Positions 1-64,000 of a stretch of 64,000 nt of DNA are shown piece after piece. The stretch's first letter is position 1. Each line of letters starts with the position of its first letter. Under the pieces are notes generated by a model. That model saw only the letters and a program-made list of their open reading frames with translations. It made no database searches and was not told the DNA's origin. A program made the position numbers and the translations under genes. Source of the stretch: Bryobacteraceae bacterium (lineage in GTDB: Bacteria; Acidobacteriota; Terriglobia; Bryobacterales; Bryobacteraceae); contig JAHCHE010000012.1 in assembly GCA_026129905.1 (NCBI GenBank), positions 162,042 to 226,041 of the forward strand, written 5' to 3'.

Positions 1-1
1 T

Positions 2-208
2 GATCACCTGACTCACCTGTTGCCGCTGTTGGACCGGTTGGAACCGAACGTGGCACAGGAGTTCGCTGCGGAGTTCGCGGGCCCAGCAGTCAAGAAGATG
101 CTGGCGGCGTTCCAAGGTAAGGACAACCCATTCCGGGAACTGCTGCTGGCAGTCGAATCTTTGCTGCTCGTTCACGCTCAGTCGGAATTGACAGAGGTGA
201 CGGCATGA
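2..208 (+). CDS. narJ: NarJ-like nitrate reductase assembly chaperone, C-terminal end (partial)
   Basis: Only the last 68 codons are in the window; the frame is open from the first bases, so the gene begins upstream. The fragment is helical and acidic and ends 4 bases inside narI (ATGA overlap). NarJ chaperones insert the molybdenum cofactor into the catalytic subunit NarG and are not part of the final enzyme. Sequence alone would not prove the family for such a short piece; the call rests mainly on position directly before narI, as in narGHJI operons. narG and narH should lie just outside the window. Confidence 0.65.
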   Translation, partial: DHLTHLLPLLDRLEPNVAQEFAAEFAGPAVKKMLAAFQGKDNPFRELLLAVESLLLVHAQSELTEVTA

Positions 209-915
209 CGAACACGCAATCCTATTTCGATCCCCTATTGTTCGCCGTCCTGCCCTACGTTGTGTTCTTCACCTTCTTTCTGGTAACCATCCAGCGGTAT
301 CGGACACGGACGTTCACCTACTCCAGTCTGTCTTCGCAGTTTCTGGAGAACCAACGCCATTTCTGGAGTCTGGTGCCGTTTCACTACGGCATCCTGGTGG
401 TTCTGGCCGGGCATGTGGTCGCGTTTCTGTTTCCCCGGGAACTGCTCCTGTTCAACAGCCGTCCGCTGCGCCTGTACATTCTGGAGGTCTCGGCCCTGAT
501 CTTCGGATTGCTGACCGTGGTGGGTCTGACGGCGGCGGTGGTCAGAAGGATTCGGGAGCCAAAGATTCGCAGGGTCACCAGCACGTCGGACTGGGTGCTT
601 TTCGCACTGCTGCTGTTCCAGGTGGCGAGCGGCGTTTACGTGGCTGTGTTCCATCCGTGGGGATCGTCCTGGTTCGCGGCGTCGGTATCACCGTACCTCT
701 GGTCGCTCGTGAAGTTGAATCCCGATTTCAGCACGATCGCCGCCATGCCGCTCGCAGTGAAGCTCCACATTGTGAACGCCTACGTAGTGATTGGCTTCAT
801 GCCTTTCACGAGACTCGTACATGTGTTGGTGGTTCCCAACCCGTACTTGTGGCGGAAACCGCAGGTGGTCCGGTGGTACCGGCGTCCGGGAACAATGGCG
901 GCATCGAAAGGCTGA
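205..915 (+). CDS. narI: Respiratory nitrate reductase gamma subunit (cytochrome b)
   Basis: A 236-residue membrane protein with about five hydrophobic helices. It takes electrons from quinol on the outer side of the membrane and passes them through two b hemes to NarH and NarG. Four histidines sit where the E. coli NarI heme ligands are expected: H60 and H70 (10 apart) and H188 and H206 (18 apart), the same spacings as H56/H66 and H187/H205. Length matches the family (about 225-240). It overlaps the chaperone gene upstream by 4 bases and ends 6 bases before the transporter gene, so it lies inside an operon. Confidence 0.9.
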   Translation: MTNTQSYFDPLLFAVLPYVVFFTFFLVTIQRYRTRTFTYSSLSSQFLENQRHFWSLVPFHYGILVVLAGHVVAFLFPRELLLFNSRPLRLYILEVSALIFGLLTVVGLTAAVVRRIREPKIRRVTSTSDWVLFALLLFQVASGVYVAVFHPWGSSWFAASVSPYLWSLVKLNPDFSTIAAMPLAVKLHIVNAYVVIGFMPFTRLVHVLVVPNPYLWRKPQVVRWYRRPGTMAASKG

Positions 916-921
916 GGAGGC

Positions 922-2256
922 ATGGCGGCACAGACTAAAGGCAGCCCGCGCGAGGGATTGTTCGGAGCCACACTCGGTTTCTTTGTCGGCTTTGCCGCGG
1001 TGGCGCTGTTCGGCCCGACCGCCAGGCAGTTCCAGGAAGTGATGCATCTGAGTCCGCTGGCAGTCGGCTTCCTGGTGGCGATGCCCGCGCTATCGGGTTC
1101 GATTCTCAGGATCCCGTTCTCGGCCTGGGTGGACACCACCGGCGGGCGCAAGCCGTTCCTGGTGCTGCTGGCGCTCTCAGTTGCCGGCATGGTGGGGCTG
1201 ACCCTGGTTGTGCAGTTCTTGTATCCCGACCGGCTCACGGCGGCTTACTACCCTTTGCTCTTGTTCCTTGGCGTTCTCTGCGGCTGCGGGATCGCGACCT
1301 TCTCGGTCGGCATCAGCCAGGTTTCCTATTGGTACACACAGAAGCAGCAGGGACGAGCCTTAGCGGTTTTCGCCGGCTTTGGAAACGTCGCCCCGGGTCT
1401 GTTTTCCTTTCTGCTCCCGGCCGCACTCGCAGGTTGGGGACTGGGCATGTCCTACGTGGCATGGTTGTCGTTTCTTGTGGCGGGAACAGTGCTCTATGCC
1501 GTGTTTGGACGGAACGCCTGGTATTTCCAGTTGCGCGGTCAGGGCTACTCTGCCGAAGAATCGCGGCGGCTCGCGGAGGAGCAGGGACAGTCCCTGTTTC
1601 CGGCAAAGAACCTCGCGGACAGCCTGCGGATCTCGGCGCGTGTTTGGCGAACCTGGGCGCTGGTATGGATCTACTTCACCACGTTCGGCGGCTTCATCGC
1701 GCTGACCGCATGGCTTCCGACCTACTGGCAGTCGTACTTCGAGGTGAGTGCGTTGACCGCGGGACTGCTTACCGGGCTCTACTCCGTCCTCGCTTCGGTG
1801 ATCCGAATCGTGGGTGGTGTTCTCTCCGACCACTTGCGGGAGGGCGGAGAGAACACGGCGATCCTGGCGTTGCTGATCACGATGGTCGGCGCAATGGTGA
1901 TGACCAGCACGGACCAGTTCGAGCTGGCCGTGCCCGGCACAATCCTCCTCGCCGTCGGCATGGGTGTCTGCAATGCGGCCGTTTTTAAGCTGGTTCCTCA
2001 GGAGGTGCCGCAGGCCGTCGGGGGTGCGGCGGGATGGGTCGGCGGAGTGGGTGCTTTCGGTGGATTCGCGATTCCACCCATGCTGGGATTCGCCGTTCGG
2101 GACCTCGGACGGCCAGGTTATCCAATTGGCTTTGTCGTGTTCATTTTCCTGGCGCTGTTCTCGCTTTCCATGGCCTGGATTCTGAAGTACACGCGTGATG
2201 CGGTCCCTGCCGGAGCATCTGTCGCCAGCGGCAGAACAGAGGGAGTTCAGCGGTAG
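922..2256 (+). CDS. narK: NarK-type nitrate/nitrite transporter (MFS)
   Basis: A 444-residue major facilitator protein with 12 predicted membrane segments. Near residue 70 it has the family-typical G-S-x-x-R-x-P segment (GSILRIPFSAW), and glycine-rich helices around residues 130-150 and 360-385 resemble the nitrate-signature regions of NarK and NasA. It would import nitrate or exchange it for nitrite for the Nar enzyme. An AGGAGG-like ribosome site lies 6-10 bases before the ATG. It starts 6 bases after narI and stops 4 bases before the first ACIII gene, so it physically links the nar and act genes. Nitrate specificity is inferred from family and context. Confidence 0.88.
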   Translation: MAAQTKGSPREGLFGATLGFFVGFAAVALFGPTARQFQEVMHLSPLAVGFLVAMPALSGSILRIPFSAWVDTTGGRKPFLVLLALSVAGMVGLTLVVQFLYPDRLTAAYYPLLLFLGVLCGCGIATFSVGISQVSYWYTQKQQGRALAVFAGFGNVAPGLFSFLLPAALAGWGLGMSYVAWLSFLVAGTVLYAVFGRNAWYFQLRGQGYSAEESRRLAEEQGQSLFPAKNLADSLRISARVWRTWALVWIYFTTFGGFIALTAWLPTYWQSYFEVSALTAGLLTGLYSVLASVIRIVGGVLSDHLREGGENTAILALLITMVGAMVMTSTDQFELAVPGTILLAVGMGVCNAAVFKLVPQEVPQAVGGAAGWVGGVGAFGGFAIPPMLGFAVRDLGRPGYPIGFVVFIFLALFSLSMAWILKYTRDAVPAGASVASGRTEGVQR

Positions 2257-2260
2257 GGTC

Positions 2261-2908
2261 ATGAAGAGTTCCATCGCCACCATCGTCCTGGCCACCGGGC
2301 TAGTGTTTGCCGTCCTGACGCTGGCGGCACGGTTGAGTGACGTCCGCCTGCCGGGAAATCAGCAGGGCTACGAGCCCGTTCAGCCGATCGCCTACTCACA
2401 CCGGCTCCACGCCGGAGAGTTGCAGGTCGACTGCCTGTACTGTCATTCCGGAGCCGAACAAAGCCGACACGCCGGCGTCCCGCCGGCCGGCGTTTGCATG
2501 AATTGTCACGGTTTCGTGACTACGTCGCTGGGTGCGCTGCGGGCTGAGGACGAACTGGCGAAACAGGAGGGCCGCGAGCCGCGGAAGCTGATCTCTCCGG
2601 AATTGGCCAAACTGTACAATGCGATGGGTCTGGACGAGCGGAAGCCCGATCCGAGCCAAGCCCAGCCGATCGCCTGGACAAAGGTTCACAACCTTCCCGA
2701 CTTCGTCTACTTCGACCACCGCGCTCATCAGCAGGCAGGGGTCCGATGCCAGACCTGCCACGGCCCGGTGGAGACGATGGAGCGGGTCCGACAGTTCGAA
2801 AGCCTAAGCATGGGTTGGTGTGTCAACTGTCATCGTCAGGCAAACGAAATCGGCGTCGCGGGCAAGCCTGTGAATGCATCGATCGACTGCGCCACGTGTC
2901 ACTACTAA
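2261..2908 (+). CDS. actA: Alternative Complex III pentaheme cytochrome c subunit ActA
   Basis: A 215-residue protein with one N-terminal membrane anchor (residues about 5-24) and five CxxCH heme c motifs: CLYCH near residue 58, CMNCH near 79, CQTCH, CVNCH, and CATCH at the extreme C terminus. Five hemes, a membrane anchor and position before ActB match ActA of Alternative Complex III, where it carries electrons on the periplasmic side. I start it at the ATG at 2261, 4 bases after the narK stop, rather than at an upstream ATG that would overlap narK by 60 bases. The stop overlaps the actB start by one base. Confidence 0.9.
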   Translation: MKSSIATIVLATGLVFAVLTLAARLSDVRLPGNQQGYEPVQPIAYSHRLHAGELQVDCLYCHSGAEQSRHAGVPPAGVCMNCHGFVTTSLGALRAEDELAKQEGREPRKLISPELAKLYNAMGLDERKPDPSQAQPIAWTKVHNLPDFVYFDHRAHQQAGVRCQTCHGPVETMERVRQFESLSMGWCVNCHRQANEIGVAGKPVNASIDCATCHY

Positions 2909-5904
2909 TGACCAAGGATACAACAGATCAGTATTGGAAGAGTCTGAACGAGCCGCAGGCTGCCGGGGATGAGTTTCCCGAGCCGCTGGATGCTACCCGG
3001 GTGGGTTTCCGAAGGCGCGAGTTTCTCCGGGCGGCAGGCTTCGTCTTCGGCGGCGCAGCCCTGTCCGGGTGCGGAAAAGCGCCCGTCGAGAGGGCCATTC
3101 CATTCCTGGACAAGCCCGAGGAGATCACACCGGGGCGCGCGGTCTACTATGCCTCCACCTGCGACGGCTGCACGGCCGCCTGCGGCCTTCTGGTGAAATG
3201 CCGGGACGGACGCTCGATCAAACTGGAGGGCGACCCTCAACATCCGCTCTCGCGAGGCGGCCTGTGCGCCGTCGGTCAAGCGTCGATTCTGGGGCTGTAC
3301 GACACTCAGCGCCTCCGGCATCCGCTCAGGCGTGGCCAGCCATCCTCCTGGGAGGAGGTGGACCGCATCGTGATGGAGACCCTCGAACGCGTGAGGGCGG
3401 ATGGAGGTGCCGTCCGGTTCCTGACGAACACCGTCCATGGCCCGACGATGCGCACCGCAATCGGCGATTTTCTTGCTGATTTTCCAGATGCCCGTCACGT
3501 GGTGTACGATCCGCTGTCGTCCTCGGCGATTCTCGATGCGCATGAGCGGACCCACGGTGTTCGTGTTTTGCCACACTACCGGTTTGACCAAGCCAGAGTA
3601 ATTGTGAGCTTCGACGCCGACTTCCTCGGAACGTGGATCTCGCCCGTAGAATTCACCGCGGCCTACCAGTCCGGCAGGAATCTCGAAGTTGCGCGGCCCG
3701 AGCCGTCCTATCACGTTCAATTTGAATCTCGCTTGTCACTCACAGGGAGCAAGGCGGATGAGCGAATCCGAATCGCGCCGGGCGAGGTGGGCGCAACACT
3801 AACGCGGCTAGCCGCACTGGTTGCCAGGCGCGCCGGAGTGTCATTCGAAGCGAGTGGCTCTACGGAGGAACTCGAACCGATTGCCCAGCGCCTGTGGGGG
3901 GCCCGCGGCGACAGCCTTGTGGTGTGCGGCGCCCAGGACGCAGACGCACAGGCGGTCTGCAATTTCATCAACCAGACGCTTGGCAACTACGGCATCACTC
4001 TCGACATCGAAGAGCCGTCACACCAGCTTCAGGGCAGCGACCGGGAGTTGGCAACGCTGATTCAAGAACTGGATCAAGGCCGCGTCAGCGTTCTGTTCAT
4101 CGTCGGCGTAAACCCGCTCTACGATCTTTCCGGAAGCGAACGGTTGGAGGAGTTGCTCCGTAAGGTCCCCCTGGTGGTGAGTTTCGCCGAGCGGCTGGAC
4201 GAGACTGCCGAAACAGCCCACTTCGTTTGCCCGGATCACCACTACCTGGAGTCGTGGGGAGACCGCGAGCCGGTTGCGGGCACAGTGAGCCTGCTGCAAC
4301 CCTGCATCCGCCCCTTGGGTGATACCAGACAGTTGATCGAAAGCCTGTCGGCGTGGCGGAGCGCGCCGAAGGCCGCGCATGAAGTCGTTCAAGAGCATTG
4401 GAGAACACACATCTTCCCGCAACAGGCCGAGCAAGTCAGTTTTCAGTCTTTCTGGGACAAGACGGTGCGCGATGGCTGCGTGAAGCTCGACCACGCACCG
4501 GCGCCAGCTCGGCAGTTCAACGCCGCTGCTGTTCAGCCGATTCCCTCCGCTACCAGCAACGAGTTCACCCTCGTGCTCTATCCCAAGGTCGGCTTGCGCG
4601 ACGGCCGGCATGCATATAATCCATGGCTTCACGAGCTGCCTGATCCGATCACGAAGGTCACCTGGGACAATTACGCGTGCCTCTCCCCATTGGCGGCCCA
4701 ACAGCTGCGTGTAAGCGAGGAAGATGTCATTCGCATCAAAGGCGCCAGCAGCGTCCTTGAGCTTCCCGTGGTTATCCAGCCGGGCCAGCACGATCGGGTT
4801 GTCGCCGTTGCACTTGGCTACGGCGGCAAAATCACGGAACGGTTCGCCGACCTCGCACCACGCTGGCTGGAGGCCAAGCCAACGGTCGCGGAGAATGGCC
4901 GCGTCGGCACGAACTCCGCTCCCCTGCTGGAACTGAGTGGCGGGACCCTGCGCTATGTCGCAGCAGTAGAACTGCAAGCTGCCGGCAAGCGTCACCCGCT
5001 GGCCTGCACGCAGGTTCACCACAACATTCGAGTGCCGGAGAATCTGGCGCCGCCGGGAGGCGAGGTTCGGCCTGTCATTCAGGAGACAGCTCTGGCGGAA
5101 CACCAGAGCAATGTGCGGTCGGGCAAGGAATACTCCGAGCACGAGCACGCCGATCTCTGGGGCGAGGACCATCCGTTCACCGGCCACCGTTGGGCCATGG
5201 CGATCGATCTGAACGCCTGTACCGGCTGCTCAGCCTGCGTGGTCGCCTGCCAGGTGGAAAACAACACCCCTGTGGTCGGCAAGGATGAAGTGCGTCGCTC
5301 GCGCGAGATGCACTGGCTGCGCATCGATCGCTACTACCAGGGTGATGGCAATGACGTCCGGGTGGCGCATCAGCCGATGATGTGCCAGCACTGCGAACAC
5401 GCGCCTTGTGAAACGGTATGCCCGGTGCTGGCCACGGTCCACAGCGAAGAGGGGCTGAACCAGCAGGTGTACAACCGCTGCGTGGGCACGCGCTACTGCG
5501 CCAACAACTGCCCGTACAAAGTCCGGCGCTTCAACTGGTTCGACTACCCGCGAAACAGCACGCTCGAAAACATGGTGCTCAATCCCGACGTCACAGTGCG
5601 TTCGCGCGGCGTGATGGAGAAATGCACCTTCTGCGTCCAGCGCATCCAGGAGGCCAAAATCGAGGCCAGGCGGCAAGGCAAGCCGGTGGAAGATGGTGCG
5701 ATCCAGCCGGCCTGCCAGCAGACCTGTCCGGCCGGTGCGATCGTCTTCGGCGATCTCAATGATCCGGACTCCCGCGTTTCACAACTGCTCCGCAGCTCAC
5801 GCCGCTACCAGGTGCTGGAGGAGATCAACGTGCGGCCTTCGGTCGGTTACCTGAGATTAGTCCGGCAACAGTCGCCGGCCACGGAGGGCGAAGCGCATGG
5901 CTAG
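2908..5904 (+). CDS. actB: Alternative Complex III iron-sulfur/molybdopterin-like subunit ActB
   Basis: A 998-residue fusion. Residues 35-45 form a twin-arginine signal (RRREFLRAAGF). The next ~700 residues resemble a molybdopterin oxidoreductase domain, with an N-terminal cysteine cluster near 81-94. The C-terminal ~230 residues form a ferredoxin-like electron chain: CTGCSACVVAC near 770, CQHCEHAPCETVCP near 826, CVGTRYCANNCP near 858, CTFC near 906 and CQQTCP near 936. This two-part architecture is diagnostic for ActB; in characterised complexes the first domain lacks the Mo cofactor. The start at 2908 overlaps the actA stop by one base. The end overlaps actC by 8 bases. Confidence 0.92.
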   Translation: MTKDTTDQYWKSLNEPQAAGDEFPEPLDATRVGFRRREFLRAAGFVFGGAALSGCGKAPVERAIPFLDKPEEITPGRAVYYASTCDGCTAACGLLVKCRDGRSIKLEGDPQHPLSRGGLCAVGQASILGLYDTQRLRHPLRRGQPSSWEEVDRIVMETLERVRADGGAVRFLTNTVHGPTMRTAIGDFLADFPDARHVVYDPLSSSAILDAHERTHGVRVLPHYRFDQARVIVSFDADFLGTWISPVEFTAAYQSGRNLEVARPEPSYHVQFESRLSLTGSKADERIRIAPGEVGATLTRLAALVARRAGVSFEASGSTEELEPIAQRLWGARGDSLVVCGAQDADAQAVCNFINQTLGNYGITLDIEEPSHQLQGSDRELATLIQELDQGRVSVLFIVGVNPLYDLSGSERLEELLRKVPLVVSFAERLDETAETAHFVCPDHHYLESWGDREPVAGTVSLLQPCIRPLGDTRQLIESLSAWRSAPKAAHEVVQEHWRTHIFPQQAEQVSFQSFWDKTVRDGCVKLDHAPAPARQFNAAAVQPIPSATSNEFTLVLYPKVGLRDGRHAYNPWLHELPDPITKVTWDNYACLSPLAAQQLRVSEEDVIRIKGASSVLELPVVIQPGQHDRVVAVALGYGGKITERFADLAPRWLEAKPTVAENGRVGTNSAPLLELSGGTLRYVAAVELQAAGKRHPLACTQVHHNIRVPENLAPPGGEVRPVIQETALAEHQSNVRSGKEYSEHEHADLWGEDHPFTGHRWAMAIDLNACTGCSACVVACQVENNTPVVGKDEVRRSREMHWLRIDRYYQGDGNDVRVAHQPMMCQHCEHAPCETVCPVLATVHSEEGLNQQVYNRCVGTRYCANNCPYKVRRFNWFDYPRNSTLENMVLNPDVTVRSRGVMEKCTFCVQRIQEAKIEARRQGKPVEDGAIQPACQQTCPAGAIVFGDLNDPDSRVSQLLRSSRRYQVLEEINVRPSVGYLRLVRQQSPATEGEAHG

Positions 5905-7312
5905 TTCCTCTTCTCTCTTGCGGCAGCCCTTGATCGCGGGCGACAAAACGCCCGGCGAGGTGACCAGCGACATCTGCGCGGTGCTCGACCGCAGGCTCAG
6001 TCGTGGTTGGTGGGCCGCGTTTCTGCCGGCGCTGGCGCTTCTGCTTGTGGGCGCTGTTGCGGTGACGTATCAGGTAGTCACCGGTATCGGCACGTGGGGG
6101 CTGAACAACACCGTCGGCTGGGCGTTCGACATCACGAACTTCGTCTTCTGGATCGGCATCGGGCATGCCGGGACCCTGATCTCCGCGATCCTGTTTCTGC
6201 TCCGGCAGCAGTGGCGCACGTCAGTGAACCGGGCAGCCGAGGCAATGACGATCTTCGCGGTAATCTGCGCCGGCATCTTCCCGGTGATTCACATGGGGCG
6301 GCCGTGGCTGGCGTTCTGGATGTTTCCGTACCCCAATGACCGCGGTCCGCTCTGGGTGAACTTTCGCTCGCCGCTTGTCTGGGACTTCTTCGCCATTTCC
6401 ACCTACTTCACCATCTCCCTGACCTTCTGGTACGTTGGCATGCTCCCCGACCTGGCAACCATTCGGGACCGTACCGCGCCCGGCCTCCGCCGGCGAATGC
6501 TTGAGATCTTCAGCCTCGGCTGGGACGGCTCCTACCGCACCTGGCAACGTTATGAGACGGTCTACAAGTTGCTTGCCGGCCTGGCGACCCCACTGGTGGT
6601 TTCCGTCCATACGATCGTGAGCTGGGACTTCGCGACATCGGTGATACCCGGCTGGCACACAACGATCTTTCCGCCGTACTTCGTCGCGGGCGCGATTTTC
6701 TCAGGAATGGCGATGGTGATGACACTGATGATCGTCGCCCGCAAGACGATGGGGCTGGAGGACTACATCACCCACGCCCACGTCGACAAGATGGCGAAAG
6801 TGACGCTCGCTACCAGCCTGATGGTAGGGCTGGCTTATCTGACCGAATTCTTCACCGCCTTCTACTCCGGCAACTCGTACGAGCAGTTTGTGTTTCTGAA
6901 TCGCGCGGCTGGTCCTTTCGCCTTCGGGTACTGGATCATGGTCCTCTGCAATGTCTCCGTACCCCAACTGTTCTGGTTCCGCAAGGTGCGTGCCAACCTG
7001 GCCGTGGTATTCGTGATGTCGCTTCTGATCAACGTCGGGATGTGGTTCGAGCGGTTTGTGATCATCGTAAGTTCGCTGCATAGGGACTACCTTCCGTCCA
7101 GTTGGGCCGGCTACGCCCCCACCACCATCGAACTGGCGACCCTGGCGGGGAGCTTCGGGCTCTTCTTTGCCTGCTTCCTGTTGTTCTGCAAGTTCGTACC
7201 GGTAATCAACATCAGTGAGGTGAAGGGCGTGCTCAGCGTCGGCCGGGAGCGGCGAGCCGCGCCAGAGCCGGAACATGCCGCGCCCGTCCGGCAAGAAGGA
7301 GTGACCGCATGA
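5897..7312 (+). CDS. actC: Alternative Complex III membrane subunit ActC (NrfD-like)
   Basis: A 471-residue integral membrane protein with about ten hydrophobic helices, of the NrfD/PsrC family. In ACIII, ActC carries the quinol-binding site facing the periplasm and contacts the iron-sulfur subunit ActB. Visible support is the helical pattern, the family-typical length and position between ActB and ActD. The C terminus is a short charged tail. It overlaps actB by 8 bases and actD by 4 (ATGA), so translation is probably coupled. Confidence 0.9.
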   Translation: MASSSSLLRQPLIAGDKTPGEVTSDICAVLDRRLSRGWWAAFLPALALLLVGAVAVTYQVVTGIGTWGLNNTVGWAFDITNFVFWIGIGHAGTLISAILFLLRQQWRTSVNRAAEAMTIFAVICAGIFPVIHMGRPWLAFWMFPYPNDRGPLWVNFRSPLVWDFFAISTYFTISLTFWYVGMLPDLATIRDRTAPGLRRRMLEIFSLGWDGSYRTWQRYETVYKLLAGLATPLVVSVHTIVSWDFATSVIPGWHTTIFPPYFVAGAIFSGMAMVMTLMIVARKTMGLEDYITHAHVDKMAKVTLATSLMVGLAYLTEFFTAFYSGNSYEQFVFLNRAAGPFAFGYWIMVLCNVSVPQLFWFRKVRANLAVVFVMSLLINVGMWFERFVIIVSSLHRDYLPSSWAGYAPTTIELATLAGSFGLFFACFLLFCKFVPVINISEVKGVLSVGRERRAAPEPEHAAPVRQEGVTA

Positions 7313-7845
7313 GCCGGCGCACACTGGTGACCTTCTTCCACCACGAGGACGACGTTCTCGGCGCCACCCGCGCCTTGCGTGAGCGGGGCCTTCGAATCGC
7401 GGATGTCTACGCACCCTACGCCGTGCACGGGCTGGACAAGGCGATGGGTCTGACGCCGTCGAAACTCCCTTGGGTCTGCTTCCTTCTGGGGCTTCTCGGC
7501 GCCGCTCTCAAGGTCTGGTTCGAGTTTTGGACCACCGCCCAGGACTGGCCCATCAACGTTGGCGGCAAGCCGTGGAACTCGCTGCCGGCCTTCGTTCCGG
7601 TGACTTTCGAGGTCATGGTTCTGTTTGCGGGTGTCAGCACAGTGATCGCCTTCTTCGCGGTGTCTCGTCTGGGCCCGACCAGGAAAGCAGTTCTGGCGGA
7701 TCCAGCCGTCACGGATAACCACTTCATTCTCGTCATCGAGGAGACAGACGCGACGTTCGATCCCGAGAAAGTGCACCAACTTCTTAGGCAGTTCCGGGTC
7801 ATCCGGGTGGAAGAGCGCGTGGAGTCGGAACAGGAGGTGCGCTGA
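7309..7845 (+). CDS. actD: Alternative Complex III subunit ActD (DUF3341)
   Basis: A 178-residue protein with an N-terminal soluble alpha/beta part, two central hydrophobic helices (residues about 50-70 and 100-125) and a soluble C-terminal tail. This is the DUF3341 layout of ActD, which in solved ACIII structures lies on the cytoplasmic side and anchors through two helices. Its chemical role is not established. It overlaps actC by 4 bases, and its TGA shares one base with the actE ATG. Confidence 0.88.
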   Translation: MSRRTLVTFFHHEDDVLGATRALRERGLRIADVYAPYAVHGLDKAMGLTPSKLPWVCFLLGLLGAALKVWFEFWTTAQDWPINVGGKPWNSLPAFVPVTFEVMVLFAGVSTVIAFFAVSRLGPTRKAVLADPAVTDNHFILVIEETDATFDPEKVHQLLRQFRVIRVEERVESEQEVR

Positions 7846-8453
7846 TGAGGGGGAAGCCGCTCAATCTGGTGCTGCTGGCCGGCCTGATACTCGCCGGTGT
7901 CCTGAACTGGACGGTCGAGTGGAACACCTCTGAGCCGAACTTCGAGTTTCTCCCCGAGATGGTGCGCTCGGTGCCCTTCAACTCGTTTTCTGCAAACCCG
8001 AATTTCTCCGATGGAAAAACGCTGCAACGCCCGCCGGAAGGCGCCATACCGCGGGGCTTTGCGCCAATCCACTACGGCCCAACACCTGAAGAAGCCGTGC
8101 GCGCCGGTGAGGAGCTAAGGAGTCCTTTTCCTGCGGACGACAAGGAAGCGCTTGAGCGCGGGGTGTCGATCTACATGAGTTTCTGCGCACACTGTCACGG
8201 CGGATCCGGCGCGGGGGATGGAGCGGTGGTTCGCCGCGGTTATCCCGGGCCGCCCTCATTGCTCGCGGAGCAGACACAGACGCGCCCCGATGGTCAGCTT
8301 TTTCACATCATCTCCTACGGTCAGGGCAACATGCCCGGCCACGCCGCGCAGATTTCGCAGGAGGACCGATGGAAAGTCATCTCTTACATCCGCTCGCTAC
8401 AGCAGAAGAACCAGGTGACGCAGCAGTCAACAGCCGTTCAACCGGAAAGCTGA
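7845..8453 (+). CDS. actE: Alternative Complex III monoheme cytochrome c subunit ActE
   Basis: A 202-residue exported cytochrome with an N-terminal hydrophobic segment (residues about 5-24) and one heme motif, CAHCH, near residue 115. Downstream methionines in a GNMPGH context (near 165) are candidates for the sixth heme ligand. In ACIII, ActE is the monoheme subunit that passes electrons from ActA to soluble carriers. The gene begins on the last base of actD, and its 3' end overlaps the longest actF frame by 85 bases. Confidence 0.88.
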   Translation: MRGKPLNLVLLAGLILAGVLNWTVEWNTSEPNFEFLPEMVRSVPFNSFSANPNFSDGKTLQRPPEGAIPRGFAPIHYGPTPEEAVRAGEELRSPFPADDKEALERGVSIYMSFCAHCHGGSGAGDGAVVRRGYPGPPSLLAEQTQTRPDGQLFHIISYGQGNMPGHAAQISQEDRWKVISYIRSLQQKNQVTQQSTAVQPES

Positions 8454-9619
8454 CTCTGCAAAGGTTCGAGCCGCCCACGAGCGCTGTCCGGCTGCTGCAA
8501 CTAATGGCTGGCATGGGAGTGGTGACGCTCGCAGCAGGCGCCCTGATGTCGCCGGATCGGGCTTGGGCCAACCTGCTGCTGGCCAGCTTCTACCTTCTGG
8601 GACTTGGCTTGGCCGGGATGGTGTTCGTTGCCATCCATTACGTGACCGGCGCCGGCTGGCCAACCGCGTTCCGTCGCGTACCGGAGGCGATGTCGGGCGT
8701 CCTTCCGATCGTCGCATTGACCTTTCTGCTGGTGCTGATCGTCAGTCCCCAGCTCTATCCGTGGTTCGGAGCGACGCATCACGAGGCGAACGGTTCGGCT
8801 TGGTTCAGGGAACTTTGGCTGAGCCCGGCGTTCTTCATCGCCAGGTCGCTCCTCTACCTGTTCGTGTGGACCGGTCTCTCGTACGCGATCATCCGGCATT
8901 CACGGCGGCAGGACGAAGACGGTGACGTCTCACACACACGGAAGAACGCCCGCCTCTCGGCCGGCTTCCTGGTCGCCTTCGGAGTCACCTTCTGGCTCGC
9001 GAGCTTTGACTGGATCATGTCGCTCGAGCCGCACTGGTACAGCACGGTTTTCGGCGTGTATCACTTCGCCGGTCTGTTTCTCAGCGGCCTGGCCATGATC
9101 ACCATCGTCGCCATCTGGCTGGAACGGATGGGTCCCCTCCGCAGCGTCCTGACCGAAGAACACCTGCACGATCTGGGCAAACTGCTGTTCGCTTTCAGCA
9201 CCTTCTGGATGTACATCTGGTTCTGCCAGTTCATGCTGATCTGGTACGCGAACATCCCCGAGGAGTCAGTCTACTTCGTGCAACGGCTGGAGGGATTTTG
9301 GGAGCCGCTCTTCCTGCTGAATCTTTTGCTGAACTGGGCAGTGCCCTTTCTGGTTCTGCTTCACGTTCCCGCGAAACGCAGCCCCAAGCTGCTGCTAACA
9401 GTGTGCTGGGTGATCCTGGTGGGTCGGTGGGTGGACCTCTATCTCATGATCTTCCCGCCCTTGGTTGGGGAGACTCCCGCTTTCGGGATTTGGGAGGTTG
9501 GCGTGATGGTGGGGGCCGCCGGGCTGTTCTTTCTCTCGCTATTTCGCGGACTCCGCCAGGCCCGGGCCGTGCCTGTGCGCGACCCCTACCTCGAAGAGAG
9601 TCTCTCCTATCACAACTGA
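8369..9619 (+). CDS. actF: Alternative Complex III membrane subunit ActF
   Basis: A polytopic membrane protein of up to 416 residues with about ten helices, typical of ActF, the second large membrane subunit of ACIII and a structural relative of ActC. The start is uncertain. The ATG used here overlaps actE by 85 bases; the next in-frame ATG is at 8504 and would cut into the first helix. The first ~30 residues are hydrophilic, so the upstream start or an unusual codon nearer 8450 are both possible. No actG and no terminal-oxidase genes follow: the cluster ends here and the next gene is on the other strand. Confidence 0.87.
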   Translation: MESHLLHPLATAEEPGDAAVNSRSTGKLTLQRFEPPTSAVRLLQLMAGMGVVTLAAGALMSPDRAWANLLLASFYLLGLGLAGMVFVAIHYVTGAGWPTAFRRVPEAMSGVLPIVALTFLLVLIVSPQLYPWFGATHHEANGSAWFRELWLSPAFFIARSLLYLFVWTGLSYAIIRHSRRQDEDGDVSHTRKNARLSAGFLVAFGVTFWLASFDWIMSLEPHWYSTVFGVYHFAGLFLSGLAMITIVAIWLERMGPLRSVLTEEHLHDLGKLLFAFSTFWMYIWFCQFMLIWYANIPEESVYFVQRLEGFWEPLFLLNLLLNWAVPFLVLLHVPAKRSPKLLLTVCWVILVGRWVDLYLMIFPPLVGETPAFGIWEVGVMVGAAGLFFLSLFRGLRQARAVPVRDPYLEESLSYHN

Positions 9620-9622
9620 GAT

Positions 9623-9946
9623 TCAGACCGAGTCGGCGATCGTCTCATCAGTCCACTTCAATGCTGCATAAGCGGCCGGCCAGCCGATTGTGGTGATCGC
9701 CAGGATAGCGACCTGCCGGATTTCCTCGGCTGCGAGACCGGCGGCAACGGCATTGCGCACGGCCGAATGAACGGCTCCCTCATGTTGGGATCCCACGGCG
9801 ATTCCGAGCTTGACCAGCCGGCGGGTTCGCTCATCTAACGGGCCGCCGTTCTCGTGGCATGCCTCGCCAAGCTTGTCGAACGCCTCCCAAATCTTCGGAT
9901 ACCTCTTCTGAAACTCCTCGATCGACTTCGGTAGTCTGGCTTCCAT
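9623..9946 (-). CDS. Carboxymuconolactone decarboxylase/AhpD-like protein
   Basis: A 107-residue helical protein of the CMD/AhpD fold. The core segment has the family pattern E-G-A-V-H-S-x-V-R-x-A followed by G-x-x-x-E-E-I-x-x-V-A-I-L-A. The redox CxxC pair of AhpD peroxidases is absent: the helix that normally carries it reads SQHEGAVHS, so peroxidase activity is unlikely. Its role is unknown; a decarboxylase-like, binding or structural function is possible. It converges on actF with a 3-base gap. Confidence 0.75.
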   Translation of the reverse strand: MEARLPKSIEEFQKRYPKIWEAFDKLGEACHENGGPLDERTRRLVKLGIAVGSQHEGAVHSAVRNAVAAGLAAEEIRQVAILAITTIGWPAAYAALKWTDETIADSV

Positions 9947-10202
9947 CCATAACCTCCTGCATTGACTGCTATTCCCGCAACAACCGCGTGAGGTCGTCTG
10001 CGATCAGCACTGAAAACGTCTCCCTAGTTCCAGTTTCGAACATCCGAAGGTGTGAGCGTTGGATGCCAAGCGGAGCGGGGAGGATTTCGCTGCGGACGAG
10101 GCCGAGAGTGATTAAAGAGCGCCCCGGACATTGGTTGTTTCTGTCCGGTCACCTTGGCTGGTGACGTGGTGCTCAAGATCGCGGGCTCGACCTTGCGGAC
10201 GA

Positions 10203-10482
10203 ATTGCGCTGTTCCGTTGATGCGCCGCGTCGAGAGCCAACAAGTATGCCCATGTTCGCGATGCAGAACGGAACGACGCACGTCACCGCACCTTTGATCC
10301 ATGTCGTGCCGCTAACGTCTCAGCTGAGGACTTCGTCGAAGTGATTGATAAGGAGGAGGATCAATCCCACGGTAATGGCCGTCAAGGTTGTCTTCTTCAG
10401 AAACGGAGGGTGTCCGACCACTCGCAACGCCTCTTTCCAGGTGGTCCAGATCAGATTGTTCGGTTGAGACGGCCTCAAGACT
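10203..10482 (-). pseudogene. NrtS-like nitrate/nitrite transporter with in-frame stop
   Basis: On the minus strand one frame reads a hydrophobic helix ending in L-L-L-I-N-H-F-D-E-V-L, then an in-frame TGA (10,322-10,320), then G-T-T-W-I-K-G-A-V-T-C-V-V-P-F-C-I-A-N-M-G. The two helices joined by an I-N-H-x-D turn, and the T-x-x-V-P-F-C motif, resemble small two-helix NrtS nitrate transporters. Only the TGA separates the halves, and both are in the same frame, so this looks like a recently inactivated gene or a readthrough case. A plausible start is a TTG near 10,480. Location 8 kb from narK fits nitrate transport. Family assignment is from memory of the pattern, without a search. Confidence 0.45.
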
Positions 10483-10544
10483 TGACTCCAGCACCGAAAC
10501 GCATCGTCACCAAACCGAGATGATCGCACAAGTGCTTGCGCTTC

Positions 10545-10615
10545 TAAACTTCCGCCTCCGCACGCACAGCAGGTTGTCCTCCCGCAGCAACCGATACGCT
10601 CGCTTGGGATTGACC
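10545..10615 (-). mobile_element. IS3-family transposase scrap
   Basis: About 70 bases on the minus strand encode a decayed match to the segment of IS3 OrfB that reads R-x-x-R-E-D-N-L-L-C-V-R-x-R-K-F in the intact element at 57,004-57,942. The nucleotide similarity is visible by eye (compare 57,591-57,655). No inverted repeats or other transposase motifs are recognisable around it. It lies between the NrtS-like pseudogene and the Oar gene fragment, which probably marks how this region was broken. Confidence 0.6.
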
Positions 10616-10679
10616 CCACCGCTTTACCGCGGCGCTCACTTACGAGCTTCCGCATCATCTTGCTGGCCACCCGAACTCT

Positions 10680-11114
10680 TTATGGGGCGGCTGGCAGGTG
10701 AACGGGATAGTCACACTCCAATCCGGTCAGCCTTTCACACCATTCACCAGCGTCTTCGACCCTTACCGCAACGAGGCGTTCAACCGGCCGAACGTGGTTG
10801 GCGATCCTTTGTCGAACATTCCCGAAGGACACAGCTTCAGTCCTGCCGCTTTCGCGGCGCCTGAGCCCGGCAGCTTTGGAAACGCGGGGCGCAACATCAT
10901 CCGGGGCGATGGATTCCAGAGCGTGGATCTCTCCATCTTCAAGAACTTCCGTTTTGATGAGCGGTGGACCTTGCAGGTCCGGGTTGAATCGGTCAATAGC
11001 TTCAACAACGTGAACTTTCAGGGACCGGTCACGAACCTCGCGTCGACGCCCGGCCGTTACATCGCCGCATCGCAGCCTCGGATTCTCCAGCTCGGACTTA
11101 AGCTCGGCTTTTGA
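10680..11114 (+). pseudogene. C-terminal fragment of an Oar-like TonB-dependent receptor
   Basis: The frame has no start for a full receptor and begins abruptly at W-G-G-W-Q-V-N-G-I, a segment typical of the last beta-strands of Oar-type receptors (x-L-x-S-G-Q-P-F-T). It continues through G-N-A-G-R-N and an F-N-x-x-N-F block to a terminal L-G-L-K-L-G-F, the family's C-terminal strand. About 140 of roughly 1,100 residues remain. The intact relative at 50,593-53,760 has the same C-terminal pattern. The missing 5' part begins next to an IS3 scrap, so insertion and deletion are the likely cause. Confidence 0.8.
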
Positions 11115-11162
11115 CGGGCTGCCAGACCGTTGTCGGGACCCATCCGCCGGTTCAGGCCGTGT

Positions 11163-12569
11163 TCAGCCGCCATCTCGTACGAGGGGGATGGTGAATCGGC
11201 ATCGGGTCCCTTGGCGTGGCTCGCTGGTGATGGCGATTTTGCCGCCGTGCGCTTGGACGATCCACTGGGCGATCGCAAGCCCAAGTCCGGTCCCGCCGCT
11301 CTCTTTCGACCTCGCTTTGTCCGCCCGATAGAAGCGTTCGAAGATGTGCGGCAGGTCATCCTTCGAAATGCCGACACCCGTGTCGCAGACTTCCGCGACA
11401 GCTTCACCACTTGTGGTTGACAGCGAGAGACAGATTCGACCGCCCTCGGGTGTGTACTTGACCGCGTTGTCAATGAGGATCAGGAACAGCCGGCGGATCG
11501 CTTGGGGATCCCCGTGGATCGAGACACCATCATCCAGAGGTAGGTCGGCCTGAAAGGCAGCGCCTTTCAGCCGGGCGAGCATCTCGCCTTGGACGGCGGC
11601 TTCGCGGGCGCAGGTCGCCAAGTCCATCGGCTCCCGCTGCAGACCGTCGCTTCCGGAGTCCGCCCGGGCGAGCATCATGAGGTTCTCGATCAATCGGGAG
11701 GTCCGGTCCAGTTCCATGTAGATCTGCTCGAGTGCTTCGCGATATTCCGTTTCGGAGCGTTCCTTGCGCAAGGCGATCTCGGAGATTGTCCGCATGAGGG
11801 TCACGGGCGTCCTGAGTTCGTGGGAAGCGTCGGCGGTAAATTGGGTCACTTTGCGGAAGGCGAAGTCCAGACGCTGGATCATGTCGTTGAGCGTTTCAGA
11901 GAGACGCTGGAGCTCATCGCCCGTAGCCGGAACGGCCAGCCGGGCCGAGAGGTTCTGCGCGCTGATGGAACGGGCCGTTCGAGTGATCTCATCGACGGGC
12001 GCCAAAGCCCGCCGGCTCAGCCAGTAGCCCCCGACGCCAGCGACCGCAAGAAAGACAGGAACTGCCGCACATAGAGTCCAGAAGAAGTCCGCAATGCCTT
12101 CATTCAGCTCGCTGAGCGGCGCGGCAACCTGGACGGTATACTGCCGGCCACTCACTACTGTGTTCTGCGAAAGCAGACGTAGCGGTGTTCCCTGGATCTC
12201 AATAGTCTCAAAGCGTTTTCCAGAGCCGATCTCGGCGGCCTCATAGATGGGCATCCGCTCGTCGTAGAAAGGATCGGAGCGATAGAGCCAGTTGCCGCCT
12301 TCCTCGGCCACTTGAAAAAGGTCTCCTCCTGGCCCAAGAACCGAGTGTTCCCGGAACTCCAGCCGTAGTGCTTCGAGCGGGAGAGATTCGCCCTGCTGCT
12401 CGATGAAGTGGGCAATGCCCACGACGCGGTCACGGAGTGTGTCGTCCACCGCGTGGTACAGGCTATTGCGCATGGCTAGCCACATGCCCGCCGCGAACAA
12501 AACCAGAGCGAGCGCGAGGACGGCAAAGTACCACAATGTGAGACGGGTTCGGATCGACTTTGTTTTCAC
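11163..12569 (-). CDS. Membrane sensor histidine kinase of a two-component system
   Basis: A 468-residue protein: N-terminal membrane helix (residues about 13-33), a periplasmic domain of ~130 residues, a second helix near 165-187, a HAMP linker (~190-240), a HisKA domain with the phospho-accepting histidine in D-A-S-H-E-L-R-T-P near 250, and an ATPase domain with N-box D-N-A-V-K-Y-T, G1 box D-T-G-V-G-I-S and G2 G-T-G-L-G-L-A. It resembles the CusS/QseC class, which often senses metal or envelope signals. It starts with GTG overlapping the response-regulator stop (GTGA), so the pair is co-translated. The signal is unknown. Confidence 0.93.
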   Translation of the reverse strand: MKTKSIRTRLTLWYFAVLALALVLFAAGMWLAMRNSLYHAVDDTLRDRVVGIAHFIEQQGESLPLEALRLEFREHSVLGPGGDLFQVAEEGGNWLYRSDPFYDERMPIYEAAEIGSGKRFETIEIQGTPLRLLSQNTVVSGRQYTVQVAAPLSELNEGIADFFWTLCAAVPVFLAVAGVGGYWLSRRALAPVDEITRTARSISAQNLSARLAVPATGDELQRLSETLNDMIQRLDFAFRKVTQFTADASHELRTPVTLMRTISEIALRKERSETEYREALEQIYMELDRTSRLIENLMMLARADSGSDGLQREPMDLATCAREAAVQGEMLARLKGAAFQADLPLDDGVSIHGDPQAIRRLFLILIDNAVKYTPEGGRICLSLSTTSGEAVAEVCDTGVGISKDDLPHIFERFYRADKARSKESGGTGLGLAIAQWIVQAHGGKIAITSEPRQGTRCRFTIPLVRDGG

Positions 12570-13246
12570 TCCGGCGTCTCCTCCCGGATCGAATACCCGA
12601 CACCTCTTATCGTCTGGATCAACCGGTTGTCGGGCTCTACCCCGATCTTCCTGCGTAAGAGCCGGATGAACGCGTCAAGGGTGTTGTTCTCGATGTCGCT
12701 GTCAAGCCCCCACACAGCATCGATGAGAGCGTCACGGGAGACGACCTTGCCCGATCGGCGCATCAAGTATTGCAGGAGGTTGAACTCCGTCTTCGTGAGC
12801 GTAATCTCGCGCCCGGATCGCAAAACGGTGCGGCTGGACGGATCCAGTTCGAGATCGGCGACGCGCAGGGTCAGGGGACGATGGTTCGCGCGACGGCGAG
12901 CGATGGTGCGGAGTCTGGCTAGCAGCACCTCGAAGGAGAATGGTTTGGTCAGGTAGTCGTCCGCGCCGAGATCCAAACCGGCGACGATGTCCGAGACGGC
13001 GTCCCGCGCCGTCAGCAGCAGTACGGGCGTGCTGTTTTGTGATCCCCGCAATCGCCGGACGATCTGAAAGCCATCGAGATTCGGGAGCATCACATCTAGC
13101 ACCACCACGTCGAAGTCGGAATGGAGTGCCAGTTCCAGCCCCAACTCGCCGTCCGCAGCCAGTTCCACGGAACACCCCTCCTCCTCGAGACCCTTCTTGA
13201 GGGAGGCGCTCAGCTTCGTATCGTCCTCAACGAGCAGTAGCCTCAT
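12566..13246 (-). CDS. OmpR/PhoB-family response regulator
   Basis: A 226-residue regulator. The receiver domain (1-115) has the acidic pocket E7-D8-D9, the phospho-aspartate in V-V-L-D-V-M-L-P near 51, the conserved T near 79 and K near 101. The C-terminal winged helix (~125-222) has the OmpR-class recognition region N-T-L-D-A-F-I-R-L-L-R-R-K-I. Members of this class bind direct repeats of about 11-bp period. Just upstream, on the same strand, is an ATGAAA/CTGAAA pair that reads as TTTCAT-N5-TTTCAG, the same motif that precedes six other genes in the next 12 kb. I infer autoregulation. Confidence 0.93.
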   Translation of the reverse strand: MRLLLVEDDTKLSASLKKGLEEEGCSVELAADGELGLELALHSDFDVVVLDVMLPNLDGFQIVRRLRGSQNSTPVLLLTARDAVSDIVAGLDLGADDYLTKPFSFEVLLARLRTIARRRANHRPLTLRVADLELDPSSRTVLRSGREITLTKTEFNLLQYLMRRSGKVVSRDALIDAVWGLDSDIENNTLDAFIRLLRRKIGVEPDNRLIQTIRGVGYSIREETPE

Positions 13247-13272
13247 CTACAAGTAGTCTTACAATATCCAAC

Positions 13273-13289
13273 CTGAAAAATGTATGAAA
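13273..13289 (-). promoter_or_regulatory. Direct repeat upstream of the two-component operon (site G)
   Basis: On the minus strand TTTCAT and TTTCAG are spaced 11 bases start to start, 27 bases from the response-regulator ATG. The match to the other six sites is weaker: one base differs in the first half and no clear -10 lies exactly 10 bases on, although TATTGT lies 8 on. It is back to back with site A, so one regulator could serve both directions. Confidence 0.45.
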
Positions 13290-13294
13290 CAAGT

Positions 13295-13327
13295 CTTCAG
13301 GGGATTTTCAGATTCGCTCCGTATAGT
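13295..13327 (+). promoter_or_regulatory. Direct-repeat operator/promoter A (CTTCAG-N5-TTTCAG-N10-TATAGT)
   Basis: CTTCAG at 13,295 and TTTCAG at 13,306 are 11 bases apart start to start, and the -10-like TATAGT begins exactly 10 bases after the second repeat. No good -35 hexamer is present: the expected -35 position falls on the spacer between the repeats, which suggests an activator-dependent promoter. The DUF5916 gene begins 23 bases downstream. Confidence 0.7.
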
Positions 13328-13350
13328 GGAGCTTTCGGTTCCGTTATCTG

Positions 13351-15501
13351 ATGCTCCAGACGCTCCATGCAGCTGCGGCCGTTCTTCTCCTCTGCGCAAC
13401 AGTCGCTCTTGGAGCACAACAGCCGACGGCAGACGCGCTGCGGATCCAGCAACGGATCACGGTGGATGGCGGCCTGAACGAGGCAAGCTGGCGGGACGCG
13501 GTTCCAATCGGGGAGTTCACCCAACGCGAACCAATCTCCGGTGCGGCCCCTACCGAGAGGACCGAAGTTCGGGTTCTGTACGACGAGCACTTCCTTTACA
13601 TCGGCATACGCTGCTTCGACAGTCGGCCCGGCTCAATTCTGGCGACTCAGATGGAGCGTGACGCCCAGCTCGATCAGGACGACCGAGTCGAGATTCTAGT
13701 CGACAGCTTCCAGGATGGGCGCAACGCCTACTATTTCGCCACCAATCCGGCTGGCGCTCTCGTGGACGGACGGATCACGGAAAGCAACAGTCCAGCGCTC
13801 GACTGGGATGCCGTTTGGGATCTTCGAACACAGATCGATGACCAGGGATGGACCGCCGAGTTCCAGATCCCCTTCCAGAGCATCGGATTCAACCGGCACG
13901 CGACGACCTGGGGATTCAACGTGTCCAGGACGCTTGCGCGGTTGCGTGAAGAGTCCCGCTGGGCTGCTTTCTCCTACGACGCGAGGTTCTACCAAGTAGC
14001 GCTAGCGGGGTCTCTGGGGAAGTTCGAGGGTCTCTCCCAGGGCGTAGGCATGGACGTCAAACCCTACGGGCTGACCGGCTTCACCCGTGATGTGACGCGC
14101 ACAGATTCCTTCACCGGCGAGCTGAACGGCGGGGTTGACGTTTTCTGGCGGGTGACCTCAAACTTGCTCTCCAGCACGACGATCAACACGGATTTCGCGG
14201 AGACCGAGGTGGATACCCGGCAGATCAACCTCACCCGGTTCCCGCTGTTCTTCCCGGAGAAGAGAGATTTCTTTCTGGAGGACGCAGGGATCTTCGAATA
14301 CGCAGGGAACGACCGGGAGTTCATCCCGTTCTTCTCCCGCCAAATCGGCCTCGTGAGCGGCGAGGAAGCGCCCATCCTGGTGGGCACGAAGCTCACCGGG
14401 AAAGCGGGGCGGCTCGACATTGGCTTGCTCGGTGTCAGAACCCGGGCCTCCGATGTGGCACCGGCGGAAACAGTTGCTGTTGGCCGGCTTAAGACGAATT
14501 TCTGGGACCAGTCTTATTTCGGGGTGATCTTCACGAGCGGCGAGCCGACTGGCGTGACGACGAACTCGCTCGCCGGCGCGGATCTAAGACTGTTCACCTC
14601 GGACTTCCTTGGCAGAGGCAAGAACGCCGGCTTCACTGCCTACGGAACAAAGACTCAGACGCCGGGCTTGACGGATCGTGACACGGCCTATGGCTTCGAG
14701 GTCTCCTATCCGAATGACCTTGTGGACGTGTCTTACCGGTGGCGGAACATTGGCGCGAACTACAACCCATCGCTTGGTTTCGTCGGCCGGCGCGGCGTCC
14801 GCCTACAGGACCTGAGCACCAGCTTCCGTCCCCGGCCGCACTTCTGGCATATCCGGCAGATGAACCATCAGCTCAACTACACCGAGTATTACGACACGGT
14901 GGAGCACGCCGTGGAAAGCCGCCGCATCTTCACTGCCCCGCTGAACTGGCGCTTCCACAACGGCGAGCACCTCGAGTACAACTGGGTGCCGACGTATGAG
15001 AGACTGTTCAAGCCGTTCGAGATCCGTCCCGGCGTCATCATTCCACCAGGGGGTTACTGGTTTCACCGCCACCGTTTCGAGTTCAACTCGGCACAGAACA
15101 AGCGCTGGATGTTCGACATGACCTACTGGGGTGGAACGTTCTACAGCGGCACAAGCCACGAGCTTCGTACGGCTGCGCTCTGGAGGAAGGACCGTCATCT
15201 GACAACCAGTTTTGAGCTTCAGCAATATTTCGTCGACCTCGCAGAAGGCGATTTCACCGAGCGCTTGGCACTCCTCCGGATCAATTACGCCTTCTCTCCG
15301 AGGCTCACCGTCTCCAACTTCGTACAATACGACACCGAGAGCCGGAACATCGGACTGCAATCGCGTATGCGCTGGATCTGGCGGCCCGGCAACGAGATGT
15401 ACGTCGTGTTCAACCACGCCTGGCAGGAAAATACGCTGGACCGCTTTGAGGCCTTGCGAACGAACTTCAGGGTGAAGGTGAACTACACCGTCCGGTTCTG
15501 A
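13351..15501 (+). CDS. CBM9/DUF5916-type outer-membrane beta-barrel protein
   Basis: A 716-residue exported protein. Residues 1-21 are a signal peptide ending A-L-G-A. Residues ~30-210 form a carbohydrate-binding-family-9-like domain (I-T-V-D-G-x-L-N-E-A-x-W, D-x-x-D-D-R-V-E-I, Y-x-F-x-x-N-P). The remainder matches the DUF5916 barrel, with the marker segment L-F-F-P-E-K-R-D-F-F-L-E near 300 and a C-terminal aromatic strand ending V-R-F. Function is not established; such proteins are thought to sit in the outer membrane and handle glycans or other ligands. It follows operator A and has a paralogue next door. Confidence 0.8.
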   Translation: MLQTLHAAAAVLLLCATVALGAQQPTADALRIQQRITVDGGLNEASWRDAVPIGEFTQREPISGAAPTERTEVRVLYDEHFLYIGIRCFDSRPGSILATQMERDAQLDQDDRVEILVDSFQDGRNAYYFATNPAGALVDGRITESNSPALDWDAVWDLRTQIDDQGWTAEFQIPFQSIGFNRHATTWGFNVSRTLARLREESRWAAFSYDARFYQVALAGSLGKFEGLSQGVGMDVKPYGLTGFTRDVTRTDSFTGELNGGVDVFWRVTSNLLSSTTINTDFAETEVDTRQINLTRFPLFFPEKRDFFLEDAGIFEYAGNDREFIPFFSRQIGLVSGEEAPILVGTKLTGKAGRLDIGLLGVRTRASDVAPAETVAVGRLKTNFWDQSYFGVIFTSGEPTGVTTNSLAGADLRLFTSDFLGRGKNAGFTAYGTKTQTPGLTDRDTAYGFEVSYPNDLVDVSYRWRNIGANYNPSLGFVGRRGVRLQDLSTSFRPRPHFWHIRQMNHQLNYTEYYDTVEHAVESRRIFTAPLNWRFHNGEHLEYNWVPTYERLFKPFEIRPGVIIPPGGYWFHRHRFEFNSAQNKRWMFDMTYWGGTFYSGTSHELRTAALWRKDRHLTTSFELQQYFVDLAEGDFTERLALLRINYAFSPRLTVSNFVQYDTESRNIGLQSRMRWIWRPGNEMYVVFNHAWQENTLDRFEALRTNFRVKVNYTVRF

Positions 15502-15523
15502 TGAAAAAGCGCTTGGTCGTCGC

Positions 15524-15556
15524 TTTCAGGTGATTTTCAGACATCCCGGTCACAAT
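15524..15556 (+). promoter_or_regulatory. Direct-repeat operator/promoter B (TTTCAG-N5-TTTCAG-N10-CACAAT)
   Basis: TTTCAG at 15,524 and 15,535, then a -10-like CACAAT at 15,551, exactly 10 bases after the second repeat. It sits in the 67-base gap between the two DUF5916 genes and 13 bases before the second one's ATG, so the second paralogue has its own controlled promoter. Confidence 0.7.
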
Positions 15557-15568
15557 AGGCGGGAGGAC

Positions 15569-17620
15569 ATGATGACTACACGCCTGCTGGCCGGATTGCT
15601 TGCCGTGCTGGCGCTTCCACTCGCTGCCGGGGACTCCCCTATCATGGCGGTGCGGACATCGACACCGCCTGTAATTGACGGCCGGATTGAGCCGGACGAG
15701 TGGCAGGGAGCAGCCCGTATTGACGGCTTCGTCCAGTTGGAGCCTGTCCGCGGTGCACCTGCCACGGAAAAGACTATCGCCTACTTCTTCTATGACGACA
15801 CACACCTGTACTTCGGCGTGCATTGCCTGGACAGTGATCCGGCATCGATCACCGCGCGCCTGAACCGCCGTGACGACAACCTGAACTCTGACGACTCGGT
15901 CACGATTGTCCTCGACACGTTCCACGATCGCCGCACCGCGTACTACTTCAGCACCAACCCCCTGGGGACTCAGTCCGACGGCCGTGTGCGCGACGACGGC
16001 CGGGTGAGTGACAGCAGTTGGGATGCGGCCTGGACGTCGGCGGCGCAACGAGTCGAAGATGGCTGGTCGGCGGAATTCGCGATCCCTTTCCGGGAGCTTA
16101 CGTTCAGAAAGGGCGAAGGCCAGATGTGGGGCTTCAATATCGGACGGACTCGCCGCAGCAGCCTCGAGACGTCGTTCTGGTACGGACCACTGGAGGGCGC
16201 GAACCGGATTTCCCAATACGGCGAGATCACCGGACTGGATTTGACGATGGGAGGCGCGAAGCGCTACTCCTTCATTCCCTACGTGCAAGGCTCCTACCAA
16301 CAGGACGGACCAACGCGGGGAACGGCCGGGTTGGATTTTCGGTATGTCGTGCGCCCCGAAACCATAGCCAACTTTACCCTCAACCCGGACTTCGCCATCA
16401 TCGAGGCCGACGAGGAATTCATCAACCTGACCCGTTACGAGGCGCGGCTCGAGGAGAAGCGCCCATTCTTCCTCGAAAGCAACGACCGCTTTCGGCAACG
16501 GATTCAGACTTTCTACTCACGCCGGGTTCAGGACATCGATGTAGGCGGCAAGCTGGTGTCCCGCCAGGGGCCCTGGGATCTGACCGTGCTCTCGATCCGC
16601 TCGCCAAACGTGCGGATTCCGGATGCGGCGCCGGATGGTGATCCTCTCGGCGCCGCCAACTATACGGTCGCCCGGGGCGAGCTGGGTTTCCTGGGTTCAT
16701 CGGCCGTCGGATTTCAAGTTGCCAATCGCAGCTTGCGCGGCGACAACACCGGCTCCGCCAGCGTGGACACGGCGATGCAGCTGACACGGAGGGTGAATCT
16801 TACCGCTCAGCTCGTTCGTTCCCATGGGCCGTATGGCGACGGCAACTACGGCTTTCTCGTACGACCCTCATACGACACCAACACGTTTCACATGCACTAC
16901 AGGTTCACGAGCCTCGGCGAACACTTCGCCGACAACATCAATGCGGTGGGCTTCGTTCAGGACGACGACCGGCGGGAGATGGACAGCGATATTGAGAAGG
17001 TCTTCTGGTTCGAAACAGGAGCCTTGCAGCGGGTGACGCTCTCGTCCAGGAACAACATCTTCTGGAGCCAAGCGGGGGAAGTGCGAGGCTACCACAATGG
17101 CGTTGGCGGCCAGGTCGATCTCAGAAACCGTTGGTTCTTTGCCACCCAATACACGAACCTCTACCGGCTCTTCGAGAAGGGCTTTCACAACGACACCGGG
17201 TCGGTGGAAGCCGGCTACAACGTGCGCGAGTTCAACTCCATTTCAGCCCAGTACGAGACCGGCAGAAACTTCGACTCGGATCTCAGGCAGGTTGGAGCCC
17301 GGTTCCGGCGTAAGCTGACCAATCAATTGTCCGCCGAGTACCAGTTCTCCAAGGTGTGGCTGGACCCGGATCCGGACAACCGGGCAACTTGGATCAACAT
17401 CCTGCGGGTACAGCAGAACTTCGGCCGCGACCTCTTCCTCAGGGCCTTCTACCAGACGAACTCGGTGATCGACCGAAGAAACGTCGAGGTGGTTTTCGTG
17501 TGGCGCCACACCCCGCCCTTTGGCCAGATCCAGTTCGCATTCCAGCGCGGGCGCGCGGAGTTCGGTGAACGGTCGCAACAGGGCAACACATTCTTTGTGA
17601 AGATGTCCCACGTTCTCTGA
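15569..17620 (+). CDS. Second CBM9/DUF5916-type outer-membrane protein
   Basis: A 683-residue paralogue of the preceding gene. It has a signal peptide (residues 1-20), a CBM9-like domain with P-V-I-D-G-R-I-E-P-D-E-W and D-D-S-V-T-I-V-L-D, a marker segment E-E-K-R-P-F-F-L-E-S-N near 305, and a C-terminal barrel. I place the start at 15,569, just after GGGAGGA; the upstream ATG at 15,530 lies inside the operator. The last 14 codons and the following promoter are duplicated at 18,762-18,862. Role unknown; co-control with a metal-type two-component system suggests an envelope function rather than simple polysaccharide breakdown. Confidence 0.8.
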   Translation: MMTTRLLAGLLAVLALPLAAGDSPIMAVRTSTPPVIDGRIEPDEWQGAARIDGFVQLEPVRGAPATEKTIAYFFYDDTHLYFGVHCLDSDPASITARLNRRDDNLNSDDSVTIVLDTFHDRRTAYYFSTNPLGTQSDGRVRDDGRVSDSSWDAAWTSAAQRVEDGWSAEFAIPFRELTFRKGEGQMWGFNIGRTRRSSLETSFWYGPLEGANRISQYGEITGLDLTMGGAKRYSFIPYVQGSYQQDGPTRGTAGLDFRYVVRPETIANFTLNPDFAIIEADEEFINLTRYEARLEEKRPFFLESNDRFRQRIQTFYSRRVQDIDVGGKLVSRQGPWDLTVLSIRSPNVRIPDAAPDGDPLGAANYTVARGELGFLGSSAVGFQVANRSLRGDNTGSASVDTAMQLTRRVNLTAQLVRSHGPYGDGNYGFLVRPSYDTNTFHMHYRFTSLGEHFADNINAVGFVQDDDRREMDSDIEKVFWFETGALQRVTLSSRNNIFWSQAGEVRGYHNGVGGQVDLRNRWFFATQYTNLYRLFEKGFHNDTGSVEAGYNVREFNSISAQYETGRNFDSDLRQVGARFRRKLTNQLSAEYQFSKVWLDPDPDNRATWINILRVQQNFGRDLFLRAFYQTNSVIDRRNVEVVFVWRHTPPFGQIQFAFQRGRAEFGERSQQGNTFFVKMSHVL

Positions 17621-17631
17621 CCCCGCTTCGG

Positions 17632-17664
17632 TTTCAGCCAATTTTCAGATGCGTTCGGCATGAT
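17632..17664 (+). promoter_or_regulatory. Direct-repeat operator/promoter C (TTTCAG-N5-TTTCAG-N10-CATGAT)
   Basis: TTTCAG at 17,632 and 17,643, with -10-like CATGAT at 17,659. It precedes the beta-propeller gene by 20 bases. Site and flanks are nearly identical to site D at 18,817-18,849, because a ~100-base block was duplicated. Confidence 0.7.
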
Positions 17665-17683
17665 GGGAGCGAAAGAGGCAACC

Positions 17684-18706
17684 ATGAATAAGAGTCAGAG
17701 GATGTCAATGGGGATGCTGGCGGCGTTCACGCTCGGATTGTTCTGCGCTGGCCAAAGCCCGGCAAGGGCACAGCAGAAGCACGTAATCGCGTATGTCACG
17801 AACTTCGGGGGTGACGGTATCTCTGTTATCGATCCGGTCGCCTCCCGTCTCGTTGCGCACGTGCCGACCGGCTCCAGACCTCACGGCGTCACCATCGCGC
17901 CCGATGGTAACGCCGTCTACGTCTCCAACGAAGGAGACGGAACCGTTTCGATTATCGATCCGCGCCGCAACGACGTCGTACACACCATCGCAGTCGGCAA
18001 GGAGCCGAACCAGCTCGCTGTGTCGGCGGATGGACGCCATCTCTTCGTGACACTCCACGGGCAGGACTCGCTTGCCGTCGTCGACATTGAGCGGAAGCAA
18101 GTCGTCAGGGTCATTCCCATCGGCCGCACTCCCCACATCGCTCTGCGCAGCCCGGATGGCAACACCATCTTTGTAACCAGTGAAGGCGATATGAAACTGG
18201 TCGCGCTCGATGCCAAGTCCTGGCAGGTACTGTTCGAGATCCCACTCTTCGGCTTTCCTCGCGTGCTGGCTGTCACGGCCGACGGATCACGAGCCTACCA
18301 AACGATGCGCTGGCTCAACGGCGTATTGGTTCTGGACCTGAAACAACAACACAAGGTGGTGGATCGGATCGCGTTCGAGGAACCGATATTCGCGCCCGAA
18401 GGGAAGGACGCGCACGGTCCCGACGTGACGCCCAATGGTAATGAACTCTGGCTCACGACACAGACATCGAACGACGTAGCAGTCATTCGGACCAGCGATC
18501 ACAAACTACTCGGCCGCGTTCCCGTCGGCCGCGATCCGAACTGGGTAGGCTTCACACCGGACGGTCGGCTGGCCGTGGTAAGCAACACAGGCTCGAACGA
18601 CGTCAGCTTGATCGATGTGTCTCTGCGAAAGGTAGTCGCCACGGTTCCTGTCGGTGAGTCACCGAAACGCCTCGCAGTCGGTTTGGTCGAGACGGGAGCC
18701 GAGTAA
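17684..18706 (+). CDS. YncE-like seven-bladed beta-propeller protein
   Basis: A 340-residue exported protein with a signal peptide (residues 1-29, ending A-R-A). It then has repeated ~42-residue blades of the YVTN type: V-T-N-x-G-x-x-x-I-S-V-I-D, V-S-N-E-G-D-G-T-V-S-I-I-D and a closing V-S-N-T-G-S-N-D-V-S-L-I-D, each followed by V-x-x-x-x-V-G-x-x-P. Family members are periplasmic or surface propellers with mostly unknown ligands. I use the ATG at 17,684 after AAAGAGG; the ATG at 17,660 overlaps the -10 of operator C. Confidence 0.82.
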   Translation: MNKSQRMSMGMLAAFTLGLFCAGQSPARAQQKHVIAYVTNFGGDGISVIDPVASRLVAHVPTGSRPHGVTIAPDGNAVYVSNEGDGTVSIIDPRRNDVVHTIAVGKEPNQLAVSADGRHLFVTLHGQDSLAVVDIERKQVVRVIPIGRTPHIALRSPDGNTIFVTSEGDMKLVALDAKSWQVLFEIPLFGFPRVLAVTADGSRAYQTMRWLNGVLVLDLKQQHKVVDRIAFEEPIFAPEGKDAHGPDVTPNGNELWLTTQTSNDVAVIRTSDHKLLGRVPVGRDPNWVGFTPDGRLAVVSNTGSNDVSLIDVSLRKVVATVPVGESPKRLAVGLVETGAE

Positions 18707-18757
18707 CGCTGAATCACTGACTCTCCTTTGAAGTGAGTCGCCGATGACCTTGCCGGT

Positions 18758-18805
18758 CAAGAACAGGGCAACACGTTCTTCGTCAAGATGCCGCACGTTC
18801 TCTGA
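18758..18805 (+). pseudogene. Relic 3' tail of a DUF5916 gene
   Basis: Sixteen codons read Q-E-Q-G-N-T-F-F-V-K-M-P-H-V-L-stop, nearly the same as the end of the DUF5916 gene at 15,569-17,620 (G-N-T-F-F-V-K-M-S-H-V-L-stop). The following 57 bases, including the direct-repeat promoter, are also copied. No upstream coding part remains. It marks a lost third paralogue or a short segmental duplication that moved the promoter. Confidence 0.75.
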
Positions 18806-18816
18806 GCCCGCGTTGG

Positions 18817-18849
18817 TTTCAGCCAATTTTCAGATGCGTTCGGCATGAT
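18817..18849 (+). promoter_or_regulatory. Direct-repeat operator/promoter D (copy of site C)
   Basis: TTTCAG at 18,817 and 18,828, -10-like CATGAT at 18,844. It lies 22 bases before the secreted LamG-like gene and is the probable promoter for that gene and perhaps for the ABC importer behind it, since no other promoter motif is visible up to 23,760. Confidence 0.68.
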
Positions 18850-18870
18850 GGGAGCGAAGGAGTCACAATT

Positions 18871-19512
18871 ATGGTGCGCATGATCACTACCATCTTGATG
18901 GGGGCAGCGATGCTCTCGGCGCAAACGATCAATTTCGATTCGGCCGCCGCCGGTTCCGTGCCGGGCGGCTGGTCTGTGGCAATGACCAGCAAGGGCGGAG
19001 CGCCGAAATGGGAGGTCCTGAGGGACGGCCCAGAAAACGTGTTGGCGCAAACATCGAACGATCGCACGAGCGGGCGGTTCCCGCTCGCCGTTTATGACAA
19101 GGTCAGCACCGCCAACGGCAAGGTCAGCGTCCGGTTCAAGCCGGTTTCCGGCCAAGGGGACCAAGCCGCCGGATTGGTGTGGCGTTATCGGGACGCGAAC
19201 AACTACTACGTTGTCCGGGCAAACGCCCTGGAGAACAACGTCGTGCTCTACAAGGTAGAGGGAGGCAGGCGCAGTTCCCTGGCTCCGAAGGGCACGGCGG
19301 CCGGCACCTACGGGGTAAAACACACCGTGCCGTCGAACGCCTGGAGCGCTGTTAGCGTGACGTTTCAGGGGAATCTGTTCACGGTTTCCTTCGACGGAAA
19401 GAAGCTCTTCGAGGTGGAGGACGGCACGTTTTCCGGCGCGGGGAGGGTCGGGCTCTGGACCAAAGCCGACAGCGTGACGTATTTCGACGATTTCCAGATC
19501 GAGGCGCAATAG
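18871..19512 (+). CDS. Secreted LamG/DUF1080-like beta-sandwich protein
   Basis: A 213-residue protein with a short signal peptide (residues 1-18) and a jelly-roll of the concanavalin/DUF1080 kind: A-A-G-L-V-W-R-Y-R-D-A-N-N-Y-Y-V-V-R-A near 105, then F-D-G-K-K-L-F-E-V and a closing G-R-V-G-L-W-T-K-A-D-S. These folds bind or cleave sugars, but no catalytic residues can be assigned. An ATG 9 bases on (18,880) is an equally good start. It ends 9 bases before the iron-binding protein gene, so they are probably co-transcribed. Confidence 0.65.
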   Translation: MVRMITTILMGAAMLSAQTINFDSAAAGSVPGGWSVAMTSKGGAPKWEVLRDGPENVLAQTSNDRTSGRFPLAVYDKVSTANGKVSVRFKPVSGQGDQAAGLVWRYRDANNYYVVRANALENNVVLYKVEGGRRSSLAPKGTAAGTYGVKHTVPSNAWSAVSVTFQGNLFTVSFDGKKLFEVEDGTFSGAGRVGLWTKADSVTYFDDFQIEAQ

Positions 19513-19521
19513 GCTGAAGGT

Positions 19522-20556
19522 ATGCGAATCACGATCGAAAGTCTGATCGCAGCGGCGGCACTCGCGTTCTTCACAGCCGGCTGCAACCGCACCTCGGACA
19601 AGCCGGCGGAGGTCGTTGTCTACTCCTCGGTCGACGAGGTGTTCGCCCGGCCCGTGGCTGAACGGTTTTCCGAAGACACCGACATTGCGGTGCGCCTTGT
19701 TCCGGACACCGAAGAGACAAAGAGCACCGGACTGCTGAATCGCCTGATCGCGGAGCGGGAGCGGCCCCAGGCGGATGTCTTCTGGAGCGGGGATCCCGTT
19801 CGTGCTGCAATTCTCAAATCGAAAGGCGTGAGCGAACCGTATCGCTCGCCGAACGCGGCGGCGCTGCCCGTGCTTTACAGCGACGCGGAGGGACATTGGA
19901 CCGGCTTCTCGGCGCGCGCTCGAGTGTTGATCTATAACAAGGAGCTGGTGGCGGAGGGCGAGGAGCCAAGGTCCGTGTTGGATCTGAACGATCCGCGGTT
20001 CCAGGGCAAAGCTTGTATCGCGAATCCCCTATTTGGCACGACGTCGATGCACGCTGCGGCGCTGTTCCAGGTGATCGGCGAAGAGAAGGCCCGCGACTTC
20101 TTCCAGCGGTTCATCGAGAATGGGGGCTCCATCGTCTCCTCCAACGGCGAGGTGCGCCGGCGCGTGGCGGCGGGCGATTTCGCTGTGGGCATCACCGACA
20201 CCGACGACTTCAACGTAGCGTTCCAGGAGGGGAAGCCGGTGGCAGCGGTGTATCCGGATCAGGACGGCATGGGCACGCTGATCGTCCCGAACGCCGCGGT
20301 GCTGGTGAGGGGCGGTCCGAATCCGGATGGCGGCAAGCAGTTCATCGATTACCTGCTGCGGCCCGAGACGGAGAAAGCGCTGGCTGAAAGCGAGGCCGCT
20401 CAGATGCCGGTGCGGCCGGGGGTCGCTGTCCCCGATTATGTCCAGCCCTTGGATGAGCTCCAGCCGATGCAGGTCCACTACGGGGAACTGGCGGACCTTC
20501 TTGAGCGATTGAGCGCGGGCTTCTTGAGAGAATGGGTGGAAGCGAGCAGCCGATGA
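19522..20556 (+). CDS. Fe(III)-type ABC importer, substrate-binding lipoprotein
   Basis: A 344-residue protein beginning with a lipoprotein signal (L-A-F-F-T-A-G-C near residue 20). The body is that of FutA/FbpA/AfuA-class ferric-binding proteins: V-V-V-Y-S-S-V-D-E near 32, A-D-V-F-W-S-G near 86, Y-N-K-E-L-V near 133 and a late P-V-R-P-G block. It would capture Fe(III) or a similar anion-coordinated metal outside the inner membrane. The stop overlaps the permease start by 4 bases. Exact substrate is not determinable here. Confidence 0.82.
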   Translation: MRITIESLIAAAALAFFTAGCNRTSDKPAEVVVYSSVDEVFARPVAERFSEDTDIAVRLVPDTEETKSTGLLNRLIAERERPQADVFWSGDPVRAAILKSKGVSEPYRSPNAAALPVLYSDAEGHWTGFSARARVLIYNKELVAEGEEPRSVLDLNDPRFQGKACIANPLFGTTSMHAAALFQVIGEEKARDFFQRFIENGGSIVSSNGEVRRRVAAGDFAVGITDTDDFNVAFQEGKPVAAVYPDQDGMGTLIVPNAAVLVRGGPNPDGGKQFIDYLLRPETEKALAESEAAQMPVRPGVAVPDYVQPLDELQPMQVHYGELADLLERLSAGFLREWVEASSR

Positions 20557-22136
20557 TTTCGGCCGCGGTCCTGGAGCGGCCGGGACGATGGCGCGTTCTG
20601 GGGCTGGCGGCCGGACTGGCGGCAGCGCTCCTGCCTGGGGCGCCTTTGGTGTGGGAAGTCGTGACAGGTGCAGGATCTGCGTCGGTCTTCGGCGGCGACT
20701 TTGCGTTAGCCGTGGGCCGCAGCCTGATCGTCGGGGGAGGCGCCGCCATATTGGCGCTTGTGGTCGGGTTTCCCACAGGGCTGCTGGCTGGCTTGTATCG
20801 GTTCCGCGGACGGCGCGTTCTGCTGGCCGGCGTTGCCTTGCCGTTGCTGATTCCGTCGTTTCTGTGGGCCATCGGCCTGTCGATGCTGCGTATCGAGCTG
20901 GGCCTGCCACGGGAAAGTCTTCTCTCGGGTGCAACCGGATGCATCTTCTCGTTCGCCGCGATCGGAGTGCCACTCGTAATCTTCGCCGTTCTGCTCGCGG
21001 TGGGTTCCACCGCGGCGAGCAATCTCGATGCGACACGACTGGCGGGCGGTGAGCTGGCAGTCCTTCGCTACGCCGGCCGGGCTTGTTTTCCAGCCGCGCT
21101 GTCCGCCTGTCTGCTCGGAGGGATTCTCAGCCTGGCCGATCCCGGACCGGGGCAGATCCTGGGATTCTCCGGCGCCGCCACCCAGGTGCTGGTCAGCTTC
21201 TCCGCACTGTATGACTTTGAACTGGCGGCGCGGCAGTGCATCGTGGTTGCCGGTGTCGTCCTGGCGGCCGCATCGCCGCTCGTCTGGTTCACAGCCGGCA
21301 AGCTGGCGGCCGGGCTTCTACCGCGGAACGCAACGCCGATGCGGCCGGCGCGATGGCCTGCCGCCGAATGGGCGGCGCCGCTGCTGCTGGGACTCGTATT
21401 CGCGCTTAGTGTGCTCGCGCCGGTTGCAGGGCTGGTGCAGCCGGTCCTCGGGCGCTTCTGGCTGGACCGCACCTGGGAAACGGTCGCCAGAACAGGAGCG
21501 AACACGGTGGTCTACGCACTCCTCGCGGGCCTTGTGGCGACGGGGCTTGCCACTTGGCTGGCAGTCTGCGCGGCGCGCGTGGCCTCACTGCGGATCGCAT
21601 TCGTTGCCGGCCTCATTGTAGTTTTCGTGTTGCCGCCGGCTCTGAACGCACTGGGCACGGCCTTGGCGGCGAGCGGAGCCCCGGCGTGGCTGGACCCCGT
21701 GCTGCGTAGCCGGCTGACCGTCGGGGCCGTACTGGGACTCCGATTGACGCCGTTGGCGGGGATTGTGCTGCTTCGGGCAATGTGTACAGCGCCAGCTTCG
21801 TGGGCGCTTGCGGCAGCCGTTCATGGGGTCCCGTTGGGGACGTACTGCCGACGCGTGCTTGCGCCGTTCCTTGCCGGTCCGATAGCGATCAGCGTTGCGC
21901 TGGTCGCACTATTGGCAACAGCAGACGTAACCACCGTGCTGCTGCTTCAGCCGCCAGGACAGAGTTCGTTTCCGGTCGCTCTGTTCACGGTAATGGCGAA
22001 CGCGCCGGAGTCGATGGTTGGGAGTCTAGCCCTGGCGTATGTCATGATTGCCTGCATCGCGATTGCGGCTGTACTCTTAGTGAACATCCTGGTAAAACCT
22101 CTCGCCTTGGCGCGCGGGTCCGTGAGTGCGACATGA
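20553..22136 (+). CDS. Fe(III)-type ABC importer, fused permease
   Basis: A 527-residue membrane protein made of two similar halves of about six helices each, as in FbpB/AfuB permeases that work without a second permease. EAA-like loops (e.g. D-A-T-R-L-A-G-G-E near 155) precede the coupling helices. I place the start at the ATG overlapping the binding-protein stop (ATGA); an ATG 21 bases upstream is possible. The stop overlaps the ATPase start by 4 bases, so all three importer genes are translationally coupled. Confidence 0.82.
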   Translation: MISAAVLERPGRWRVLGLAAGLAAALLPGAPLVWEVVTGAGSASVFGGDFALAVGRSLIVGGGAAILALVVGFPTGLLAGLYRFRGRRVLLAGVALPLLIPSFLWAIGLSMLRIELGLPRESLLSGATGCIFSFAAIGVPLVIFAVLLAVGSTAASNLDATRLAGGELAVLRYAGRACFPAALSACLLGGILSLADPGPGQILGFSGAATQVLVSFSALYDFELAARQCIVVAGVVLAAASPLVWFTAGKLAAGLLPRNATPMRPARWPAAEWAAPLLLGLVFALSVLAPVAGLVQPVLGRFWLDRTWETVARTGANTVVYALLAGLVATGLATWLAVCAARVASLRIAFVAGLIVVFVLPPALNALGTALAASGAPAWLDPVLRSRLTVGAVLGLRLTPLAGIVLLRAMCTAPASWALAAAVHGVPLGTYCRRVLAPFLAGPIAISVALVALLATADVTTVLLLQPPGQSSFPVALFTVMANAPESMVGSLALAYVMIACIAIAAVLLVNILVKPLALARGSVSAT

Positions 22137-22891
22137 CAGCACCACTTGTCGAGTTGAAGAATGTCACGATGCGGTACGGACAGGTGGAAGTTTTTCGGGA
22201 CTTCAATCTGCAGATCGCAGATGGTTGCCACTTTGCGCTTCTTGGTCCCTCGGGTTGCGGGAAGTCCACGCTGCTCCGGTTGTTCGCGGGCCTGCAACCG
22301 CCGGCCGTTGGTGAGGTTTGGGTGGATGGATCGCCGGCTTCGGTTGCCGGGGAAATCCGGCTCGCGCCACACAAACGCCGGTTCACAATGGTGTTTCAGG
22401 ACCTGGCGCTGTGGCCGAACCTGACCGTCCTGCAGAACGTCGAGTTAGGGCTCGCCGGCGCCGGGCTGGACCGGCGGGAACGGAGGGAGCGTGCGCTTTC
22501 CGCCCTGCGGGCATGCCGCATCGAGGAGCTGGGCAGCCGCCGGCCGGGCGAGCTTTCGGGCGGACAGCAGCAGCGGGCCGCACTGGCGCGGGCGTTAGCG
22601 CCGCAGCCACGGGCGCTGCTGCTGGACGAGCCGTTCTCGGGACTCGATATCGCCATCAAGGTTCACCTGTACGCCGAGATCACGCGCTTGTGCCGGGAGT
22701 TTGGCGTGACCGTGATCCTGGTGTCTCACGATCCCATGGAGGCGACGGCTTTGTGCTCTCACGGCGCCGTCATTGAGCACGGCGGCGTCCGCGAAGAGGG
22801 CCGGATTCGGGACTTGCTGCGGGCGCCGGTGTCCGAGACGCTGAGGGCCTTTGTGGACCAACTCCCGCAGGCATCAGGAGGGAACCACTGA
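22133..22891 (+). CDS. Fe(III)-type ABC importer, ATPase
   Basis: A 252-residue ABC ATPase with Walker A G-P-S-G-C-G-K-S-T near 39, Q-loop in M-V-F-Q-D-L, signature L-S-G-G-Q-Q-Q-R near 140, Walker B L-L-L-D-E-P near 162, D-loop S-G-L-D and switch histidine V-S-H-D. It would power the permease encoded just before it. The length is short for FbpC proteins, lacking their C-terminal regulatory domain. The start at 22,133 is in ATGA overlap with the permease. Confidence 0.88.
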   Translation: MTAPLVELKNVTMRYGQVEVFRDFNLQIADGCHFALLGPSGCGKSTLLRLFAGLQPPAVGEVWVDGSPASVAGEIRLAPHKRRFTMVFQDLALWPNLTVLQNVELGLAGAGLDRRERRERALSALRACRIEELGSRRPGELSGGQQQRAALARALAPQPRALLLDEPFSGLDIAIKVHLYAEITRLCREFGVTVILVSHDPMEATALCSHGAVIEHGGVREEGRIRDLLRAPVSETLRAFVDQLPQASGGNH

Positions 22892-23625
22892 CGACTCACT
22901 TTCTTGCTCGAACAACCATCGCGCTGGCAATCGGTTTCCTGCATGTCGCGCCGGTCGCTGCCCAGGACAGCGACCGGTGTTTCTTCCTCTGCCGACCCGA
23001 GCTGAAAATCGAACCTACGGTGACGGTGGAGAACTTGTTCAGCCGCCATCGCGTCGCCGAATTGGACTCGGAAGGGCAGGTGGTTTCCGTCACGCGGGCC
23101 ACGCGGGAGAAGGTGTTCGAGGTGATTGCCGCGCTGGATGTCCCGACCGAGATCCCCAGGGTCGGCTTCACCTTCGAGGCGATCTTTGTCCCGTTTGCCA
23201 AAGGGTCGCAGAATCCATTCACAGGCATGACCGCGCAAGATCTTGGCAGACGGTCCATCCGGGACAATCCACCGGAGGTCGAGATCGAGCTCAACCTGGA
23301 GTGGCTGCGCACCGAGGACACCAAGGGCTGGGTGGGGAGCCACTTCGACATCGTGGACAAGATCAGTCCCGCGGAGCGGCCCGGAGACACCGGCGCGTAT
23401 ACCCACAAGCTGAACTTCGAGCTCGACACCGCCGTGTCGGTCTTCAACTGGCTGCCCCAGGGCAACTGGCTGCGCAATATCGAAGTGGAAGGTTCGCTGG
23501 ACTACGTCGCCACGGGCCTGCCGCGCGCGGGCGACCGCTTCGGCAATGAAGTCTTCCTTGACAACGCAAGCGGCTGGTCGTTTTCACTCGTCTTCGTTAT
23601 CCCACTGGCGCCGCTGAGCCCATAG
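22888..23625 (+). CDS. Exported protein of unknown function, likely CTG start
   Basis: The frame encodes a good signal peptide only if read from a CTG at 22,888: a short cationic start, A-L-A-I-G-F-L-H-V hydrophobic core, and A-A-Q-D cleavage site. CAGGAGGG lies 6 bases upstream. The first GTG in frame (23,020) would remove the signal and a conserved-looking C-F-F-L-C pair. The mature ~215 residues alternate short beta-strands and end in a hydrophobic V-F-V-I-P-L-A-P-L strand. I do not recognise the family. Position after the importer ATPase (4-base overlap) suggests a role with that importer. Confidence 0.6.
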   Translation: MTTHFLARTTIALAIGFLHVAPVAAQDSDRCFFLCRPELKIEPTVTVENLFSRHRVAELDSEGQVVSVTRATREKVFEVIAALDVPTEIPRVGFTFEAIFVPFAKGSQNPFTGMTAQDLGRRSIRDNPPEVEIELNLEWLRTEDTKGWVGSHFDIVDKISPAERPGDTGAYTHKLNFELDTAVSVFNWLPQGNWLRNIEVEGSLDYVATGLPRAGDRFGNEVFLDNASGWSFSLVFVIPLAPLSP

Positions 23626-23760
23626 GAGATCTCGGAGATCGGCGTCTACTGTCTCGTCCGGAGATGCTTGACATGTAGCACCAGCACGATACCGTTCCGG
23701 GCCGCCCCCACGCGCATCTATCTCGGACGGGCGATCTGCGGCAGCCTACCCCTGGTGCCT

Positions 23761-23793
23761 TTTCAGGGAATCTTCAGGCGCGGAGTGTACAGT
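23761..23793 (+). promoter_or_regulatory. Direct-repeat operator/promoter E (TTTCAG-N5-CTTCAG-N10-TACAGT)
   Basis: TTTCAG at 23,761, CTTCAG at 23,772 and -10-like TACAGT at 23,788, with the same 11- and 10-base spacings as sites A-D. The chromate transporter ATG is 20 bases downstream. The 135 bases between the preceding gene and this site show nothing else I can name. Confidence 0.7.
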
Positions 23794-23812
23794 TAAATCA
23801 AGAATTCTGGGT

Positions 23813-24946
23813 ATGGCTACATCGCCGTCGCTGACCGAGTTTACGTTGTACTTTCTGCGGCTTGGAGCGATCGGATTCGGCGGGCCAATCGCTCTGGCGG
23901 GCTATATGCAACGAGACCTGGTAGAGACCAGGCAGTGGATCTCATCAGAGGAGTACAAGGAAGGTCTGGCCTTGGCGCAGCTGGCGCCTGGGCCGCTTGC
24001 CGCGCAATTGGCGATCTACCTCGGCTGGGTGCGCGGCGGTGTCCTCGGAGCCACGCTCGTCGGTGTGGCCTTCGTAGTTCCATCGTTTCTTATGGTTTTG
24101 GCCCTCGCCGTGATGTATCTTCGGCTGGGCGGGCTCCCCTGGATGCAGGGCATGTTCTATGGCATCGGAGCGGCGGTGATCGCGATCATAGGGCGAAGCG
24201 CGTACAAACTCGCCAAATCCACTCTTTCGAAGGACTGGCTCCTCTGGGCGATCTTCGCGGTGTCCGCCGCCTCCACGGCATGGACGGAGTCCGAAATCAT
24301 CTGGCTATTCGTGCTTTCCGGCATCATTGCGCTCGGCGTGCGGCAAGTGTCGCTTCACCGCCGTAGTGTCGCTGCTGTCCTACCCGTTTGGTTCATCTCC
24401 GGACTCCACGGGCCCGCCGGCGGCACAACGCTGGCTGCTCTGTTCTGGTATTTCGCAGAAGCTGGTGCGTTTGTATTTGGAAGCGGCCTGGCCATCGTTC
24501 CGTTCCTCTACGGCGGAGTCGTCCGCGACTTCCAGTGGCTGACTGAGAGGCAGTTCCTCGACGCGGTGGCCGTCGCCATGATCACCCCAGGCCCGGTGGT
24601 GATCACCGTGGCTTTCATCGGCCACCTGGTGGGGGGACCGCTCGGCGCCACGCTGGCGGCGCTCGGGGTCTTTCTGCCGTGCTACCTGCTGGTTGTGATT
24701 CCCGCCCCATACTTTCGTCGCTTTGCAGGCAATCCTCGTTTGAAGGCGTTCGTTGACGGTGTCACGGCAGCCGCCACGGGCGCGATCGCGGGAGCCGCCT
24801 TCGTGCTCGGCAAGCGGGCGATTGTCGATCTGCCGACCGCACTCATCGCCGCGGCTACATTGGTAGTCCTGCTCAAGATCAAACGGTTACCTGAACCCCT
24901 CGTTATCCTCCTGGCCGGAGGCGTCGGACTGGTACTTCGCGGGTAG
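23813..24946 (+). CDS. chrA: ChrA-type chromate transporter
   Basis: A 377-residue membrane protein with two homologous CHR halves. The N-terminal half has F-L-R-L-G-A-I-G-F-G-G-P near 10-23 and A-Q-L-A-P-G-P-L-A near 57. The C-terminal half has E-A-G-A-F-V-F-G-S-G near 215 and M-I-T-P-G-P-V-V-I near 258. ChrA exports chromate taken up through sulfate routes. Length and double-domain layout fit long-chain CHR proteins. A chrB-like gene follows 1 kb later. Its promoter carries the direct repeat of the two-component system. Confidence 0.88.
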   Translation: MATSPSLTEFTLYFLRLGAIGFGGPIALAGYMQRDLVETRQWISSEEYKEGLALAQLAPGPLAAQLAIYLGWVRGGVLGATLVGVAFVVPSFLMVLALAVMYLRLGGLPWMQGMFYGIGAAVIAIIGRSAYKLAKSTLSKDWLLWAIFAVSAASTAWTESEIIWLFVLSGIIALGVRQVSLHRRSVAAVLPVWFISGLHGPAGGTTLAALFWYFAEAGAFVFGSGLAIVPFLYGGVVRDFQWLTERQFLDAVAVAMITPGPVVITVAFIGHLVGGPLGATLAALGVFLPCYLLVVIPAPYFRRFAGNPRLKAFVDGVTAAATGAIAGAAFVLGKRAIVDLPTALIAAATLVVLLKIKRLPEPLVILLAGGVGLVLRG

Positions 24947-24952
24947 GGGCCG

Positions 24953-24985
24953 TTTCAGAAGGATTTCAGGTTCCTGAGCGATAAT
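24953..24985 (+). promoter_or_regulatory. Direct-repeat operator/promoter F (TTTCAG-N5-TTTCAG-N10-GATAAT)
   Basis: TTTCAG at 24,953 and 24,964, then GATAAT at 24,980, again exactly 10 bases after the second repeat. It starts 7 bases after the chrA stop and serves the DUF1259 gene and probably chrB. Confidence 0.7.
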
Positions 24986-24991
24986 CGCAGC

Positions 24992-25894
24992 ATGACTGGG
25001 ACACCAACCTTTTCTGCACTGGGGCTCGCGTTGCTTCTCGCAACGCCGGGCTTGTCGGCAATCTCGGAGGCTCAGAGGAACACGATCGATCGGGTGACTG
25101 GCGTCCAGGGCGCCTACACGGCCGGCGAGGATGTCTATCGCGTTACCTTCCCGCGCACTGATGTCAAGGTCTCAGTGGAAGGACGCTCCATGCACCCCTT
25201 CCTTGGCCTTACCTCGTGGGCGGCGTTCACATCGCACTCGCAGAATGAGCTGATGGTCATGGGCGATCTCGTGCTATTCGAGGACGAGGTGAATCCAGTG
25301 ATGTCAGCCGCTCTGGACAACGGCCTCGAGGTGACCGCCCTCCACAATCACTTCTTCTTCGACTCGCCGCGCGTGATGTTCATGCACATCGGAGGCAGTG
25401 GCGCGGCGGAACAGCTCGCGACGGCGGTTGCACAGGCAATGGACCAAGTCAAGGAGATTCGGAAAATGAATTCGGAGCCCGCCGCCAAGTTTCCCGGCCC
25501 CGCGGCTCCGGAAACGAATTCCATCACTGCCTCAACCATCGACCGCATCCTGGGAGTCGAGGGTCAAGCGGATGCGGGTATGTACAAGGTTGCGATCGGT
25601 CGTGAGGCCACGATGCATGGCAAGACAGTTGGCAACCAGATGGGTGTCAATACCTGGGCGGCGTTTGCTGGTACGGATGCCGCGGCGTTCGTGGACGGAG
25701 ACTTTGCGATGGTGGAGTCCGAGCTACAGCCTGTCCTGAAGGCGCTTCGGAAGGCGGGCATCAACATTGTGGCTATTCACAACCACATGACCCATGAAGA
25801 ACCTCAGTACGTCTTTCTGCACTACTGGGGCAAGGGTCCGGCCGCGACTTTGGCGAATGGATTGAAATCCGCTCTCGACGCGCAAGGCCGATAG
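24992..25894 (+). CDS. LppY/LpqO-like double DUF1259 protein
   Basis: A 300-residue exported protein (signal peptide residues 1-23) with two similar ~130-residue halves. Both have I-D-R-V/I-x-G-V-x-G near their start, a W-A-A-F segment, and A-L/I-H-N-H near their end (H-N-H-F-F-F-D-S-P and H-N-H-M-T-H-E-E-P). The paired histidines look like metal ligands, but the biochemical role of DUF1259 is unknown. It lies between chrA and chrB, and DUF1259 genes are seen near chromate genes elsewhere. It has its own copy of the regulon operator. Confidence 0.8.
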   Translation: MTGTPTFSALGLALLLATPGLSAISEAQRNTIDRVTGVQGAYTAGEDVYRVTFPRTDVKVSVEGRSMHPFLGLTSWAAFTSHSQNELMVMGDLVLFEDEVNPVMSAALDNGLEVTALHNHFFFDSPRVMFMHIGGSGAAEQLATAVAQAMDQVKEIRKMNSEPAAKFPGPAAPETNSITASTIDRILGVEGQADAGMYKVAIGREATMHGKTVGNQMGVNTWAAFAGTDAAAFVDGDFAMVESELQPVLKALRKAGINIVAIHNHMTHEEPQYVFLHYWGKGPAATLANGLKSALDAQGR

Positions 25895-25910
25895 GAGATC
25901 AGGTGAGGCT

Positions 25911-26321
25911 ATGCGGTGGGTCACTCGCGAAAAAGTGAGAGTCGATCGAGTTGCCTGTCCATGGCTGATCCGGCGTTTCATCGACCCTGAGGCCGAGTTC
26001 GTGTTTCTGCCGCACGATACCGACTGGAGCAACGTGGAGGGTATGGTTTTCGACACTCCCGGGGCGGAGCTGGGACACCACGGAGAGAGCGTCTCATTCG
26101 ATGCCATCCTTGACAAGTACGAATTGAACGACCCGGCACTACGCCTTCTCGCCGATATAGTACGAGCCGCCGATTCACGCCCGAGCAATCCGCACCCGGC
26201 GGGAGAGGGGCTGCGCTGGATCGCGCACGGATTCTCGGCTCTGGGCCTCTCGGATCATGAAATCCTCGATCGCGAGTTCATTGTGTACGATGCGCTCCTT
26301 GCGGAGTGCCGGAAACGATAG
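25911..26321 (+). CDS. ChrB C-terminal-domain chromate resistance protein
   Basis: A 136-residue protein equal to the C-terminal half of ChrB. It opens with W-V-T-R-x-x-V-R-V-D-R-V-A-C-P-W-L-I-R-R-F-I-D, the hallmark of this family, followed by F-D-T-P-G-A-E-L-G-H-H. The N-terminal regulatory half of full-length ChrB is absent, so it is unlikely to act as the chromate-sensing activator itself. That would fit control by the two-component system instead. It begins 16 bases after the DUF1259 gene. Confidence 0.82.
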   Translation: MRWVTREKVRVDRVACPWLIRRFIDPEAEFVFLPHDTDWSNVEGMVFDTPGAELGHHGESVSFDAILDKYELNDPALRLLADIVRAADSRPSNPHPAGEGLRWIAHGFSALGLSDHEILDREFIVYDALLAECRKR

Positions 26322-26639
26322 CGTCAGTTCGCCTGACGATCATGATCGTGGATCGGGAGGCTCAACGCGGGCTAGCGCGAGAAGGAACGCCCCGCTGGAA
26401 GGTCTCCAAGGATTGCAGTCGCTTAGAAGACGCCGCCTTCGAGCGCGAACTGGCCTATCCGTCGAGACCGGCGAGAGTTGGTTTGATATCGATGAGCCGA
26501 ATGATTTCGGCAGGATCTTGAACGGAGTCACAGTGGGCCGCCATACCGCCTCGTGGCTGCCGTCATGAAAAGCAGGTATGGACATCAGTTCCCGAATCCA
26601 GAACGGTTCCGTCAGGAAGTCTTTGGCAACCAGTCCCTG
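26322..26639. other. Non-coding stretch downstream of chrB
   Basis: About 320 bases with only short frames that lack ribosome sites or recognisable motifs on either strand. No repeat or terminator stands out. It may be decayed coding sequence next to the toxin relic that follows. Confidence 0.5.
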
Positions 26640-26830
26640 TCACTCGGGCGTCCGGCGCCGCCTGCGGTGGCGCTGAAGCGCGGCATCGTGCAGCCGCTCG
26701 GACAAATAGAACCCGCCGTGCCTCCAGGTCCGCCGCAATGTCTTCCGGAAGTTCGGAATGAGGCCCACAGCGTCTGCGCTTTCGAGCACGTCTGGTGTAC
26801 CGGTCAAGTCGATCACCGAACGCCCGGCAG
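26640..26830 (-). pseudogene. Relic of a DUF3368 (PIN-like) toxin gene
   Basis: One minus-strand frame reads G-T-P-D-V-L-E-S-A, then V-G-L-I-P-N-F-R-K-T-L, then G-G-F-Y-L-S-E-R-L. This order and spacing resemble the C-terminal third of DUF3368 proteins (G-T-L-G-V-L, G-L-I-P-x-x-R-P-L-L, G-F-x-L-S-x-x-L). The upstream acidic PIN residues are not visible and the frame is closed before them, so it is a remnant. The assignment is a pattern judgement only. Confidence 0.35.
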
Positions 26831-27241
26831 AGTCGAACTGGGGTCGCGGTCTCTATTTTGCATATCAGTTGCGGAGAACCGAAAGGCGAAGTCTGCACAC
26901 AATCTCGCTTGTCAACCGTTCACACCCATTTTCAAGCTCCAAGATGGAGAGCGTCTTGACAAGGCATCCCGAGCGGGCAATACTGTTGTAGATGAAACTC
27001 ACTGTCATCTAAGGTTGGCCGCCTCCGACGCTTCGCGGACGAGGAGCCAGAGCCGAGGATTGTTCCGAGGGAATTTTGAGCAGGACGGGGACCCGCCGGA
27101 TGGCACCCGGCGGACCCCCTTGGGCGCTTTGACACTGCTGTTACCCGCGCCGGTTGGCAGTATAGCATGCGTTGCGCCGGCGGTCCCTTCTCTATACCCT
27201 CACCGGCCCGGAGTTGGCACTGAGGGAAGGAGAACGCACTA
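26831..27241. other. Leader region before the porin operon
   Basis: No convincing gene. At 27,087-27,119 a hairpin can form: CCGCCGG pairs with CCGGCGG around a 7-base loop, extended by GGGG/CCCC after a small internal bulge. It lies ~120 bases before the porin ATG and could be an attenuator or the end of an older transcript; there is no T-run. GGGAAGGAG sits at the proper distance before the ATG at 27,242. Confidence 0.4.
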
Positions 27242-28561
27242 ATGAAACATCGACTGACCAGCGCGCGCGGATCCGTTTCGATCGCCGCAGTTGTATTGGT
27301 CTTGACCCTGGTGACGAGTGGAGGTTTGACAGCACAGGAAACGCCCAGGGACGAGACGTCAGATCAACAGGACATCTCGGAGTTGTCCCGGCAGGTGGAG
27401 ATTCTGGCCGAAGAGGTGGAGCGGTTGCGCAGCAGCGAACCCGAGATCGTGGTTACGGACGACCAAGCCCGTCAGTTGGGCTTGGGATCGTCGGCTGCGT
27501 CGGTATACCGGCGCAGCGAAGGCGTATCGATCGCAGGCTACGGAGAGATGCTCTTCGAAGCCTATGACGGAGAGAATCAGTCGGGCGCACCCGTCGGCAC
27601 TGGCAACCGGCTCGACTTCTTGAGAGCCATCATCTACTTTGGCTACCGCTTCAATGACAAGTTCCTGTTCAACTCGGAGATCGAGTTGGAACATTCCAAT
27701 GAAATCAGCGTGGAGTTCGCCTACATTGACTGGATCGCCCGTCCAGAACTCGCTGTGCGTGGCGGGATGCTGCTGGTACCGATGGGCCTAACCAACGAAT
27801 TCCACGAGCCGACCGCATTCTTGAGCGCCCGGCGGTCGAGAACCGAGACCAACCTGATCCCCACGACCTGGCGGGAAAACGGCGCCGGAATCGTCGGCTC
27901 GGCCGGCATATTGAGCTATCGTGCCTACGTGGTGAACGGGCTGCGCGCTACCGGTTTCACGGCTGACGGGTTGCGCGGCGGACGGCAGAAGGGCGCTCGG
28001 GCTTTAGCCACCGATATGGCCTTCGTCGGGCGGGCTGACGTAGCACCCATGCCGGGCGTTTTTGTGGGCGCCTCACTCTACGTTGGCGATTCCAGCCAGG
28101 GTGAAATCACCAACGCGGCGGGCAACGAGTTCTCCGTGAAGACGACCATCGGCGAGGCGCACGCCCAAGCACAGATCCGCGGTATCGACTTCCGCGCCTT
28201 GTATGCCCGGTCGAGCCTCACGAACGCCGCCGAGCTCAGCCTGGCAAAGGGATTGACCGGCGCCGATGGAGTTGGTGAGGCGCAGCAGGGCGGATACGTG
28301 CAAATCGGTTACAACATCTTTTCGCAAGTTCGCGAGGGAATCGAGTTGACGCCGTTTTACCGGTTTGAAAAGCTGGACACACAGGCGCGGGTGGCGCCGG
28401 GTTTCATCAAGGATCCGGCGCGGGACCGCACTTATCACGTGTTCGGCGTATCCTTTAAACCGATCCCGAACGTGGCGATCAAAGCCGATTACGAAGTGAC
28501 GCGAAACGCGGCCAACACTGGGGTGAATCAGTTCGGGCTCGCTCTCGGTTACAGTTTCTAA
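27242..28561 (+). CDS. Outer-membrane porin-like protein with coiled-coil start
   Basis: A 439-residue exported protein. A signal peptide (about residues 1-31) is followed by an acidic coiled coil (I-S-E-L-S-R-Q-V-E-I-L-A-E-E-V-E-R-L near 43-60), as in porins that grip peptidoglycan. It then becomes a beta-barrel with G-Y-G-E-M near 100, R-L-D-F-L-R-A near 122, and a C-terminal strand L-A-L-G-Y-S-F ending in phenylalanine. It is probably a trimeric porin of the OprO/P or alternating-strand type; substrate unknown. It is the first gene of a tight four-gene run with FMN and ApbE proteins. Confidence 0.72.
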   Translation: MKHRLTSARGSVSIAAVVLVLTLVTSGGLTAQETPRDETSDQQDISELSRQVEILAEEVERLRSSEPEIVVTDDQARQLGLGSSAASVYRRSEGVSIAGYGEMLFEAYDGENQSGAPVGTGNRLDFLRAIIYFGYRFNDKFLFNSEIELEHSNEISVEFAYIDWIARPELAVRGGMLLVPMGLTNEFHEPTAFLSARRSRTETNLIPTTWRENGAGIVGSAGILSYRAYVVNGLRATGFTADGLRGGRQKGARALATDMAFVGRADVAPMPGVFVGASLYVGDSSQGEITNAAGNEFSVKTTIGEAHAQAQIRGIDFRALYARSSLTNAAELSLAKGLTGADGVGEAQQGGYVQIGYNIFSQVREGIELTPFYRFEKLDTQARVAPGFIKDPARDRTYHVFGVSFKPIPNVAIKADYEVTRNAANTGVNQFGLALGYSF

Positions 28562-28567
28562 ATCACG

Positions 28568-29125
28568 ATGAAGACGGCCGGGATCATTTCGCGGAACAGA
28601 GCCTGTCTAGGCGGGATGATCCTGGCTGTTGGACTCTTTTTACTCGTGCCGGCCCGCGGTCAGATCCAGAGGGCCGAGGCGCTGGCGCAAACGTTCCTGG
28701 ACGCGAGGATCGAGAGTGAACGGATCTTCTTGACCGAGGCGGAGCGTACGCGGGCTGAACAGCTCTCAGGCGTGAATGTCCCCTCGCTGCTGATTGCACG
28801 CTATGTGGCGCGAAAGGATGGGGAGGTAGTGGGGTGGGCCTATGTCGACACGCACGTGGTTCGTACCAAGAATGAGAGCCTGCTGATCGCGCTCAATCCT
28901 GACCGGAGCGTGCGCCGTATCGAGGTGACGGCATTTCTGGAACCGCCCGAGTACAAGGCTTCCGGTGCCTGGTACAGCCAGTTTGACGGCCGTCGACTGA
29001 GTGACGACCTGAACCTTCAACGGGCGATCCGGCCGATTGCCGGGGCCAGCCTGACCGGGATAGCAACGACGCAAGCGGTGCGGCGGGTGTTGGCGATCGA
29101 TCGAATCCTATCGGAGAGGAACTGA
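28568..29125 (+). CDS. Exported FMN-binding-domain protein
   Basis: A 185-residue protein with a signal or anchor helix (residues about 13-31) and an FMN-binding domain of the NqrC/RnfG/NosR kind. The domain is indicated by L-N-P-D-R-S-V-R-R-I-E-V near 110 and, near 160, G-A-S-L-T-G-I-A-T-T, the type of S/T-G-A-T site where ApbE attaches FMN to threonine. An ApbE gene lies two genes downstream, which supports covalent flavinylation. It starts 6 bases after the porin. Likely an extracytoplasmic one-electron carrier. Confidence 0.78.
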   Translation: MKTAGIISRNRACLGGMILAVGLFLLVPARGQIQRAEALAQTFLDARIESERIFLTEAERTRAEQLSGVNVPSLLIARYVARKDGEVVGWAYVDTHVVRTKNESLLIALNPDRSVRRIEVTAFLEPPEYKASGAWYSQFDGRRLSDDLNLQRAIRPIAGASLTGIATTQAVRRVLAIDRILSERN

Positions 29126-29140
29126 GGGATTGCTCGACAA

Positions 29141-29623
29141 ATGAGACCGTGGGAGACATGGCTGACACACATCTCGACGATACTCGTCGCGGTGAGCGGG
29201 ATCGCCTATCTGTGGATGAAGTACGCCCTAGTCAACGATGACCCGTTCAGCGTCGTCAATCATCCCTGGCAGCCAGCGATGCTCAGCTTGCACGTAGCAG
29301 CCGCGCCGGTGCTGGTGTTCGCCGCCGGTCTGATAACGAACTCCCACATTCGGAAAAAATTGGAGGTGGGGAAACGCGAAGGCCGGCGCAGCGGCTTGCT
29401 GTCGATCATCACCTTGCCGTTGATGATCGCTTCCGGCTACGCGCTTCAGATCATTACCTCTCGGTTGTTATCAGACATCTCCCTGGCCACTCACATCATT
29501 TCGTCGTCGGTTTTCGTTATCGCCTACGCGGCCCACCAGATCGCCGGTCTTCGCTCCAAGGCTGTTGCACGGGCCACCAATGCGGGTGGATTCCGGCGCG
29601 ACAGTGGACGGTTCGCCGCGTGA
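29141..29623 (+). CDS. Four-helix membrane protein, possible cytochrome b-like partner
   Basis: A 160-residue membrane protein with four predicted helices. Histidines recur at helix ends: T-H-I-S near 10, N-H-P-W near 43, S-L-H-V near 52, T-H-I-I near 118 and A-H-Q-I near 132. They could bind heme b as in DUF4405-type proteins, which would let it pass electrons between the quinol pool and the flavoprotein. I do not recognise a named family with certainty. The stop overlaps the ApbE start by 4 bases (GTGA). Confidence 0.55.
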   Translation: MRPWETWLTHISTILVAVSGIAYLWMKYALVNDDPFSVVNHPWQPAMLSLHVAAAPVLVFAAGLITNSHIRKKLEVGKREGRRSGLLSIITLPLMIASGYALQIITSRLLSDISLATHIISSSVFVIAYAAHQIAGLRSKAVARATNAGGFRRDSGRFAA

Positions 29624-30681
29624 GAAGACTCGCGATTTGGCTGTCGTCGGCACTGGCGTGTGTCACAGTTCCGACCTCCATCGCGCAGACGCCCCTGGTT
29701 CGCCAGGTCCACTTGATGGGAACTACAGTGACTCTGGAAACCTTCGCGGCCAAGCGTACTGAAGGCCTCCAGCAGTTGGAGGAATTGGTCCGGACACTGG
29801 AAGGTGTCCAAACCCTTGTCAGTACGTGGGAGCCTGGTAGCGAGCTCAGCCGCCTAAACCGTCAGCCGATCGGGGTCCCTCTCGAACTGGATAGATCGAT
29901 ATGCGATCTGCTCGCCGAACTGCGGCATTGGAGCCACCTGACAGATGGAACGTTCGACCCTGCCGTAGGCCGCCTCATCGACGCCTGGGGGCTGCAAACG
30001 AAGCCCCGCCTGGCTGCCGACGCTGACATCCGGAACGCCTTGCAGCGCTCCGGGATGAGCCTGTTGACCGTCTATCCCGGCTCGGATGGCTGCCGTGCGG
30101 CACGCACCGGGGACATTCGCATCGACACCGGCGCCTTCGGCAAGGGGGTGGGGCTCCGAAGGGCGCTTCGCAATAGTCGGCTGTCCGGGTACCCGTGGAT
30201 GATCAATGGCGGCGGACAAGTGGCAGTTCACGGATCACCGCCCGCCAAGGAGGCGTGGGAGGTATCGATCGCCCATCCTGCGGACCGGTCGCAACCGGTG
30301 CTGACCTTGAATATGAAGTCGGGGTCTCTGGCGACCAGTGGTGGCTCGGAGAGTGACGTCACAGTGCACACGGTCGGTGGAAACGGCGCGCGAATCGGCC
30401 ATATCGTGGACCCGCGCACCGGTCGGCCCGTTCTGTCAGAGACTTCGGTAAGCGTCTGGCACAGCGACCCGTTGACTGCCGATATCCTCTCGACAGCACT
30501 GTACATAATGGGAGTCGAACGCGCCCTGCGGTTCGCCAACCGCCATAGTCTCGCGGTCTGCTTACTGACCCCCGACGGCGACAGGGTGATAGTGCAGGCG
30601 AGTGATGCGTTCACGGCGGCCTTCCTCCCGGACACCAGCCGCCCAGCAAACCCCGTTTTGAGCCCGTCGCCGGATCTGTAG
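29620..30681 (+). CDS. apbE: FAD:protein FMN transferase (ApbE family)
   Basis: A 353-residue exported protein with a signal peptide (residues 1-24). ApbE motifs: M-G-T-T-V-T-L near 32, S-T-W-x-x-G-S-E-L-S-R-L-N near 70, D-P-A-V-G-R-L near 110, D-T-G-A-F-G-K-G near 168, G-G-G-Q near 190 and L-A-T-S-G-G near 228. It cleaves FAD and attaches FMN to a threonine of a partner flavoprotein, here most likely the FMN-binding protein two genes upstream. The start is GTG overlapping the preceding stop. Confidence 0.9.
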   Translation: MRRLAIWLSSALACVTVPTSIAQTPLVRQVHLMGTTVTLETFAAKRTEGLQQLEELVRTLEGVQTLVSTWEPGSELSRLNRQPIGVPLELDRSICDLLAELRHWSHLTDGTFDPAVGRLIDAWGLQTKPRLAADADIRNALQRSGMSLLTVYPGSDGCRAARTGDIRIDTGAFGKGVGLRRALRNSRLSGYPWMINGGGQVAVHGSPPAKEAWEVSIAHPADRSQPVLTLNMKSGSLATSGGSESDVTVHTVGGNGARIGHIVDPRTGRPVLSETSVSVWHSDPLTADILSTALYIMGVERALRFANRHSLAVCLLTPDGDRVIVQASDAFTAAFLPDTSRPANPVLSPSPDL

Positions 30682-30724
30682 GCACGTCCAAGGCAGGTTC
30701 TGTTCCGTCGGAGTCCGGCTCTCA

Positions 30725-30752
30725 TTGACAGCAGCCCAGGCTGGGATTATAC
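30725..30752 (+). promoter_or_regulatory. Sigma-70-like promoter of the ArsR-rhodanese/RND operon
   Basis: A perfect TTGACA (30,725-30,730), a 16-base spacer and TTATAC (30,747-30,752). Next comes an AT-rich stretch with the palindrome TTAATTAA at 30,765-30,772, between promoter and ATG (30,779). Such a site just downstream of the -10 suits an ArsR-type repressor encoded by the first gene. Confidence 0.6.
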
Positions 30753-30778
30753 TCAAGTAATTGCTTAATTAATTTAAT

Positions 30779-31480
30779 ATGCTGAGTGGAAGACAGTTCA
30801 AGACGGCGATCTACGAGGAGCTCTCTCGAATCGGCAAGGCTGTGGCAAGTCCTTCCCGATTGGAACTGTTGGACTTGCTTTGCCAGGGACCGCGGACGGT
30901 GGAAGAGCTTGCCCGTGAAGCGGGGCTCAGCGTCGCCAATGCCTCGCAACACTTACGGACGCTACGCACGGCGCGCTTGGTTGAGGCGGACAAGAATGGC
31001 CTCTATGTGACCTATCGCCTCGCGGATCAACAGGTCTGTGCTTTCTTCCTGGCCCTCCGCACCCTCGCAGAGAACCGGTTGGCCGAAATCGAGCAGATCG
31101 TGCGCCAGTTTATGGAAGGCCGCGAGCCGATGGAGCCACTGGAAAAGGAGCCGCTTCTGGAGCGGGTCCGGCAAGGCGCGGTGACGGTGCTGGATGTGCG
31201 TCCGAGAGACGAGTACATTGCGGGACACATCCCGGGCGCCATCTCGGTTCCGCTCAAGAAACTCGAGCAACATCTTGCGGACCTGCCGACGGACCGGGAG
31301 ATCGTGGCTTATTGCCGCGGCCCGTATTGTGTTCTGGCGGTGCAAGCGGTGGAGGCTCTCCGGGCCAGGGGATTCCGGGCGGTTCGTTTGGAAGACGGAG
31401 TCCCGGACTGGCGCCGGCGGGGATTCCCGGTGGCGAGCGGAGAGGATCGAGATGAACATCAAGGGATCAAATCCGCTTGA
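30779..31480 (+). CDS. ArsR-family regulator fused to a rhodanese domain (copy 1)
   Basis: A 233-residue fusion. Residues ~1-95 form an ArsR winged helix (R-L-E-L-L-D-L-L near 24, recognition part V-A-N-A-S-Q-H-L). Residues ~125-225 form a rhodanese domain with active-site loop C-R-G-P-Y-C near 178. No canonical ArsR metal-binding cysteine pair is seen, so the rhodanese cysteine may provide the sensing chemistry, for instance by persulfidation; that is inference. A close paralogue lies at 38,320-38,997. It overlaps the RND gene by 29 bases and likely represses its own operon. Confidence 0.85.
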   Translation: MLSGRQFKTAIYEELSRIGKAVASPSRLELLDLLCQGPRTVEELAREAGLSVANASQHLRTLRTARLVEADKNGLYVTYRLADQQVCAFFLALRTLAENRLAEIEQIVRQFMEGREPMEPLEKEPLLERVRQGAVTVLDVRPRDEYIAGHIPGAISVPLKKLEQHLADLPTDREIVAYCRGPYCVLAVQAVEALRARGFRAVRLEDGVPDWRRRGFPVASGEDRDEHQGIKSA

Positions 31481-33779
31481 GAAACTGACACGTATCGCCC
31501 TCGATCACCCGCGTAAGGTGATTGCCTTTGCGATCATCTTGACCGCGGCCTTCGCTTTCCAGTTTCGCAGTATCAGCATCGACACCGACCCCGAGAACAT
31601 GCTCGAGCCGGATCAGTCCGAGCGTGTATTCTACAACAGCGTGAAGCGAGATTTCGGGGTTCACGATCTCATCGTGGTCGGACTGGTCGATCAGCAAGGC
31701 ATCTTTCGTCCCGATTCGCTGCAACGGATCTCGCGCGCCACGGCCGAAATCCTCAAGATTCCCGGAGTCATCATCCCGGACGTCGTGAGCCTGACCACCA
31801 CAGACAACATCACCTCGGCAGGCGGCCTGCTGGACATTCATCCCGTCATGGGCGAGGTGCCCCAGAACCCGGCTGAATCGTCGAGGCTACGAGCGGAGAT
31901 GGCCGAAAACCCTTTCCTCCATGAGAAGCTTGCTTCCACTGACGGCACAGGTGTCGCCCTCTACATTCCGATTCGAGAAAAGAACCAGAGCTATCGGATT
32001 GCTCAGCAGATACAGTCAGTTCTGAAAGACCACCTGCTGCCTGGTCAGAGCTACCACCTGGCCGGCCTGCCGGTCGCCGAGGACACTTTCGGTCACCAGA
32101 TGTTCCTTCAGATGGCCGTGACCGCGCCGCTCGCGTTCTGCTGCATTCTGCTCCTCGTGTTCCTGCTCTTTCGCAAATCCGCGTTTCTTCTGCCGATCGG
32201 CTTGGACGCGATGCTCGCTGTTATCTGGGCGATGGGCTTGCTGATCGGCACTGGACATACCGTGCACATCATGAGTTCGATGATCCCGGTCTTCCTGATG
32301 CCGATCGCAATCACGGACGACATTCACGTCCTGAGCGCCTTTTACGACCGGTATCGCGAAACAGGCGACAAGCGCCGGGCATTGCTGGAGGGAATGGTCC
32401 CACTCTATCGGCCAATGCTCTTTACGTCGCTGACCACAGCCGCCGGGTTTGCCTCCCTGGCGCTCACTGACATTCCGCCGGTTCGAGTTTTCGGGCTCTT
32501 CGTTGCCTTTGGGATCATCGCTGCCTGGCTGTTTTCGATGACGGTGGTTCCGGCAACGGTGAGCCTGATGAGCGAGGAGCGTCTCCGCAGGAGCCTCCTG
32601 CCTCCCCAGGGCGATAGCGCGCCGCTTCTTGACCGGTTGGTGAGATCAGTCGGACGATTCGCGTTCGCCCGCTACCGGCTGGTTCTGCTGCTTGGCATGG
32701 CGCTGCTGCTCTTGGGAGTTCTTGGCGTGCAGCGCATCCAGGTTAACGACAACCCGGTGAGGTGGTTCAAGGAAGCTCATCCAATCAGGCTGGCCGACTC
32801 GGTCGTGAATCGTCTGTTCGGGGGAACCTACATGGCCTACCTGGTGATCGAAGGTGAAAGGCCCGAGCAGATCAAGCAACCGGATGTCATGGCGTATATT
32901 GCACAGATCCAGACCCACCTGGAGCGGGATGAGCTCGTCGGCAAAACATCCTCGGTGGCGGACATCGTCAAGCGGATCAATCTGGTGCTTCATGATGGCG
33001 ACCGGTCTTATCACGAGGTCCCCGAGCGGGCTGACGCCATCGGCCAGTTTCTATTCCTCTTCCAGTCTTCGGGTGATCCGGACGATCTGGACAACTTCAT
33101 TGATTACGACGCCCAACGAGCCAATGTCTGGGTGCAGCTCAAGGGAGGCGACAACCAACAGATGAGCGCCATAGAACGGCGCCTCGACGAGTTTCTTGCT
33201 TTCAATCCCCCACCATCGGGACTGAAGTTCCGCTGGTCCGGCCTCACCTACATCAATAGAATCTGGCAGGATTTGATGGTCGTGGGCATGCTGAAGGCTG
33301 TTCTCGGCAGTTTTGTTGTGGTCTTCCTTTTGATGTTGCTGCAGTTCCGCTCACTTTGGATGGCTGCCTTGGCGATGCTGCCACTCTCGCTTGCGATCTT
33401 GCTCTCGTATGGCCTGATCGGCTGGGTCGGAAAAGACTACGACATGCCGATTGCGGTCTGCTCCTCGCTGGCGTTGGGCTTGGCAGTGGACTATGCGATT
33501 CACTTCCTTGACCGTTTCCGTAAGCACTATCGGCTGTCAGGAGACCTGGGCGAAACCAATGAATACATGTTCGGCGAGCCGGGCCGCGCCATCGGCCGCA
33601 ATGCGGTTGTGATCTCGCTCGGTTTCCTGCCGCTAATGCTGTCCAGCCTCACGCCTTATGTCACCGTCGGGCTGTTCTTCGCCACATTGATGCTGTTCAG
33701 CACCATAGCAACGCTCCTGCTGCTCCCGGCGATTCTCCGGGCGGCGGGAAGACGAATCGCAGGGAGGGTAGGTGTATGA
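31452..33779 (+). CDS. RND/MMPL-family export pump
   Basis: A 775-residue membrane protein with the two-fold RND layout: helix 1 near 20-36, a large periplasmic domain, five helices near 215-370, then helix 7 near 415, a second periplasmic domain and five terminal helices. MMPL/HpnN-type features include T-D-D-I-H-V-L-S-A-F near 285 and, in the second half, L-G-L-A-V-D-Y-A-I-H-F near 675. It probably moves lipids or hydrophobic molecules, together with the LolA-like and barrel proteins encoded next. ATG at 31,452 chosen because the upstream open frame lies inside the regulator gene. Confidence 0.85.
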   Translation: MNIKGSNPLEKLTRIALDHPRKVIAFAIILTAAFAFQFRSISIDTDPENMLEPDQSERVFYNSVKRDFGVHDLIVVGLVDQQGIFRPDSLQRISRATAEILKIPGVIIPDVVSLTTTDNITSAGGLLDIHPVMGEVPQNPAESSRLRAEMAENPFLHEKLASTDGTGVALYIPIREKNQSYRIAQQIQSVLKDHLLPGQSYHLAGLPVAEDTFGHQMFLQMAVTAPLAFCCILLLVFLLFRKSAFLLPIGLDAMLAVIWAMGLLIGTGHTVHIMSSMIPVFLMPIAITDDIHVLSAFYDRYRETGDKRRALLEGMVPLYRPMLFTSLTTAAGFASLALTDIPPVRVFGLFVAFGIIAAWLFSMTVVPATVSLMSEERLRRSLLPPQGDSAPLLDRLVRSVGRFAFARYRLVLLLGMALLLLGVLGVQRIQVNDNPVRWFKEAHPIRLADSVVNRLFGGTYMAYLVIEGERPEQIKQPDVMAYIAQIQTHLERDELVGKTSSVADIVKRINLVLHDGDRSYHEVPERADAIGQFLFLFQSSGDPDDLDNFIDYDAQRANVWVQLKGGDNQQMSAIERRLDEFLAFNPPPSGLKFRWSGLTYINRIWQDLMVVGMLKAVLGSFVVVFLLMLLQFRSLWMAALAMLPLSLAILLSYGLIGWVGKDYDMPIAVCSSLALGLAVDYAIHFLDRFRKHYRLSGDLGETNEYMFGEPGRAIGRNAVVISLGFLPLMLSSLTPYVTVGLFFATLMLFSTIATLLLLPAILRAAGRRIAGRVGV

Positions 33780-34600
33780 GTCGATCCAGAGAAAACACAG
33801 ATTTGAGCCGTCCGTTGCGCAGTGTGATCTTCGCCACGTTGCCGCTGCTGGTCTTGCCGCAAGCGGCCAGCAGCGCGACCGCCGCCGAAGTGGTTGAGAA
33901 ATCGCACCAGGCGTTCTACTACGCCGGTGCGGACATGAAAGCACGAGTGACCATGGAACTGATCGCAGCCAACGGTCGCAAGCGGACACGCGTTCTGACG
34001 ATGCTTCGAAGAAACGAAACCGGCGGACGGGAACAGCGATACTTTATGTATTTCCATCAGCCGGGCGATGTGCGGGCGACGACCTTTCTGGTCTGGACCT
34101 ACCCCGGAAAGGACGATGACCGCTGGGTCTTCATCCCCGCTGTCAACATGGTGCGGAGACTGGCCGCCAGCGATAGCCGCTCCAGTTTTGTCGGTTCTGA
34201 TTTCAACTACGAAGACGTGTCCGGCCGGGATGTCGAGAGCGACACGCACACGTTGGTCCGAGAGGAAGAGCTGGATGGAGTGCCTTGCTACGTGATCCGA
34301 AGCGTCCCGAAGACATCCGCTGAATACGTACGAAAACTGGCCTGGATCGACAAATCCACGTTTCTGCCGAAGCGCGAGGAGTACTACGATTCGCAGAAGG
34401 AGTTGGCCCGCGTATTTACCGCTCACGTGGTCGAGGTGGTGGGGGGCTATCCAACGGTGGTGAAGAGAACGATGGAAGACGTCAAACGGGCGCACCGAAC
34501 CGAGGTGACGTTTGAGCAGATCGAATACGAAATGGGACTGCCGGAAGGCATATTCACCCAGCGGTCTTTGCAGCAGCCGCCGCGCAAATGGATTCAGTGA
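33776..34600 (+). CDS. LolA-like outer-membrane lipoprotein-sorting protein
   Basis: A 274-residue exported protein with a signal peptide (residues about 14-38, ending S-S-A-T-A). The LolA/LppX-like half-barrel shows R-V-T-M-E-L near 58, then Y-F-M-Y-F near 86, W-T-Y-P-G-K-D-D-D-R-W-V-F-I-P near 103 and F-V-G-S-D-F-N-Y-E-D near 138, typical of the lipoprotein-sorting family found beside RND pumps. It likely ferries the pump's hydrophobic cargo through the periplasm. It overlaps the RND stop by 4 bases. Confidence 0.82.
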   Translation: MSRSRENTDLSRPLRSVIFATLPLLVLPQAASSATAAEVVEKSHQAFYYAGADMKARVTMELIAANGRKRTRVLTMLRRNETGGREQRYFMYFHQPGDVRATTFLVWTYPGKDDDRWVFIPAVNMVRRLAASDSRSSFVGSDFNYEDVSGRDVESDTHTLVREEELDGVPCYVIRSVPKTSAEYVRKLAWIDKSTFLPKREEYYDSQKELARVFTAHVVEVVGGYPTVVKRTMEDVKRAHRTEVTFEQIEYEMGLPEGIFTQRSLQQPPRKWIQ

Positions 34601-35875
34601 ATGCGAGCGAAGACCTGGATATCAACGCTGTCCGTCGTGCTTGCCCTCTGCTTTCCGCTGGAGGCACAGGCAAACAAAAATTTCCCCTTCGAGGTCCATG
34701 GCTTCGTGGTTGGCACGGCCGCGCTACGCACGACGGGAGAAAGGCCTCCTGGGGGAGTCGGAGGAGACTTTGTGTTGGGTGAGGCAAGGCTGCGTCTTGA
34801 CGTAGCAGGTTCGACGAGTAGCGGCTCTGGCTTCCTGCAGTTCAAAGGCGATCTCTTCCATGACGCGGTGGAGAACCGGCTCGACGGGGAGATCCGTGAA
34901 CTTTATGGCGGCTACACGGACGGGCCCGTGGACATTCGTGCTGGGCGCCAGATCATAACCTGGGGCGTAGGCGACCTCCTTTTTGTTAACGATGTGTTTC
35001 CAAAGGACTGGGAGTCGTTCTTTTCGGGCCGGCCGATGGAGTATCTCAAGCTTGGAGTGGACGGCGTGCGCCTGCAATACACTCCCTCGGCGGTGAGCAT
35101 AGACGTCCTGGCGATACCGTTTTTCACGCCCGATTTGTTTCCTTCGCCAAGGCGCTTCGTGATCTTTGATCCGATGACGAACGTCGCTCCGCAAGGAACG
35201 TCGACGCCAGCGACGACAGCCGTGAACACCGAAGTCGCCCTCCGCGTTTCCCGACGCCTGGCTGGTTTCGACGTTGCCTTACATGGATATCGGGGCTTCT
35301 GGCGATCGCCGGTGGCACCGCTCGCCGATTTGCAGGCTACAGGTACCTCAATGCGATTCCATCCCCGTCTGAATGTTTACGGGGCCGCTGCCCAACGTTC
35401 CTTAGGGGCAGGCGTACTGAGCCTGGAAGGCGGCTATTACGCCTCTCGTGACGACTCAGCGGGAACCACGCCGCAAATTCCGAACTCACAGTGGCGCGCG
35501 CTCGCCGGCTACCAGTACCAGCCCTGGAAGGATTCGACGCTCGGCTTGCAGTTCTACTCGGAGATCATGGACGACTATCGCAATTATCGGAATACGTTGC
35601 CACTGGGTGTGCCAATTCAAGATCGGTTTTGGAGCGTCATCTCAATGCGCTTCACACAGTTTCTGCGCTACCAGACGTGGAAACTGTCGGTCTTCGTGGC
35701 CCACAGCCCGACCGCGAACGAATACTTTGTTCAACCAGAACTGCTTCGCCGTTTTACGGACAGGCTCAGCGTCCGTCTGGGAGCCAACGCTTTTGGCGGG
35801 GCTGGCGAAACATCGTTTTTCGGGCGGCTCCGGAGAAGCGACAACGTCTACGCAAGCGTGCGCTTCGATTTCTGA
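34601..35875 (+). CDS. DUF1302-like outer-membrane barrel protein
   Basis: A 424-residue exported protein (signal peptide residues 1-24) that begins directly after the LolA-like gene's stop. The mature chain is beta-rich, with R-Q-I-I-T-W-G near 115, followed by D-V-F-P-K-D-W, a motif type common in DUF1302 proteins next to RND pumps. It ends in an aromatic strand V-R-F-D-F suited to outer-membrane assembly. It probably completes an inner membrane-periplasm-outer membrane export path. Confidence 0.72.
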   Translation: MRAKTWISTLSVVLALCFPLEAQANKNFPFEVHGFVVGTAALRTTGERPPGGVGGDFVLGEARLRLDVAGSTSSGSGFLQFKGDLFHDAVENRLDGEIRELYGGYTDGPVDIRAGRQIITWGVGDLLFVNDVFPKDWESFFSGRPMEYLKLGVDGVRLQYTPSAVSIDVLAIPFFTPDLFPSPRRFVIFDPMTNVAPQGTSTPATTAVNTEVALRVSRRLAGFDVALHGYRGFWRSPVAPLADLQATGTSMRFHPRLNVYGAAAQRSLGAGVLSLEGGYYASRDDSAGTTPQIPNSQWRALAGYQYQPWKDSTLGLQFYSEIMDDYRNYRNTLPLGVPIQDRFWSVISMRFTQFLRYQTWKLSVFVAHSPTANEYFVQPELLRRFTDRLSVRLGANAFGGAGETSFFGRLRRSDNVYASVRFDF

Positions 35876-35897
35876 AGATCGGGAGGGGCTTATAGTC

Positions 35898-37112
35898 GTG
35901 ACGAAAAAACGAATTGTCATCGTCGGTGGATCCTTTGGAGGAATCAATGCGGCTTACGCCCTGAGAAGGAAACTCGGCGAGCGAGTTGACATCACGGTGA
36001 TCTCGCGAGACCGCGAGTTCACCTTCCTGCCGTCGCTTCCGTCGGTCATCCTGGGCTGGCGGGACCCGAAACAACTTCTCGTCCCGTTGGAGAAACCACT
36101 GGCCCGACGTGGAGTTCGGTTCATCCACGGAGAGGTACGGGAGTTGGATCCCGAAAAGGGAGAGATCCGCACAGGATCGAGCGCCATTCCCTACGACTAC
36201 CTGGTTGTCGCCTCCGGAGCGGAGCTCGACTACAAAGCGGTTCCAGGACTGGGGCCGGAATCCGGCTATACGCAGTCCACATTCACGGTCGACGAGGCCA
36301 TCGCGGCAAGGGACGCGCTCACCCGTATCTTGGCCGCGGACGGCGGCCGCTTGATCGTGGCAGCGGCGCCTGGAGCAAGCTGCATCGGGCCCGCGTACGA
36401 GATCGCGATGATGATCGACGCCGCGCTCAGGGGGCGGCGCAGGCGGCACCAGTTTTCCGTGCTCTTCCTCACGCCGGAACCATTCCTCGGTCATTTCGGG
36501 GTGGATGGGATTGGCATGTCTAAGCGGATGATCGAAGATGAATTTGCCGACCGGCACATCGCATCCGTCGTCAATGCGCGCATCTCCGAGATTCGTCCAG
36601 ACCGCGTGGCCCTGGCTGACGGCTCGGAATATCCGTTCGACTTCGCGCTCGTCATCCCCTCGTTCCTCGGAAGCGAATACGTGCGCAACTTCGACGGACT
36701 GGCAAATCCGAAGGGGTTTGTCACGGTGACGCGAGAGCTGAGGAGTCTGAAGTACCCGAACATCTATGCCGCCGGAGTTGTGGTCGCGATTCCGCCGCCG
36801 TCGCCCACGCCGGTTCCCGTGGCCGTCCCCAAGACCGGGCACATGACGGAGCTGATGGCGCAAGCGGCGGCTCACAATATCGCCGCGGACATCGCCGGCG
36901 GAGCGCAAGTCGACGGGCTCTCGCTGCCGTCGACCTGCATTGCGGACGCGGGTGACACGGGATTTTATCTTTCCGCCGATCCCTTCCTGCCTCCGCGGAA
37001 CAAAGTGGTCCATCGCCGAGGCAAGTGGGCCAGGTATCTGAAGATCGTGTTCGAGCACTACTACATTTCCAGGATTCGGCACGACTGGCCATCTCTTCAT
37101 TTTGGCTGGTAG
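35898..37112 (+). CDS. Sulfide:quinone oxidoreductase-like flavoprotein
   Basis: A 404-residue FAD protein. The N-terminal dinucleotide fold is I-V-I-V-G-G-S-F-G-G-I-N-A-A near 6-19, and a second motif V-V-A-S-G-A-E-L-D-Y lies near 105. Two cysteines fall where SQR redox cysteines are expected: G-A-S-C-I-G-P-A-Y-E near 155 and P-S-T-C-I-A-D-A-G-D near 350. It would oxidise sulfide or a persulfide and reduce quinone at the membrane. Start is GTG at 35,898, 9 bases after GGGAGGGG. Neighbours (ArsR-rhodanese, DsrE, cysteine desulfurase) support sulfur chemistry; a plain NADH-dehydrogenase role is the alternative. Confidence 0.75.
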   Translation: MTKKRIVIVGGSFGGINAAYALRRKLGERVDITVISRDREFTFLPSLPSVILGWRDPKQLLVPLEKPLARRGVRFIHGEVRELDPEKGEIRTGSSAIPYDYLVVASGAELDYKAVPGLGPESGYTQSTFTVDEAIAARDALTRILAADGGRLIVAAAPGASCIGPAYEIAMMIDAALRGRRRRHQFSVLFLTPEPFLGHFGVDGIGMSKRMIEDEFADRHIASVVNARISEIRPDRVALADGSEYPFDFALVIPSFLGSEYVRNFDGLANPKGFVTVTRELRSLKYPNIYAAGVVVAIPPPSPTPVPVAVPKTGHMTELMAQAAAHNIAADIAGGAQVDGLSLPSTCIADAGDTGFYLSADPFLPPRNKVVHRRGKWARYLKIVFEHYYISRIRHDWPSLHFGW

Positions 37113-37204
37113 GAGCACACGAGGAACACAATCCCGCGGAGAGCGCTCACTCCTCACCGGCTGTGGTGTTAGCTTCACTGGAGGTGGGGCGATTCCTACG
37201 CCGG

Positions 37205-37882
37205 TCACGGCTTCCTCGCCTTGACCGTTAGGAACGCGGCGCCAAGCTGACCAAGTCGAGAGAGGACAGGTTCGAAAGGCCTGAGAATCTCGGCAAGGAA
37301 TGCGACCGGAGGATAATACACGCAGCCTTGGGTTCCGTCGACAAGGAGTCCGGCTGACTCGGTTGCCCTCTGGAGTCCCCGCATGCTCCAGAACCGGGCG
37401 CTGCGCCACGTTCGCGATCCGAGCCATCCTCGAACCCTGCGGGACACCGACCAGCTGCTGTACTTCCCCAGTTCCCCGATTACAGGGGATCCGCCAGGGC
37501 GTAGAACGCGCGCCGCTTCCCGGATCGCAGAATCTGGATCACGGTGGAAGCACAATACCGTGACGGCGAGCACTACGTCGAAGGAGTTCGCCGCGAACGG
37601 AAGCGCGGCAATCGATGCCTGGCACCAACGTCCGTGCGACGGTTGAGCCGCCGCCCGGGTACGGGCGGCTCTCAGCATCGAGCGTGAAATGTCAATGCCG
37701 ACGGCAAATGCTCCCTCCTGGGACACCCGAAGGGCATAGGTGCCATCGCCACAACCGATATCCAGAACCCGTCGGCCTGACAGACTGCCGCAAAGCCCCA
37801 GGATAGTTCGCTCCTCGATGGACTCGGTCAACGAGCCCAATCGTGCGCTGCGCCAGCGGCTGTAGTCTGCGGGGCCAATCAC
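37205..37882 (-). CDS. SAM-dependent methyltransferase (class I)
   Basis: A 225-residue methyltransferase with motif I V-L-D-I-G-C-G-D-G-T-Y near 40, acidic post-I G-I-D-I-S-R-S-M near 62, and a later motif region F-D-V-V-L-A-V-T-V-L-C near 103 and V-L-R-P-G-G near 130. The substrate is unknown; UbiE/arsenite-type small-molecule methylation is possible. I start it at GTG 37,882, preceded by AGGGAGAG; a longer frame reaches 37,912. It faces the SQR-like gene convergently with a 92-base gap. Confidence 0.82.
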   Translation of the reverse strand: MIGPADYSRWRSARLGSLTESIEERTILGLCGSLSGRRVLDIGCGDGTYALRVSQEGAFAVGIDISRSMLRAARTRAAAQPSHGRWCQASIAALPFAANSFDVVLAVTVLCFHRDPDSAIREAARVLRPGGSPVIGELGKYSSWSVSRRVRGWLGSRTWRSARFWSMRGLQRATESAGLLVDGTQGCVYYPPVAFLAEILRPFEPVLSRLGQLGAAFLTVKARKP

Positions 37883-37930
37883 TTGTCTCTCCCTAGGCCC
37901 TCGCGGGGGCAACGCGGCGTAGATTTCACG

Positions 37931-38251
37931 CTAGACTGCTACCACTCTGTCTGAGTCGCGCACGATTTCGTAATGGTCTTTCAGAGTCGAGAGTGGGCAG
38001 ATCTCCGATCCCTCGGAATTACGCAGCTTCAGGCACGTACCGCAAGCGAGAAACTCACCGCCTGCGTCCGCTACTTTCTGTGCCTGACCCTTCACGTCAA
38101 ACGCGGAGTCCTTGATCTGGTCAATCTCCACTCCCTTGCCCGACAGGAAGATCCGCACCCGGTCGCCCTGTTGCAGGCTATACAGCGCCAGGCGCAGCAC
38201 ATTAAATACAGTTTCCGGTTCCGTTTGACTGATTATGATTCCTAGTTTCAT
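37931..38251 (-). CDS. DsrE-like small sulfur-relay protein
   Basis: A 106-residue protein with the DsrE fold pattern: an initial L-G-I-I-I strand, R-V-R-I-F-L-S-G-K-G-V near 32, and a cysteine-bearing loop E-F-L-A-C-G-T-C near 66-73. The C-G-T-C pair and a third cysteine near 85 could carry persulfide sulfur between rhodaneses and acceptors. It lies between the ArsR-rhodanese copy 2 and the methyltransferase on the same strand, with gaps of 68 and 48 bases, plausibly one operon. Confidence 0.78.
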   Translation of the reverse strand: MKLGIIISQTEPETVFNVLRLALYSLQQGDRVRIFLSGKGVEIDQIKDSAFDVKGQAQKVADAGGEFLACGTCLKLRNSEGSEICPLSTLKDHYEIVRDSDRVVAV

Positions 38252-38319
38252 AGCCTATACTCCTTAGATAGTGAAGTTCGCCCCTGCTCTCGTGTCATAT
38301 GGAAGTGGGAATTCGGCGG

Positions 38320-38997
38320 CTACCTTGCCTCACCGACCGCGACCGGAAGGCCTCGCGCTTGCCAATCCGGCACGCCGTCCTCCAGTCGAAACGCCGTGAA
38401 ACCGCGTTTCCGGAGCATCTCGATTGCTTCTACAGCGAGGACGCAGTAGGGGCCGCGACAGTAGGCAACGATCTCCCGGTCGTGTGGCAACTCCGACAGG
38501 CGGCGCTCCAGTTCATTCAGTGGGATGGAAAGAGCCTTTGGCAGGTGACCCGCTTCAAACTCTTCGGGTGGCCGCACGTCTAGCACGGTCACTTCACCGC
38601 CCCGCACTTTGGCCACCAGTTGTTCGCGGCTGACTGCGTCCATCCCTTGCCGACCTTCGAGGAACTGACTGGTGATGTCCCGGATCTCGGCCAGCCGCGT
38701 CTCAGCCAATAATCTCAGAGACCGGAAGAAGTCGCAAACGTGCTTGTCGGCCAGCCGGTAGGTCACGTACAGGCCGGTCCTTTCGGACTGCACCAGCCGA
38801 GCCTCGCGCAGGGCCTTCAGGTGCTGGGACGTGTTGGCCAGGCCCAGGCCCGCCTCCTTGGCAAGGACTTCAACGGTACGTGGACCTTGGCAGAGCAGGT
38901 CGAGCAGTTCCAACCGACTGGGATTCGAGATTGCCTTGCCGATGCGGGCGAACTGCTCGTAGATGGCGGTCTTGTAGCGACGATTGGGGCTTGCCAT
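38320..38997 (-). CDS. ArsR-family regulator fused to a rhodanese domain (copy 2)
   Basis: A 225-residue paralogue of the fusion at 30,779-31,480: the same helix-turn-helix order (R-L-E-L-L-D-L-L, A-N-T-S-Q-H-L) and the same rhodanese loop C-R-G-P-Y-C near 182, with a tail V-P-D-W-Q-A-R-G-L-P-V. It is divergent from the cysteine desulfurase gene across 51 bases. It probably controls itself, the DsrE gene and the desulfurase gene. Effector unknown; persulfide sensing is my inference. Confidence 0.85.
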   Translation of the reverse strand: MASPNRRYKTAIYEQFARIGKAISNPSRLELLDLLCQGPRTVEVLAKEAGLGLANTSQHLKALREARLVQSERTGLYVTYRLADKHVCDFFRSLRLLAETRLAEIRDITSQFLEGRQGMDAVSREQLVAKVRGGEVTVLDVRPPEEFEAGHLPKALSIPLNELERRLSELPHDREIVAYCRGPYCVLAVEAIEMLRKRGFTAFRLEDGVPDWQARGLPVAVGEAR

Positions 38998-39014
38998 AGA
39001 TCCTTCAGTATTTT

Positions 39015-39024
39015 ATTATATAAT
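39015..39024. promoter_or_regulatory. Palindrome in the divergent spacer (ATTATATAAT)
   Basis: A perfect 10-base AT palindrome in an otherwise GC-rich region, midway between the ArsR-rhodanese copy 2 start (38,997) and the desulfurase start (39,049). It contains TATAAT on both strands, so it can be a shared -10 region and the likely binding site of the ArsR-type protein. Confidence 0.5.
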
Positions 39025-39048
39025 GGATTAGCGGGATGCTTGCAGTCA

Positions 39049-40188
39049 ATGACGCGTCGTATCTATCTCGATTTCAATGCGAGTACGCCGATTGCGCCAG
39101 AAGTCGCGGAACAGATGCAATCTGTTCTGACGGAGCCGTTCGGCAATCCTTCCAGTGGTCATTGGGCCGGCGCGCCGGCTCGAGAGACGGTGGAGAGGGC
39201 GAGAGCGCAGGTTGCCGCGCTGCTGGCATGTGACGCTGCTGAGATCGTCTTCACCAGCGGCGGCAGCGAGGCGAACAACCATGCGCTGAAAGGAACCTTC
39301 TACGCCAGCCCAACGCCTCAGCCGCACATCATCACAATCCGGATTGAACACCCGGCGATCCTGAGACCCTGCCGTTTCCTGGAGCGTCTGGGCGCCAGTG
39401 TTACCTATCTGCCCGTTGACGGCTCCGGCCGCCTCGATCCCGACGACGTGCGGCGGGCGATCACATCCAAGACCATCTTGATCTCAGTGATGCATGCCAA
39501 CAACGAGGTGGGCACAATCCAGCCGCTCCTTGACATCTCCCGGATCGCCCGAGAGCACGAAGTGTTGTTTCACACGGACGCCGCTCAGACGGTGGGCAAG
39601 ATCCCGGCGCGCGTCACTGAGATGGGTGTGGACCTGCTTTCCGTTGCCGGCCACAAGCTGTACGCGCCAAAGGGCGTCGGGGCGCTCTACATTCGGAAAG
39701 GCGTCCAACTTGAGCCGCTCGTTCACGGCGCCGGTCACGAGGCGGGACGCCGCGCGGGAACCGAGAACGTCCTTCTCGATGTGGGACTTGGGGCGGCCTG
39801 TGAGCTGGCTCAATCATGGGTGTCCGACTCCCGAATCCTGGAGTTGCGGGACCTGCTCTGGTCCCGGCTGGAGGAGCGCTTCGGAGACCGGGTTGTTCTG
39901 AACGGTCACCCTACCGAGCGCCTGCCCAACACCCTCAACATGAGCTTTATGGGAGCGTCGGCGACCGAGATTCTCGCGGAGTTGCCGGATCTCGCCGCGT
40001 CCACCGGTTCCGCCTGCCACTCGGGAGCCGTGGAGCCGTCACCGGTCTTGACGGCGATGGGTGTGCCGCCTGATCTTGCGCTGGGCGCGGTGCGGTTCAG
40101 CCTGGGCCGCACTACCACCGCGGAGGAGATCGAGGAGGTTGTGGATCAATTGAGCCGAGTTCTTGCACGGCCAGCACAGAGAAAGTAA
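39049..40188 (+). CDS. Cysteine desulfurase (NifS/IscS class)
   Basis: A 379-residue PLP enzyme of the class-V aminotransferase fold. It opens with I-Y-L-D-F-N-A-S-T-P, has G-N-P-S-S-G-H-W near 33, S-G-G-S-E-A-N-N near 68, N-N-E-V-G near 149, the PLP lysine in V-A-G-H-K-L-Y near 203, and the catalytic cysteine in S-T-G-S-A-C-H-S-G near 322. It takes sulfur from cysteine as an enzyme persulfide. No IscU or other Fe-S scaffold gene is adjacent; the DsrE and rhodanese proteins nearby are likelier sulfur acceptors. ATG 39,049 chosen because upstream frame overlaps the divergent regulator. Confidence 0.88.
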   Translation: MTRRIYLDFNASTPIAPEVAEQMQSVLTEPFGNPSSGHWAGAPARETVERARAQVAALLACDAAEIVFTSGGSEANNHALKGTFYASPTPQPHIITIRIEHPAILRPCRFLERLGASVTYLPVDGSGRLDPDDVRRAITSKTILISVMHANNEVGTIQPLLDISRIAREHEVLFHTDAAQTVGKIPARVTEMGVDLLSVAGHKLYAPKGVGALYIRKGVQLEPLVHGAGHEAGRRAGTENVLLDVGLGAACELAQSWVSDSRILELRDLLWSRLEERFGDRVVLNGHPTERLPNTLNMSFMGASATEILAELPDLAASTGSACHSGAVEPSPVLTAMGVPPDLALGAVRFSLGRTTTAEEIEEVVDQLSRVLARPAQRK

Positions 40189-40196
40189 CCGCGATC

Positions 40197-41000
40197 ATGC
40201 TGTACGCAATACTTGAAAACTGGCAACCGGTTCTCGCGCTGGCGGGGCTCGTGGCCTTCTGGTTGTGGGAGTCCTGGAATCCGTTCTTTGAGATGACGGG
40301 CCGGCTCAAACACGCGGTCCGGAACCTGAGCCTGGCAGGGATTAACGCGGCCCTGACGGTTCTCGCCTTTTCCGCCTTGACCGCCGCCGCTGCGGTCTGG
40401 ACTGCCAATCACGATTTCGGTCTCCTACCGCAAATGGAAGCGCCGATCTGGGCCACGATCGGCGTCGGCATGATTGCCCTCGATCTGTGGACGTACCTTT
40501 GGCACCGCGCGAACCATCGCATCCCACTATTGTGGCGATTCCACCGGATGCACCACAGCGATGAGAACATGGACGTCACCACGGCCACACGATTCCACTT
40601 CGGTGAGATCGCGATCTCCACGGCGGTTCGGCTCGGCCCGGTCTTACTGCTCGGAATTCCAGCCGAAGCGATTCTCGCCTATGACATTGTGCTCCTCGTG
40701 GTCACTCAGTTCCATCACGCCAACATCGGGTTGCTGGATCGAATGGACCGGCGGCTGCGCTACATCATCGTGACTCCCAACATGCACCGGGTCCACCACT
40801 CGCAGGAGCGGCCTGAGACCGACTCGAACTACGCGAGCGTCCTCTCGCTTTGGGACCGTGTGTTTCGCACCTATCGCGAGCGTGCGGACTATCGAAGAAT
40901 CCGCTACGGCCTCGCACAGATGGTGGGAGACCGTTACCAGACGTTTCGCGGGATGATGGGGACACCCTTCCGGAGATTGCCCGAAGAGGCAGACGGGTGA
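40197..41000 (+). CDS. Fatty acid hydroxylase/sterol desaturase-family membrane protein
   Basis: A 267-residue membrane protein with about four helices and the di-iron histidine boxes H-R-A-N-H near 103, H-R-M-H-H near 115 and H-R-V-H-H near 197, as in the fatty acid hydroxylase superfamily. It would hydroxylate or desaturate a lipid using oxygen; the substrate is unknown. It starts 8 bases after the desulfurase, probably in the same transcript. Confidence 0.85.
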   Translation: MLYAILENWQPVLALAGLVAFWLWESWNPFFEMTGRLKHAVRNLSLAGINAALTVLAFSALTAAAAVWTANHDFGLLPQMEAPIWATIGVGMIALDLWTYLWHRANHRIPLLWRFHRMHHSDENMDVTTATRFHFGEIAISTAVRLGPVLLLGIPAEAILAYDIVLLVVTQFHHANIGLLDRMDRRLRYIIVTPNMHRVHHSQERPETDSNYASVLSLWDRVFRTYRERADYRRIRYGLAQMVGDRYQTFRGMMGTPFRRLPEEADG

Positions 41001-41059
41001 TCTTGCGGACTCCGGCCGCGTGGAGCCTTGCCTGCACAATTCGCGATGCGTAAAAAGCT

Positions 41060-41869
41060 ATGAGTCTGAAGCAGCAACTACTACCGTTATTCGATCACGA
41101 CCTCAATGAACCTCCCGCCTTTACCCCCGAGGCGCTGATCGAGGCAGTGCGGAACCGACGCGGAAATGAGGCCAGACCCGTACCACGCGTTTGCGTGCTC
41201 GAATTCGATGGCGACCTGACCGACCAGCTCGTCCATAAGTCGATCGCTCACAAATACGATGAGTGGGCCTGTTTCCACACGGAGATGTTCGCGGTGAATG
41301 TGGACGGCGCTCTCTGCGGCGTCATCCCGCGAACCATCGGCGGGCCTTATTCCGTTCTGATCGCCGAGCAACTGATCGCCACCGGCGCCCAGGTGGTGAT
41401 CGGCCTCACCTCGGCCGGACGAGTTTCCCGGACCATCCCGCTTCCCAGCCTCGTGGTCGCCACCAGCGCCCTGCGGGACGAGGGGACCTCTTACCACTAT
41501 CTGCCCCCATCGGCGACCGTCGAGGCGCCAGTGGAGATTGCCGCAATACTGGCGAAAGAAGTAGCGGCTGTCGGACTACCTGTCTCCACTGGGCTGGTCT
41601 GGACCACGGATGCGCCCTACCGTGAAACCCTGAGCCAGTTGGAGAGACACGCACAAGCGGGGGCACTGGCTGTCGAGATGCAGGCTGCCTCCCTGTTCGC
41701 CTTCGCCGCCGCGCGCAATGCCACTGTCGGCATCATCGCCCACGTCACGAACGCTGTGGACCACGATGGCGAAGCCTTCGACAAAGGAGCGGAAGTCGAC
41801 GAGGAAGTGCTGTTTCGTGCCATCTGTCGCGCCGGGCTCCTCGCCGTGCGACGCGAAAGGCTCCCGTGA
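41060..41869 (+). CDS. Nucleoside phosphorylase family protein
   Basis: A 269-residue protein of the PNP/UDP family: G-G-P-Y-S-V-L-I-A-E-Q-L near 94, then V-V-I-G-L-T-S-A-G near 112, T-T-D-A-P-Y-R-E-T near 185 and the purine/ribose segment A-L-A-V-E-M-Q-A-A-S-L near 207, where M-E/E-M binds ribose. It splits nucleosides with phosphate; base preference cannot be told, though it resembles uridine phosphorylases more than PNP. It follows the hydroxylase gene by 59 bases. Confidence 0.78.
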   Translation: MSLKQQLLPLFDHDLNEPPAFTPEALIEAVRNRRGNEARPVPRVCVLEFDGDLTDQLVHKSIAHKYDEWACFHTEMFAVNVDGALCGVIPRTIGGPYSVLIAEQLIATGAQVVIGLTSAGRVSRTIPLPSLVVATSALRDEGTSYHYLPPSATVEAPVEIAAILAKEVAAVGLPVSTGLVWTTDAPYRETLSQLERHAQAGALAVEMQAASLFAFAAARNATVGIIAHVTNAVDHDGEAFDKGAEVDEEVLFRAICRAGLLAVRRERLP

Positions 41870-41957
41870 GGCCGGAGACTGTAGATCACCATCTTGCTAC
41901 AATTTGCCGACTGGGTTGTCCGGATGGCGTGTCGGAGAACCGTGGCTGACCACCGCA

Positions 41958-43175
41958 TCACGCCGCGGCGGTGGGTATTCTGTACGCGGCCAGGCCCATC
42001 GCCGCAGCCGCTGCGAATACGGCCCCTGCAAAGAAAGTTGCTTCCGGGCCGAGGGAGTTCCACAAGGCACCCGCAATCACGCTGGCGAGTAGTACAGATA
42101 CTCCCGTAACAAGATTGAATGCGCCGAACGCCGTGCCTCGCAGCTCCGTCGGAGCGATGTCCGCCACCAGCCTGGAGAACAAGCCTTGCGTGAGCGCCAT
42201 GTGCAGTCCCCAGAGAGCCGCGCCGGCAAGAACCGTTCCGACCGAGGACGCAGTTGCCAGAACAAGATCCGAGGCGATCAAGACGATGAGCCCGAGGAGA
42301 AGGAGTGTTCGACGGCTGTGTTTGTCAGAAGCACTGCCGGCGGGGTAGGCTGCGATTGCGTAGACCGCGTTCATAACGATCATTACGATCGGCACGAAGG
42401 TGATGCTGATCCCAACGTGCTGAGCTCGCAAAACGAGGAAGGCCTCACTGAAGCGCGACAGGCTGACCATGGCAGCGAGCGTCACAACCAGCCAGTAACC
42501 CGGCCCAAGACGCCGGGCGTCGCGCGCACTGATAGGGGTGCGCCGGGCTGATTCGGGTCCGATGTTTGGCTCTGGCACCGCCGTTACGAGCACAGCCACG
42601 GCGACCAAGGCGGACACCACACCCACCCAGAATACCCCCCGGATGTCGTTGTTCAGTAACGCCATGAAGGCGATGGCAAGCACCGGACCCAAGAAAGCGC
42701 CCACGGAGTCGAGTGCTTGGCGAAGACCGTAGGCAGCTCCGCGCAGATCCGCTGGCGCCAGATCGGCCATCAGGGCGTCCCGTGGCGCGCCACGGACACC
42801 TTTGCCCATACGGTCAAAGAATCGTGCCGCGGCGATCCATCCGATTGAGGAGGCCAGCGGGAACATGGGCTTGGTCAGGGCACTGAGCCCATAGCCGAAA
42901 ACCACCAGCGATTTCCGCTTGCTCCAGTAGTCGCTGAGAACTCCCGAGAGCACCTTCGTCACTGATGCGGTAGCCTCGGCAATCCCTTCGATCACGCCGA
43001 TCGTCAATATGCTTGCCCCAAGCACCGACGACATGAAGATAGGCAGGAGGCTGTGAACCAACTCGGAAGAGATGTCCATGAACAGCGAAGTCAGCCCGAG
43101 CGCCCAAATGCTCGGTGAAAGCCTGCGGAGAGCGACCAGCCAGCTCCGTGTCATTCCTCTCTCGGACGGGTCCAT
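41958..43175 (-). CDS. MFS transporter
   Basis: A 405-residue major facilitator with 12 helices and the loop 2-3 motif G-V-L-S-D-Y-W-S-K-R-K near 70, plus the charge-rich F-F-D-R-M-G-K-G-V-R-G-A-P-R-D near 110. The latter marks a group of uncharacterised drug or metabolite exporters. I start it at 43,175, 9 bases after GGAG; the frame extends to 43,220. Nothing nearby indicates a substrate. About 270 bases upstream are non-coding as far as I can see. Confidence 0.82.
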   Translation of the reverse strand: MDPSERGMTRSWLVALRRLSPSIWALGLTSLFMDISSELVHSLLPIFMSSVLGASILTIGVIEGIAEATASVTKVLSGVLSDYWSKRKSLVVFGYGLSALTKPMFPLASSIGWIAAARFFDRMGKGVRGAPRDALMADLAPADLRGAAYGLRQALDSVGAFLGPVLAIAFMALLNNDIRGVFWVGVVSALVAVAVLVTAVPEPNIGPESARRTPISARDARRLGPGYWLVVTLAAMVSLSRFSEAFLVLRAQHVGISITFVPIVMIVMNAVYAIAAYPAGSASDKHSRRTLLLLGLIVLIASDLVLATASSVGTVLAGAALWGLHMALTQGLFSRLVADIAPTELRGTAFGAFNLVTGVSVLLASVIAGALWNSLGPEATFFAGAVFAAAAAMGLAAYRIPTAAA

Positions 43176-43448
43176 GCCGATCATCTCCGAAGAGCACCTG
43201 CAATCCATCCAAGACAGCAATGCTTTCCACAGACCGCAGGGACGCCTGTATTGTGTTCATAGCTTATCAGCCGCCAACCTGTACAGTCGGGGGCTCCTCC
43301 GACTCTTACCCGGATCTTGGGATGCTGTCGGTTCTGGTGCCTCGTCACGTCCGGTCCGAGGCCATCAGGAGGGACGCATGAAATGCCGCGAGGCAAGGAA
43401 GTCGCCCGTAGCCACCGGCCTCAGGCGATGCCGGGCCCAGAAACGTGC

Positions 43449-44093
43449 TCACCGCCCGACAGTGAGTTGCAGACCATGGATTCTCAAAGCCTCCTGCAAC
43501 TCTGGATCGGCTGTGTCGATTTCTTCGGTCTCCTTCGGCTGAACAAGAAACGGTTCGAACAGCGCCCAATTCTCAACTTCGTGGCCGTACCTCGACCTGT
43601 AGTGGACGCCGTCGAAGCCGGCCTCGAAGGCGATGCGGGCCGCTCGTTGCGTCAGGCGTCTGGGTGCTGACAGGTGCAATGTGGCGGCATCGAGGTCTTC
43701 GACACCGAGCGCACGGAGATCGGAGACGAGGCTGGTTCGGAGATGACCGACCCAAGAGCTGGCGTAGAGATCCGCATAACGGCCGTTAGTCGTAGCCGGT
43801 CCCATTACGCGTTTCTCCAGCCATTCGGACGGCACAGTGGCGAGGGGGAAGAAGTCGTCATCCCCGTCTATCTCGCGAAGCTCCTCCAGGAGACTCAGAT
43901 CCAGGCGGAAGCGCGCCAGTGTTTCCAGAAAGCAGCCGAGTCTCCGTGACGATGCGTAAAGGACCCGGAAAAAGCCTTGGGGATCATCGAAACGGTTCCC
44001 GAAGGTGCCATCGGGACCGGCGAGTGCCCAGTCCAGCGGCTGCCAGGGATCAGGACGTCTGCCGAGACGGTAGATGGCCGAAGGCGCGGTCAC
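43449..44093 (-). CDS. RES-domain toxin
   Basis: A 214-residue RES-domain protein. The name-giving polar residues are visible in order: R in Y-R-L-G-R near 9, E in C-F-L-E-T-L near 56, and a serine in A-S-S-W near 110. RES toxins degrade NAD+ and are kept in check by a Xre/MbcA-type antitoxin, which is encoded 18 bases upstream. The C terminus around V-E-N-W-A-L-F-E is typical. Together they form a type II toxin-antitoxin module. Confidence 0.85.
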   Translation of the reverse strand: MTAPSAIYRLGRRPDPWQPLDWALAGPDGTFGNRFDDPQGFFRVLYASSRRLGCFLETLARFRLDLSLLEELREIDGDDDFFPLATVPSEWLEKRVMGPATTNGRYADLYASSWVGHLRTSLVSDLRALGVEDLDAATLHLSAPRRLTQRAARIAFEAGFDGVHYRSRYGHEVENWALFEPFLVQPKETEEIDTADPELQEALRIHGLQLTVGR

Positions 44094-44111
44094 AAAGGGT
44101 AGGTGCAGCGC

Positions 44112-44513
44112 TCACCCTCCCGCCACGAACGACCGGGCCGCGCGCAGTATCTCGGGGCCCACGATCTCGAGGTCTTCCTCACGGATCAAACGGATCGGTA
44201 CACGGTCGTCCAGCTCGGGGTTCAGCCCGGTAAACCAAGCCTGAACGACTCGCTTGTCATCGTGTTCGCGTAAGGTCTTGGCCACCTGAAACGCAAATCG
44301 CAGGCGCACGTCGGCGTCCTTGTACGCATCGCCGCCTTCCATCCACCGATCGACGGCGCGGACATCTTTCACGCCGCCAATGTAGGCGATCAGCTTCTTG
44401 CCAAGGATATCCACGAGCTGGCGGATCAGGTCGGAGAAGACCGTGGTCGTCGCCTCCCGATGTGCCTTCAGTTCTGGACGCGCTGGAGTCTCGAGCATTC
44501 GTGCCGCCCTCAT
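44112..44513 (-). CDS. Xre/MbcA/ParS-like antitoxin of the RES toxin
   Basis: A 133-residue partner of the RES toxin. It has an internal helix-turn-helix-like part (I-A-Y-I-G-G-V-K-D-V-R-A-V-D-R-W near 43) and a C-terminal toxin-binding half with W-F-T-G-L-N-P-E-L near 95, the DUF2384-type signature (W-L-x-x-P-x). The ATG at 44,513 is preferred over a TTG at 44,546 that lies in the promoter (TTGACC is at about 44,540). It is divergent from the CHAT gene, sharing a ~170-base control region. Confidence 0.78.
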   Translation of the reverse strand: MRAARMLETPARPELKAHREATTTVFSDLIRQLVDILGKKLIAYIGGVKDVRAVDRWMEGGDAYKDADVRLRFAFQVAKTLREHDDKRVVQAWFTGLNPELDDRVPIRLIREEDLEIVGPEILRAARSFVAGG

Positions 44514-44683
44514 CCAAAGGATATCAGAATCCCGGTCAAATACCAATATAATCCCAGGATAATCGCACGACTGGTCAGTCTACAATCTAAGAAGCGCCAC
44601 ACGGAGGGGACTGCTGGCATGTCGGCTCTGGGAACCACGCGAGTCGTCGAGCCCTCACTCCCAGGTCCGAGTTGAAGGGTGAA

Positions 44684-47296
44684 GTGGTGGTTGTTCGATC
44701 CAGATCGCTGCTGCATGTCGGCCTCGCGAGAGCGGCTCTGGGCCTGCTCGCCTTTTGGCCCGTGGCACACGCGGCCGAGCCAGACAGGCTCCTGGAGAAG
44801 GCCGACCGGCTGGCGTGGCTCAAGAATTGGCCGGAAGCGGGTCCGCTCTACGCGCAAGCCGAACTGCTCTACGAGGACGAGGGCGACGTCAGAAATGCCC
44901 TCTACGCAAAAATCGGGCGCCTGCGATCTCAGGTCGGCTCCATGTCATATTTGGAAGCGTCGGACTACCTGGGCGGCCTCCTCGAGTCTCCGGTCGTTCG
45001 GGGTGACCCCGAGTTGAGGCTCCATTGCCTGACTGCGAAGGCCGAGTTCGACATCACTTCAAGGCCTCCTCCTGAGTCACGGCCGCTCTGGGAGGAGGTG
45101 CGAGAACTGGCTGGCCAGCTCGGCGACGAAAGCTGGGAGGCGCGCGCGTCGGGGGAACTGGGGATCATCTCCTTCCTTGAAGGTGACAGCGCCTCTGCCC
45201 TCACGCTGGTTGGAGAAGCGCTGAAGTCGGCCATGGCTACCGGCGACATCGGCTCCCAGATCCGATATCTGGGGCTCATCGGCCGCGCATTGGCGCAATT
45301 CGGGCGACACGACACCGCGCTCGAATATTTCAAACGCGCGATTCTGCTGGCCGAAAGCACGCCCGGCGCCGGCTACCCATACATTGCGATCATCGGGCGC
45401 GGAGAAGCGCTCATGGCGCTGAGCAAGCTGTCTGAGGCGCGGAAAGTCTTTGAAAGCGCCTTGGAGAAGGCTAGTGCGTCGCGGGCGCTTGGCTACGAGG
45501 TCGAGTTGCTCACCCACTTGGGAACGCTGCACGCGGCGAACGGCAATCGGCAACTGGGAATCGAGTACCTGGAGAAAGCCTCGAACTCGGCCGTGGAGGG
45601 ACAGTTGGACAGGCTGACTGCCCGCGCCATGCTGGAACTCGCGAAGCTGTACCGCGAGAGCGGAGACGTCGAGAAAGCTGAGGTGTATGCCGCCATCGGC
45701 GCGCAAGCCCGACTGGCCATTGGGGAGGTGTACACCCATGCCGCGGACCTGGCAGTCCAAGCAGACTTGAAAACGGCGGAAGGGGATTTCGACGAGGCCG
45801 ACGCCTTGTACGCTCGCGCAACGGATATTGTCGACGGGATGCTGGTGAACGTACCCACGCTGGATGCACGCAGTTCGCTGGTGGCGGCGAAGAGCGACAT
45901 CTATGTGAAGCACTTCACTCTGGCCATCGAGAAGCTCGAAGACTTGCAGAAGGCGTTTCATATCGTGGAGCAGGCCAGGGGCCGGTCGGCGGCGGACGGA
46001 CTACGGGCACGCCCGTTTGAGCTGACTGGCGAACCTGGCGAGCGGAGCCCGGCGGACGCGAAGATCGCCAGGCTCCAGATGGACTTGCGACGAAGCGAGG
46101 ATCCCAGCCAGCGGGCAGCGCTGCTGGACCAAATCTTCGAGGTTGAGCAGGAGTTGAAGCTCGAAGGCGTCGCGGTGATGAGCGGTGGTGTTCCAGTCGA
46201 GCTGCACGAGCTGCAGCGGGTTTTGGGAGAAGACGAGCTCGTCCTTGAGTACGTTCTGAGCGAGCCTGTTTCGTTCTGTCTGATGATTGACCGCGATGAC
46301 GTCGGCGTAGTGAGGCTGAACGGCCGCCGGCAAATAGAGGAGAAGGTCGAGCAGTACCTCTCAGCAGTTCGGTCGATGAAAGTCAACCGGTCGCTGGCCG
46401 GAGATGTGTTCCGCGATCTGCTGGCGCCGGTGAACTCGCGCCTGGCGGAGAAGTCAAAGCTGATTGTCGTTCCTGACGGGAAGCTCCACTGGCTTCCATT
46501 CGGGAGCCTTGTGCGACCAGACGGGGAGTACCTCGTACAGTCGCACGTGATCACGGCGGCTCCATCGGGTACGGTGTTGCACTTGCTGCGCACCTCCCAG
46601 CGCGACGGGGAGACGACGCTACCGCTGTTGGCCGTGGGCAACGTCCAGTACGGCTCCGACCGAATCGCACAGACGCGCGGTCTCTATGACGTTGAGGGAG
46701 AGAGATTCGGAGCACTGCCATCGACGCTGAAGGAAGTCAGCGAAGCTGCCACGATCGCTGGAGCGAAGAGCGTGCTGCTCGTTGGCGGGCGTGCCACCGA
46801 GGCTTCCTTCAAGGCCCAGCCGTTGTCCAGCTTCCGGGTCCTCCACCTCGCCTTGCACGGGGTCGCCAGCACGCAATATCCGGAACGCGCAGCGCTTGTC
46901 TTCGGACCGGACACGGCATCGGTCGAGGACGGATTGCTGCAAGCCCGCGAGATCGGGCGTCTCCGGCTCTCGGCGGACCTCGTGATCCTCTCGGCCTGCA
47001 ACACCGGAATCGGCCGGCTGGAAGGTCAGGAGGGCGTGGCCAACCTGGTGCGGGCCTTCCTGTTTGCTGGCGCAAGGAGTGTCGTCGCAAGCCAATGGGC
47101 GGCCGATGACGTTGCCACCTCGGCCCTTATGAAGCGGTTCTACACACGTCTGGCCGAGGGACTCGACAGAGGCTCGGCTCTCCGGCGCGCCAAGCTGGAC
47201 CTGATCGAGACCCACGGCAGCGAGATTGCGCCATACTATTGGGCAGGATTCACGCTGGTTGGAGAGGGCTCAGATCCAACGGAATTCACTCAGTAG
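44684..47296 (+). CDS. Exported TPR-CHAT protease
   Basis: An ~870-residue protein. A signal peptide (residues about 1-30, ending A-H-A-A) is followed by about ten TPR-like helical repeats (~35-440), a linker, and a C-terminal CHAT caspase-like domain (~590-865). The catalytic histidine is in L-H-L-A-L-H-G near 725 and the cysteine in I-L-S-A-C-N-T-G near 770. CHAT proteins are cysteine proteases, often switched on by TPR-sensed partners. I choose GTG at 44,684 after AAGGG; TTG at 44,672 is possible. The S41 peptidase gene follows after 10 bases. Confidence 0.85.
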   Translation: MVVVRSRSLLHVGLARAALGLLAFWPVAHAAEPDRLLEKADRLAWLKNWPEAGPLYAQAELLYEDEGDVRNALYAKIGRLRSQVGSMSYLEASDYLGGLLESPVVRGDPELRLHCLTAKAEFDITSRPPPESRPLWEEVRELAGQLGDESWEARASGELGIISFLEGDSASALTLVGEALKSAMATGDIGSQIRYLGLIGRALAQFGRHDTALEYFKRAILLAESTPGAGYPYIAIIGRGEALMALSKLSEARKVFESALEKASASRALGYEVELLTHLGTLHAANGNRQLGIEYLEKASNSAVEGQLDRLTARAMLELAKLYRESGDVEKAEVYAAIGAQARLAIGEVYTHAADLAVQADLKTAEGDFDEADALYARATDIVDGMLVNVPTLDARSSLVAAKSDIYVKHFTLAIEKLEDLQKAFHIVEQARGRSAADGLRARPFELTGEPGERSPADAKIARLQMDLRRSEDPSQRAALLDQIFEVEQELKLEGVAVMSGGVPVELHELQRVLGEDELVLEYVLSEPVSFCLMIDRDDVGVVRLNGRRQIEEKVEQYLSAVRSMKVNRSLAGDVFRDLLAPVNSRLAEKSKLIVVPDGKLHWLPFGSLVRPDGEYLVQSHVITAAPSGTVLHLLRTSQRDGETTLPLLAVGNVQYGSDRIAQTRGLYDVEGERFGALPSTLKEVSEAATIAGAKSVLLVGGRATEASFKAQPLSSFRVLHLALHGVASTQYPERAALVFGPDTASVEDGLLQAREIGRLRLSADLVILSACNTGIGRLEGQEGVANLVRAFLFAGARSVVASQWAADDVATSALMKRFYTRLAEGLDRGSALRRAKLDLIETHGSEIAPYYWAGFTLVGEGSDPTEFTQ

Positions 47297-47306
47297 GGAC
47301 TGGCAG

Positions 47307-48554
47307 GTGGACCTGACGCCACAACAGAGAAGGAAGCTCCTGGGCAAGGTCGAGCGGCTCGTCGCCCGCAAGTTCTTCGACGCCAACTTCAATGGCCACG
47401 ACTGGCCTGCGCTGGTGAAGGCCAGGGAGGAACAGATTCTGGAGGCTGGGAGCCCGGAAGAATTCGAGAAGGAAGTTCACAGCCTGGTTTCTCAGCTCGG
47501 GGTCAGCCATATCGGTTTTGGGCACGAGAGTTCGAGGCGCGTACCCTCCCGCCGTTCCATTTGCGCAACGTTCCGCAACCACGAGGGTTCTAACGGGCCG
47601 TGCTGGGTCTTCCATGACGTCCACGAAGACGGGCCTGCCTTCAATGCGGGCCTGCGACCGGGTGATGTTCTGTGCACAGTCAATGGCCGCGAGATCCGTC
47701 CGCCGGAGGATCCCGAATTCCCGATGGGCATCACCATGCCCGTGACGATCGAGAGGAAGGATGGACAACGGCACTCGATTCAACTGGCGGTTCCAAAATC
47801 CAAGTCGAAGAAGTTCCCCTATACCGAGCCCCGTCTCGTTTCCTGGTCGAAGCTGGAAGAGGGTGTGGGCTGGCTGAAGGTCAGCATGTTCCCAGGCCAG
47901 GTGGGGATCGACATCTCCCATGACATTGATGAGGCCATCCGTCAGTTGCAGGACTGCGACCGGCTGATCATCGACCTGCGCGGCAATTCCGGTGGCGGGA
48001 TGGGCATGCTCCGGCTCATGAGCTATCTCACGCCGCACAAGTTGCCGGTTGGGTACAGCCTGACCAGGCGGCGGGCGCGGAAGGGCTACCGCAAGGAGGA
48101 TCTTGCCCGGTTCGGCTGGATTCCTTCGCGCAAGATCGCCCTGATCTGGCTCGCCCTACGATACGGCTTCGTGGACAAGTCAATTGCGGTTGTGACCGAG
48201 GGCCTTGGCCCGAAGCGGTTTCACGGCAAGATAGTCATCCTGGTGAACGAGCACAGCGCCAGCGCCAGCGAGGTGATTGCCGCGTTCGCCCAGGAGAACA
48301 ACCTGGCACGAATTGTCGGGACTCCGACCGTAGGGCGGCTACTCAGTGGCGATCCACATCGCGTCGGGCACGGCTACATGCTCGTGGTGCCAACAGCAGC
48401 GTACCTAACCTGGAACGGCCAGTTCATCGAGGGTAAGGGAATCAAGCCGGATTACGAGGTACCCTGGTCGCTTGAGGCAGTCCGCGAGGGGAAAGACAAC
48501 CAGCTCGAACGAGCTGTCGAGATTGTCAAGGAGCTATCGCCGGGAAACAGTTGA
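47307..48554 (+). CDS. S41-family serine peptidase with PDZ domain
   Basis: A 415-residue protein with no signal peptide from this start. A helical N-terminal cap (1-70) precedes a PDZ domain (~105-165, G-L-R-P-G-D-V-L-C-T-V-N-G). The S41 domain has D-L-R-G-N-S-G-G-G near 228 and the catalytic serine in N-E-H-S-A-S-A-S-E near 320. It is related to C-terminal processing proteases. GTG at 47,307 is chosen because AGGGA precedes it; an earlier start would overlap the CHAT gene by 71 bases. Co-transcription with the CHAT protein suggests a two-protease unit. Confidence 0.8.
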   Translation: MDLTPQQRRKLLGKVERLVARKFFDANFNGHDWPALVKAREEQILEAGSPEEFEKEVHSLVSQLGVSHIGFGHESSRRVPSRRSICATFRNHEGSNGPCWVFHDVHEDGPAFNAGLRPGDVLCTVNGREIRPPEDPEFPMGITMPVTIERKDGQRHSIQLAVPKSKSKKFPYTEPRLVSWSKLEEGVGWLKVSMFPGQVGIDISHDIDEAIRQLQDCDRLIIDLRGNSGGGMGMLRLMSYLTPHKLPVGYSLTRRRARKGYRKEDLARFGWIPSRKIALIWLALRYGFVDKSIAVVTEGLGPKRFHGKIVILVNEHSASASEVIAAFAQENNLARIVGTPTVGRLLSGDPHRVGHGYMLVVPTAAYLTWNGQFIEGKGIKPDYEVPWSLEAVREGKDNQLERAVEIVKELSPGNS

Positions 48555-48911
48555 TGCCGACCAATTGGTCGATACCAGCGGGCAGATCCTGGGAGGCGGC
48601 AAAGCAGCAAGCTGCGAGAACAGCGAGAACAAGGCGCATGAGAGTTCTCCTAGAGGCACATATCAAGTGAGGACGCGCGGGCTGGAGCGCTCACGGGCGG
48701 AACCGCAAGCACCATCAACTAAGGCAATCATCTCTTGTGCTGGACACTTTAGTGTCAAGTACGGGTGGTACGGCCATCCTCGAGCCCGCCCTGCAAGGTG
48801 TCACATCGCTTGCCTCCAGTCACCTATGTCAGTTGAATCGAACGTAAAAGCCAAAAGGGTCAGTGGACTTGGAAGTCTTCCGGACCCCACGGTTTGCAGG
48901 CCAACGTTGAG
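48555..48911. other. Non-coding stretch after the S41 gene
   Basis: About 350 bases without a supportable gene. The palindrome GACACT-TT-AGTGTC lies at 48,743-48,756; such sequences occur at IS tips and as operators, but nothing nearby decides between them. Confidence 0.5.
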
Positions 48912-48960
48912 ATGAAAAGTGAGTCTTAACGGGTTGTTTCAAGTTTAGGGGGCCCACTCC
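48912..48960 (+). mobile_element. Solo end of an IS3-family element
   Basis: Forty-nine bases match, with few changes, the right-hand end (58,221-58,268) of the IS3 element in the restriction-modification gene: ATGAAAAGTGAGTCTTAAC, then GGTTGT-TCA, then GGGGGCCCACTCC. No transposase sequence or second end accompanies it. It is either a scar left after deletion or an end acquired by one-ended transposition. Confidence 0.8.
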
Positions 48961-49077
48961 GCTTATCTCCAGGCATGTCCGTGCAGCTCAATCGACAAAT
49001 CGAAGGGCTGGCGACGTACGCCACGGGGAACAAGTGCCGGTCCATTGGCCTTTCACAGTCTGCGACCCAATCCCGGG

Positions 49078-49824
49078 CTACCGAAGTTCCACGGCATACT
49101 CCGTCCACGGCCACGGCTCTTCCCGAACTCCAAGGACGTACTCACCGGGCGCCAGCGTTAAGGTGTCCAGTCGAACATCCAGTGAGGTGGTGCCCTCTCG
49201 GATCTCGGCCCGCCCGCTGCCTGTCACCGCAGCTGCTTCTCCCGGCGGGCCAAGCCGGATCGAGTAGGCCCCCTCCTCGCTGCCGACGGGCAGAATGATC
49301 GTCAAAGCAAGACGGCGCCGAGGAAGAACCAGGTCGGTTCCTTCGGGTGCGGGAATCCCCGGGGACTCGCCCCTTACCGGGGAATGGCCTCGCAAATCGA
49401 GGGAGGCCTGTTCGTACACCGGGGCAGGCGGTTCTTCCCTGACAGTCTGTGGCTCTCGCGGCAGGGCTCCCTGACGGCCAAAGTAGTCATAGGCCAGTAC
49501 GCTGGCCACGATCACGAGGGCCGCCACGCCGACAAAGACCGGCACACGGCGCCAAAATCTGACTCCGCGCCGATAGCCGTAGAACTCACGGAAGCAAGGG
49601 GAGCAGATCGAAAGATGATCCATGACAGATTCCTGCCGAGCTCGCGGAAGATCCGGACTCCCATGCGCGACAGCCTTGAGCGTCTCATGGTCCGGGCATC
49701 CGAGTCTCTGCGGGTTCGGATGATGCTCCATGAAGAGCTTCTTCGCAAGCCGCAGAAGATGCCGCTCCTGGTCTTTCGAGAAAGGCCGATCTGTGTCCCG
49801 CTCTTCCATCCTGCTGCTCGTCAT
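49078..49824 (-). CDS. ZAS-type transmembrane anti-sigma factor
   Basis: A 248-residue protein with an N-terminal cytoplasmic zinc-binding anti-sigma domain (H-L-S-I-C-S-P-C near residue 72-79, the HxxxCxxC pattern, with an earlier C-P-D-H-E-T-L), a single membrane helix near 100-118, and a periplasmic domain of ~125 residues rich in proline and beta-strand. It would hold the sigma factor inactive until a periplasmic signal arrives. The ATG overlaps the sigma gene stop by 4 bases, so they are made in a fixed ratio. Confidence 0.85.
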   Translation of the reverse strand: MTSSRMEERDTDRPFSKDQERHLLRLAKKLFMEHHPNPQRLGCPDHETLKAVAHGSPDLPRARQESVMDHLSICSPCFREFYGYRRGVRFWRRVPVFVGVAALVIVASVLAYDYFGRQGALPREPQTVREEPPAPVYEQASLDLRGHSPVRGESPGIPAPEGTDLVLPRRRLALTIILPVGSEEGAYSIRLGPPGEAAAVTGSGRAEIREGTTSLDVRLDTLTLAPGEYVLGVREEPWPWTEYAVELR

Positions 49825-50435
49825 TGCTCCGAACCGCCTTCGCCTTCTGGCGGTCGACGTCTGCGGCTTAGCATGCGTTCCCAAGCCTTTCGGATTCCAT
49901 AGCGAAACAAGCCTCTGGCGTTTTCACCACGCGCAATCCCCAGATGCCTCGCGATCGTTCTCCAGGAGTCGCCGGCCGACCAGAACTCATAGAGTGCGCG
50001 GGTCCGCTGATCAGCGTGGCTCAGCAGTATCTCCACCTGGATCTCCTGATTCAGGCTCGTCACCCAGGCATCCTCGTCGCGAGCCCCCATCCGGCCGAGG
50101 GCCTCAGTAGGATAACCATACTGCACCCGGGATTCCTTTGCCTGGATGCCCGCCAGCTCTCGGACGACGGACCTGAAAAGGTAGGCCTCCAGGTTGACGA
50201 TTTCCTCTCCCTTCGATTGATTCTGTATCCGCTCCCACACGGAATGTACGACTTTTTCGAGGATCTGAGGCGCCCGGGCCTCGTCATGCAGGAAGTGGCC
50301 GGTGACGTAGACAACTCGCGAGAAGATCGCTTCGGCCGCTTTCAACAGGTCCTGGCCGATTGGCTCGCCATTGCGGTCCTCCGGGTTCACCCAGAAGAGC
50401 GGCTGTGTCGGCTTCCTCTCGTCCATAGCAGCCAT
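49821..50435 (-). CDS. ECF-type RNA polymerase sigma factor
   Basis: A 204-residue sigma factor. Region 2 is seen around L-E-A-Y-L-F-R-S-V-V-R-E-L near 82, and region 4 is the C-terminal part with D-S-W-R-T-I-A-R-H-L-G-I near 157 followed by basic residues. The first ~30 residues are an unusual extension. It is paired with the ZAS anti-sigma and has a promoter motif shared with the Oar receptor and the repeat-protein genes, so it probably drives its own transcription. ATG at 50,426 is an alternative start. Confidence 0.85.
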   Translation of the reverse strand: MAAMDERKPTQPLFWVNPEDRNGEPIGQDLLKAAEAIFSRVVYVTGHFLHDEARAPQILEKVVHSVWERIQNQSKGEEIVNLEAYLFRSVVRELAGIQAKESRVQYGYPTEALGRMGARDEDAWVTSLNQEIQVEILLSHADQRTRALYEFWSAGDSWRTIARHLGIARGENARGLFRYGIRKAWERMLSRRRRPPEGEGGSEQ

Positions 50436-50501
50436 TCGGTGGCACCTGCCAGCGAAATTTGAGGGCGCATTGGCGCCGGGAGATCCCCAACACCCTATAG
50501 T

Positions 50502-50533
50502 CTAGAGGGAATTCGGCAGCCAAAACGGAAAAA
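50502..50533 (-). promoter_or_regulatory. ECF-regulon promoter motif upstream of the sigma gene
   Basis: On the minus strand TTTTTCCG, 17 bases, then CCTCTAG, 67 bases before the sigma ATG. The same block with the same 17-base spacer precedes the Oar gene and the repeat-protein gene. The second half differs by two bases from the CCTCATA of the other two sites. Confidence 0.55.
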
Positions 50534-50592
50534 GATAGTGCACGCCACCGGGCCGAGAGCGCGGTCGCCGCGGAGAGCTCAGATGCGGTGGT

Positions 50593-53500
50593 TCAGAAAT
50601 TGAATCGCGCTCCGAACTGGAAGGCCCGGGGACCACCCGAGCCGAAGACCTGGGTGATGCGCCTGGCCGGCTGGCCAAAGCTCTGTGGCTCCAGTAAGTT
50701 GAAGTTGTATCCAGAGAGATTCGCCACATTGAAGACGTTGAATGCCTCGCCGAGAATCAGCAGCGTATACCGTTCGGTGAGGGAGAATGTGCGACTCAGC
50801 CGCAGGTCTTGCGAGTACAGCGTATCCCCAAACTGGAACTGGGCCGGCAGTGTGACGGGCGGGATCAACTGACCCGCGGGCGTTCGGCCGCCGGCGAAGT
50901 TCCCGTTGAACTCCTCGACGATCCCCACAAGATCCGCTTCGTCGACTCCTCGATTGAGTTCATTCCACTCCGTTCCGGGCAGGACATCGTTGATGGTGCC
51001 GTCCCCGTTCAGGTCCAGGCCGGACATCTGGGCGGTGAATGGCGGCCGGCTACCGACGGTCGAGATGAACGAGAACCGGAACATCCACGGGAGGTCGACG
51101 ATGCCGGATACGGTGAACAGGTGCCGGCGGTCATTCGGCAGCGGGCCGTAGCTCTCGAACCAGTCATTGTTGTTGATGACGCCGTTCAGGCCTGTCGTAC
51201 TCGAAAGGGCATAGGAAGCCAGGAACTGGAATCCGCGGGAGAACCTCTTGTCGACCCTCACCAGCAGCCCTTTGTACTTGGAGCGTCCCCCGCTCACCTG
51301 GACGCCGATGCGGCCGGACGAGCATTGCGCGGTCAGCTCCAGCAATTCAAGGCCTGCACACGGCCGAATCACGGGACCGGCCACGCTGCTCCATCGGTTG
51401 AAGTCGATGTTGCCCGTGTTCTGATGGATGTGGTGCTTGTAGGCGAAATCCACGCTCAGAACCATGTCCGTAGCGAGCTCACGTTGGATGCCGACGTTCA
51501 AGTGTTGTGAATAGGGCGCCGTGAAGTCCCTGGCCATCAGTCCCGAGCCCTGTTTGAAGACCTCGATGTTCCGAACCGACACGTCGACGTTGTCCGGATC
51601 GCCGAGTTGTTGCTCGAGAAATGAGCGAATGTCAGGAAGAATCATCATCAGGTGCTGTGCTCTGAAGTTCGTCGGCCCATCTCGGAACTCGAGCGGGCGG
51701 AAAAGGGGAACGCCGGGGACGCCTGGCAGCGGGTTCGGCATGATCGAACCGTCGACCACGAACCGTCCGCTCCCGCGTGGGCCGATCGTCGAGCGCTCCT
51801 GGAGGCGGTCGATTGCCAAAGGCAGCGCATAGTAGATGCCGGCGCCAGCGCGCAGCACGGTTTTGCGGTCATCCGTGATGCTCCATGCGAAACCCAGCGA
51901 GGGACCGAAGTTGTTGAGGTCCCGACGGGTGGGCGCCAGTCCCTGCTGTCCAAGCAGCGGTTCGAGATAGGCTGGCTTGCTCAAATCGTGGTTGGCGAGA
52001 TCGGCGTGATAGGCGTACGACAATCCGAAGTTGACAGTGAGACGCGGCCGTACGCGCCAGGTGTCCTTCCAGTAGAACCTCAGGACGTGGCTGGTCCGAC
52101 CCTCATCAAAGTTGAACCGTGGAGGGATGCGAGGATCTCCAAAGCCGGTGGAGAAGCCGAGCAACGGTAGCTGGAGGATGTCCTCGAAGGTGTCGAACGA
52201 TGGAGGAAGCGGGATCCTGGCCTGGGGAGGCACGGCTGGATTGGCGTTATATGCTCTCACGACATCCGGCGAATAGAGCACCATGACGGCTGGCTCCGCG
52301 AACTGGCTGAAGCCAGATCCCCGGTCGAAGTGCCACTCGAAGCCGAAGCGGAGCTGGTGATGACCCTTCTGCCACGTTACGTTGTCCACCATGTGGTATC
52401 GCCGGAAATCCCCGCCTTGGGGCACAAGTGCGTGATTGCCCATCACCAGGTCTGCGCCAAGGATGCCGATTTGGGGCTGTTGCAGGCCGATGCAGTTGTT
52501 GCCGCAGTCGGAAGCTGACGGCGCTGAGTTCCGCGTGTGCCAGTACCAGTAAGAGAACCGGAACTCGTTGATCGTGCTCGGATTGATGGCAGTGATGAGG
52601 GAGCCAACACTCTGGTCGGCCCAGTTGGTGTTCTTGCTCCAGTTCGAAGGTAGACTCCCAGGAGATGTCGGCGGATTGAAACCGTCGTTGCCGTCATGGG
52701 AGTACCGCACGAACACACTGTTTTTGTTGTTCACGCGCCAGTCGAAGCGGACGCTGATTTGGTTGCCAGTGAAATCCGTCGGGAAGATTCCACCGAACCC
52801 TGTCAGCCCAGATGCGCGCGGCTGCACAGCGGCGACCCCGTCCTGGTTGTTGTGCTCAAAGTTCGCGAACACAAAGAGCCGATTCTCCTTGATCGGACCT
52901 CCGATGTGGAATCCGGCCTGGCGCCGGGCGAAGAAGGGGTCTGGATTGGCCGGCTCGCGCAGGAGCGCAGGGTATGCCGCGAGATTGTGATCCCGGAAGA
53001 AGACGAACGCGCTTCCGTGGTAGCTGTTGCCGCCCGAGCGTGTGACAACATTGACCGCACCCGCTCCCGTGAGGCCGGTCGCCAAGTCGAAGTTCACTGT
53101 TGAGATCTGGAACTCCTGCACGCCCTCCTGAGAGAAGTTCTGGGGCGTGCCGCCAATGATCGGACTGATTATCGGGCTTCCATCCATCGTGTCCCTGGTT
53201 TGGTCCGCGGGAGATCCCAAGATCGACACGTCAAACTGGCTCGTGAAAAAGCCGGCATCCGGCACTGTCGTGACGCCCGGCTGCAGTACAGCGAGCTGGA
53301 GGAATTCGCGCCCGTTCAGGGGCAGGTCTTCGATTTGACGACGCGAAATCACCGCGTCAATGCTGTGTTTCTGATGTGCGATGAGAGGCGCCGATTCGAC
53401 AGCTTCGACGAGCTGCTGCAGTACGCCGATGGGCAACGTGAAGTCAACCGCTGTTGTTTGACCGGTTTCAACCAGAGCTGTCTTCACAGGCGTCTGAAAA

Positions 53501-53760
53501 CCCTCCGCCTCTGCGGTGACCTCGTATGTTCCGGGAGGCAGGACGGGCACTGTGAACCTCCCGTCTCCTCCGGTGACCACGTTGCGACTGAGGCCGGTCG
53601 CCTGGTTTGTCGCCGTGACTCGTGCGTCCGGAATGACGGCCTCGGATTCGTCGTAGACGGTTCCTCCGAGTTCGCCAGTAGGCAGCTGTGCTACAGCAAG
53701 GTTGGTCGCTAACCCCAAGAACTGGATAAGGAAAACTCGCACCCGGACTTGTCGAAGCAT
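50593..53760 (-). CDS. Oar-like TonB-dependent outer-membrane receptor
   Basis: A 1,055-residue protein. Signal peptide (residues ~1-24, ending A-V-A), then a carboxypeptidase-regulatory-like beta-sandwich (~28-110; G-T-V-Y-D-E-S-E-A-V-I-P-D-A-R-V), a plug domain (~115-260; D-L-P-L-N-G-R-E-F-L-Q-L near 160) and a large beta-barrel ending G-A-R-F-N-F. Such receptors are abundant in acidobacteria and import or bind large ligands or proteins. It is preceded by the ECF motif, so it is likely the main sigma target. A broken relative lies at 10,680-11,114. Confidence 0.88.
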   Translation of the reverse strand: MLRQVRVRVFLIQFLGLATNLAVAQLPTGELGGTVYDESEAVIPDARVTATNQATGLSRNVVTGGDGRFTVPVLPPGTYEVTAEAEGFQTPVKTALVETGQTTAVDFTLPIGVLQQLVEAVESAPLIAHQKHSIDAVISRRQIEDLPLNGREFLQLAVLQPGVTTVPDAGFFTSQFDVSILGSPADQTRDTMDGSPIISPIIGGTPQNFSQEGVQEFQISTVNFDLATGLTGAGAVNVVTRSGGNSYHGSAFVFFRDHNLAAYPALLREPANPDPFFARRQAGFHIGGPIKENRLFVFANFEHNNQDGVAAVQPRASGLTGFGGIFPTDFTGNQISVRFDWRVNNKNSVFVRYSHDGNDGFNPPTSPGSLPSNWSKNTNWADQSVGSLITAINPSTINEFRFSYWYWHTRNSAPSASDCGNNCIGLQQPQIGILGADLVMGNHALVPQGGDFRRYHMVDNVTWQKGHHQLRFGFEWHFDRGSGFSQFAEPAVMVLYSPDVVRAYNANPAVPPQARIPLPPSFDTFEDILQLPLLGFSTGFGDPRIPPRFNFDEGRTSHVLRFYWKDTWRVRPRLTVNFGLSYAYHADLANHDLSKPAYLEPLLGQQGLAPTRRDLNNFGPSLGFAWSITDDRKTVLRAGAGIYYALPLAIDRLQERSTIGPRGSGRFVVDGSIMPNPLPGVPGVPLFRPLEFRDGPTNFRAQHLMMILPDIRSFLEQQLGDPDNVDVSVRNIEVFKQGSGLMARDFTAPYSQHLNVGIQRELATDMVLSVDFAYKHHIHQNTGNIDFNRWSSVAGPVIRPCAGLELLELTAQCSSGRIGVQVSGGRSKYKGLLVRVDKRFSRGFQFLASYALSSTTGLNGVINNNDWFESYGPLPNDRRHLFTVSGIVDLPWMFRFSFISTVGSRPPFTAQMSGLDLNGDGTINDVLPGTEWNELNRGVDEADLVGIVEEFNGNFAGGRTPAGQLIPPVTLPAQFQFGDTLYSQDLRLSRTFSLTERYTLLILGEAFNVFNVANLSGYNFNLLEPQSFGQPARRITQVFGSGGPRAFQFGARFNF

Positions 53761-53806
53761 CGCAATCCCCTCCTCTTCCTATTGGGCCATACTCGGCCAC
53801 TGACTG

Positions 53807-53839
53807 TATGAGGAGCCTATGGCAGGAGAACGGAGAAAA
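53807..53839 (-). promoter_or_regulatory. ECF-regulon promoter motif upstream of the Oar gene
   Basis: Minus strand: TTTTCTCCG, 17 bases, CCTCATA, 46 bases before the receptor ATG. Homology with the site at 54,938-54,969 continues past the motif into the ribosome site and the first codons, showing that the whole leader was copied between the two genes. Confidence 0.6.
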
Positions 53840-53964
53840 ATTCCTCGGAATTTCACACTGGTCGCGGCCTTAGCGGGCTCCCGAGCCTCACGTGGGGTGG
53901 CCTTGTCGGCATCACCCGAGGCAATCCCGCAGAGTAGGCGCCCGCCGAGTGCCCGCCGCGGGCG

Positions 53965-54899
53965 CTACCGTGTGACGAAGGCGTCGGCGTCCCGAAGCCA
54001 CTCTTCGAAGCTGGGATTGCGAGCGTGCGGGGCTTCAATCCACCGGGAGCTGCAATGTGCCCAGTAGGCGGCAATCCTCTCGCCGCACAGGTGGGTTCGC
54101 GCGGCAGCGTGAACGGCGTCAAGGCCGGATTTCGCCCCCGCGAAGAAGTGGTTCTCGGTCCACGCTATCAACTCTTGCCACAGCCAGGTTGATCCCCAGC
54201 GCGCTCGGCGTTCGTTCTGGCGAGCTGATCTGCGAAGCCGGGGCATCGCTGGTCGAGAACGGACACGAGGTACGCGGGGACCTCGCCGGCGGTCTCAACA
54301 ACGAGGCGAGCCCAGAACGCGAACGCTTCCCACTCGATGTACTCCTTCACGAGAGCGGCGGGTTCACCGGCGGTCGGCGTCACGTCATCAGCACACGCGC
54401 GGTGCCCCAAAGCTTGGTGGTGCCACTCGTCGAAGGATGGGTATGACTTCGGCGGGCAGTCGTGCCAGGCTGATTCGGTGCGCGTCCAGTGCTCCCAGAC
54501 CTGCTCGGAACAGGGGTCGCGCCCACAGTAATAGTGAAGAGCGTCCAGCCAGCCACCATCGCGAGCTGCGTGGAACATGTGCTCGTCCACCCAACTTGAA
54601 AGATCGACCCAGATTGATTCGTGGTCGGATGACTTTCCCCGGCCATCGAGGAAACCCGGGCATCGTTGGTCAACTTGCTGGCGGAGCCAGTCGGGCAGTT
54701 TTCGTTCGGCACTGATGACGGCTCGAACCCAGAGACCGAAGGACAGCCACGCGACCAACTGCCCGCAGGAATCGGCAAGGTCGCGCCACGGCACCATGAG
54801 CGACTGCTCCCGCATCGCCCGGTGAATCGCGGCACCCGCTGAGGCGCGCATGGCTGGAGGCCTGCCCCTCGTTCTCTCGGACTTGTCGAAGCATCGCAT
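53965..54899 (-). pseudogene. Two-repeat protein of unknown family, frameshifted
   Basis: The gene starts at ATG 54,899 after GGAGGACAGGAGGG and runs 243 codons to a stop at 54,168. The second repeat continues in another frame to 53,965, so a one-base shift lies near 54,200-54,230. Each ~130-residue unit has: a helix with A-W/E-W and W-V/A-R, L-P-x-x-L, then D-Q-R-C-P-G-F, then S-I/T-W, a helix with W-x-x-x-H-x-F, D-A-L/V-H, C-x-E, and Y/N-P-S-F-D/E-E-W. I do not recognise the domain. Tryptophan, histidine and cysteine are enriched. It has the ECF promoter motif. The shift could also be a sequencing error. Confidence 0.6.
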
Positions 54900-54937
54900 C
54901 CCTCCTGTCCTCCTTGAGTCGCAGTTGGCCACTGTAC

Positions 54938-54969
54938 TATGAGGCGCTCGGCTGCAGAAAACGGAAAAA
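54938..54969 (-). promoter_or_regulatory. ECF-regulon promoter motif upstream of the repeat-protein gene
   Basis: Minus strand: TTTTTCCG, 17 bases, CCTCATA, ~40 bases before ATG 54,899. It is the best-conserved of the three copies. The following leader resembles that of the Oar gene up to the start codon. Confidence 0.6.
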
Positions 54970-55182
54970 GATTGACAGAAACGTAGCACAGTCTGCGGTG
55001 AGGCCTTGGCCTCCCCGCGTAACCTACGTGAAAATCCCCACGGAGGAACTCGAGGATTGCACCGGGGATCGAATTCGACCTTTAGAATCGAGCTATCCGG
55101 AACGATGGCGTGTATCGGCAGCTCAAAACATTCCTCTCTGCCCATGTTGTGCTGTAGATGGCAAAGTAGGATCATTCAATTG

Positions 55183-55971
55183 ATGGATGACATCTTCCAG
55201 GCCTATTCGGACGAGGTCAGGCGGCTGGCTGCCTCGCATTCCACGACGGAGCCGACCTACTACCCGGCGATCAAAGCCCTGCTTTCAAAGATGCTCAGCC
55301 GTGAGAGCTTGCCGTTTGAGGTCCGGGCTTCCACGAGTGAATCAAGGTCGGGCGGTGGGCGTGACCAGCCAGACTTGGCGCTCTACGACGGTGAAGGCGA
55401 CTACGTCGTGGTCTGCAGTGAGGTGAAGCTGCCCTCCCAAGAAATCAAGGACATAGCCTACTCGGAAGATCGAAATGACCAAATCGGGCGATACCTCGCT
55501 CAAACCGGTGTTGTCCTGGTCTCCAATGTGCGTGGTTTCGGCCTGCTCACAGTCCGGCGTGACAGCCTCCGAGGCACTACCATTCCACCGGCCGATCGTG
55601 TCCTGGAGCACATCGTCGAGCTCTGGCCTTCGACCTCGGCATTGGAGCAAGGGCGTCAGATTCCGGCCAACGCGGTCGAAGAACTCTACCTGCTCGTCGA
55701 AACTGCGGTCACACGCTATGCACCCATTGCTGAACCGGAGTCACTCGCGAAGATCCTCGCCCGACAGGCGAAGAGGGCGAAAGCTCAGTTGCCGCCGCAG
55801 TTCACGCAGGCCGTACAGGGCTTGGCTGAGGACTTTGGAAAGGCCCTCGGTGTCACCTTTGAAGGTGAAGATGGCGAGGAGTTTTTCCGCTCTTCCCTGG
55901 TCCAGACGGTCTTCTACGGGCTGTTTGCCGGATGGACCCTCTGGCTCCGTTCCGGCTCACAAGACCCATTC
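55183..55971 (+). pseudogene. Single-chain restriction-modification enzyme, part 1 (nuclease)
   Basis: First 263 codons of a gene broken by two insertions; parts 2 and 3 are at 58,272-59,045 and 60,619-62,583. Joined with one copy of each target duplication they give 1,175 codons in frame. This part holds a PD-(D/E)xK-like nuclease: Q-P-D-L-A-L-Y-D near 64 and, 13 residues on, S-E-V-K. Next to it lie helices leading to the methylase. The fusion order nuclease-methylase-C-terminal target domain is that of type IIG or helicase-less ISP-like enzymes. The ATG at 55,183 has no strong ribosome site. On its own this part may still be translated, ending inside the element. Confidence 0.8.
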
Positions 55972-56023
55972 TGGGGTGGGCCCCTGGGCTGAGACAGTTA
56001 GTTAAGACACTGTTCGCCGTTCC

Positions 56024-57070
56024 GTGAAAATTCATTGTACGGCGGTTCGGTTCCGCTTCAAGATTGCGGTCGTGGACGACCGCGGATTCTTTCTCACCTT
56101 GCAGGCGGTTCGCAGGCAGCTCGGGGCGATGCCCAGCGAGTTGTACCTGATCCGTCTGATTCACCACCACACCCGCCGGGCGATGCCTGGCGAACGGCTG
56201 TGGACAGCCAGAGAACTGGGGAGCCCAGCCATCGTGCGCTTTCTTCGAGCCCGCAACCGGGAAGGATGCGAGGTCTACCTGCAACCCTTCGCCGGCGACC
56301 GGAACGCAGGCTACATTCTCGTCGACCTCGATCAGGCCGCTCCCGCAGTGGTAACAGCCATGCGCGCCGACGGGTATGGCCCGTGTGTGGTGGCGCAGAC
56401 CAGTCCCGGTCATCTGCAAGCCTGGGTTCACCTCAGCACCTCGCCGTTGGAGCCAGCCGTCGCCAGCGCGGCCGGCAGGCTGTTGGCCCGCGCCTATGGC
56501 GGCGATCCGGCCAGCACCGACTGGCGACACTTGGGTCGGCTCGCCGGCTTCACCAATCAGAAGCCCGCCCGCCGCACACGGCGGTGCTTCGCGCCATGGG
56601 TGAAGCTCGTGTATGCCGCGGCGGGTTTGGCCCCGCAATCGCAGGCCTTGCTGCAGTCGGCCCGAGAGTCGGCTTCGTCGCCGCCCCCTCCCATCTCCGC
56701 TCCCCACACGAGCGTCCCGGACGCTGTCCCCACCATCGCCGCCGCCGAGGCCCTCAACATCTACCAGGCGTGCCTCGAACGGTGGCGCGTCCGTGAGCGT
56801 TTCCCGCAGCCGGACTGGAGCATCGTCGATCTGTGGGTCGCCCGGCATCTGCTGTCGCGGGACACACCTCCGGCGCGGGTCCAGGACATTCTCCGGCTCG
56901 CCAGCCCCCAGTTTCCCCGCCGCCACGGCGATCCGGCCGACTACCTGCGCCGGACCCTCGCCCGTGCCGGGGGGCCGTCTCTCCCCCGCCCTGTGTGTAC
57001 GGCTCATGACTCAGCCTCCGCTCCGGAGGCCGCCGCCAGCGCTTGCTCGAACTCCACCGGTGAGCGGTAA
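56024..57070 (+). CDS. RepB-primase-domain-like protein, passenger of the IS3 element
   Basis: A frame of 348 codons starting with GTG 52 bases inside the element. Residues ~80-200 resemble the archaeo-eukaryotic-primase-like RepB domain of plasmids: I-L-V-D-L-D near 92, T-S-P-G-H-L-Q-A-W-V near 126, then G-G-D-P-A-S-T-D-W-R-H-L-G-R-L-A-G-F-T-N near 157. RepB-type primases make primers for plasmid replication. The last 22 codons overlap orfB on the other strand, so the C terminus may be element-derived. How a primase would help an IS is unknown. Confidence 0.65.
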   Translation: MKIHCTAVRFRFKIAVVDDRGFFLTLQAVRRQLGAMPSELYLIRLIHHHTRRAMPGERLWTARELGSPAIVRFLRARNREGCEVYLQPFAGDRNAGYILVDLDQAAPAVVTAMRADGYGPCVVAQTSPGHLQAWVHLSTSPLEPAVASAAGRLLARAYGGDPASTDWRHLGRLAGFTNQKPARRTRRCFAPWVKLVYAAAGLAPQSQALLQSARESASSPPPPISAPHTSVPDAVPTIAAAEALNIYQACLERWRVRERFPQPDWSIVDLWVARHLLSRDTPPARVQDILRLASPQFPRRHGDPADYLRRTLARAGGPSLPRPVCTAHDSASAPEAAASACSNSTGER

Positions 57071-57942
57071 TCGAGCGCCGAGTGCAGTCGCTTCTGGTTG
57101 TAGACCTGATCGATGAAACGCGCGATCGAAGCCCGCGCCTCGGCCAGATCCCGGTACTCCTGCCGGTACACCTCTTCTGTCTTCAGCGTCTTCATCCACG
57201 ATTCGCAGCGCGCGTTTTCCCAGGGGCTCGCCTTGTGGCTCATGCTGATCTGGCAGCCGTGTTGCTTCAGCAGCGCCGTGTACTCGCCGGACGCATACTG
57301 GCCGCCGCGGTCGGAATGATGCACCAGGCCCGGCACCGGCTGCCGCAACACAAGCGCCATCCGCAGTGCCGCCAGCGGGAGATCGTCTTCCAGCGTCCGG
57401 TCCAGTTCCCAGCCGATCACCCGTCGGGAAAAGGCGTCGATCACCACCGCCAGATATACGAACTCGGTCTCCAGCCGGATGTAGGTGATGTCGGCCACCC
57501 AGAGCTGGTTGATGCCGGTTAGCGTCATCTGCTGGGCCAGGTTGTGATAGACTTGGCGGCCGTGGTGGGAATCGGTCGTCACGACGAACTTCCGCTTCCG
57601 CACACACAGCAGGTTGTCCTCGCGCATGATCCGCCGCACCCGTTTGTGGTTCACCGTCCAGCCCTGCTTGCGTAACTGGTGTGTTACCCGGCGCCAGCCG
57701 TAGCAGGGGTGCTCCAGTGCGATCCGCTGCACTTCGTCCCGCAAGTCCATCTCCTCGGCCGCAACCGCCGGCGTCGCCTGCCGCCAGCGGTAGAAGCCGG
57801 CTCGGCTGACCTGGGTCAACTCGCACATGCGCCCCACCGGGATCAGCGTGGCCAGGCTCACTTCTTGCTCCAGGTACGGGTAGATGAGCCGCGGGTAGTC
57901 AACGCCTGCAGCTTGCGCTGCTCGTCGGCATGTTGCAGGCAC
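57004..57942 (-). CDS. IS3-family transposase OrfB (DDE catalytic part)
   Basis: A 312-codon frame with a helical HTH_21-like segment (C-Y-G-W-R-R-V near 79) and the integrase core: first D in V-A-D-I-T-Y-I near 145, second D in H-H-S-D-R-G-G-Q-Y near 207, and E in N-A-R-C-E-S-W near 243, followed by the usual K/R seven residues on. It is normally made as a fusion with OrfA by ribosomal frameshift; the two frames overlap by 85 bases. Both appear intact, so the element may still be active. Confidence 0.9.
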   Translation of the reverse strand: MPATCRRAAQAAGVDYPRLIYPYLEQEVSLATLIPVGRMCELTQVSRAGFYRWRQATPAVAAEEMDLRDEVQRIALEHPCYGWRRVTHQLRKQGWTVNHKRVRRIMREDNLLCVRKRKFVVTTDSHHGRQVYHNLAQQMTLTGINQLWVADITYIRLETEFVYLAVVIDAFSRRVIGWELDRTLEDDLPLAALRMALVLRQPVPGLVHHSDRGGQYASGEYTALLKQHGCQISMSHKASPWENARCESWMKTLKTEEVYRQEYRDLAEARASIARFIDQVYNQKRLHSALDYRSPVEFEQALAAASGAEAES

Positions 57943-58217
57943 CGTCGCAAAAAATCGATCTCCATCGCCTGGCGGCCCACCTTGCGCTCCAGTTCGGCCA
58001 CCCGGTGTTCCTCGGCTCGGCCCCGCCCGTTGCCGGAAAACGCCTTCGCCCCGTGCTCGTGCAGCTCCCGCCGCCAGCGATGCAACACGTTCGGGTCCAC
58101 CTCACAGGCGCGCGCCACCTCCGCCATCGAGGCTCCCAGCTCCAGACGCCGCACCGCGGCTTCCTTGAACTCCTTCGTGAACTTCCTTCGTGTTTGGCCC
58201 ATGACTCTCCTCTCCAT
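57858..58217 (-). CDS. IS3-family transposase OrfA (DNA-binding part)
   Basis: A 119-codon frame with a helix-turn-helix (F-K-E-A-A-V-R-R-L-E-L near 17, then A-E-V-A-R-A-C-E-V near 36, L-H-R-W-R-R-E-L near 49) and a C-terminal leucine-zipper-like helix (V-A-E-L-E-R-K-V near 73) for multimerisation. It starts ~50 bases from the right inverted repeat. Typical for IS3 OrfA. Confidence 0.9.
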   Translation of the reverse strand: MERRVMGQTRRKFTKEFKEAAVRRLELGASMAEVARACEVDPNVLHRWRRELHEHGAKAFSGNGRGRAEEHRVAELERKVGRQAMEIDFLRRCLQHADEQRKLQALTTRGSSTRTWSKK

Positions 58218-58271
58218 TTAATGAAAAGTGAGTCTTAACCGGTTGTCTCAGTTTGGGGGCCCACTCCATTC

Positions 58272-59045
58272 CGATGGGAAGACCTGGCCGATCATCTAAA
58301 GATCCCGTTCCTGGCGGAACTCTACTACGAGTTCCAGCATCCTCGCCGCATTCAGGAACTCGGACTCCGGCCACATCTAGATCTGGCAACCGAGACCTTG
58401 CACCGAGTCGACACCGACGCCTTCTTTCGAAGGTTTCAGCTGCCGAGCGTGAAGCCCCACCACGCTCCGGAAGCCGGTGGAGAAGCTACCGCGGCTATTC
58501 TCTACTTCTATGAACCATTTCTGGAGGCCTTCGACCCCGAACTGAGGAAGACGTTGGGCGTTTGGTACACCCCGCGCGAGGTGGTTCACTACCAAGTGAA
58601 GACGGTTGACCGCCTGCTGCGGGAAGAACTCGGCTGTGAACGGGGCTTCGCCGATGAGAAGGTAGTCGTCCTGGATCCATGTTGTGGCACTGGCGCTTAT
58701 CTCATCGAGATCATGAAGTGCGTTGCCGACCAACTTCAGTCGGAGGGCGCGGAGGCCCTCATGGGACAAGCGCTCCTGGACGCGGCAACCCGGCGGCTAA
58801 TCGGCTTCGAAATCCTGACGGCTCCATTCGTTATCGCCCAACTTCAGATGTTCTTGATCCTGTCGGAGCTTGGTGCAAGACCGACCGCTGACCATCGTCC
58901 CGCAGTGTTCCTCACTAATGCGTTGACAGGTTGGGATGGGCCAGAGCAGTTGAAGCTTCACTTCCCCGAGCTTCAGGCTGAGTATGACGCCGCGCAGACG
59001 GTAAAACGAGGCGGCAAGATTATCGTCGTCATCGGCAACCCGCCT
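58272..59045 (+). pseudogene. Restriction-modification enzyme, part 2 (methylase motif I to NPP)
   Basis: Codons 264-521 of the restored gene. It resumes at R-W-E-D-L-A after the TTC duplication. N6-adenine methylase motifs: X-like region G-V-W-Y-T-P-R-E-V-V near 98, motif I V-L-D-P-C-C-G-T-G-A-Y near 134, and I-I-V-V-I-G-N-P-P at the end. The catalytic motif N-P-P-Y is cut between the second proline and tyrosine by the next element. Translation of this part alone cannot give an active methylase. Confidence 0.85.
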
Positions 59046-59105
59046 TGTTCCGCCTCAGCTGGAAGTGGAGGGAGCGTTCTGCCGTTAAGATAGCGGAGAG
59101 AACGC

Positions 59106-59414
59106 ATGAGGAAGACGCGCAAGCACTACACGGGAGATGAGAAAGTCGCCATCTTGAGACGGCATCTGCTGGAGCAGGAGCCAGTCTCGAAGCTGTGTGA
59201 CGAACTGGGGCTGCAGCCGACGGTATTCTACCGCTGGCAAAAGGAGTTCTTCGAGAACGGGGCGGTGGCCTTCCAGGGCAAGGCCCGCTCGGCAAGCCAA
59301 GCCGAGCAGGAGCGCATCCAGTACCTGGAGAAGCGGATCCAGCGCAAGGACGAGGTGCTGGCCGAGCTGATGGAGGAGCACATCGCGTTAAAAAAAGAAC
59401 TTGGGGAGCTCTGA
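59106..59414 (+). CDS. Transposase OrfA of the second IS3 element
   Basis: A 102-codon frame with an N-terminal helix-turn-helix (D-E-K-V-A-I-L-R-R-H-L-L near 11, then S-K-L-C-D-E-L-G-L near 29, F-Y-R-W-Q-K-E-F-F near 41) and a coiled-coil tail (E-E-H-I-A-L-K-K-E). Ribosomes slipping back one base on A-AAA-AAA at codons 96-97 would continue into OrfB. Confidence 0.88.
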   Translation: MRKTRKHYTGDEKVAILRRHLLEQEPVSKLCDELGLQPTVFYRWQKEFFENGAVAFQGKARSASQAEQERIQYLEKRIQRKDEVLAELMEEHIALKKELGEL

Positions 59415-59425
59415 CCGGGATCTGG

Positions 59426-60370
59426 GTGGCGCACGACGTGCGCGACCAGATCGTGGATTTCGTCCGGCGCTGGTCCGATGCCAGTGAGATCGGCGCCGGG
59501 CGATTCGTTGGCTGGTTGGGTATCACGGCCAGTAAGTTCTACGATTGGCGAGAACGCTACGGGCAGGTGAACGAACACAACGGCTGGGTTCCCCGGGACT
59601 TCTGGTTGGAGGAGTGGGAGAAGCAGGCGATCCTGGATTTTCACTTGAAGAATCCGCTGGAGGGCTACCGGCGGCTGGCGTTCATGATGCTGGACGCCGA
59701 CGTGGTGGCGGTGAGTCCGTCCAGCGTATGGCGGGTGCTGAGTCAGGCCGGGGTGTTAAACCGGTGGAACGGGAAACCGTCGAAGAAAGGCACCGGCTTT
59801 GAACAGCCGCCGGAGCCGCATCAACATTGGCATATCGACGTCAGTTACATCAACATCGGAGGCACGTTCTACTACCTGTGCAGCGTGCTGGACGGCTACA
59901 GCCGGTATCTGGTGCACTGGGACCTGCGGGAGCAGATGAAGGAGACGGACATCGAAATCATTCTGGAAGGCGCCAAGGAGAAACACCCGCAGGCGAGGCC
60001 GCGGATCATCTCTGACAATGGTCCGCAGTTCATCGCCAAGGACTTCAAGGAGTTCATCCGGATCTCCGGGATGACGCACGTGAAGACGGCGCCGTTTTAT
60101 CCGCAATCGAACGGAAAACTGGAACGCTGGCACAAGTCGCTGAAGACGGAATGCATCCGGCCCGGCACGCCGCTGACGCCGGAGGATGCGCGGCGGCTGA
60201 TCCAACGCTACGTGGACCACTACAACACGGTGCGGTTGCACAGCGGGATCGGCTTCGTGACGCCGGCCGATATGCTGGCCGGCAGGCAGGCGCAGATCCA
60301 CGCCGCGCGGGATCGGAAGTTGGAGCAGGCGCGCGAGCAACGGCAGATGCGCCGGCAACAGGCGGCATGA
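59426..60370 (+). CDS. Transposase OrfB of the second IS3 element
   Basis: A 314-codon frame (GTG), continuous upstream to the frameshift site, so the natural product is an OrfAB fusion. DDE core: W-H-I-D-V-S-Y near 138, I-S-D-N-G-P-Q-F near 196, and N-G-K-L-E-R-W-H-K near 231, followed by Y-N-x-x-R-L-H-S near 272. All catalytic residues are present. Confidence 0.9.
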   Translation: MAHDVRDQIVDFVRRWSDASEIGAGRFVGWLGITASKFYDWRERYGQVNEHNGWVPRDFWLEEWEKQAILDFHLKNPLEGYRRLAFMMLDADVVAVSPSSVWRVLSQAGVLNRWNGKPSKKGTGFEQPPEPHQHWHIDVSYINIGGTFYYLCSVLDGYSRYLVHWDLREQMKETDIEIILEGAKEKHPQARPRIISDNGPQFIAKDFKEFIRISGMTHVKTAPFYPQSNGKLERWHKSLKTECIRPGTPLTPEDARRLIQRYVDHYNTVRLHSGIGFVTPADMLAGRQAQIHAARDRKLEQAREQRQMRRQQAA

Positions 60371-60618
60371 GGAGAGCTACAATGACATGGCCAGGTGAAA
60401 CGGAAGCGGGCTCTGCGGGGACGCAACCATGCCGAGGGATAACCTGGTGGGCTCATCGAGACGATGTGACGGGGCGCGGAGGCAAGCCTTCCGCGCTCCT
60501 TCCCCAACCTCATCGGATCGGTAGACCCCGATGCCTTGAAAATCCCCGCCCCGCAGGGGCGGAATACTCACTAACGGAGAACGCCCGCTCTCCACTTCAC
60601 GCTGAACCGGGACAGCCT

Positions 60619-62583
60619 TACAATCGCTTCGTTGGAGTACCGCTGGCGGAGGAAGCGGATCTGGTCGATCACTACAAAGGCATCCGACGTGACGACAGAG
60701 GGCGGCAAGTCGGAGCGAGCGAACTGTACACCCGATGGGGCATACGGAAGCAACTTCTTGATGACCTCTACATCCGTTTCTTTCGGCTTGCGGAACGGTG
60801 CATTGGCGAGCGCGCCGAGTACGGGGTTGTCAGCTTCATCTCGAACTACAGCTTCTACACGGGGCGCTCGCACCCGATCATGAGGGAGTCGCTTCTGAGG
60901 TCATTTGGTGACATTTGGATTGACTGCCTCAACGGCGACAAGTACAAGACCGGTAAAGTCGTTCCCAGAGGTCTGCCCGGCGAAGGCACTACTGATCAGA
61001 GCATTTTCACGACGGAACACGATCCTCGCGGCATCCAGGTGGGAACGGGAATCACAACGTTGCTCAAGAGAGGCCAGGACAGGGGACCAGATGTGCCACC
61101 AGTCGTCCATCACCGCAATTATTGGGGACGCTCCAAGGCGAAGCGAGAAGCTCTGATTGCAACGACAGGCATGGCGGACTGGCCAGCGGCTAGGAGGGTA
61201 GAAGCGGCTGCTCTCCCGGAAGGCCCACGCCACTTCGAGACATTCGAGCCGTCAGCGCACTCGCGCTGGAAGCTGGTCCCCTTCTCCGCGCAAGGTGGTT
61301 TTGATGACTGGCCGGCATTGGACCAGTTGTTCGTAGCGAAACTGCAGGGTGTGAATCCAAATCGCGGACTTGATGGAAGTGTGATTGACACCGATCGGCA
61401 AGCGCTGCTGGAGAGGATGCACGAGTTCTTCTCGGACCTCCCGTTTGACCAGCTTCGCGAAAAGCACCCTGTCCTGTTGCAGAACCGAGCTGGATACGAC
61501 GCACAGGATGTTCGCAAGCATCTCAGATCCAAACATCAATTCGATGAGCGTACGGCGGTTCCGTATGTGGTATTCCCCTTGGACCAGCGGTGGCTCTACT
61601 ACGAAGCAGACGGAAAACTCCTGAACCGGCCCCGGCCCGAGCTGCTCAAGAACCTGGACTCGAACGAGTTCCTGGTGACGGTTCCAGAGCCGCGAAAGGA
61701 ATCGGAGACGCGACCTGTTTTGTTGACGACGGCCTTCGACCTGCATCTCCACGATAGAGGGTCGGTCGCGTTTCCAGCCGAAGTCGTCACCGAAGCTGCG
61801 CCAGAAGGAACTCTGTTCGCTGAACAGGACCGATCCTCCCAGCGTGAGGCGAACCTTGCACCATGTGCCTGGACTGTTCTAAAGAGCGTCTGGAATCTCA
61901 AGGGTGGCCTGCCGGGACGAGATGCCCGCGCCCTCTCGCGGGCGCTCAGCCGGCTGTGCCTTGTTGTCTGCCACGCTCCGTCATATCAGGCCGAGCATAA
62001 GGAGTCGCTTGCTCAGGATTGGGCGCACGTACCCGTTCCCAAGTCTCGCCAACTCCTCGATGAGATCGCGGCGGCTGGAGATTTCCTGGCCACACTGCTC
62101 AACCCGGCAGCCAATCCGGCCAAGGCGATCAAAGAGATTCTTGACGGGGACGCGAAGAGCCTCGCGGTGCCAGGTAAGCTTGGCGGTGGCAGCGTCAGCG
62201 GCGACGAACTGCTGGTCGGATACTCATTCTTCGGTGCGGCACAAGGCGGCTGGCGCCCTCGTGCTGCAGCCTCCCATGAGCCGATGCATGACGAGTGGGG
62301 CGGTAGCACCGGTGACCTGTACATCAACGATTCGGTCTTCTTCAGGCACGTTCCAGAGCGTGTCTGGCGCTATGAACTCGGCGGCTATCCTGTCATCAAG
62401 AAATGGCTCGGCTACAGGGATCGTGGTCGTCGGCCCGGCGTTCCGTTGTCCGTGCAAGAAATGACCCACCTTCGTGCAATGGTGCACCGCCTCGCGGCCG
62501 TGCTCCGCTTGCACCCCACGCTTGACCACCTCTATGAGCGCGCGTGCCTGGACTGCTATTTGGCAGAGGAGCTAGGCCTCTGA
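60619..62583 (+). pseudogene. Restriction-modification enzyme, part 3 (rest of methylase and target domain)
   Basis: Codons 522-1,175 of the restored gene, starting Y-N-R-F after the GCCT duplication. It contains later methylase segments (Y-G-V-V-S-F-I-S-N near 73, where many ISP/IIG enzymes have V-x-F-I-T-N) and a long C-terminal region that should recognise DNA. Near 455 the segment C-H-A-P-S-Y-Q-A-E-H resembles the A-x-L-H-S-P-x-Y-R-x-x-Y element of type ISP-like enzymes. The frame is open 150 codons upstream into the IS, but those codons are element sequence. Confidence 0.82.
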
Positions 62584-62950
62584 CGGCTTGAAGGGAACAT
62601 CCTGTCTATGCGGCCCTTGGTGTGGTGGTCCGAAACTCGGCCGAGTTCTGATTCCGTACAGGCTCGTCCTCCCCGGTACCTTCTCCTTCGCCGGGCCAGA
62701 AGTCGGCCCACAGCCGCTGCCAAGATTTCGACTACGAATCCGGAGACCGAAGTCTCGAAGACTGCTTGTGAGACGTTCAAAACAGTGTCGCCATCTAGGA
62801 CACTGGCCATCCCACCGTGCCAAAACCGTGCCAAAAATCCATCTTCTGAGGGCCAAAGGGCTTCTACTCTGAGCGAAAGCAGATTCCCTGAATGCCTGTA
62901 AGTCTATGGAAACCAAGGAACTCTGTGGAAACAGTGGAAACGGAAATGAG
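62584..62950. other. Island edge with TGGAAAC repeats
   Basis: No gene I can support. Three copies of TGGAAAC lie at 62,907, 62,926 and 62,935, the last two 9 bases apart, just inside the truncated tRNA gene. Repeats of this type next to a tRNA can be integrase arm-binding sites. Confidence 0.45.
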
Positions 62951-62991
62951 GCTTGTAAGGCAGGCGCTCTAACCAACTGAGCTAACCGCCC
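62951..62991 (-). tRNA. tRNA-Val(UAC), 5' half only
   Basis: On the minus strand the sequence GGGCGGT-TA-GCTC...GAGC-G-CCTGC-CTTACAA gives a complete acceptor 5' strand, D arm, 5' anticodon stem and loop with anticodon UAC. After GC the sequence diverges (expected GCAGG, found GCCTC), and no T arm or acceptor 3' strand follows within 100 bases. The gene is therefore cut in or just after the anticodon loop, a common crossover point for integrases. It marks the edge of the island. Confidence 0.8.
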
Positions 62992-63054
62992 GGCCTCGTT
63001 GCTCCGGTCTTCTCCAATGGTAGCAGCGAGGCGCGCGACGCGGACCGGGCCGGT

Positions 63055-63903
63055 TCAACGCGCTGACAACTCCAGCACGGCGGCCACGGGAAAATGATCG
63101 GAAGGGTAGCGCCCGCCGTCGTTGACGGTGAGGGTTTCGGCGGCGAGGACGCGCCAGGGACCTCGGTAGAGAATCCAGTCGATCCGCGGCGGATCCGGTT
63201 TGCCGGTGAACCCGTGAAACGTGCCCTCCGGACCCAGGCGGCGCGCGGCGCGAATCCAGGCATCTTCGAGCGGCGGCGCCAGCGCGCGGTAGACGTCGCC
63301 TCCGGCCGGCGCGTTGAAGTCCCCGGTCATTAAGAACGGCGTGGCCGGGTCCGTCGATTCGAGACGCGAGGCCATCAGGCGGGCGGCGCGCAGGCGAGCG
63401 GCTTCATCCTCCGACCGGTGCGCGAAATGGGTGTTCCAGAACAGGAACTTTTCGCCTGTCTCGCGCAGCTCGAACAGCCCCCAGGTAACCATGCGGGGCA
63501 GTGACATGCCCCAGGACATGCTGCCGGGCTTGTCGGGCGTTTCCGAAAGCCAGAAGTCTCCGGAATCCGCCAGGCGGAGTTTCTCTTTCCGGTAGAAAAC
63601 GCCCATGTGCTCGTCGCTATGATTGCCGCGGCGGCTGAGACCGAACCAGGCGAATTCGGGCGCTTTCTCAACGATGTAATCGCCCTGCTCGCGATACAGC
63701 TCCTGCGTGCCGATAAGGTCCGGCGACTGGTCGCGGATTGTCTTTACAAGGAGGTCCCGGCGATTCTCCCAACGGTTCGGCCCGTCGTTCGGGGTGGGCA
63801 GACGCACATTGAAGGTCATCACCTTCAGGGTCTGCGCGGGGACCGGACGCAGCGAAAGAGCGCCCAGGATCAGGACAGCCATCGCGATGTCATGCCGTTT
63901 CAA
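63055..63903 (-). CDS. Endonuclease/exonuclease/phosphatase-family exported protein
   Basis: A 282-residue protein with a signal peptide (residues ~1-24, ending V-P-A-Q) if read from TTG at 63,903, which has GGGAGG 7 bases upstream. Domain landmarks of the EEP fold: T-F-N-V-R near 30, G-T-Q-E-L near 69, W-N-T-H-F-A-H near 156, G-D-F-N-A near 195, R-I-D-W-I-L-Y near 242 and S-D-H-F-P-V near 270. These are the metal, catalytic Asp/Asn and His positions. The substrate is unknown: secreted members act on sugars phosphates, lipids or nucleic acids. An ATG at 63,882 is the alternative start. Confidence 0.85.
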   Translation of the reverse strand: MKRHDIAMAVLILGALSLRPVPAQTLKVMTFNVRLPTPNDGPNRWENRRDLLVKTIRDQSPDLIGTQELYREQGDYIVEKAPEFAWFGLSRRGNHSDEHMGVFYRKEKLRLADSGDFWLSETPDKPGSMSWGMSLPRMVTWGLFELRETGEKFLFWNTHFAHRSEDEAARLRAARLMASRLESTDPATPFLMTGDFNAPAGGDVYRALAPPLEDAWIRAARRLGPEGTFHGFTGKPDPPRIDWILYRGPWRVLAAETLTVNDGGRYPSDHFPVAAVLELSAR

Positions 63904-64000
63904 ATCGTCGCCTCCCTTGAGGGCTTCATTGTAATCGACGCGGAAGCTCGGGATCATCAGGCGACTGGCGCTCGTCAGCAATGCGTTCGCGACTGGGCAT

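Follow-up and report, generated by a model that had tools for sequence, protein, structure and literature searches.

A candidate double-hexamer promoter tag associated with a clade of OmpR/PhoB-type regulators in Acidobacteriota

Genes and promoter sites of the window

In the window, by which we mean the whole stretch of 64,000 nucleotides that was analysed, a sensor histidine kinase and an OmpR/PhoB-type response regulator are encoded on the reverse strand, next to a series of forward-strand genes for secreted, transport and poorly characterised proteins (Table 1). The recognition-helix stretch of the regulator reads NNTLDAFIRLLRRK in the alignment, and D8, D51, T79 and K101, that is, the phospho-acceptor aspartate and active-site residues, are invariant in 8 aligned regulators.

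Table 1. Features of the window; site bit scores are from a matrix trained without the window
Feature	Position	Strand	Basis or remark
Sensor histidine kinase	11163..12569	-	Pfam HAMP, HisKA, HATPase_c; weak 2CSK_N
OmpR/PhoB-type response regulator	12566..13246	-	Pfam Response_reg and Trans_reg_C, both above Pfam cut-off
Weak seventh site	13273..13289	-	faces regulator gene (TTTCATACATTTTTCAG); 12.0 bits
Site 1	13295..13327	+	CTTCAG-N5-TTTCAG-N10-TATAGT, promoter of DUF5916 gene a; 37.8 bits
CBM9/DUF5916 protein a	13351..15501	+	Pfam
Site 2	15524..15556	+	N10-CACAAT, promoter of DUF5916 gene b; 35.2 bits
CBM9/DUF5916 protein b	15572..17620	+	Pfam (on longest ORF, 15530-17620)
Duplication copy 1	17577..17680	+	104 bp; 3' end of DUF5916 gene b and promoter 3
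Site 3	17632..17664	+	N10-CATGAT, promoter of beta-propeller gene; 34.5 bits
YncE-like beta-propeller protein	17684..18706	+	Pfam YNCE, 71.7 bits
Duplication copy 2	18762..18865	+	104 bp; contains promoter 4
Site 4	18817..18849	+	N10-CATGAT, promoter of LamG/3-keto-like gene; 34.5 bits
LamG/3-keto-disaccharide-hydrolase-like secreted protein	18871..19512	+	Pfam, 23.1 bits (cut-off 26.8)
ABC transporter set	19522..22891	+	Pfam, NCBIfam
ABC solute-binding protein	19522-20556	+	within ABC transporter set
Putative ABC permease	20532-22136	+	without Pfam match
ABC ATPase	22133-22891	+	within ABC transporter set
Protein without Pfam match	22888..23625	+	last ORF ahead of site 5
Site 5	23761..23793	+	TTTCAG-N5-CTTCAG-N10-TACAGT, promoter of chrA; 31.2 bits
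ChrA-type chromate transporter	23813..24946	+	TIGR00937, 389.7 bits (cut-off 171.7); Pfam
Site 6	24953..24985	+	N10-GATAAT, promoter of DUF1259 gene; 29.3 bits
DUF1259 protein	24992..25894	+	Pfam
ChrB C-terminal-domain protein	25911..26321	+	Pfam
ArsR-rhodanese gene	30779-31480		in window

A first-pass annotation had described six promoters in this region, each with two TTTCAG-like hexamers and a -10-like hexamer that starts exactly 10 bases downstream of the second. The window sequence contains all six as described, and each of the hexamers TATAGT, CACAAT, CATGAT (twice), TACAGT and GATAAT was found at N10 of the second repeat. When C or T was allowed as the first base of each repeat, the full pattern at up to 2 mismatches matched 7 times in the window (6 matches being exact), where shuffled sequence gave 0.87 on average. 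The six are nevertheless only five independent promoters, since sites 3 and 4 lie inside one 104-bp duplication whose copies are identical at 94 of 104 positions; the other four show no such duplicated flank in the regions compared. Likewise, the weaker seventh copy said to face the regulator gene exists, but it scores far below the 29 to 38 bits of the six, and the hexamer at its N10 (GTAAGA) is not -10-like. Its first half, TTTCAT, is seen again at L143, L263 and L101.

With regard to the genes behind these sites, the start of DUF5916 gene b was set 12 bases past the -10-like hexamer. The proposed "LamG" target does lie behind site 4, although its name is less secure, as the Pfam match is to 3-keto-disac_hyd only and falls below the curated cut-off. 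The ABC transporter set, absent from the earlier description, probably belongs to the operon served by this same promoter, and the promoter at site 6 probably also serves the ChrB_C gene.

Operators of OmpR/PhoB dimers are usually recognised by a hexamer that recurs in tandem after 11 bases, and this direct-repeat period is found here at the sequence level. Among 35 distinct exact double hexamers collected without requiring a -10, YANNNT stood at spacing 10 in 17 cases, and no other of the 18 spacings had more than 4; the preference for a distance of 10 bases is thus a real peak. Furthermore, over the five -35 positions at spacings of 15 to 19, each promoter reached at best 2 or 3 of the 6 bases of TTGACA. 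Both sequence features of a class II promoter, a site overlapping the missing -35 and a fixed distance to the -10, are therefore found, which agrees with the proposal that 11-base repeats replace the -35 in the manner of PhoB/OmpR-type activators.

Occurrence of the site in the genome and among relatives

Random frequency in the genome had been named as an outcome that would refute a regulon, but this was not what the scan showed. Across the 8.57-Mb genome, TTTCAG-N5-TTTCAG-N11-ANNNT at up to 1 mismatch gave 8 matches, against 0 for the reversed pattern used as control. Six of these lie in the window and two at one second locus, so that all are confined to the two loci carrying the genome's two most similar regulators: the second locus adjoins the closest paralogue of the window regulator (58% identical; the next regulator, 43%). 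It contains a kinase, a regulator, DUF1259, LamG-like and ChrB_C genes, and one of its two sites faces this second DUF1259 gene. At up to 2 mismatches the scan returned 22 matches versus 12 in the control, and the 14 additional ones look like background. The double hexamer alone at up to 1 mismatch was unspecific (26 matches versus 7). Among 80 named loci, exact copies (L180, L200) and a one-mismatch copy (L235) stand upstream of regulators with other helices, all three lacking a -10-like hexamer. The double hexamer by itself can thus arise by chance, and the hexamer at N10 is needed for specificity.

Among 101 genomes of the family, a first broad pattern (up to 1 mismatch) had matches in 68, many of those listed being background-like, and a strict pattern was used instead. 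The latter, whose refinement had already used part of these data ahead of both this count and the matrix test, matched in 19 of 32 genomes with a regulator orthologue versus 2 of 69 lacking one (Fisher p 3e-10); the remaining 13 of the 32 had no strict match. With a leave-one-locus-out matrix, in which the close relatives L093/L096 and L264/L265 were not left out together, an upstream site was found for 32 of 47 regulators of the clade and for 0 of 25 other OmpR-type regulators. A profile scan of the genome contigs with the regulator alignment returned mostly other OmpR-type regulators among its best 80 loci, of which only the three best, L173 to L175, entered the tree and matrix tests. A simpler search gave a similar picture, as a double hexamer with at most 1 mismatch lay within 150 bp upstream of 20 of 39 orthologues (0.1 expected from shuffles) and of none of 20 other OmpR-type regulators (those with flanks, out of 42). 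No passing upstream site was found for 15 of the 47 clade members; the loci of these 15 hold 9 sites elsewhere (0.2 expected), and 7 of them have no site anywhere in the locus DNA examined.

In the tree, the 25 regulators preceded by a site are all found on the same side of a 99/93 branch, and in the alignment they have an NTLDAF-type recognition helix in common. Within the phylum, the same sites adjoin regulators outside this family as well. Conversely, at DUF1259 loci of six genomes without the orthologue the site was absent in all six, and in four of them also within 11 to 14 kb. This tracking of one clade supports the earlier suggestion that the adjacent OmpR/PhoB-type regulator may govern the promoters.

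Among relatives, sites are located ahead of the regulator gene itself, TolC-membrane fusion-RND efflux operons, and genes for YncE-like propellers, PepSY-like secreted proteins and TonB-type outer-membrane proteins; because of these target genes, a role of the regulator in an envelope-stress and efflux response is likely. Of strict matches away from regulator loci, 10 of 19 (a raw count) face genes homologous to the site-bearing genes of such loci. Within 60 nt, 25 of the 29 strict sites outside this genome are followed by a start codon and an open frame, and a related ORF-start count, equally weak, gave 57 of 59; as a test this was dropped, given that 689 of 1680 random positions (41%) pass the same loose criterion. 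In one genome without the orthologue (G003), DUF1259, LamG-like, solute-binding and ATPase genes are contiguous with no site among them. Set against this arrangement, the window looks as if promoters had been placed on pieces of a module, its genes being split behind separate tagged promoters.

Predicted mechanism and alternative readings

Taken together, we consider it likely that the regulator binds YTTCAG-N5-YTTCAG as a dimer, at the six window promoters and at the two beside its paralogue, and we predict that it activates in place of a -35. The kinase would phosphorylate the regulator, each half-site would take one winged-helix domain, and the bound dimer would contact sigma in a class II type of activation; mostly, the regulator might also control its own gene. 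In the window the tag stands on the two DUF5916 genes, the propeller gene, the LamG-like gene with the ABC transporter, chrA, and DUF1259 with chrB_C.

The view that DNA duplication or chance, rather than a regulon, accounts for the repeated motif could at most be argued from the 104-bp duplication behind sites 3 and 4. The absence of such a flank at the other four promoters and the occurrence of the same sites in other families of the phylum speak against it, and the counts given above for the genome scan (8 versus 0), the family genomes (19/32 versus 2/69) and the regulators (32/47 versus 0/25) refute it; we give this reading practically no weight. In a second view, the hexamers would be the upstream element of alternative sigma factor promoters, or another transcription factor would bind there, with the regulator as a mere neighbour or further target; this draws on the fixed distance to the -10 that sigma-factor promoters show as well, and on the strict matches in 2 of 69 genomes without the orthologue. 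Yet the tandem repeat is typical of OmpR/PhoB dimers, the site tracks the regulator clade rather than other OmpR-type regulators or genomes without the clade, and the recognition helix changes together with the site, leaving this view very improbable. Also unlikely is a regulator that binds the sites chiefly to repress, its dimer covering the -35 region and blocking RNA polymerase until a signal arrives. The overlap with the -35 position would fit a repressor too, and a GC-rich spacer and a poor -35 are not in themselves proof of activation; however, the exact 10-base spacing and the lack of any -35 above 3 of 6 bases fit an activator replacing the -35, whereas a repressor requires neither, and PhoP boxes at the same position activate (PMC3335776).

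Rather doubtful, lastly, is a specific resistance switch for chromate or another oxyanion, whose purpose would lie in chrA and chrB_C. In its favour, chrA, whose TIGR00937 score assigns it to the CHR transporter family found in chr chromate-resistance operons, and ChrB_C stand under sites 5 and 6, ChrB_C is present in the second locus too, DUF1259 homologues are often fused to a PF01451 phosphatase/arsenate-reductase-type domain, and the window holds an ArsR-rhodanese gene. But most sites of relatives stand before genes for efflux, propeller, PepSY-like and outer-membrane proteins, with no chr genes among them, ChrA homology was found beside the regulator in just one of the loci checked (L102), and the variable sensor parts of 14 aligned kinases have no invariant Cys, His or Met. 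As for chromate, copper or iron as a possible signal, chrA and a chrB-type gene are the one pointer.

Beyond the direct activation that we favour, a wider hypothesis seems to us evenly poised: a distinct Acidobacteriota regulator family with the helix NTLDAF may read a code of its own, YTTCAG-N5-YTTCAG-N10-YANNNT, and may have spread it as a mobile promoter tag, through duplication and the capture of modules already in place, over genes of unknown function (DUF5916, DUF1259, LamG-like, propeller, PepSY-like and efflux genes). If this is true, a whole stress regulon could be read from sequence across the phylum, together with what its orphan genes do. In the present case, regulator, operator and spacing rule are readable together, which brings DUF5916, DUF1259, LamG-like, YncE-like and PepSY-like genes under a single predicted switch and offers a first experimental handle on them. 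To our knowledge, regulators of Acidobacteriota are hardly mapped, and a literature search, outside which most subscription papers lay, returned no description of this site.

Comparison with known systems

The pho box of E. coli PhoB consists of 11-base direct repeats in place of the -35, roughly 10 bases upstream of the -10, and thus shares period, missing -35 and approximate spacing with the sites described here; PhoB differs in its CTGTCAT-type repeats and its phosphate regulon, and the window regulator reaches 196 bits with the PhoB model TIGR02154, below the cut-off of 296.2. The E. coli CreB tag, TTCAC-N6-TTCAC, likewise has the 11-base period and a TTCA core but another last base, and the CreB model NF008296 gives 172.3 bits (cut-off 273). 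Among named NCBIfam models, the heavy-metal types score best, namely TIGR01387 (CztR/SilR/CopR) for the regulator (243.3 bits, below the cut-off of 279.2) and TIGR01386 (CztS/SilS/CopS) for the kinase (280.5 bits, below 292.55). The likeness to the heavy-metal and redox regulators CusR/CopR/HprR and CusS-type kinases extends to the efflux operons among the targets of relatives; however, both proteins remain under the curated cut-offs, the aligned sensor parts show no conserved metal ligand, and known CusR sites are palindromic, in contrast to the direct repeats here. By sequence, the closest solved chains (176.6 bits) include 9ji3, the mycobacterial PhoP, whose sites are also direct repeats of 11-base period but whose recognition helix is another one; we know of no targets in common.

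The Salmonella PhoP box offers a further parallel: in architecture I, at class II promoters, it lies c. 12 nt upstream of the -10 (PMC3335776). An OmpR-family regulator there uses a hexamer direct repeat with N5 over the -35, just upstream of the -10, as proposed here, while the half-site is TGTTTA/GGTTTA instead of YTTCAG and the distance to the -10 about 12 bases instead of 10; moreover, Salmonella PhoP belongs to another regulator subfamily and has other targets. The window regulator would thus represent a known kind of system, a class II activator like PhoB and PhoP, with a cis code of its own.

The proposed operator in the window and elsewhere in the source genome

All six promoter sites described in the first-pass annotation, in which YTTCAG-N5-YTTCAG is followed after ten further bases by a -10-like hexamer (TATAGT, CACAAT, CATGAT, CATGAT, TACAGT, and GATAAT), are present exactly as given, and at up to two mismatches the full pattern occurs seven times in the window (six matches exact; shuffle mean 0.87). 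As promoters, only five can be counted as independent, since the sites at 17632 and 18817 are parts of one 104-bp duplication, whose second copy may be the sole remains of a third DUF5916 gene. A seventh copy, facing the regulator gene, had been called weaker, and indeed, under a matrix whose training set excluded the window sites, it scored 12.0 bits, the six reaching 29 to 38. Back-to-back pairs of outward-facing sites, 5 to 17 bases apart, separate the regulator from its divergent neighbour in the window and at loci L087, L089, L090, L093, L096, and L263; such a single stretch may serve both directions.

The genome-wide scan with fixed spacing that had been proposed alongside these claims (TTTCAG-N5-TTTCAG-N11-ANNNT, up to one mismatch; 8.57 Mb, 71 contigs) returned eight matches vs none for the reversed control, which is not a random frequency. 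They were confined to two places: the window, with six, and contig 1 (locus L027), with the remaining two. Of all paralogues in the genome, the regulator at L027 is the one most similar to that of the window (58 %, the next having 43 %). The contig-1 locus contains a kinase, this regulator, a major-facilitator gene, DUF1259, a LamG/3-keto-like gene, and ChrB_C. Thus, regulator, operator, and three target families recur at an unrelated place of the same genome.

Features of the window, of the second locus on contig 1, and of locus L302
Feature	Coordinates	Strand	Remarks
Window sites (starts)	13295, 15524, 17632, 18817, 23761, 24953	+	double hexamer with -10-like hexamer
Seventh, weak copy	13273-13289	-	faces regulator gene
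104-bp duplication, two copies	17577-17680 and 18762-18865		DUF5916 3' end and promoter; 94/104 bases identical
Two CBM9/DUF5916 proteins			window targets
YncE-like propeller			window target
LamG/3-keto-like protein, then solute-binding protein, putative permease, ATPase, protein of unknown family			window target run
ChrA transporter			window target; 389.7 bits, cut-off 171.7
DUF1259, then ChrB_C	24992-25894 (DUF1259)		window target run
Outer-membrane barrel remnant	10698-11114	+	only positions 701-838 of 838 of PF25183
ArsR-type regulator fused to rhodanese domain	30779-31480		window
ApbE-type flavin transferase	29620-30681		adjoins the ArsR-type gene
ORF run	205-9619	+	window
NrfD-domain protein	5897-7312		within the ORF run
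Contig-1 site	352954	-	faces regulator gene
Contig-1 site	354272		faces DUF1259 gene
PF25183-family gene, full-length	L027:3357-5969		adjoins kinase
DUF1259, LamG-like, solute-binding, and ABC ATPase homologues	L302:2528-7134		one-strand row, without site

Distribution of the site among regulators and genomes

Among 101 same-family genomes, 32 hold orthologues of the regulator (39 genes at E ≤ 1e-62, all 39 loci examined). A double hexamer with at most one mismatch lies within 150 bp upstream of 20 of the 39 (shuffle expectation 0.1), and in the same interval of none of 20 other OmpR-type regulators, a subset of 42 such matches. In a tree of 72 regulators, including ten from a search of 297 phylum genomes and three named ones, all 25 with an upstream site (25/25) belong to the 47 rows that a branch with support 99/93 sets apart. 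Furthermore, with a leave-one-locus-out matrix (28 training sites), 32 of these 47 clade members exceeded the 99.9 % point of 2160 shuffles; among the other 25 regulators of the tree, none passed even the 99 % point. Of the 15 members without a passing upstream site, 8 have one elsewhere in the locus DNA examined (9 sites, 0.2 expected), L266 and L268 among them. Site-bearing regulators possess a recognition helix of the NTLDAF[IVM]xxLRxK type or close to it, other OmpR-type regulators one of the VDVYI or TVDVYI types. The nearest named relatives among the matches listed, from an uncultured Acidobacteriia bacterium and a Bryobacteraceae bacterium, both carry the site, which makes an acidobacterial host probable. 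At locus L267, a variant operator with unchanged spacings (GTTCAG-N5-GTTCAG-N10-TATGCT) stands about 54 bases upstream of a regulator with the helix NTLDAFMKQLR, and possibly helix and half-site changed together.

The strict pattern YTTCAG-N5-YTTCAG-N10-YANNNT matched 35 times without mismatch in the 101 genomes (reversed control 2), and the genomes concerned were 19 of the 32 that have an orthologue vs 2 of the 69 that lack one (Fisher p 3e-10). Six of these matches are in the source genome, 10 at regulator loci already examined, and 19 elsewhere; by a raw, uncontrolled count, 10 of the 19 face homologues of genes site-tagged at regulator loci, namely TonB-type outer-membrane proteins, YncE-like propellers, TolC-type, and PepSY-like proteins. 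In six genomes that lack an orthologue, the DUF1259 genes carry no site at up to one mismatch, and at four of these loci it is absent across 11 to 14 kb of context too.

Predicted target genes and their neighbours

Downstream of sites at the relatives' loci we counted 57 ORFs, a set that takes in nine loci chosen by pattern (L273 to L281): 18 regulators, 8 propellers, 8 TolC-type, 4 PepSY-like, 4 outer-membrane, 3 DUF5916, 2 LamG-like, 2 DUF1259, 2 ethylbenzene-dehydrogenase-like, and 6 single ones. Pfam agrees with the TolC-type label in 6 of 6 tested (OEP) and with the PepSY-like label for two proteins, a third being without match; it backs the outer-membrane protein of L268, where the site lies upstream of that gene ahead of the regulator, and weakly the propeller of L097. 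Four loci (L103, L140, L142, and L174) show a same-strand run in which a gene of ~420 codons and an RND permease come after the tagged TolC gene. The permeases of these four all stay below the curated cut-offs, while the CusA/CzcA model is passed by those close to the regulators at L093 and L144. In two other families of the phylum, a DUF5916 gene also accompanies the regulator, divergent with paired sites at L263, and on the same strand at L266, where the site lies upstream of the DUF5916 gene ahead of the regulator.

Homologues of the window's DUF1259 protein (including P0006, P0015, and P0048) are often fused to PF01451, of the low-molecular-weight phosphatase/arsenate-reductase type, among the best 120 of 7999. 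The row at L302, whose genome (G003) lacks an orthologue of the regulator, is likely the ancestral layout of a module now divided in the window. Since full-length PF25183-family genes adjoin the kinase in the second locus and at L096, the window, with its remnant, has probably lost this barrel partner. The plus-strand ORF run, in which NrfD was the one domain tested, resembles a gene set for alternative complex III.

Proposed mode of action and signal

Among double hexamers gathered without a -10 requirement (36 exact, 35 distinct, from 893 kb of regulator-chosen loci), YANNNT has a count of 17 at spacing 10, and no other spacing between 3 and 21 exceeds 4. The claim of a missing -35 was borne out, as in the six promoters even the best of five positions shares only 2 or 3 of 6 bases with TTGACA. 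Passages of PMC3335776 describe PhoP boxes that have this layout, lying c. 12 nt upstream of the -10, as class II sites. Taken together, the spacing peak, the poor -35, and this parallel make activation the likely mode of regulation. In our model, the kinase would sense envelope-level stress and phosphorylate the regulator, whose dimer would bind the two half-sites and recruit polymerase to a promoter that lacks a -35; the steps from site to regulator are well supported by sequence comparison, and it is phosphorylation, activation, and signal that we infer. Metal as the signal is not supported: heavy-metal subfamilies are the best resemblance of the window's regulator and kinase, yet both score below the cut-offs, and across 14 kinases no Cys, His, or Met is invariant in the sensor part.

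In the literature searched, we found no description of this clade of regulators, of its half-site and spacing rule, or of this target set. The kind itself, that of PhoB/PhoP-type direct-repeat activators, is already known.
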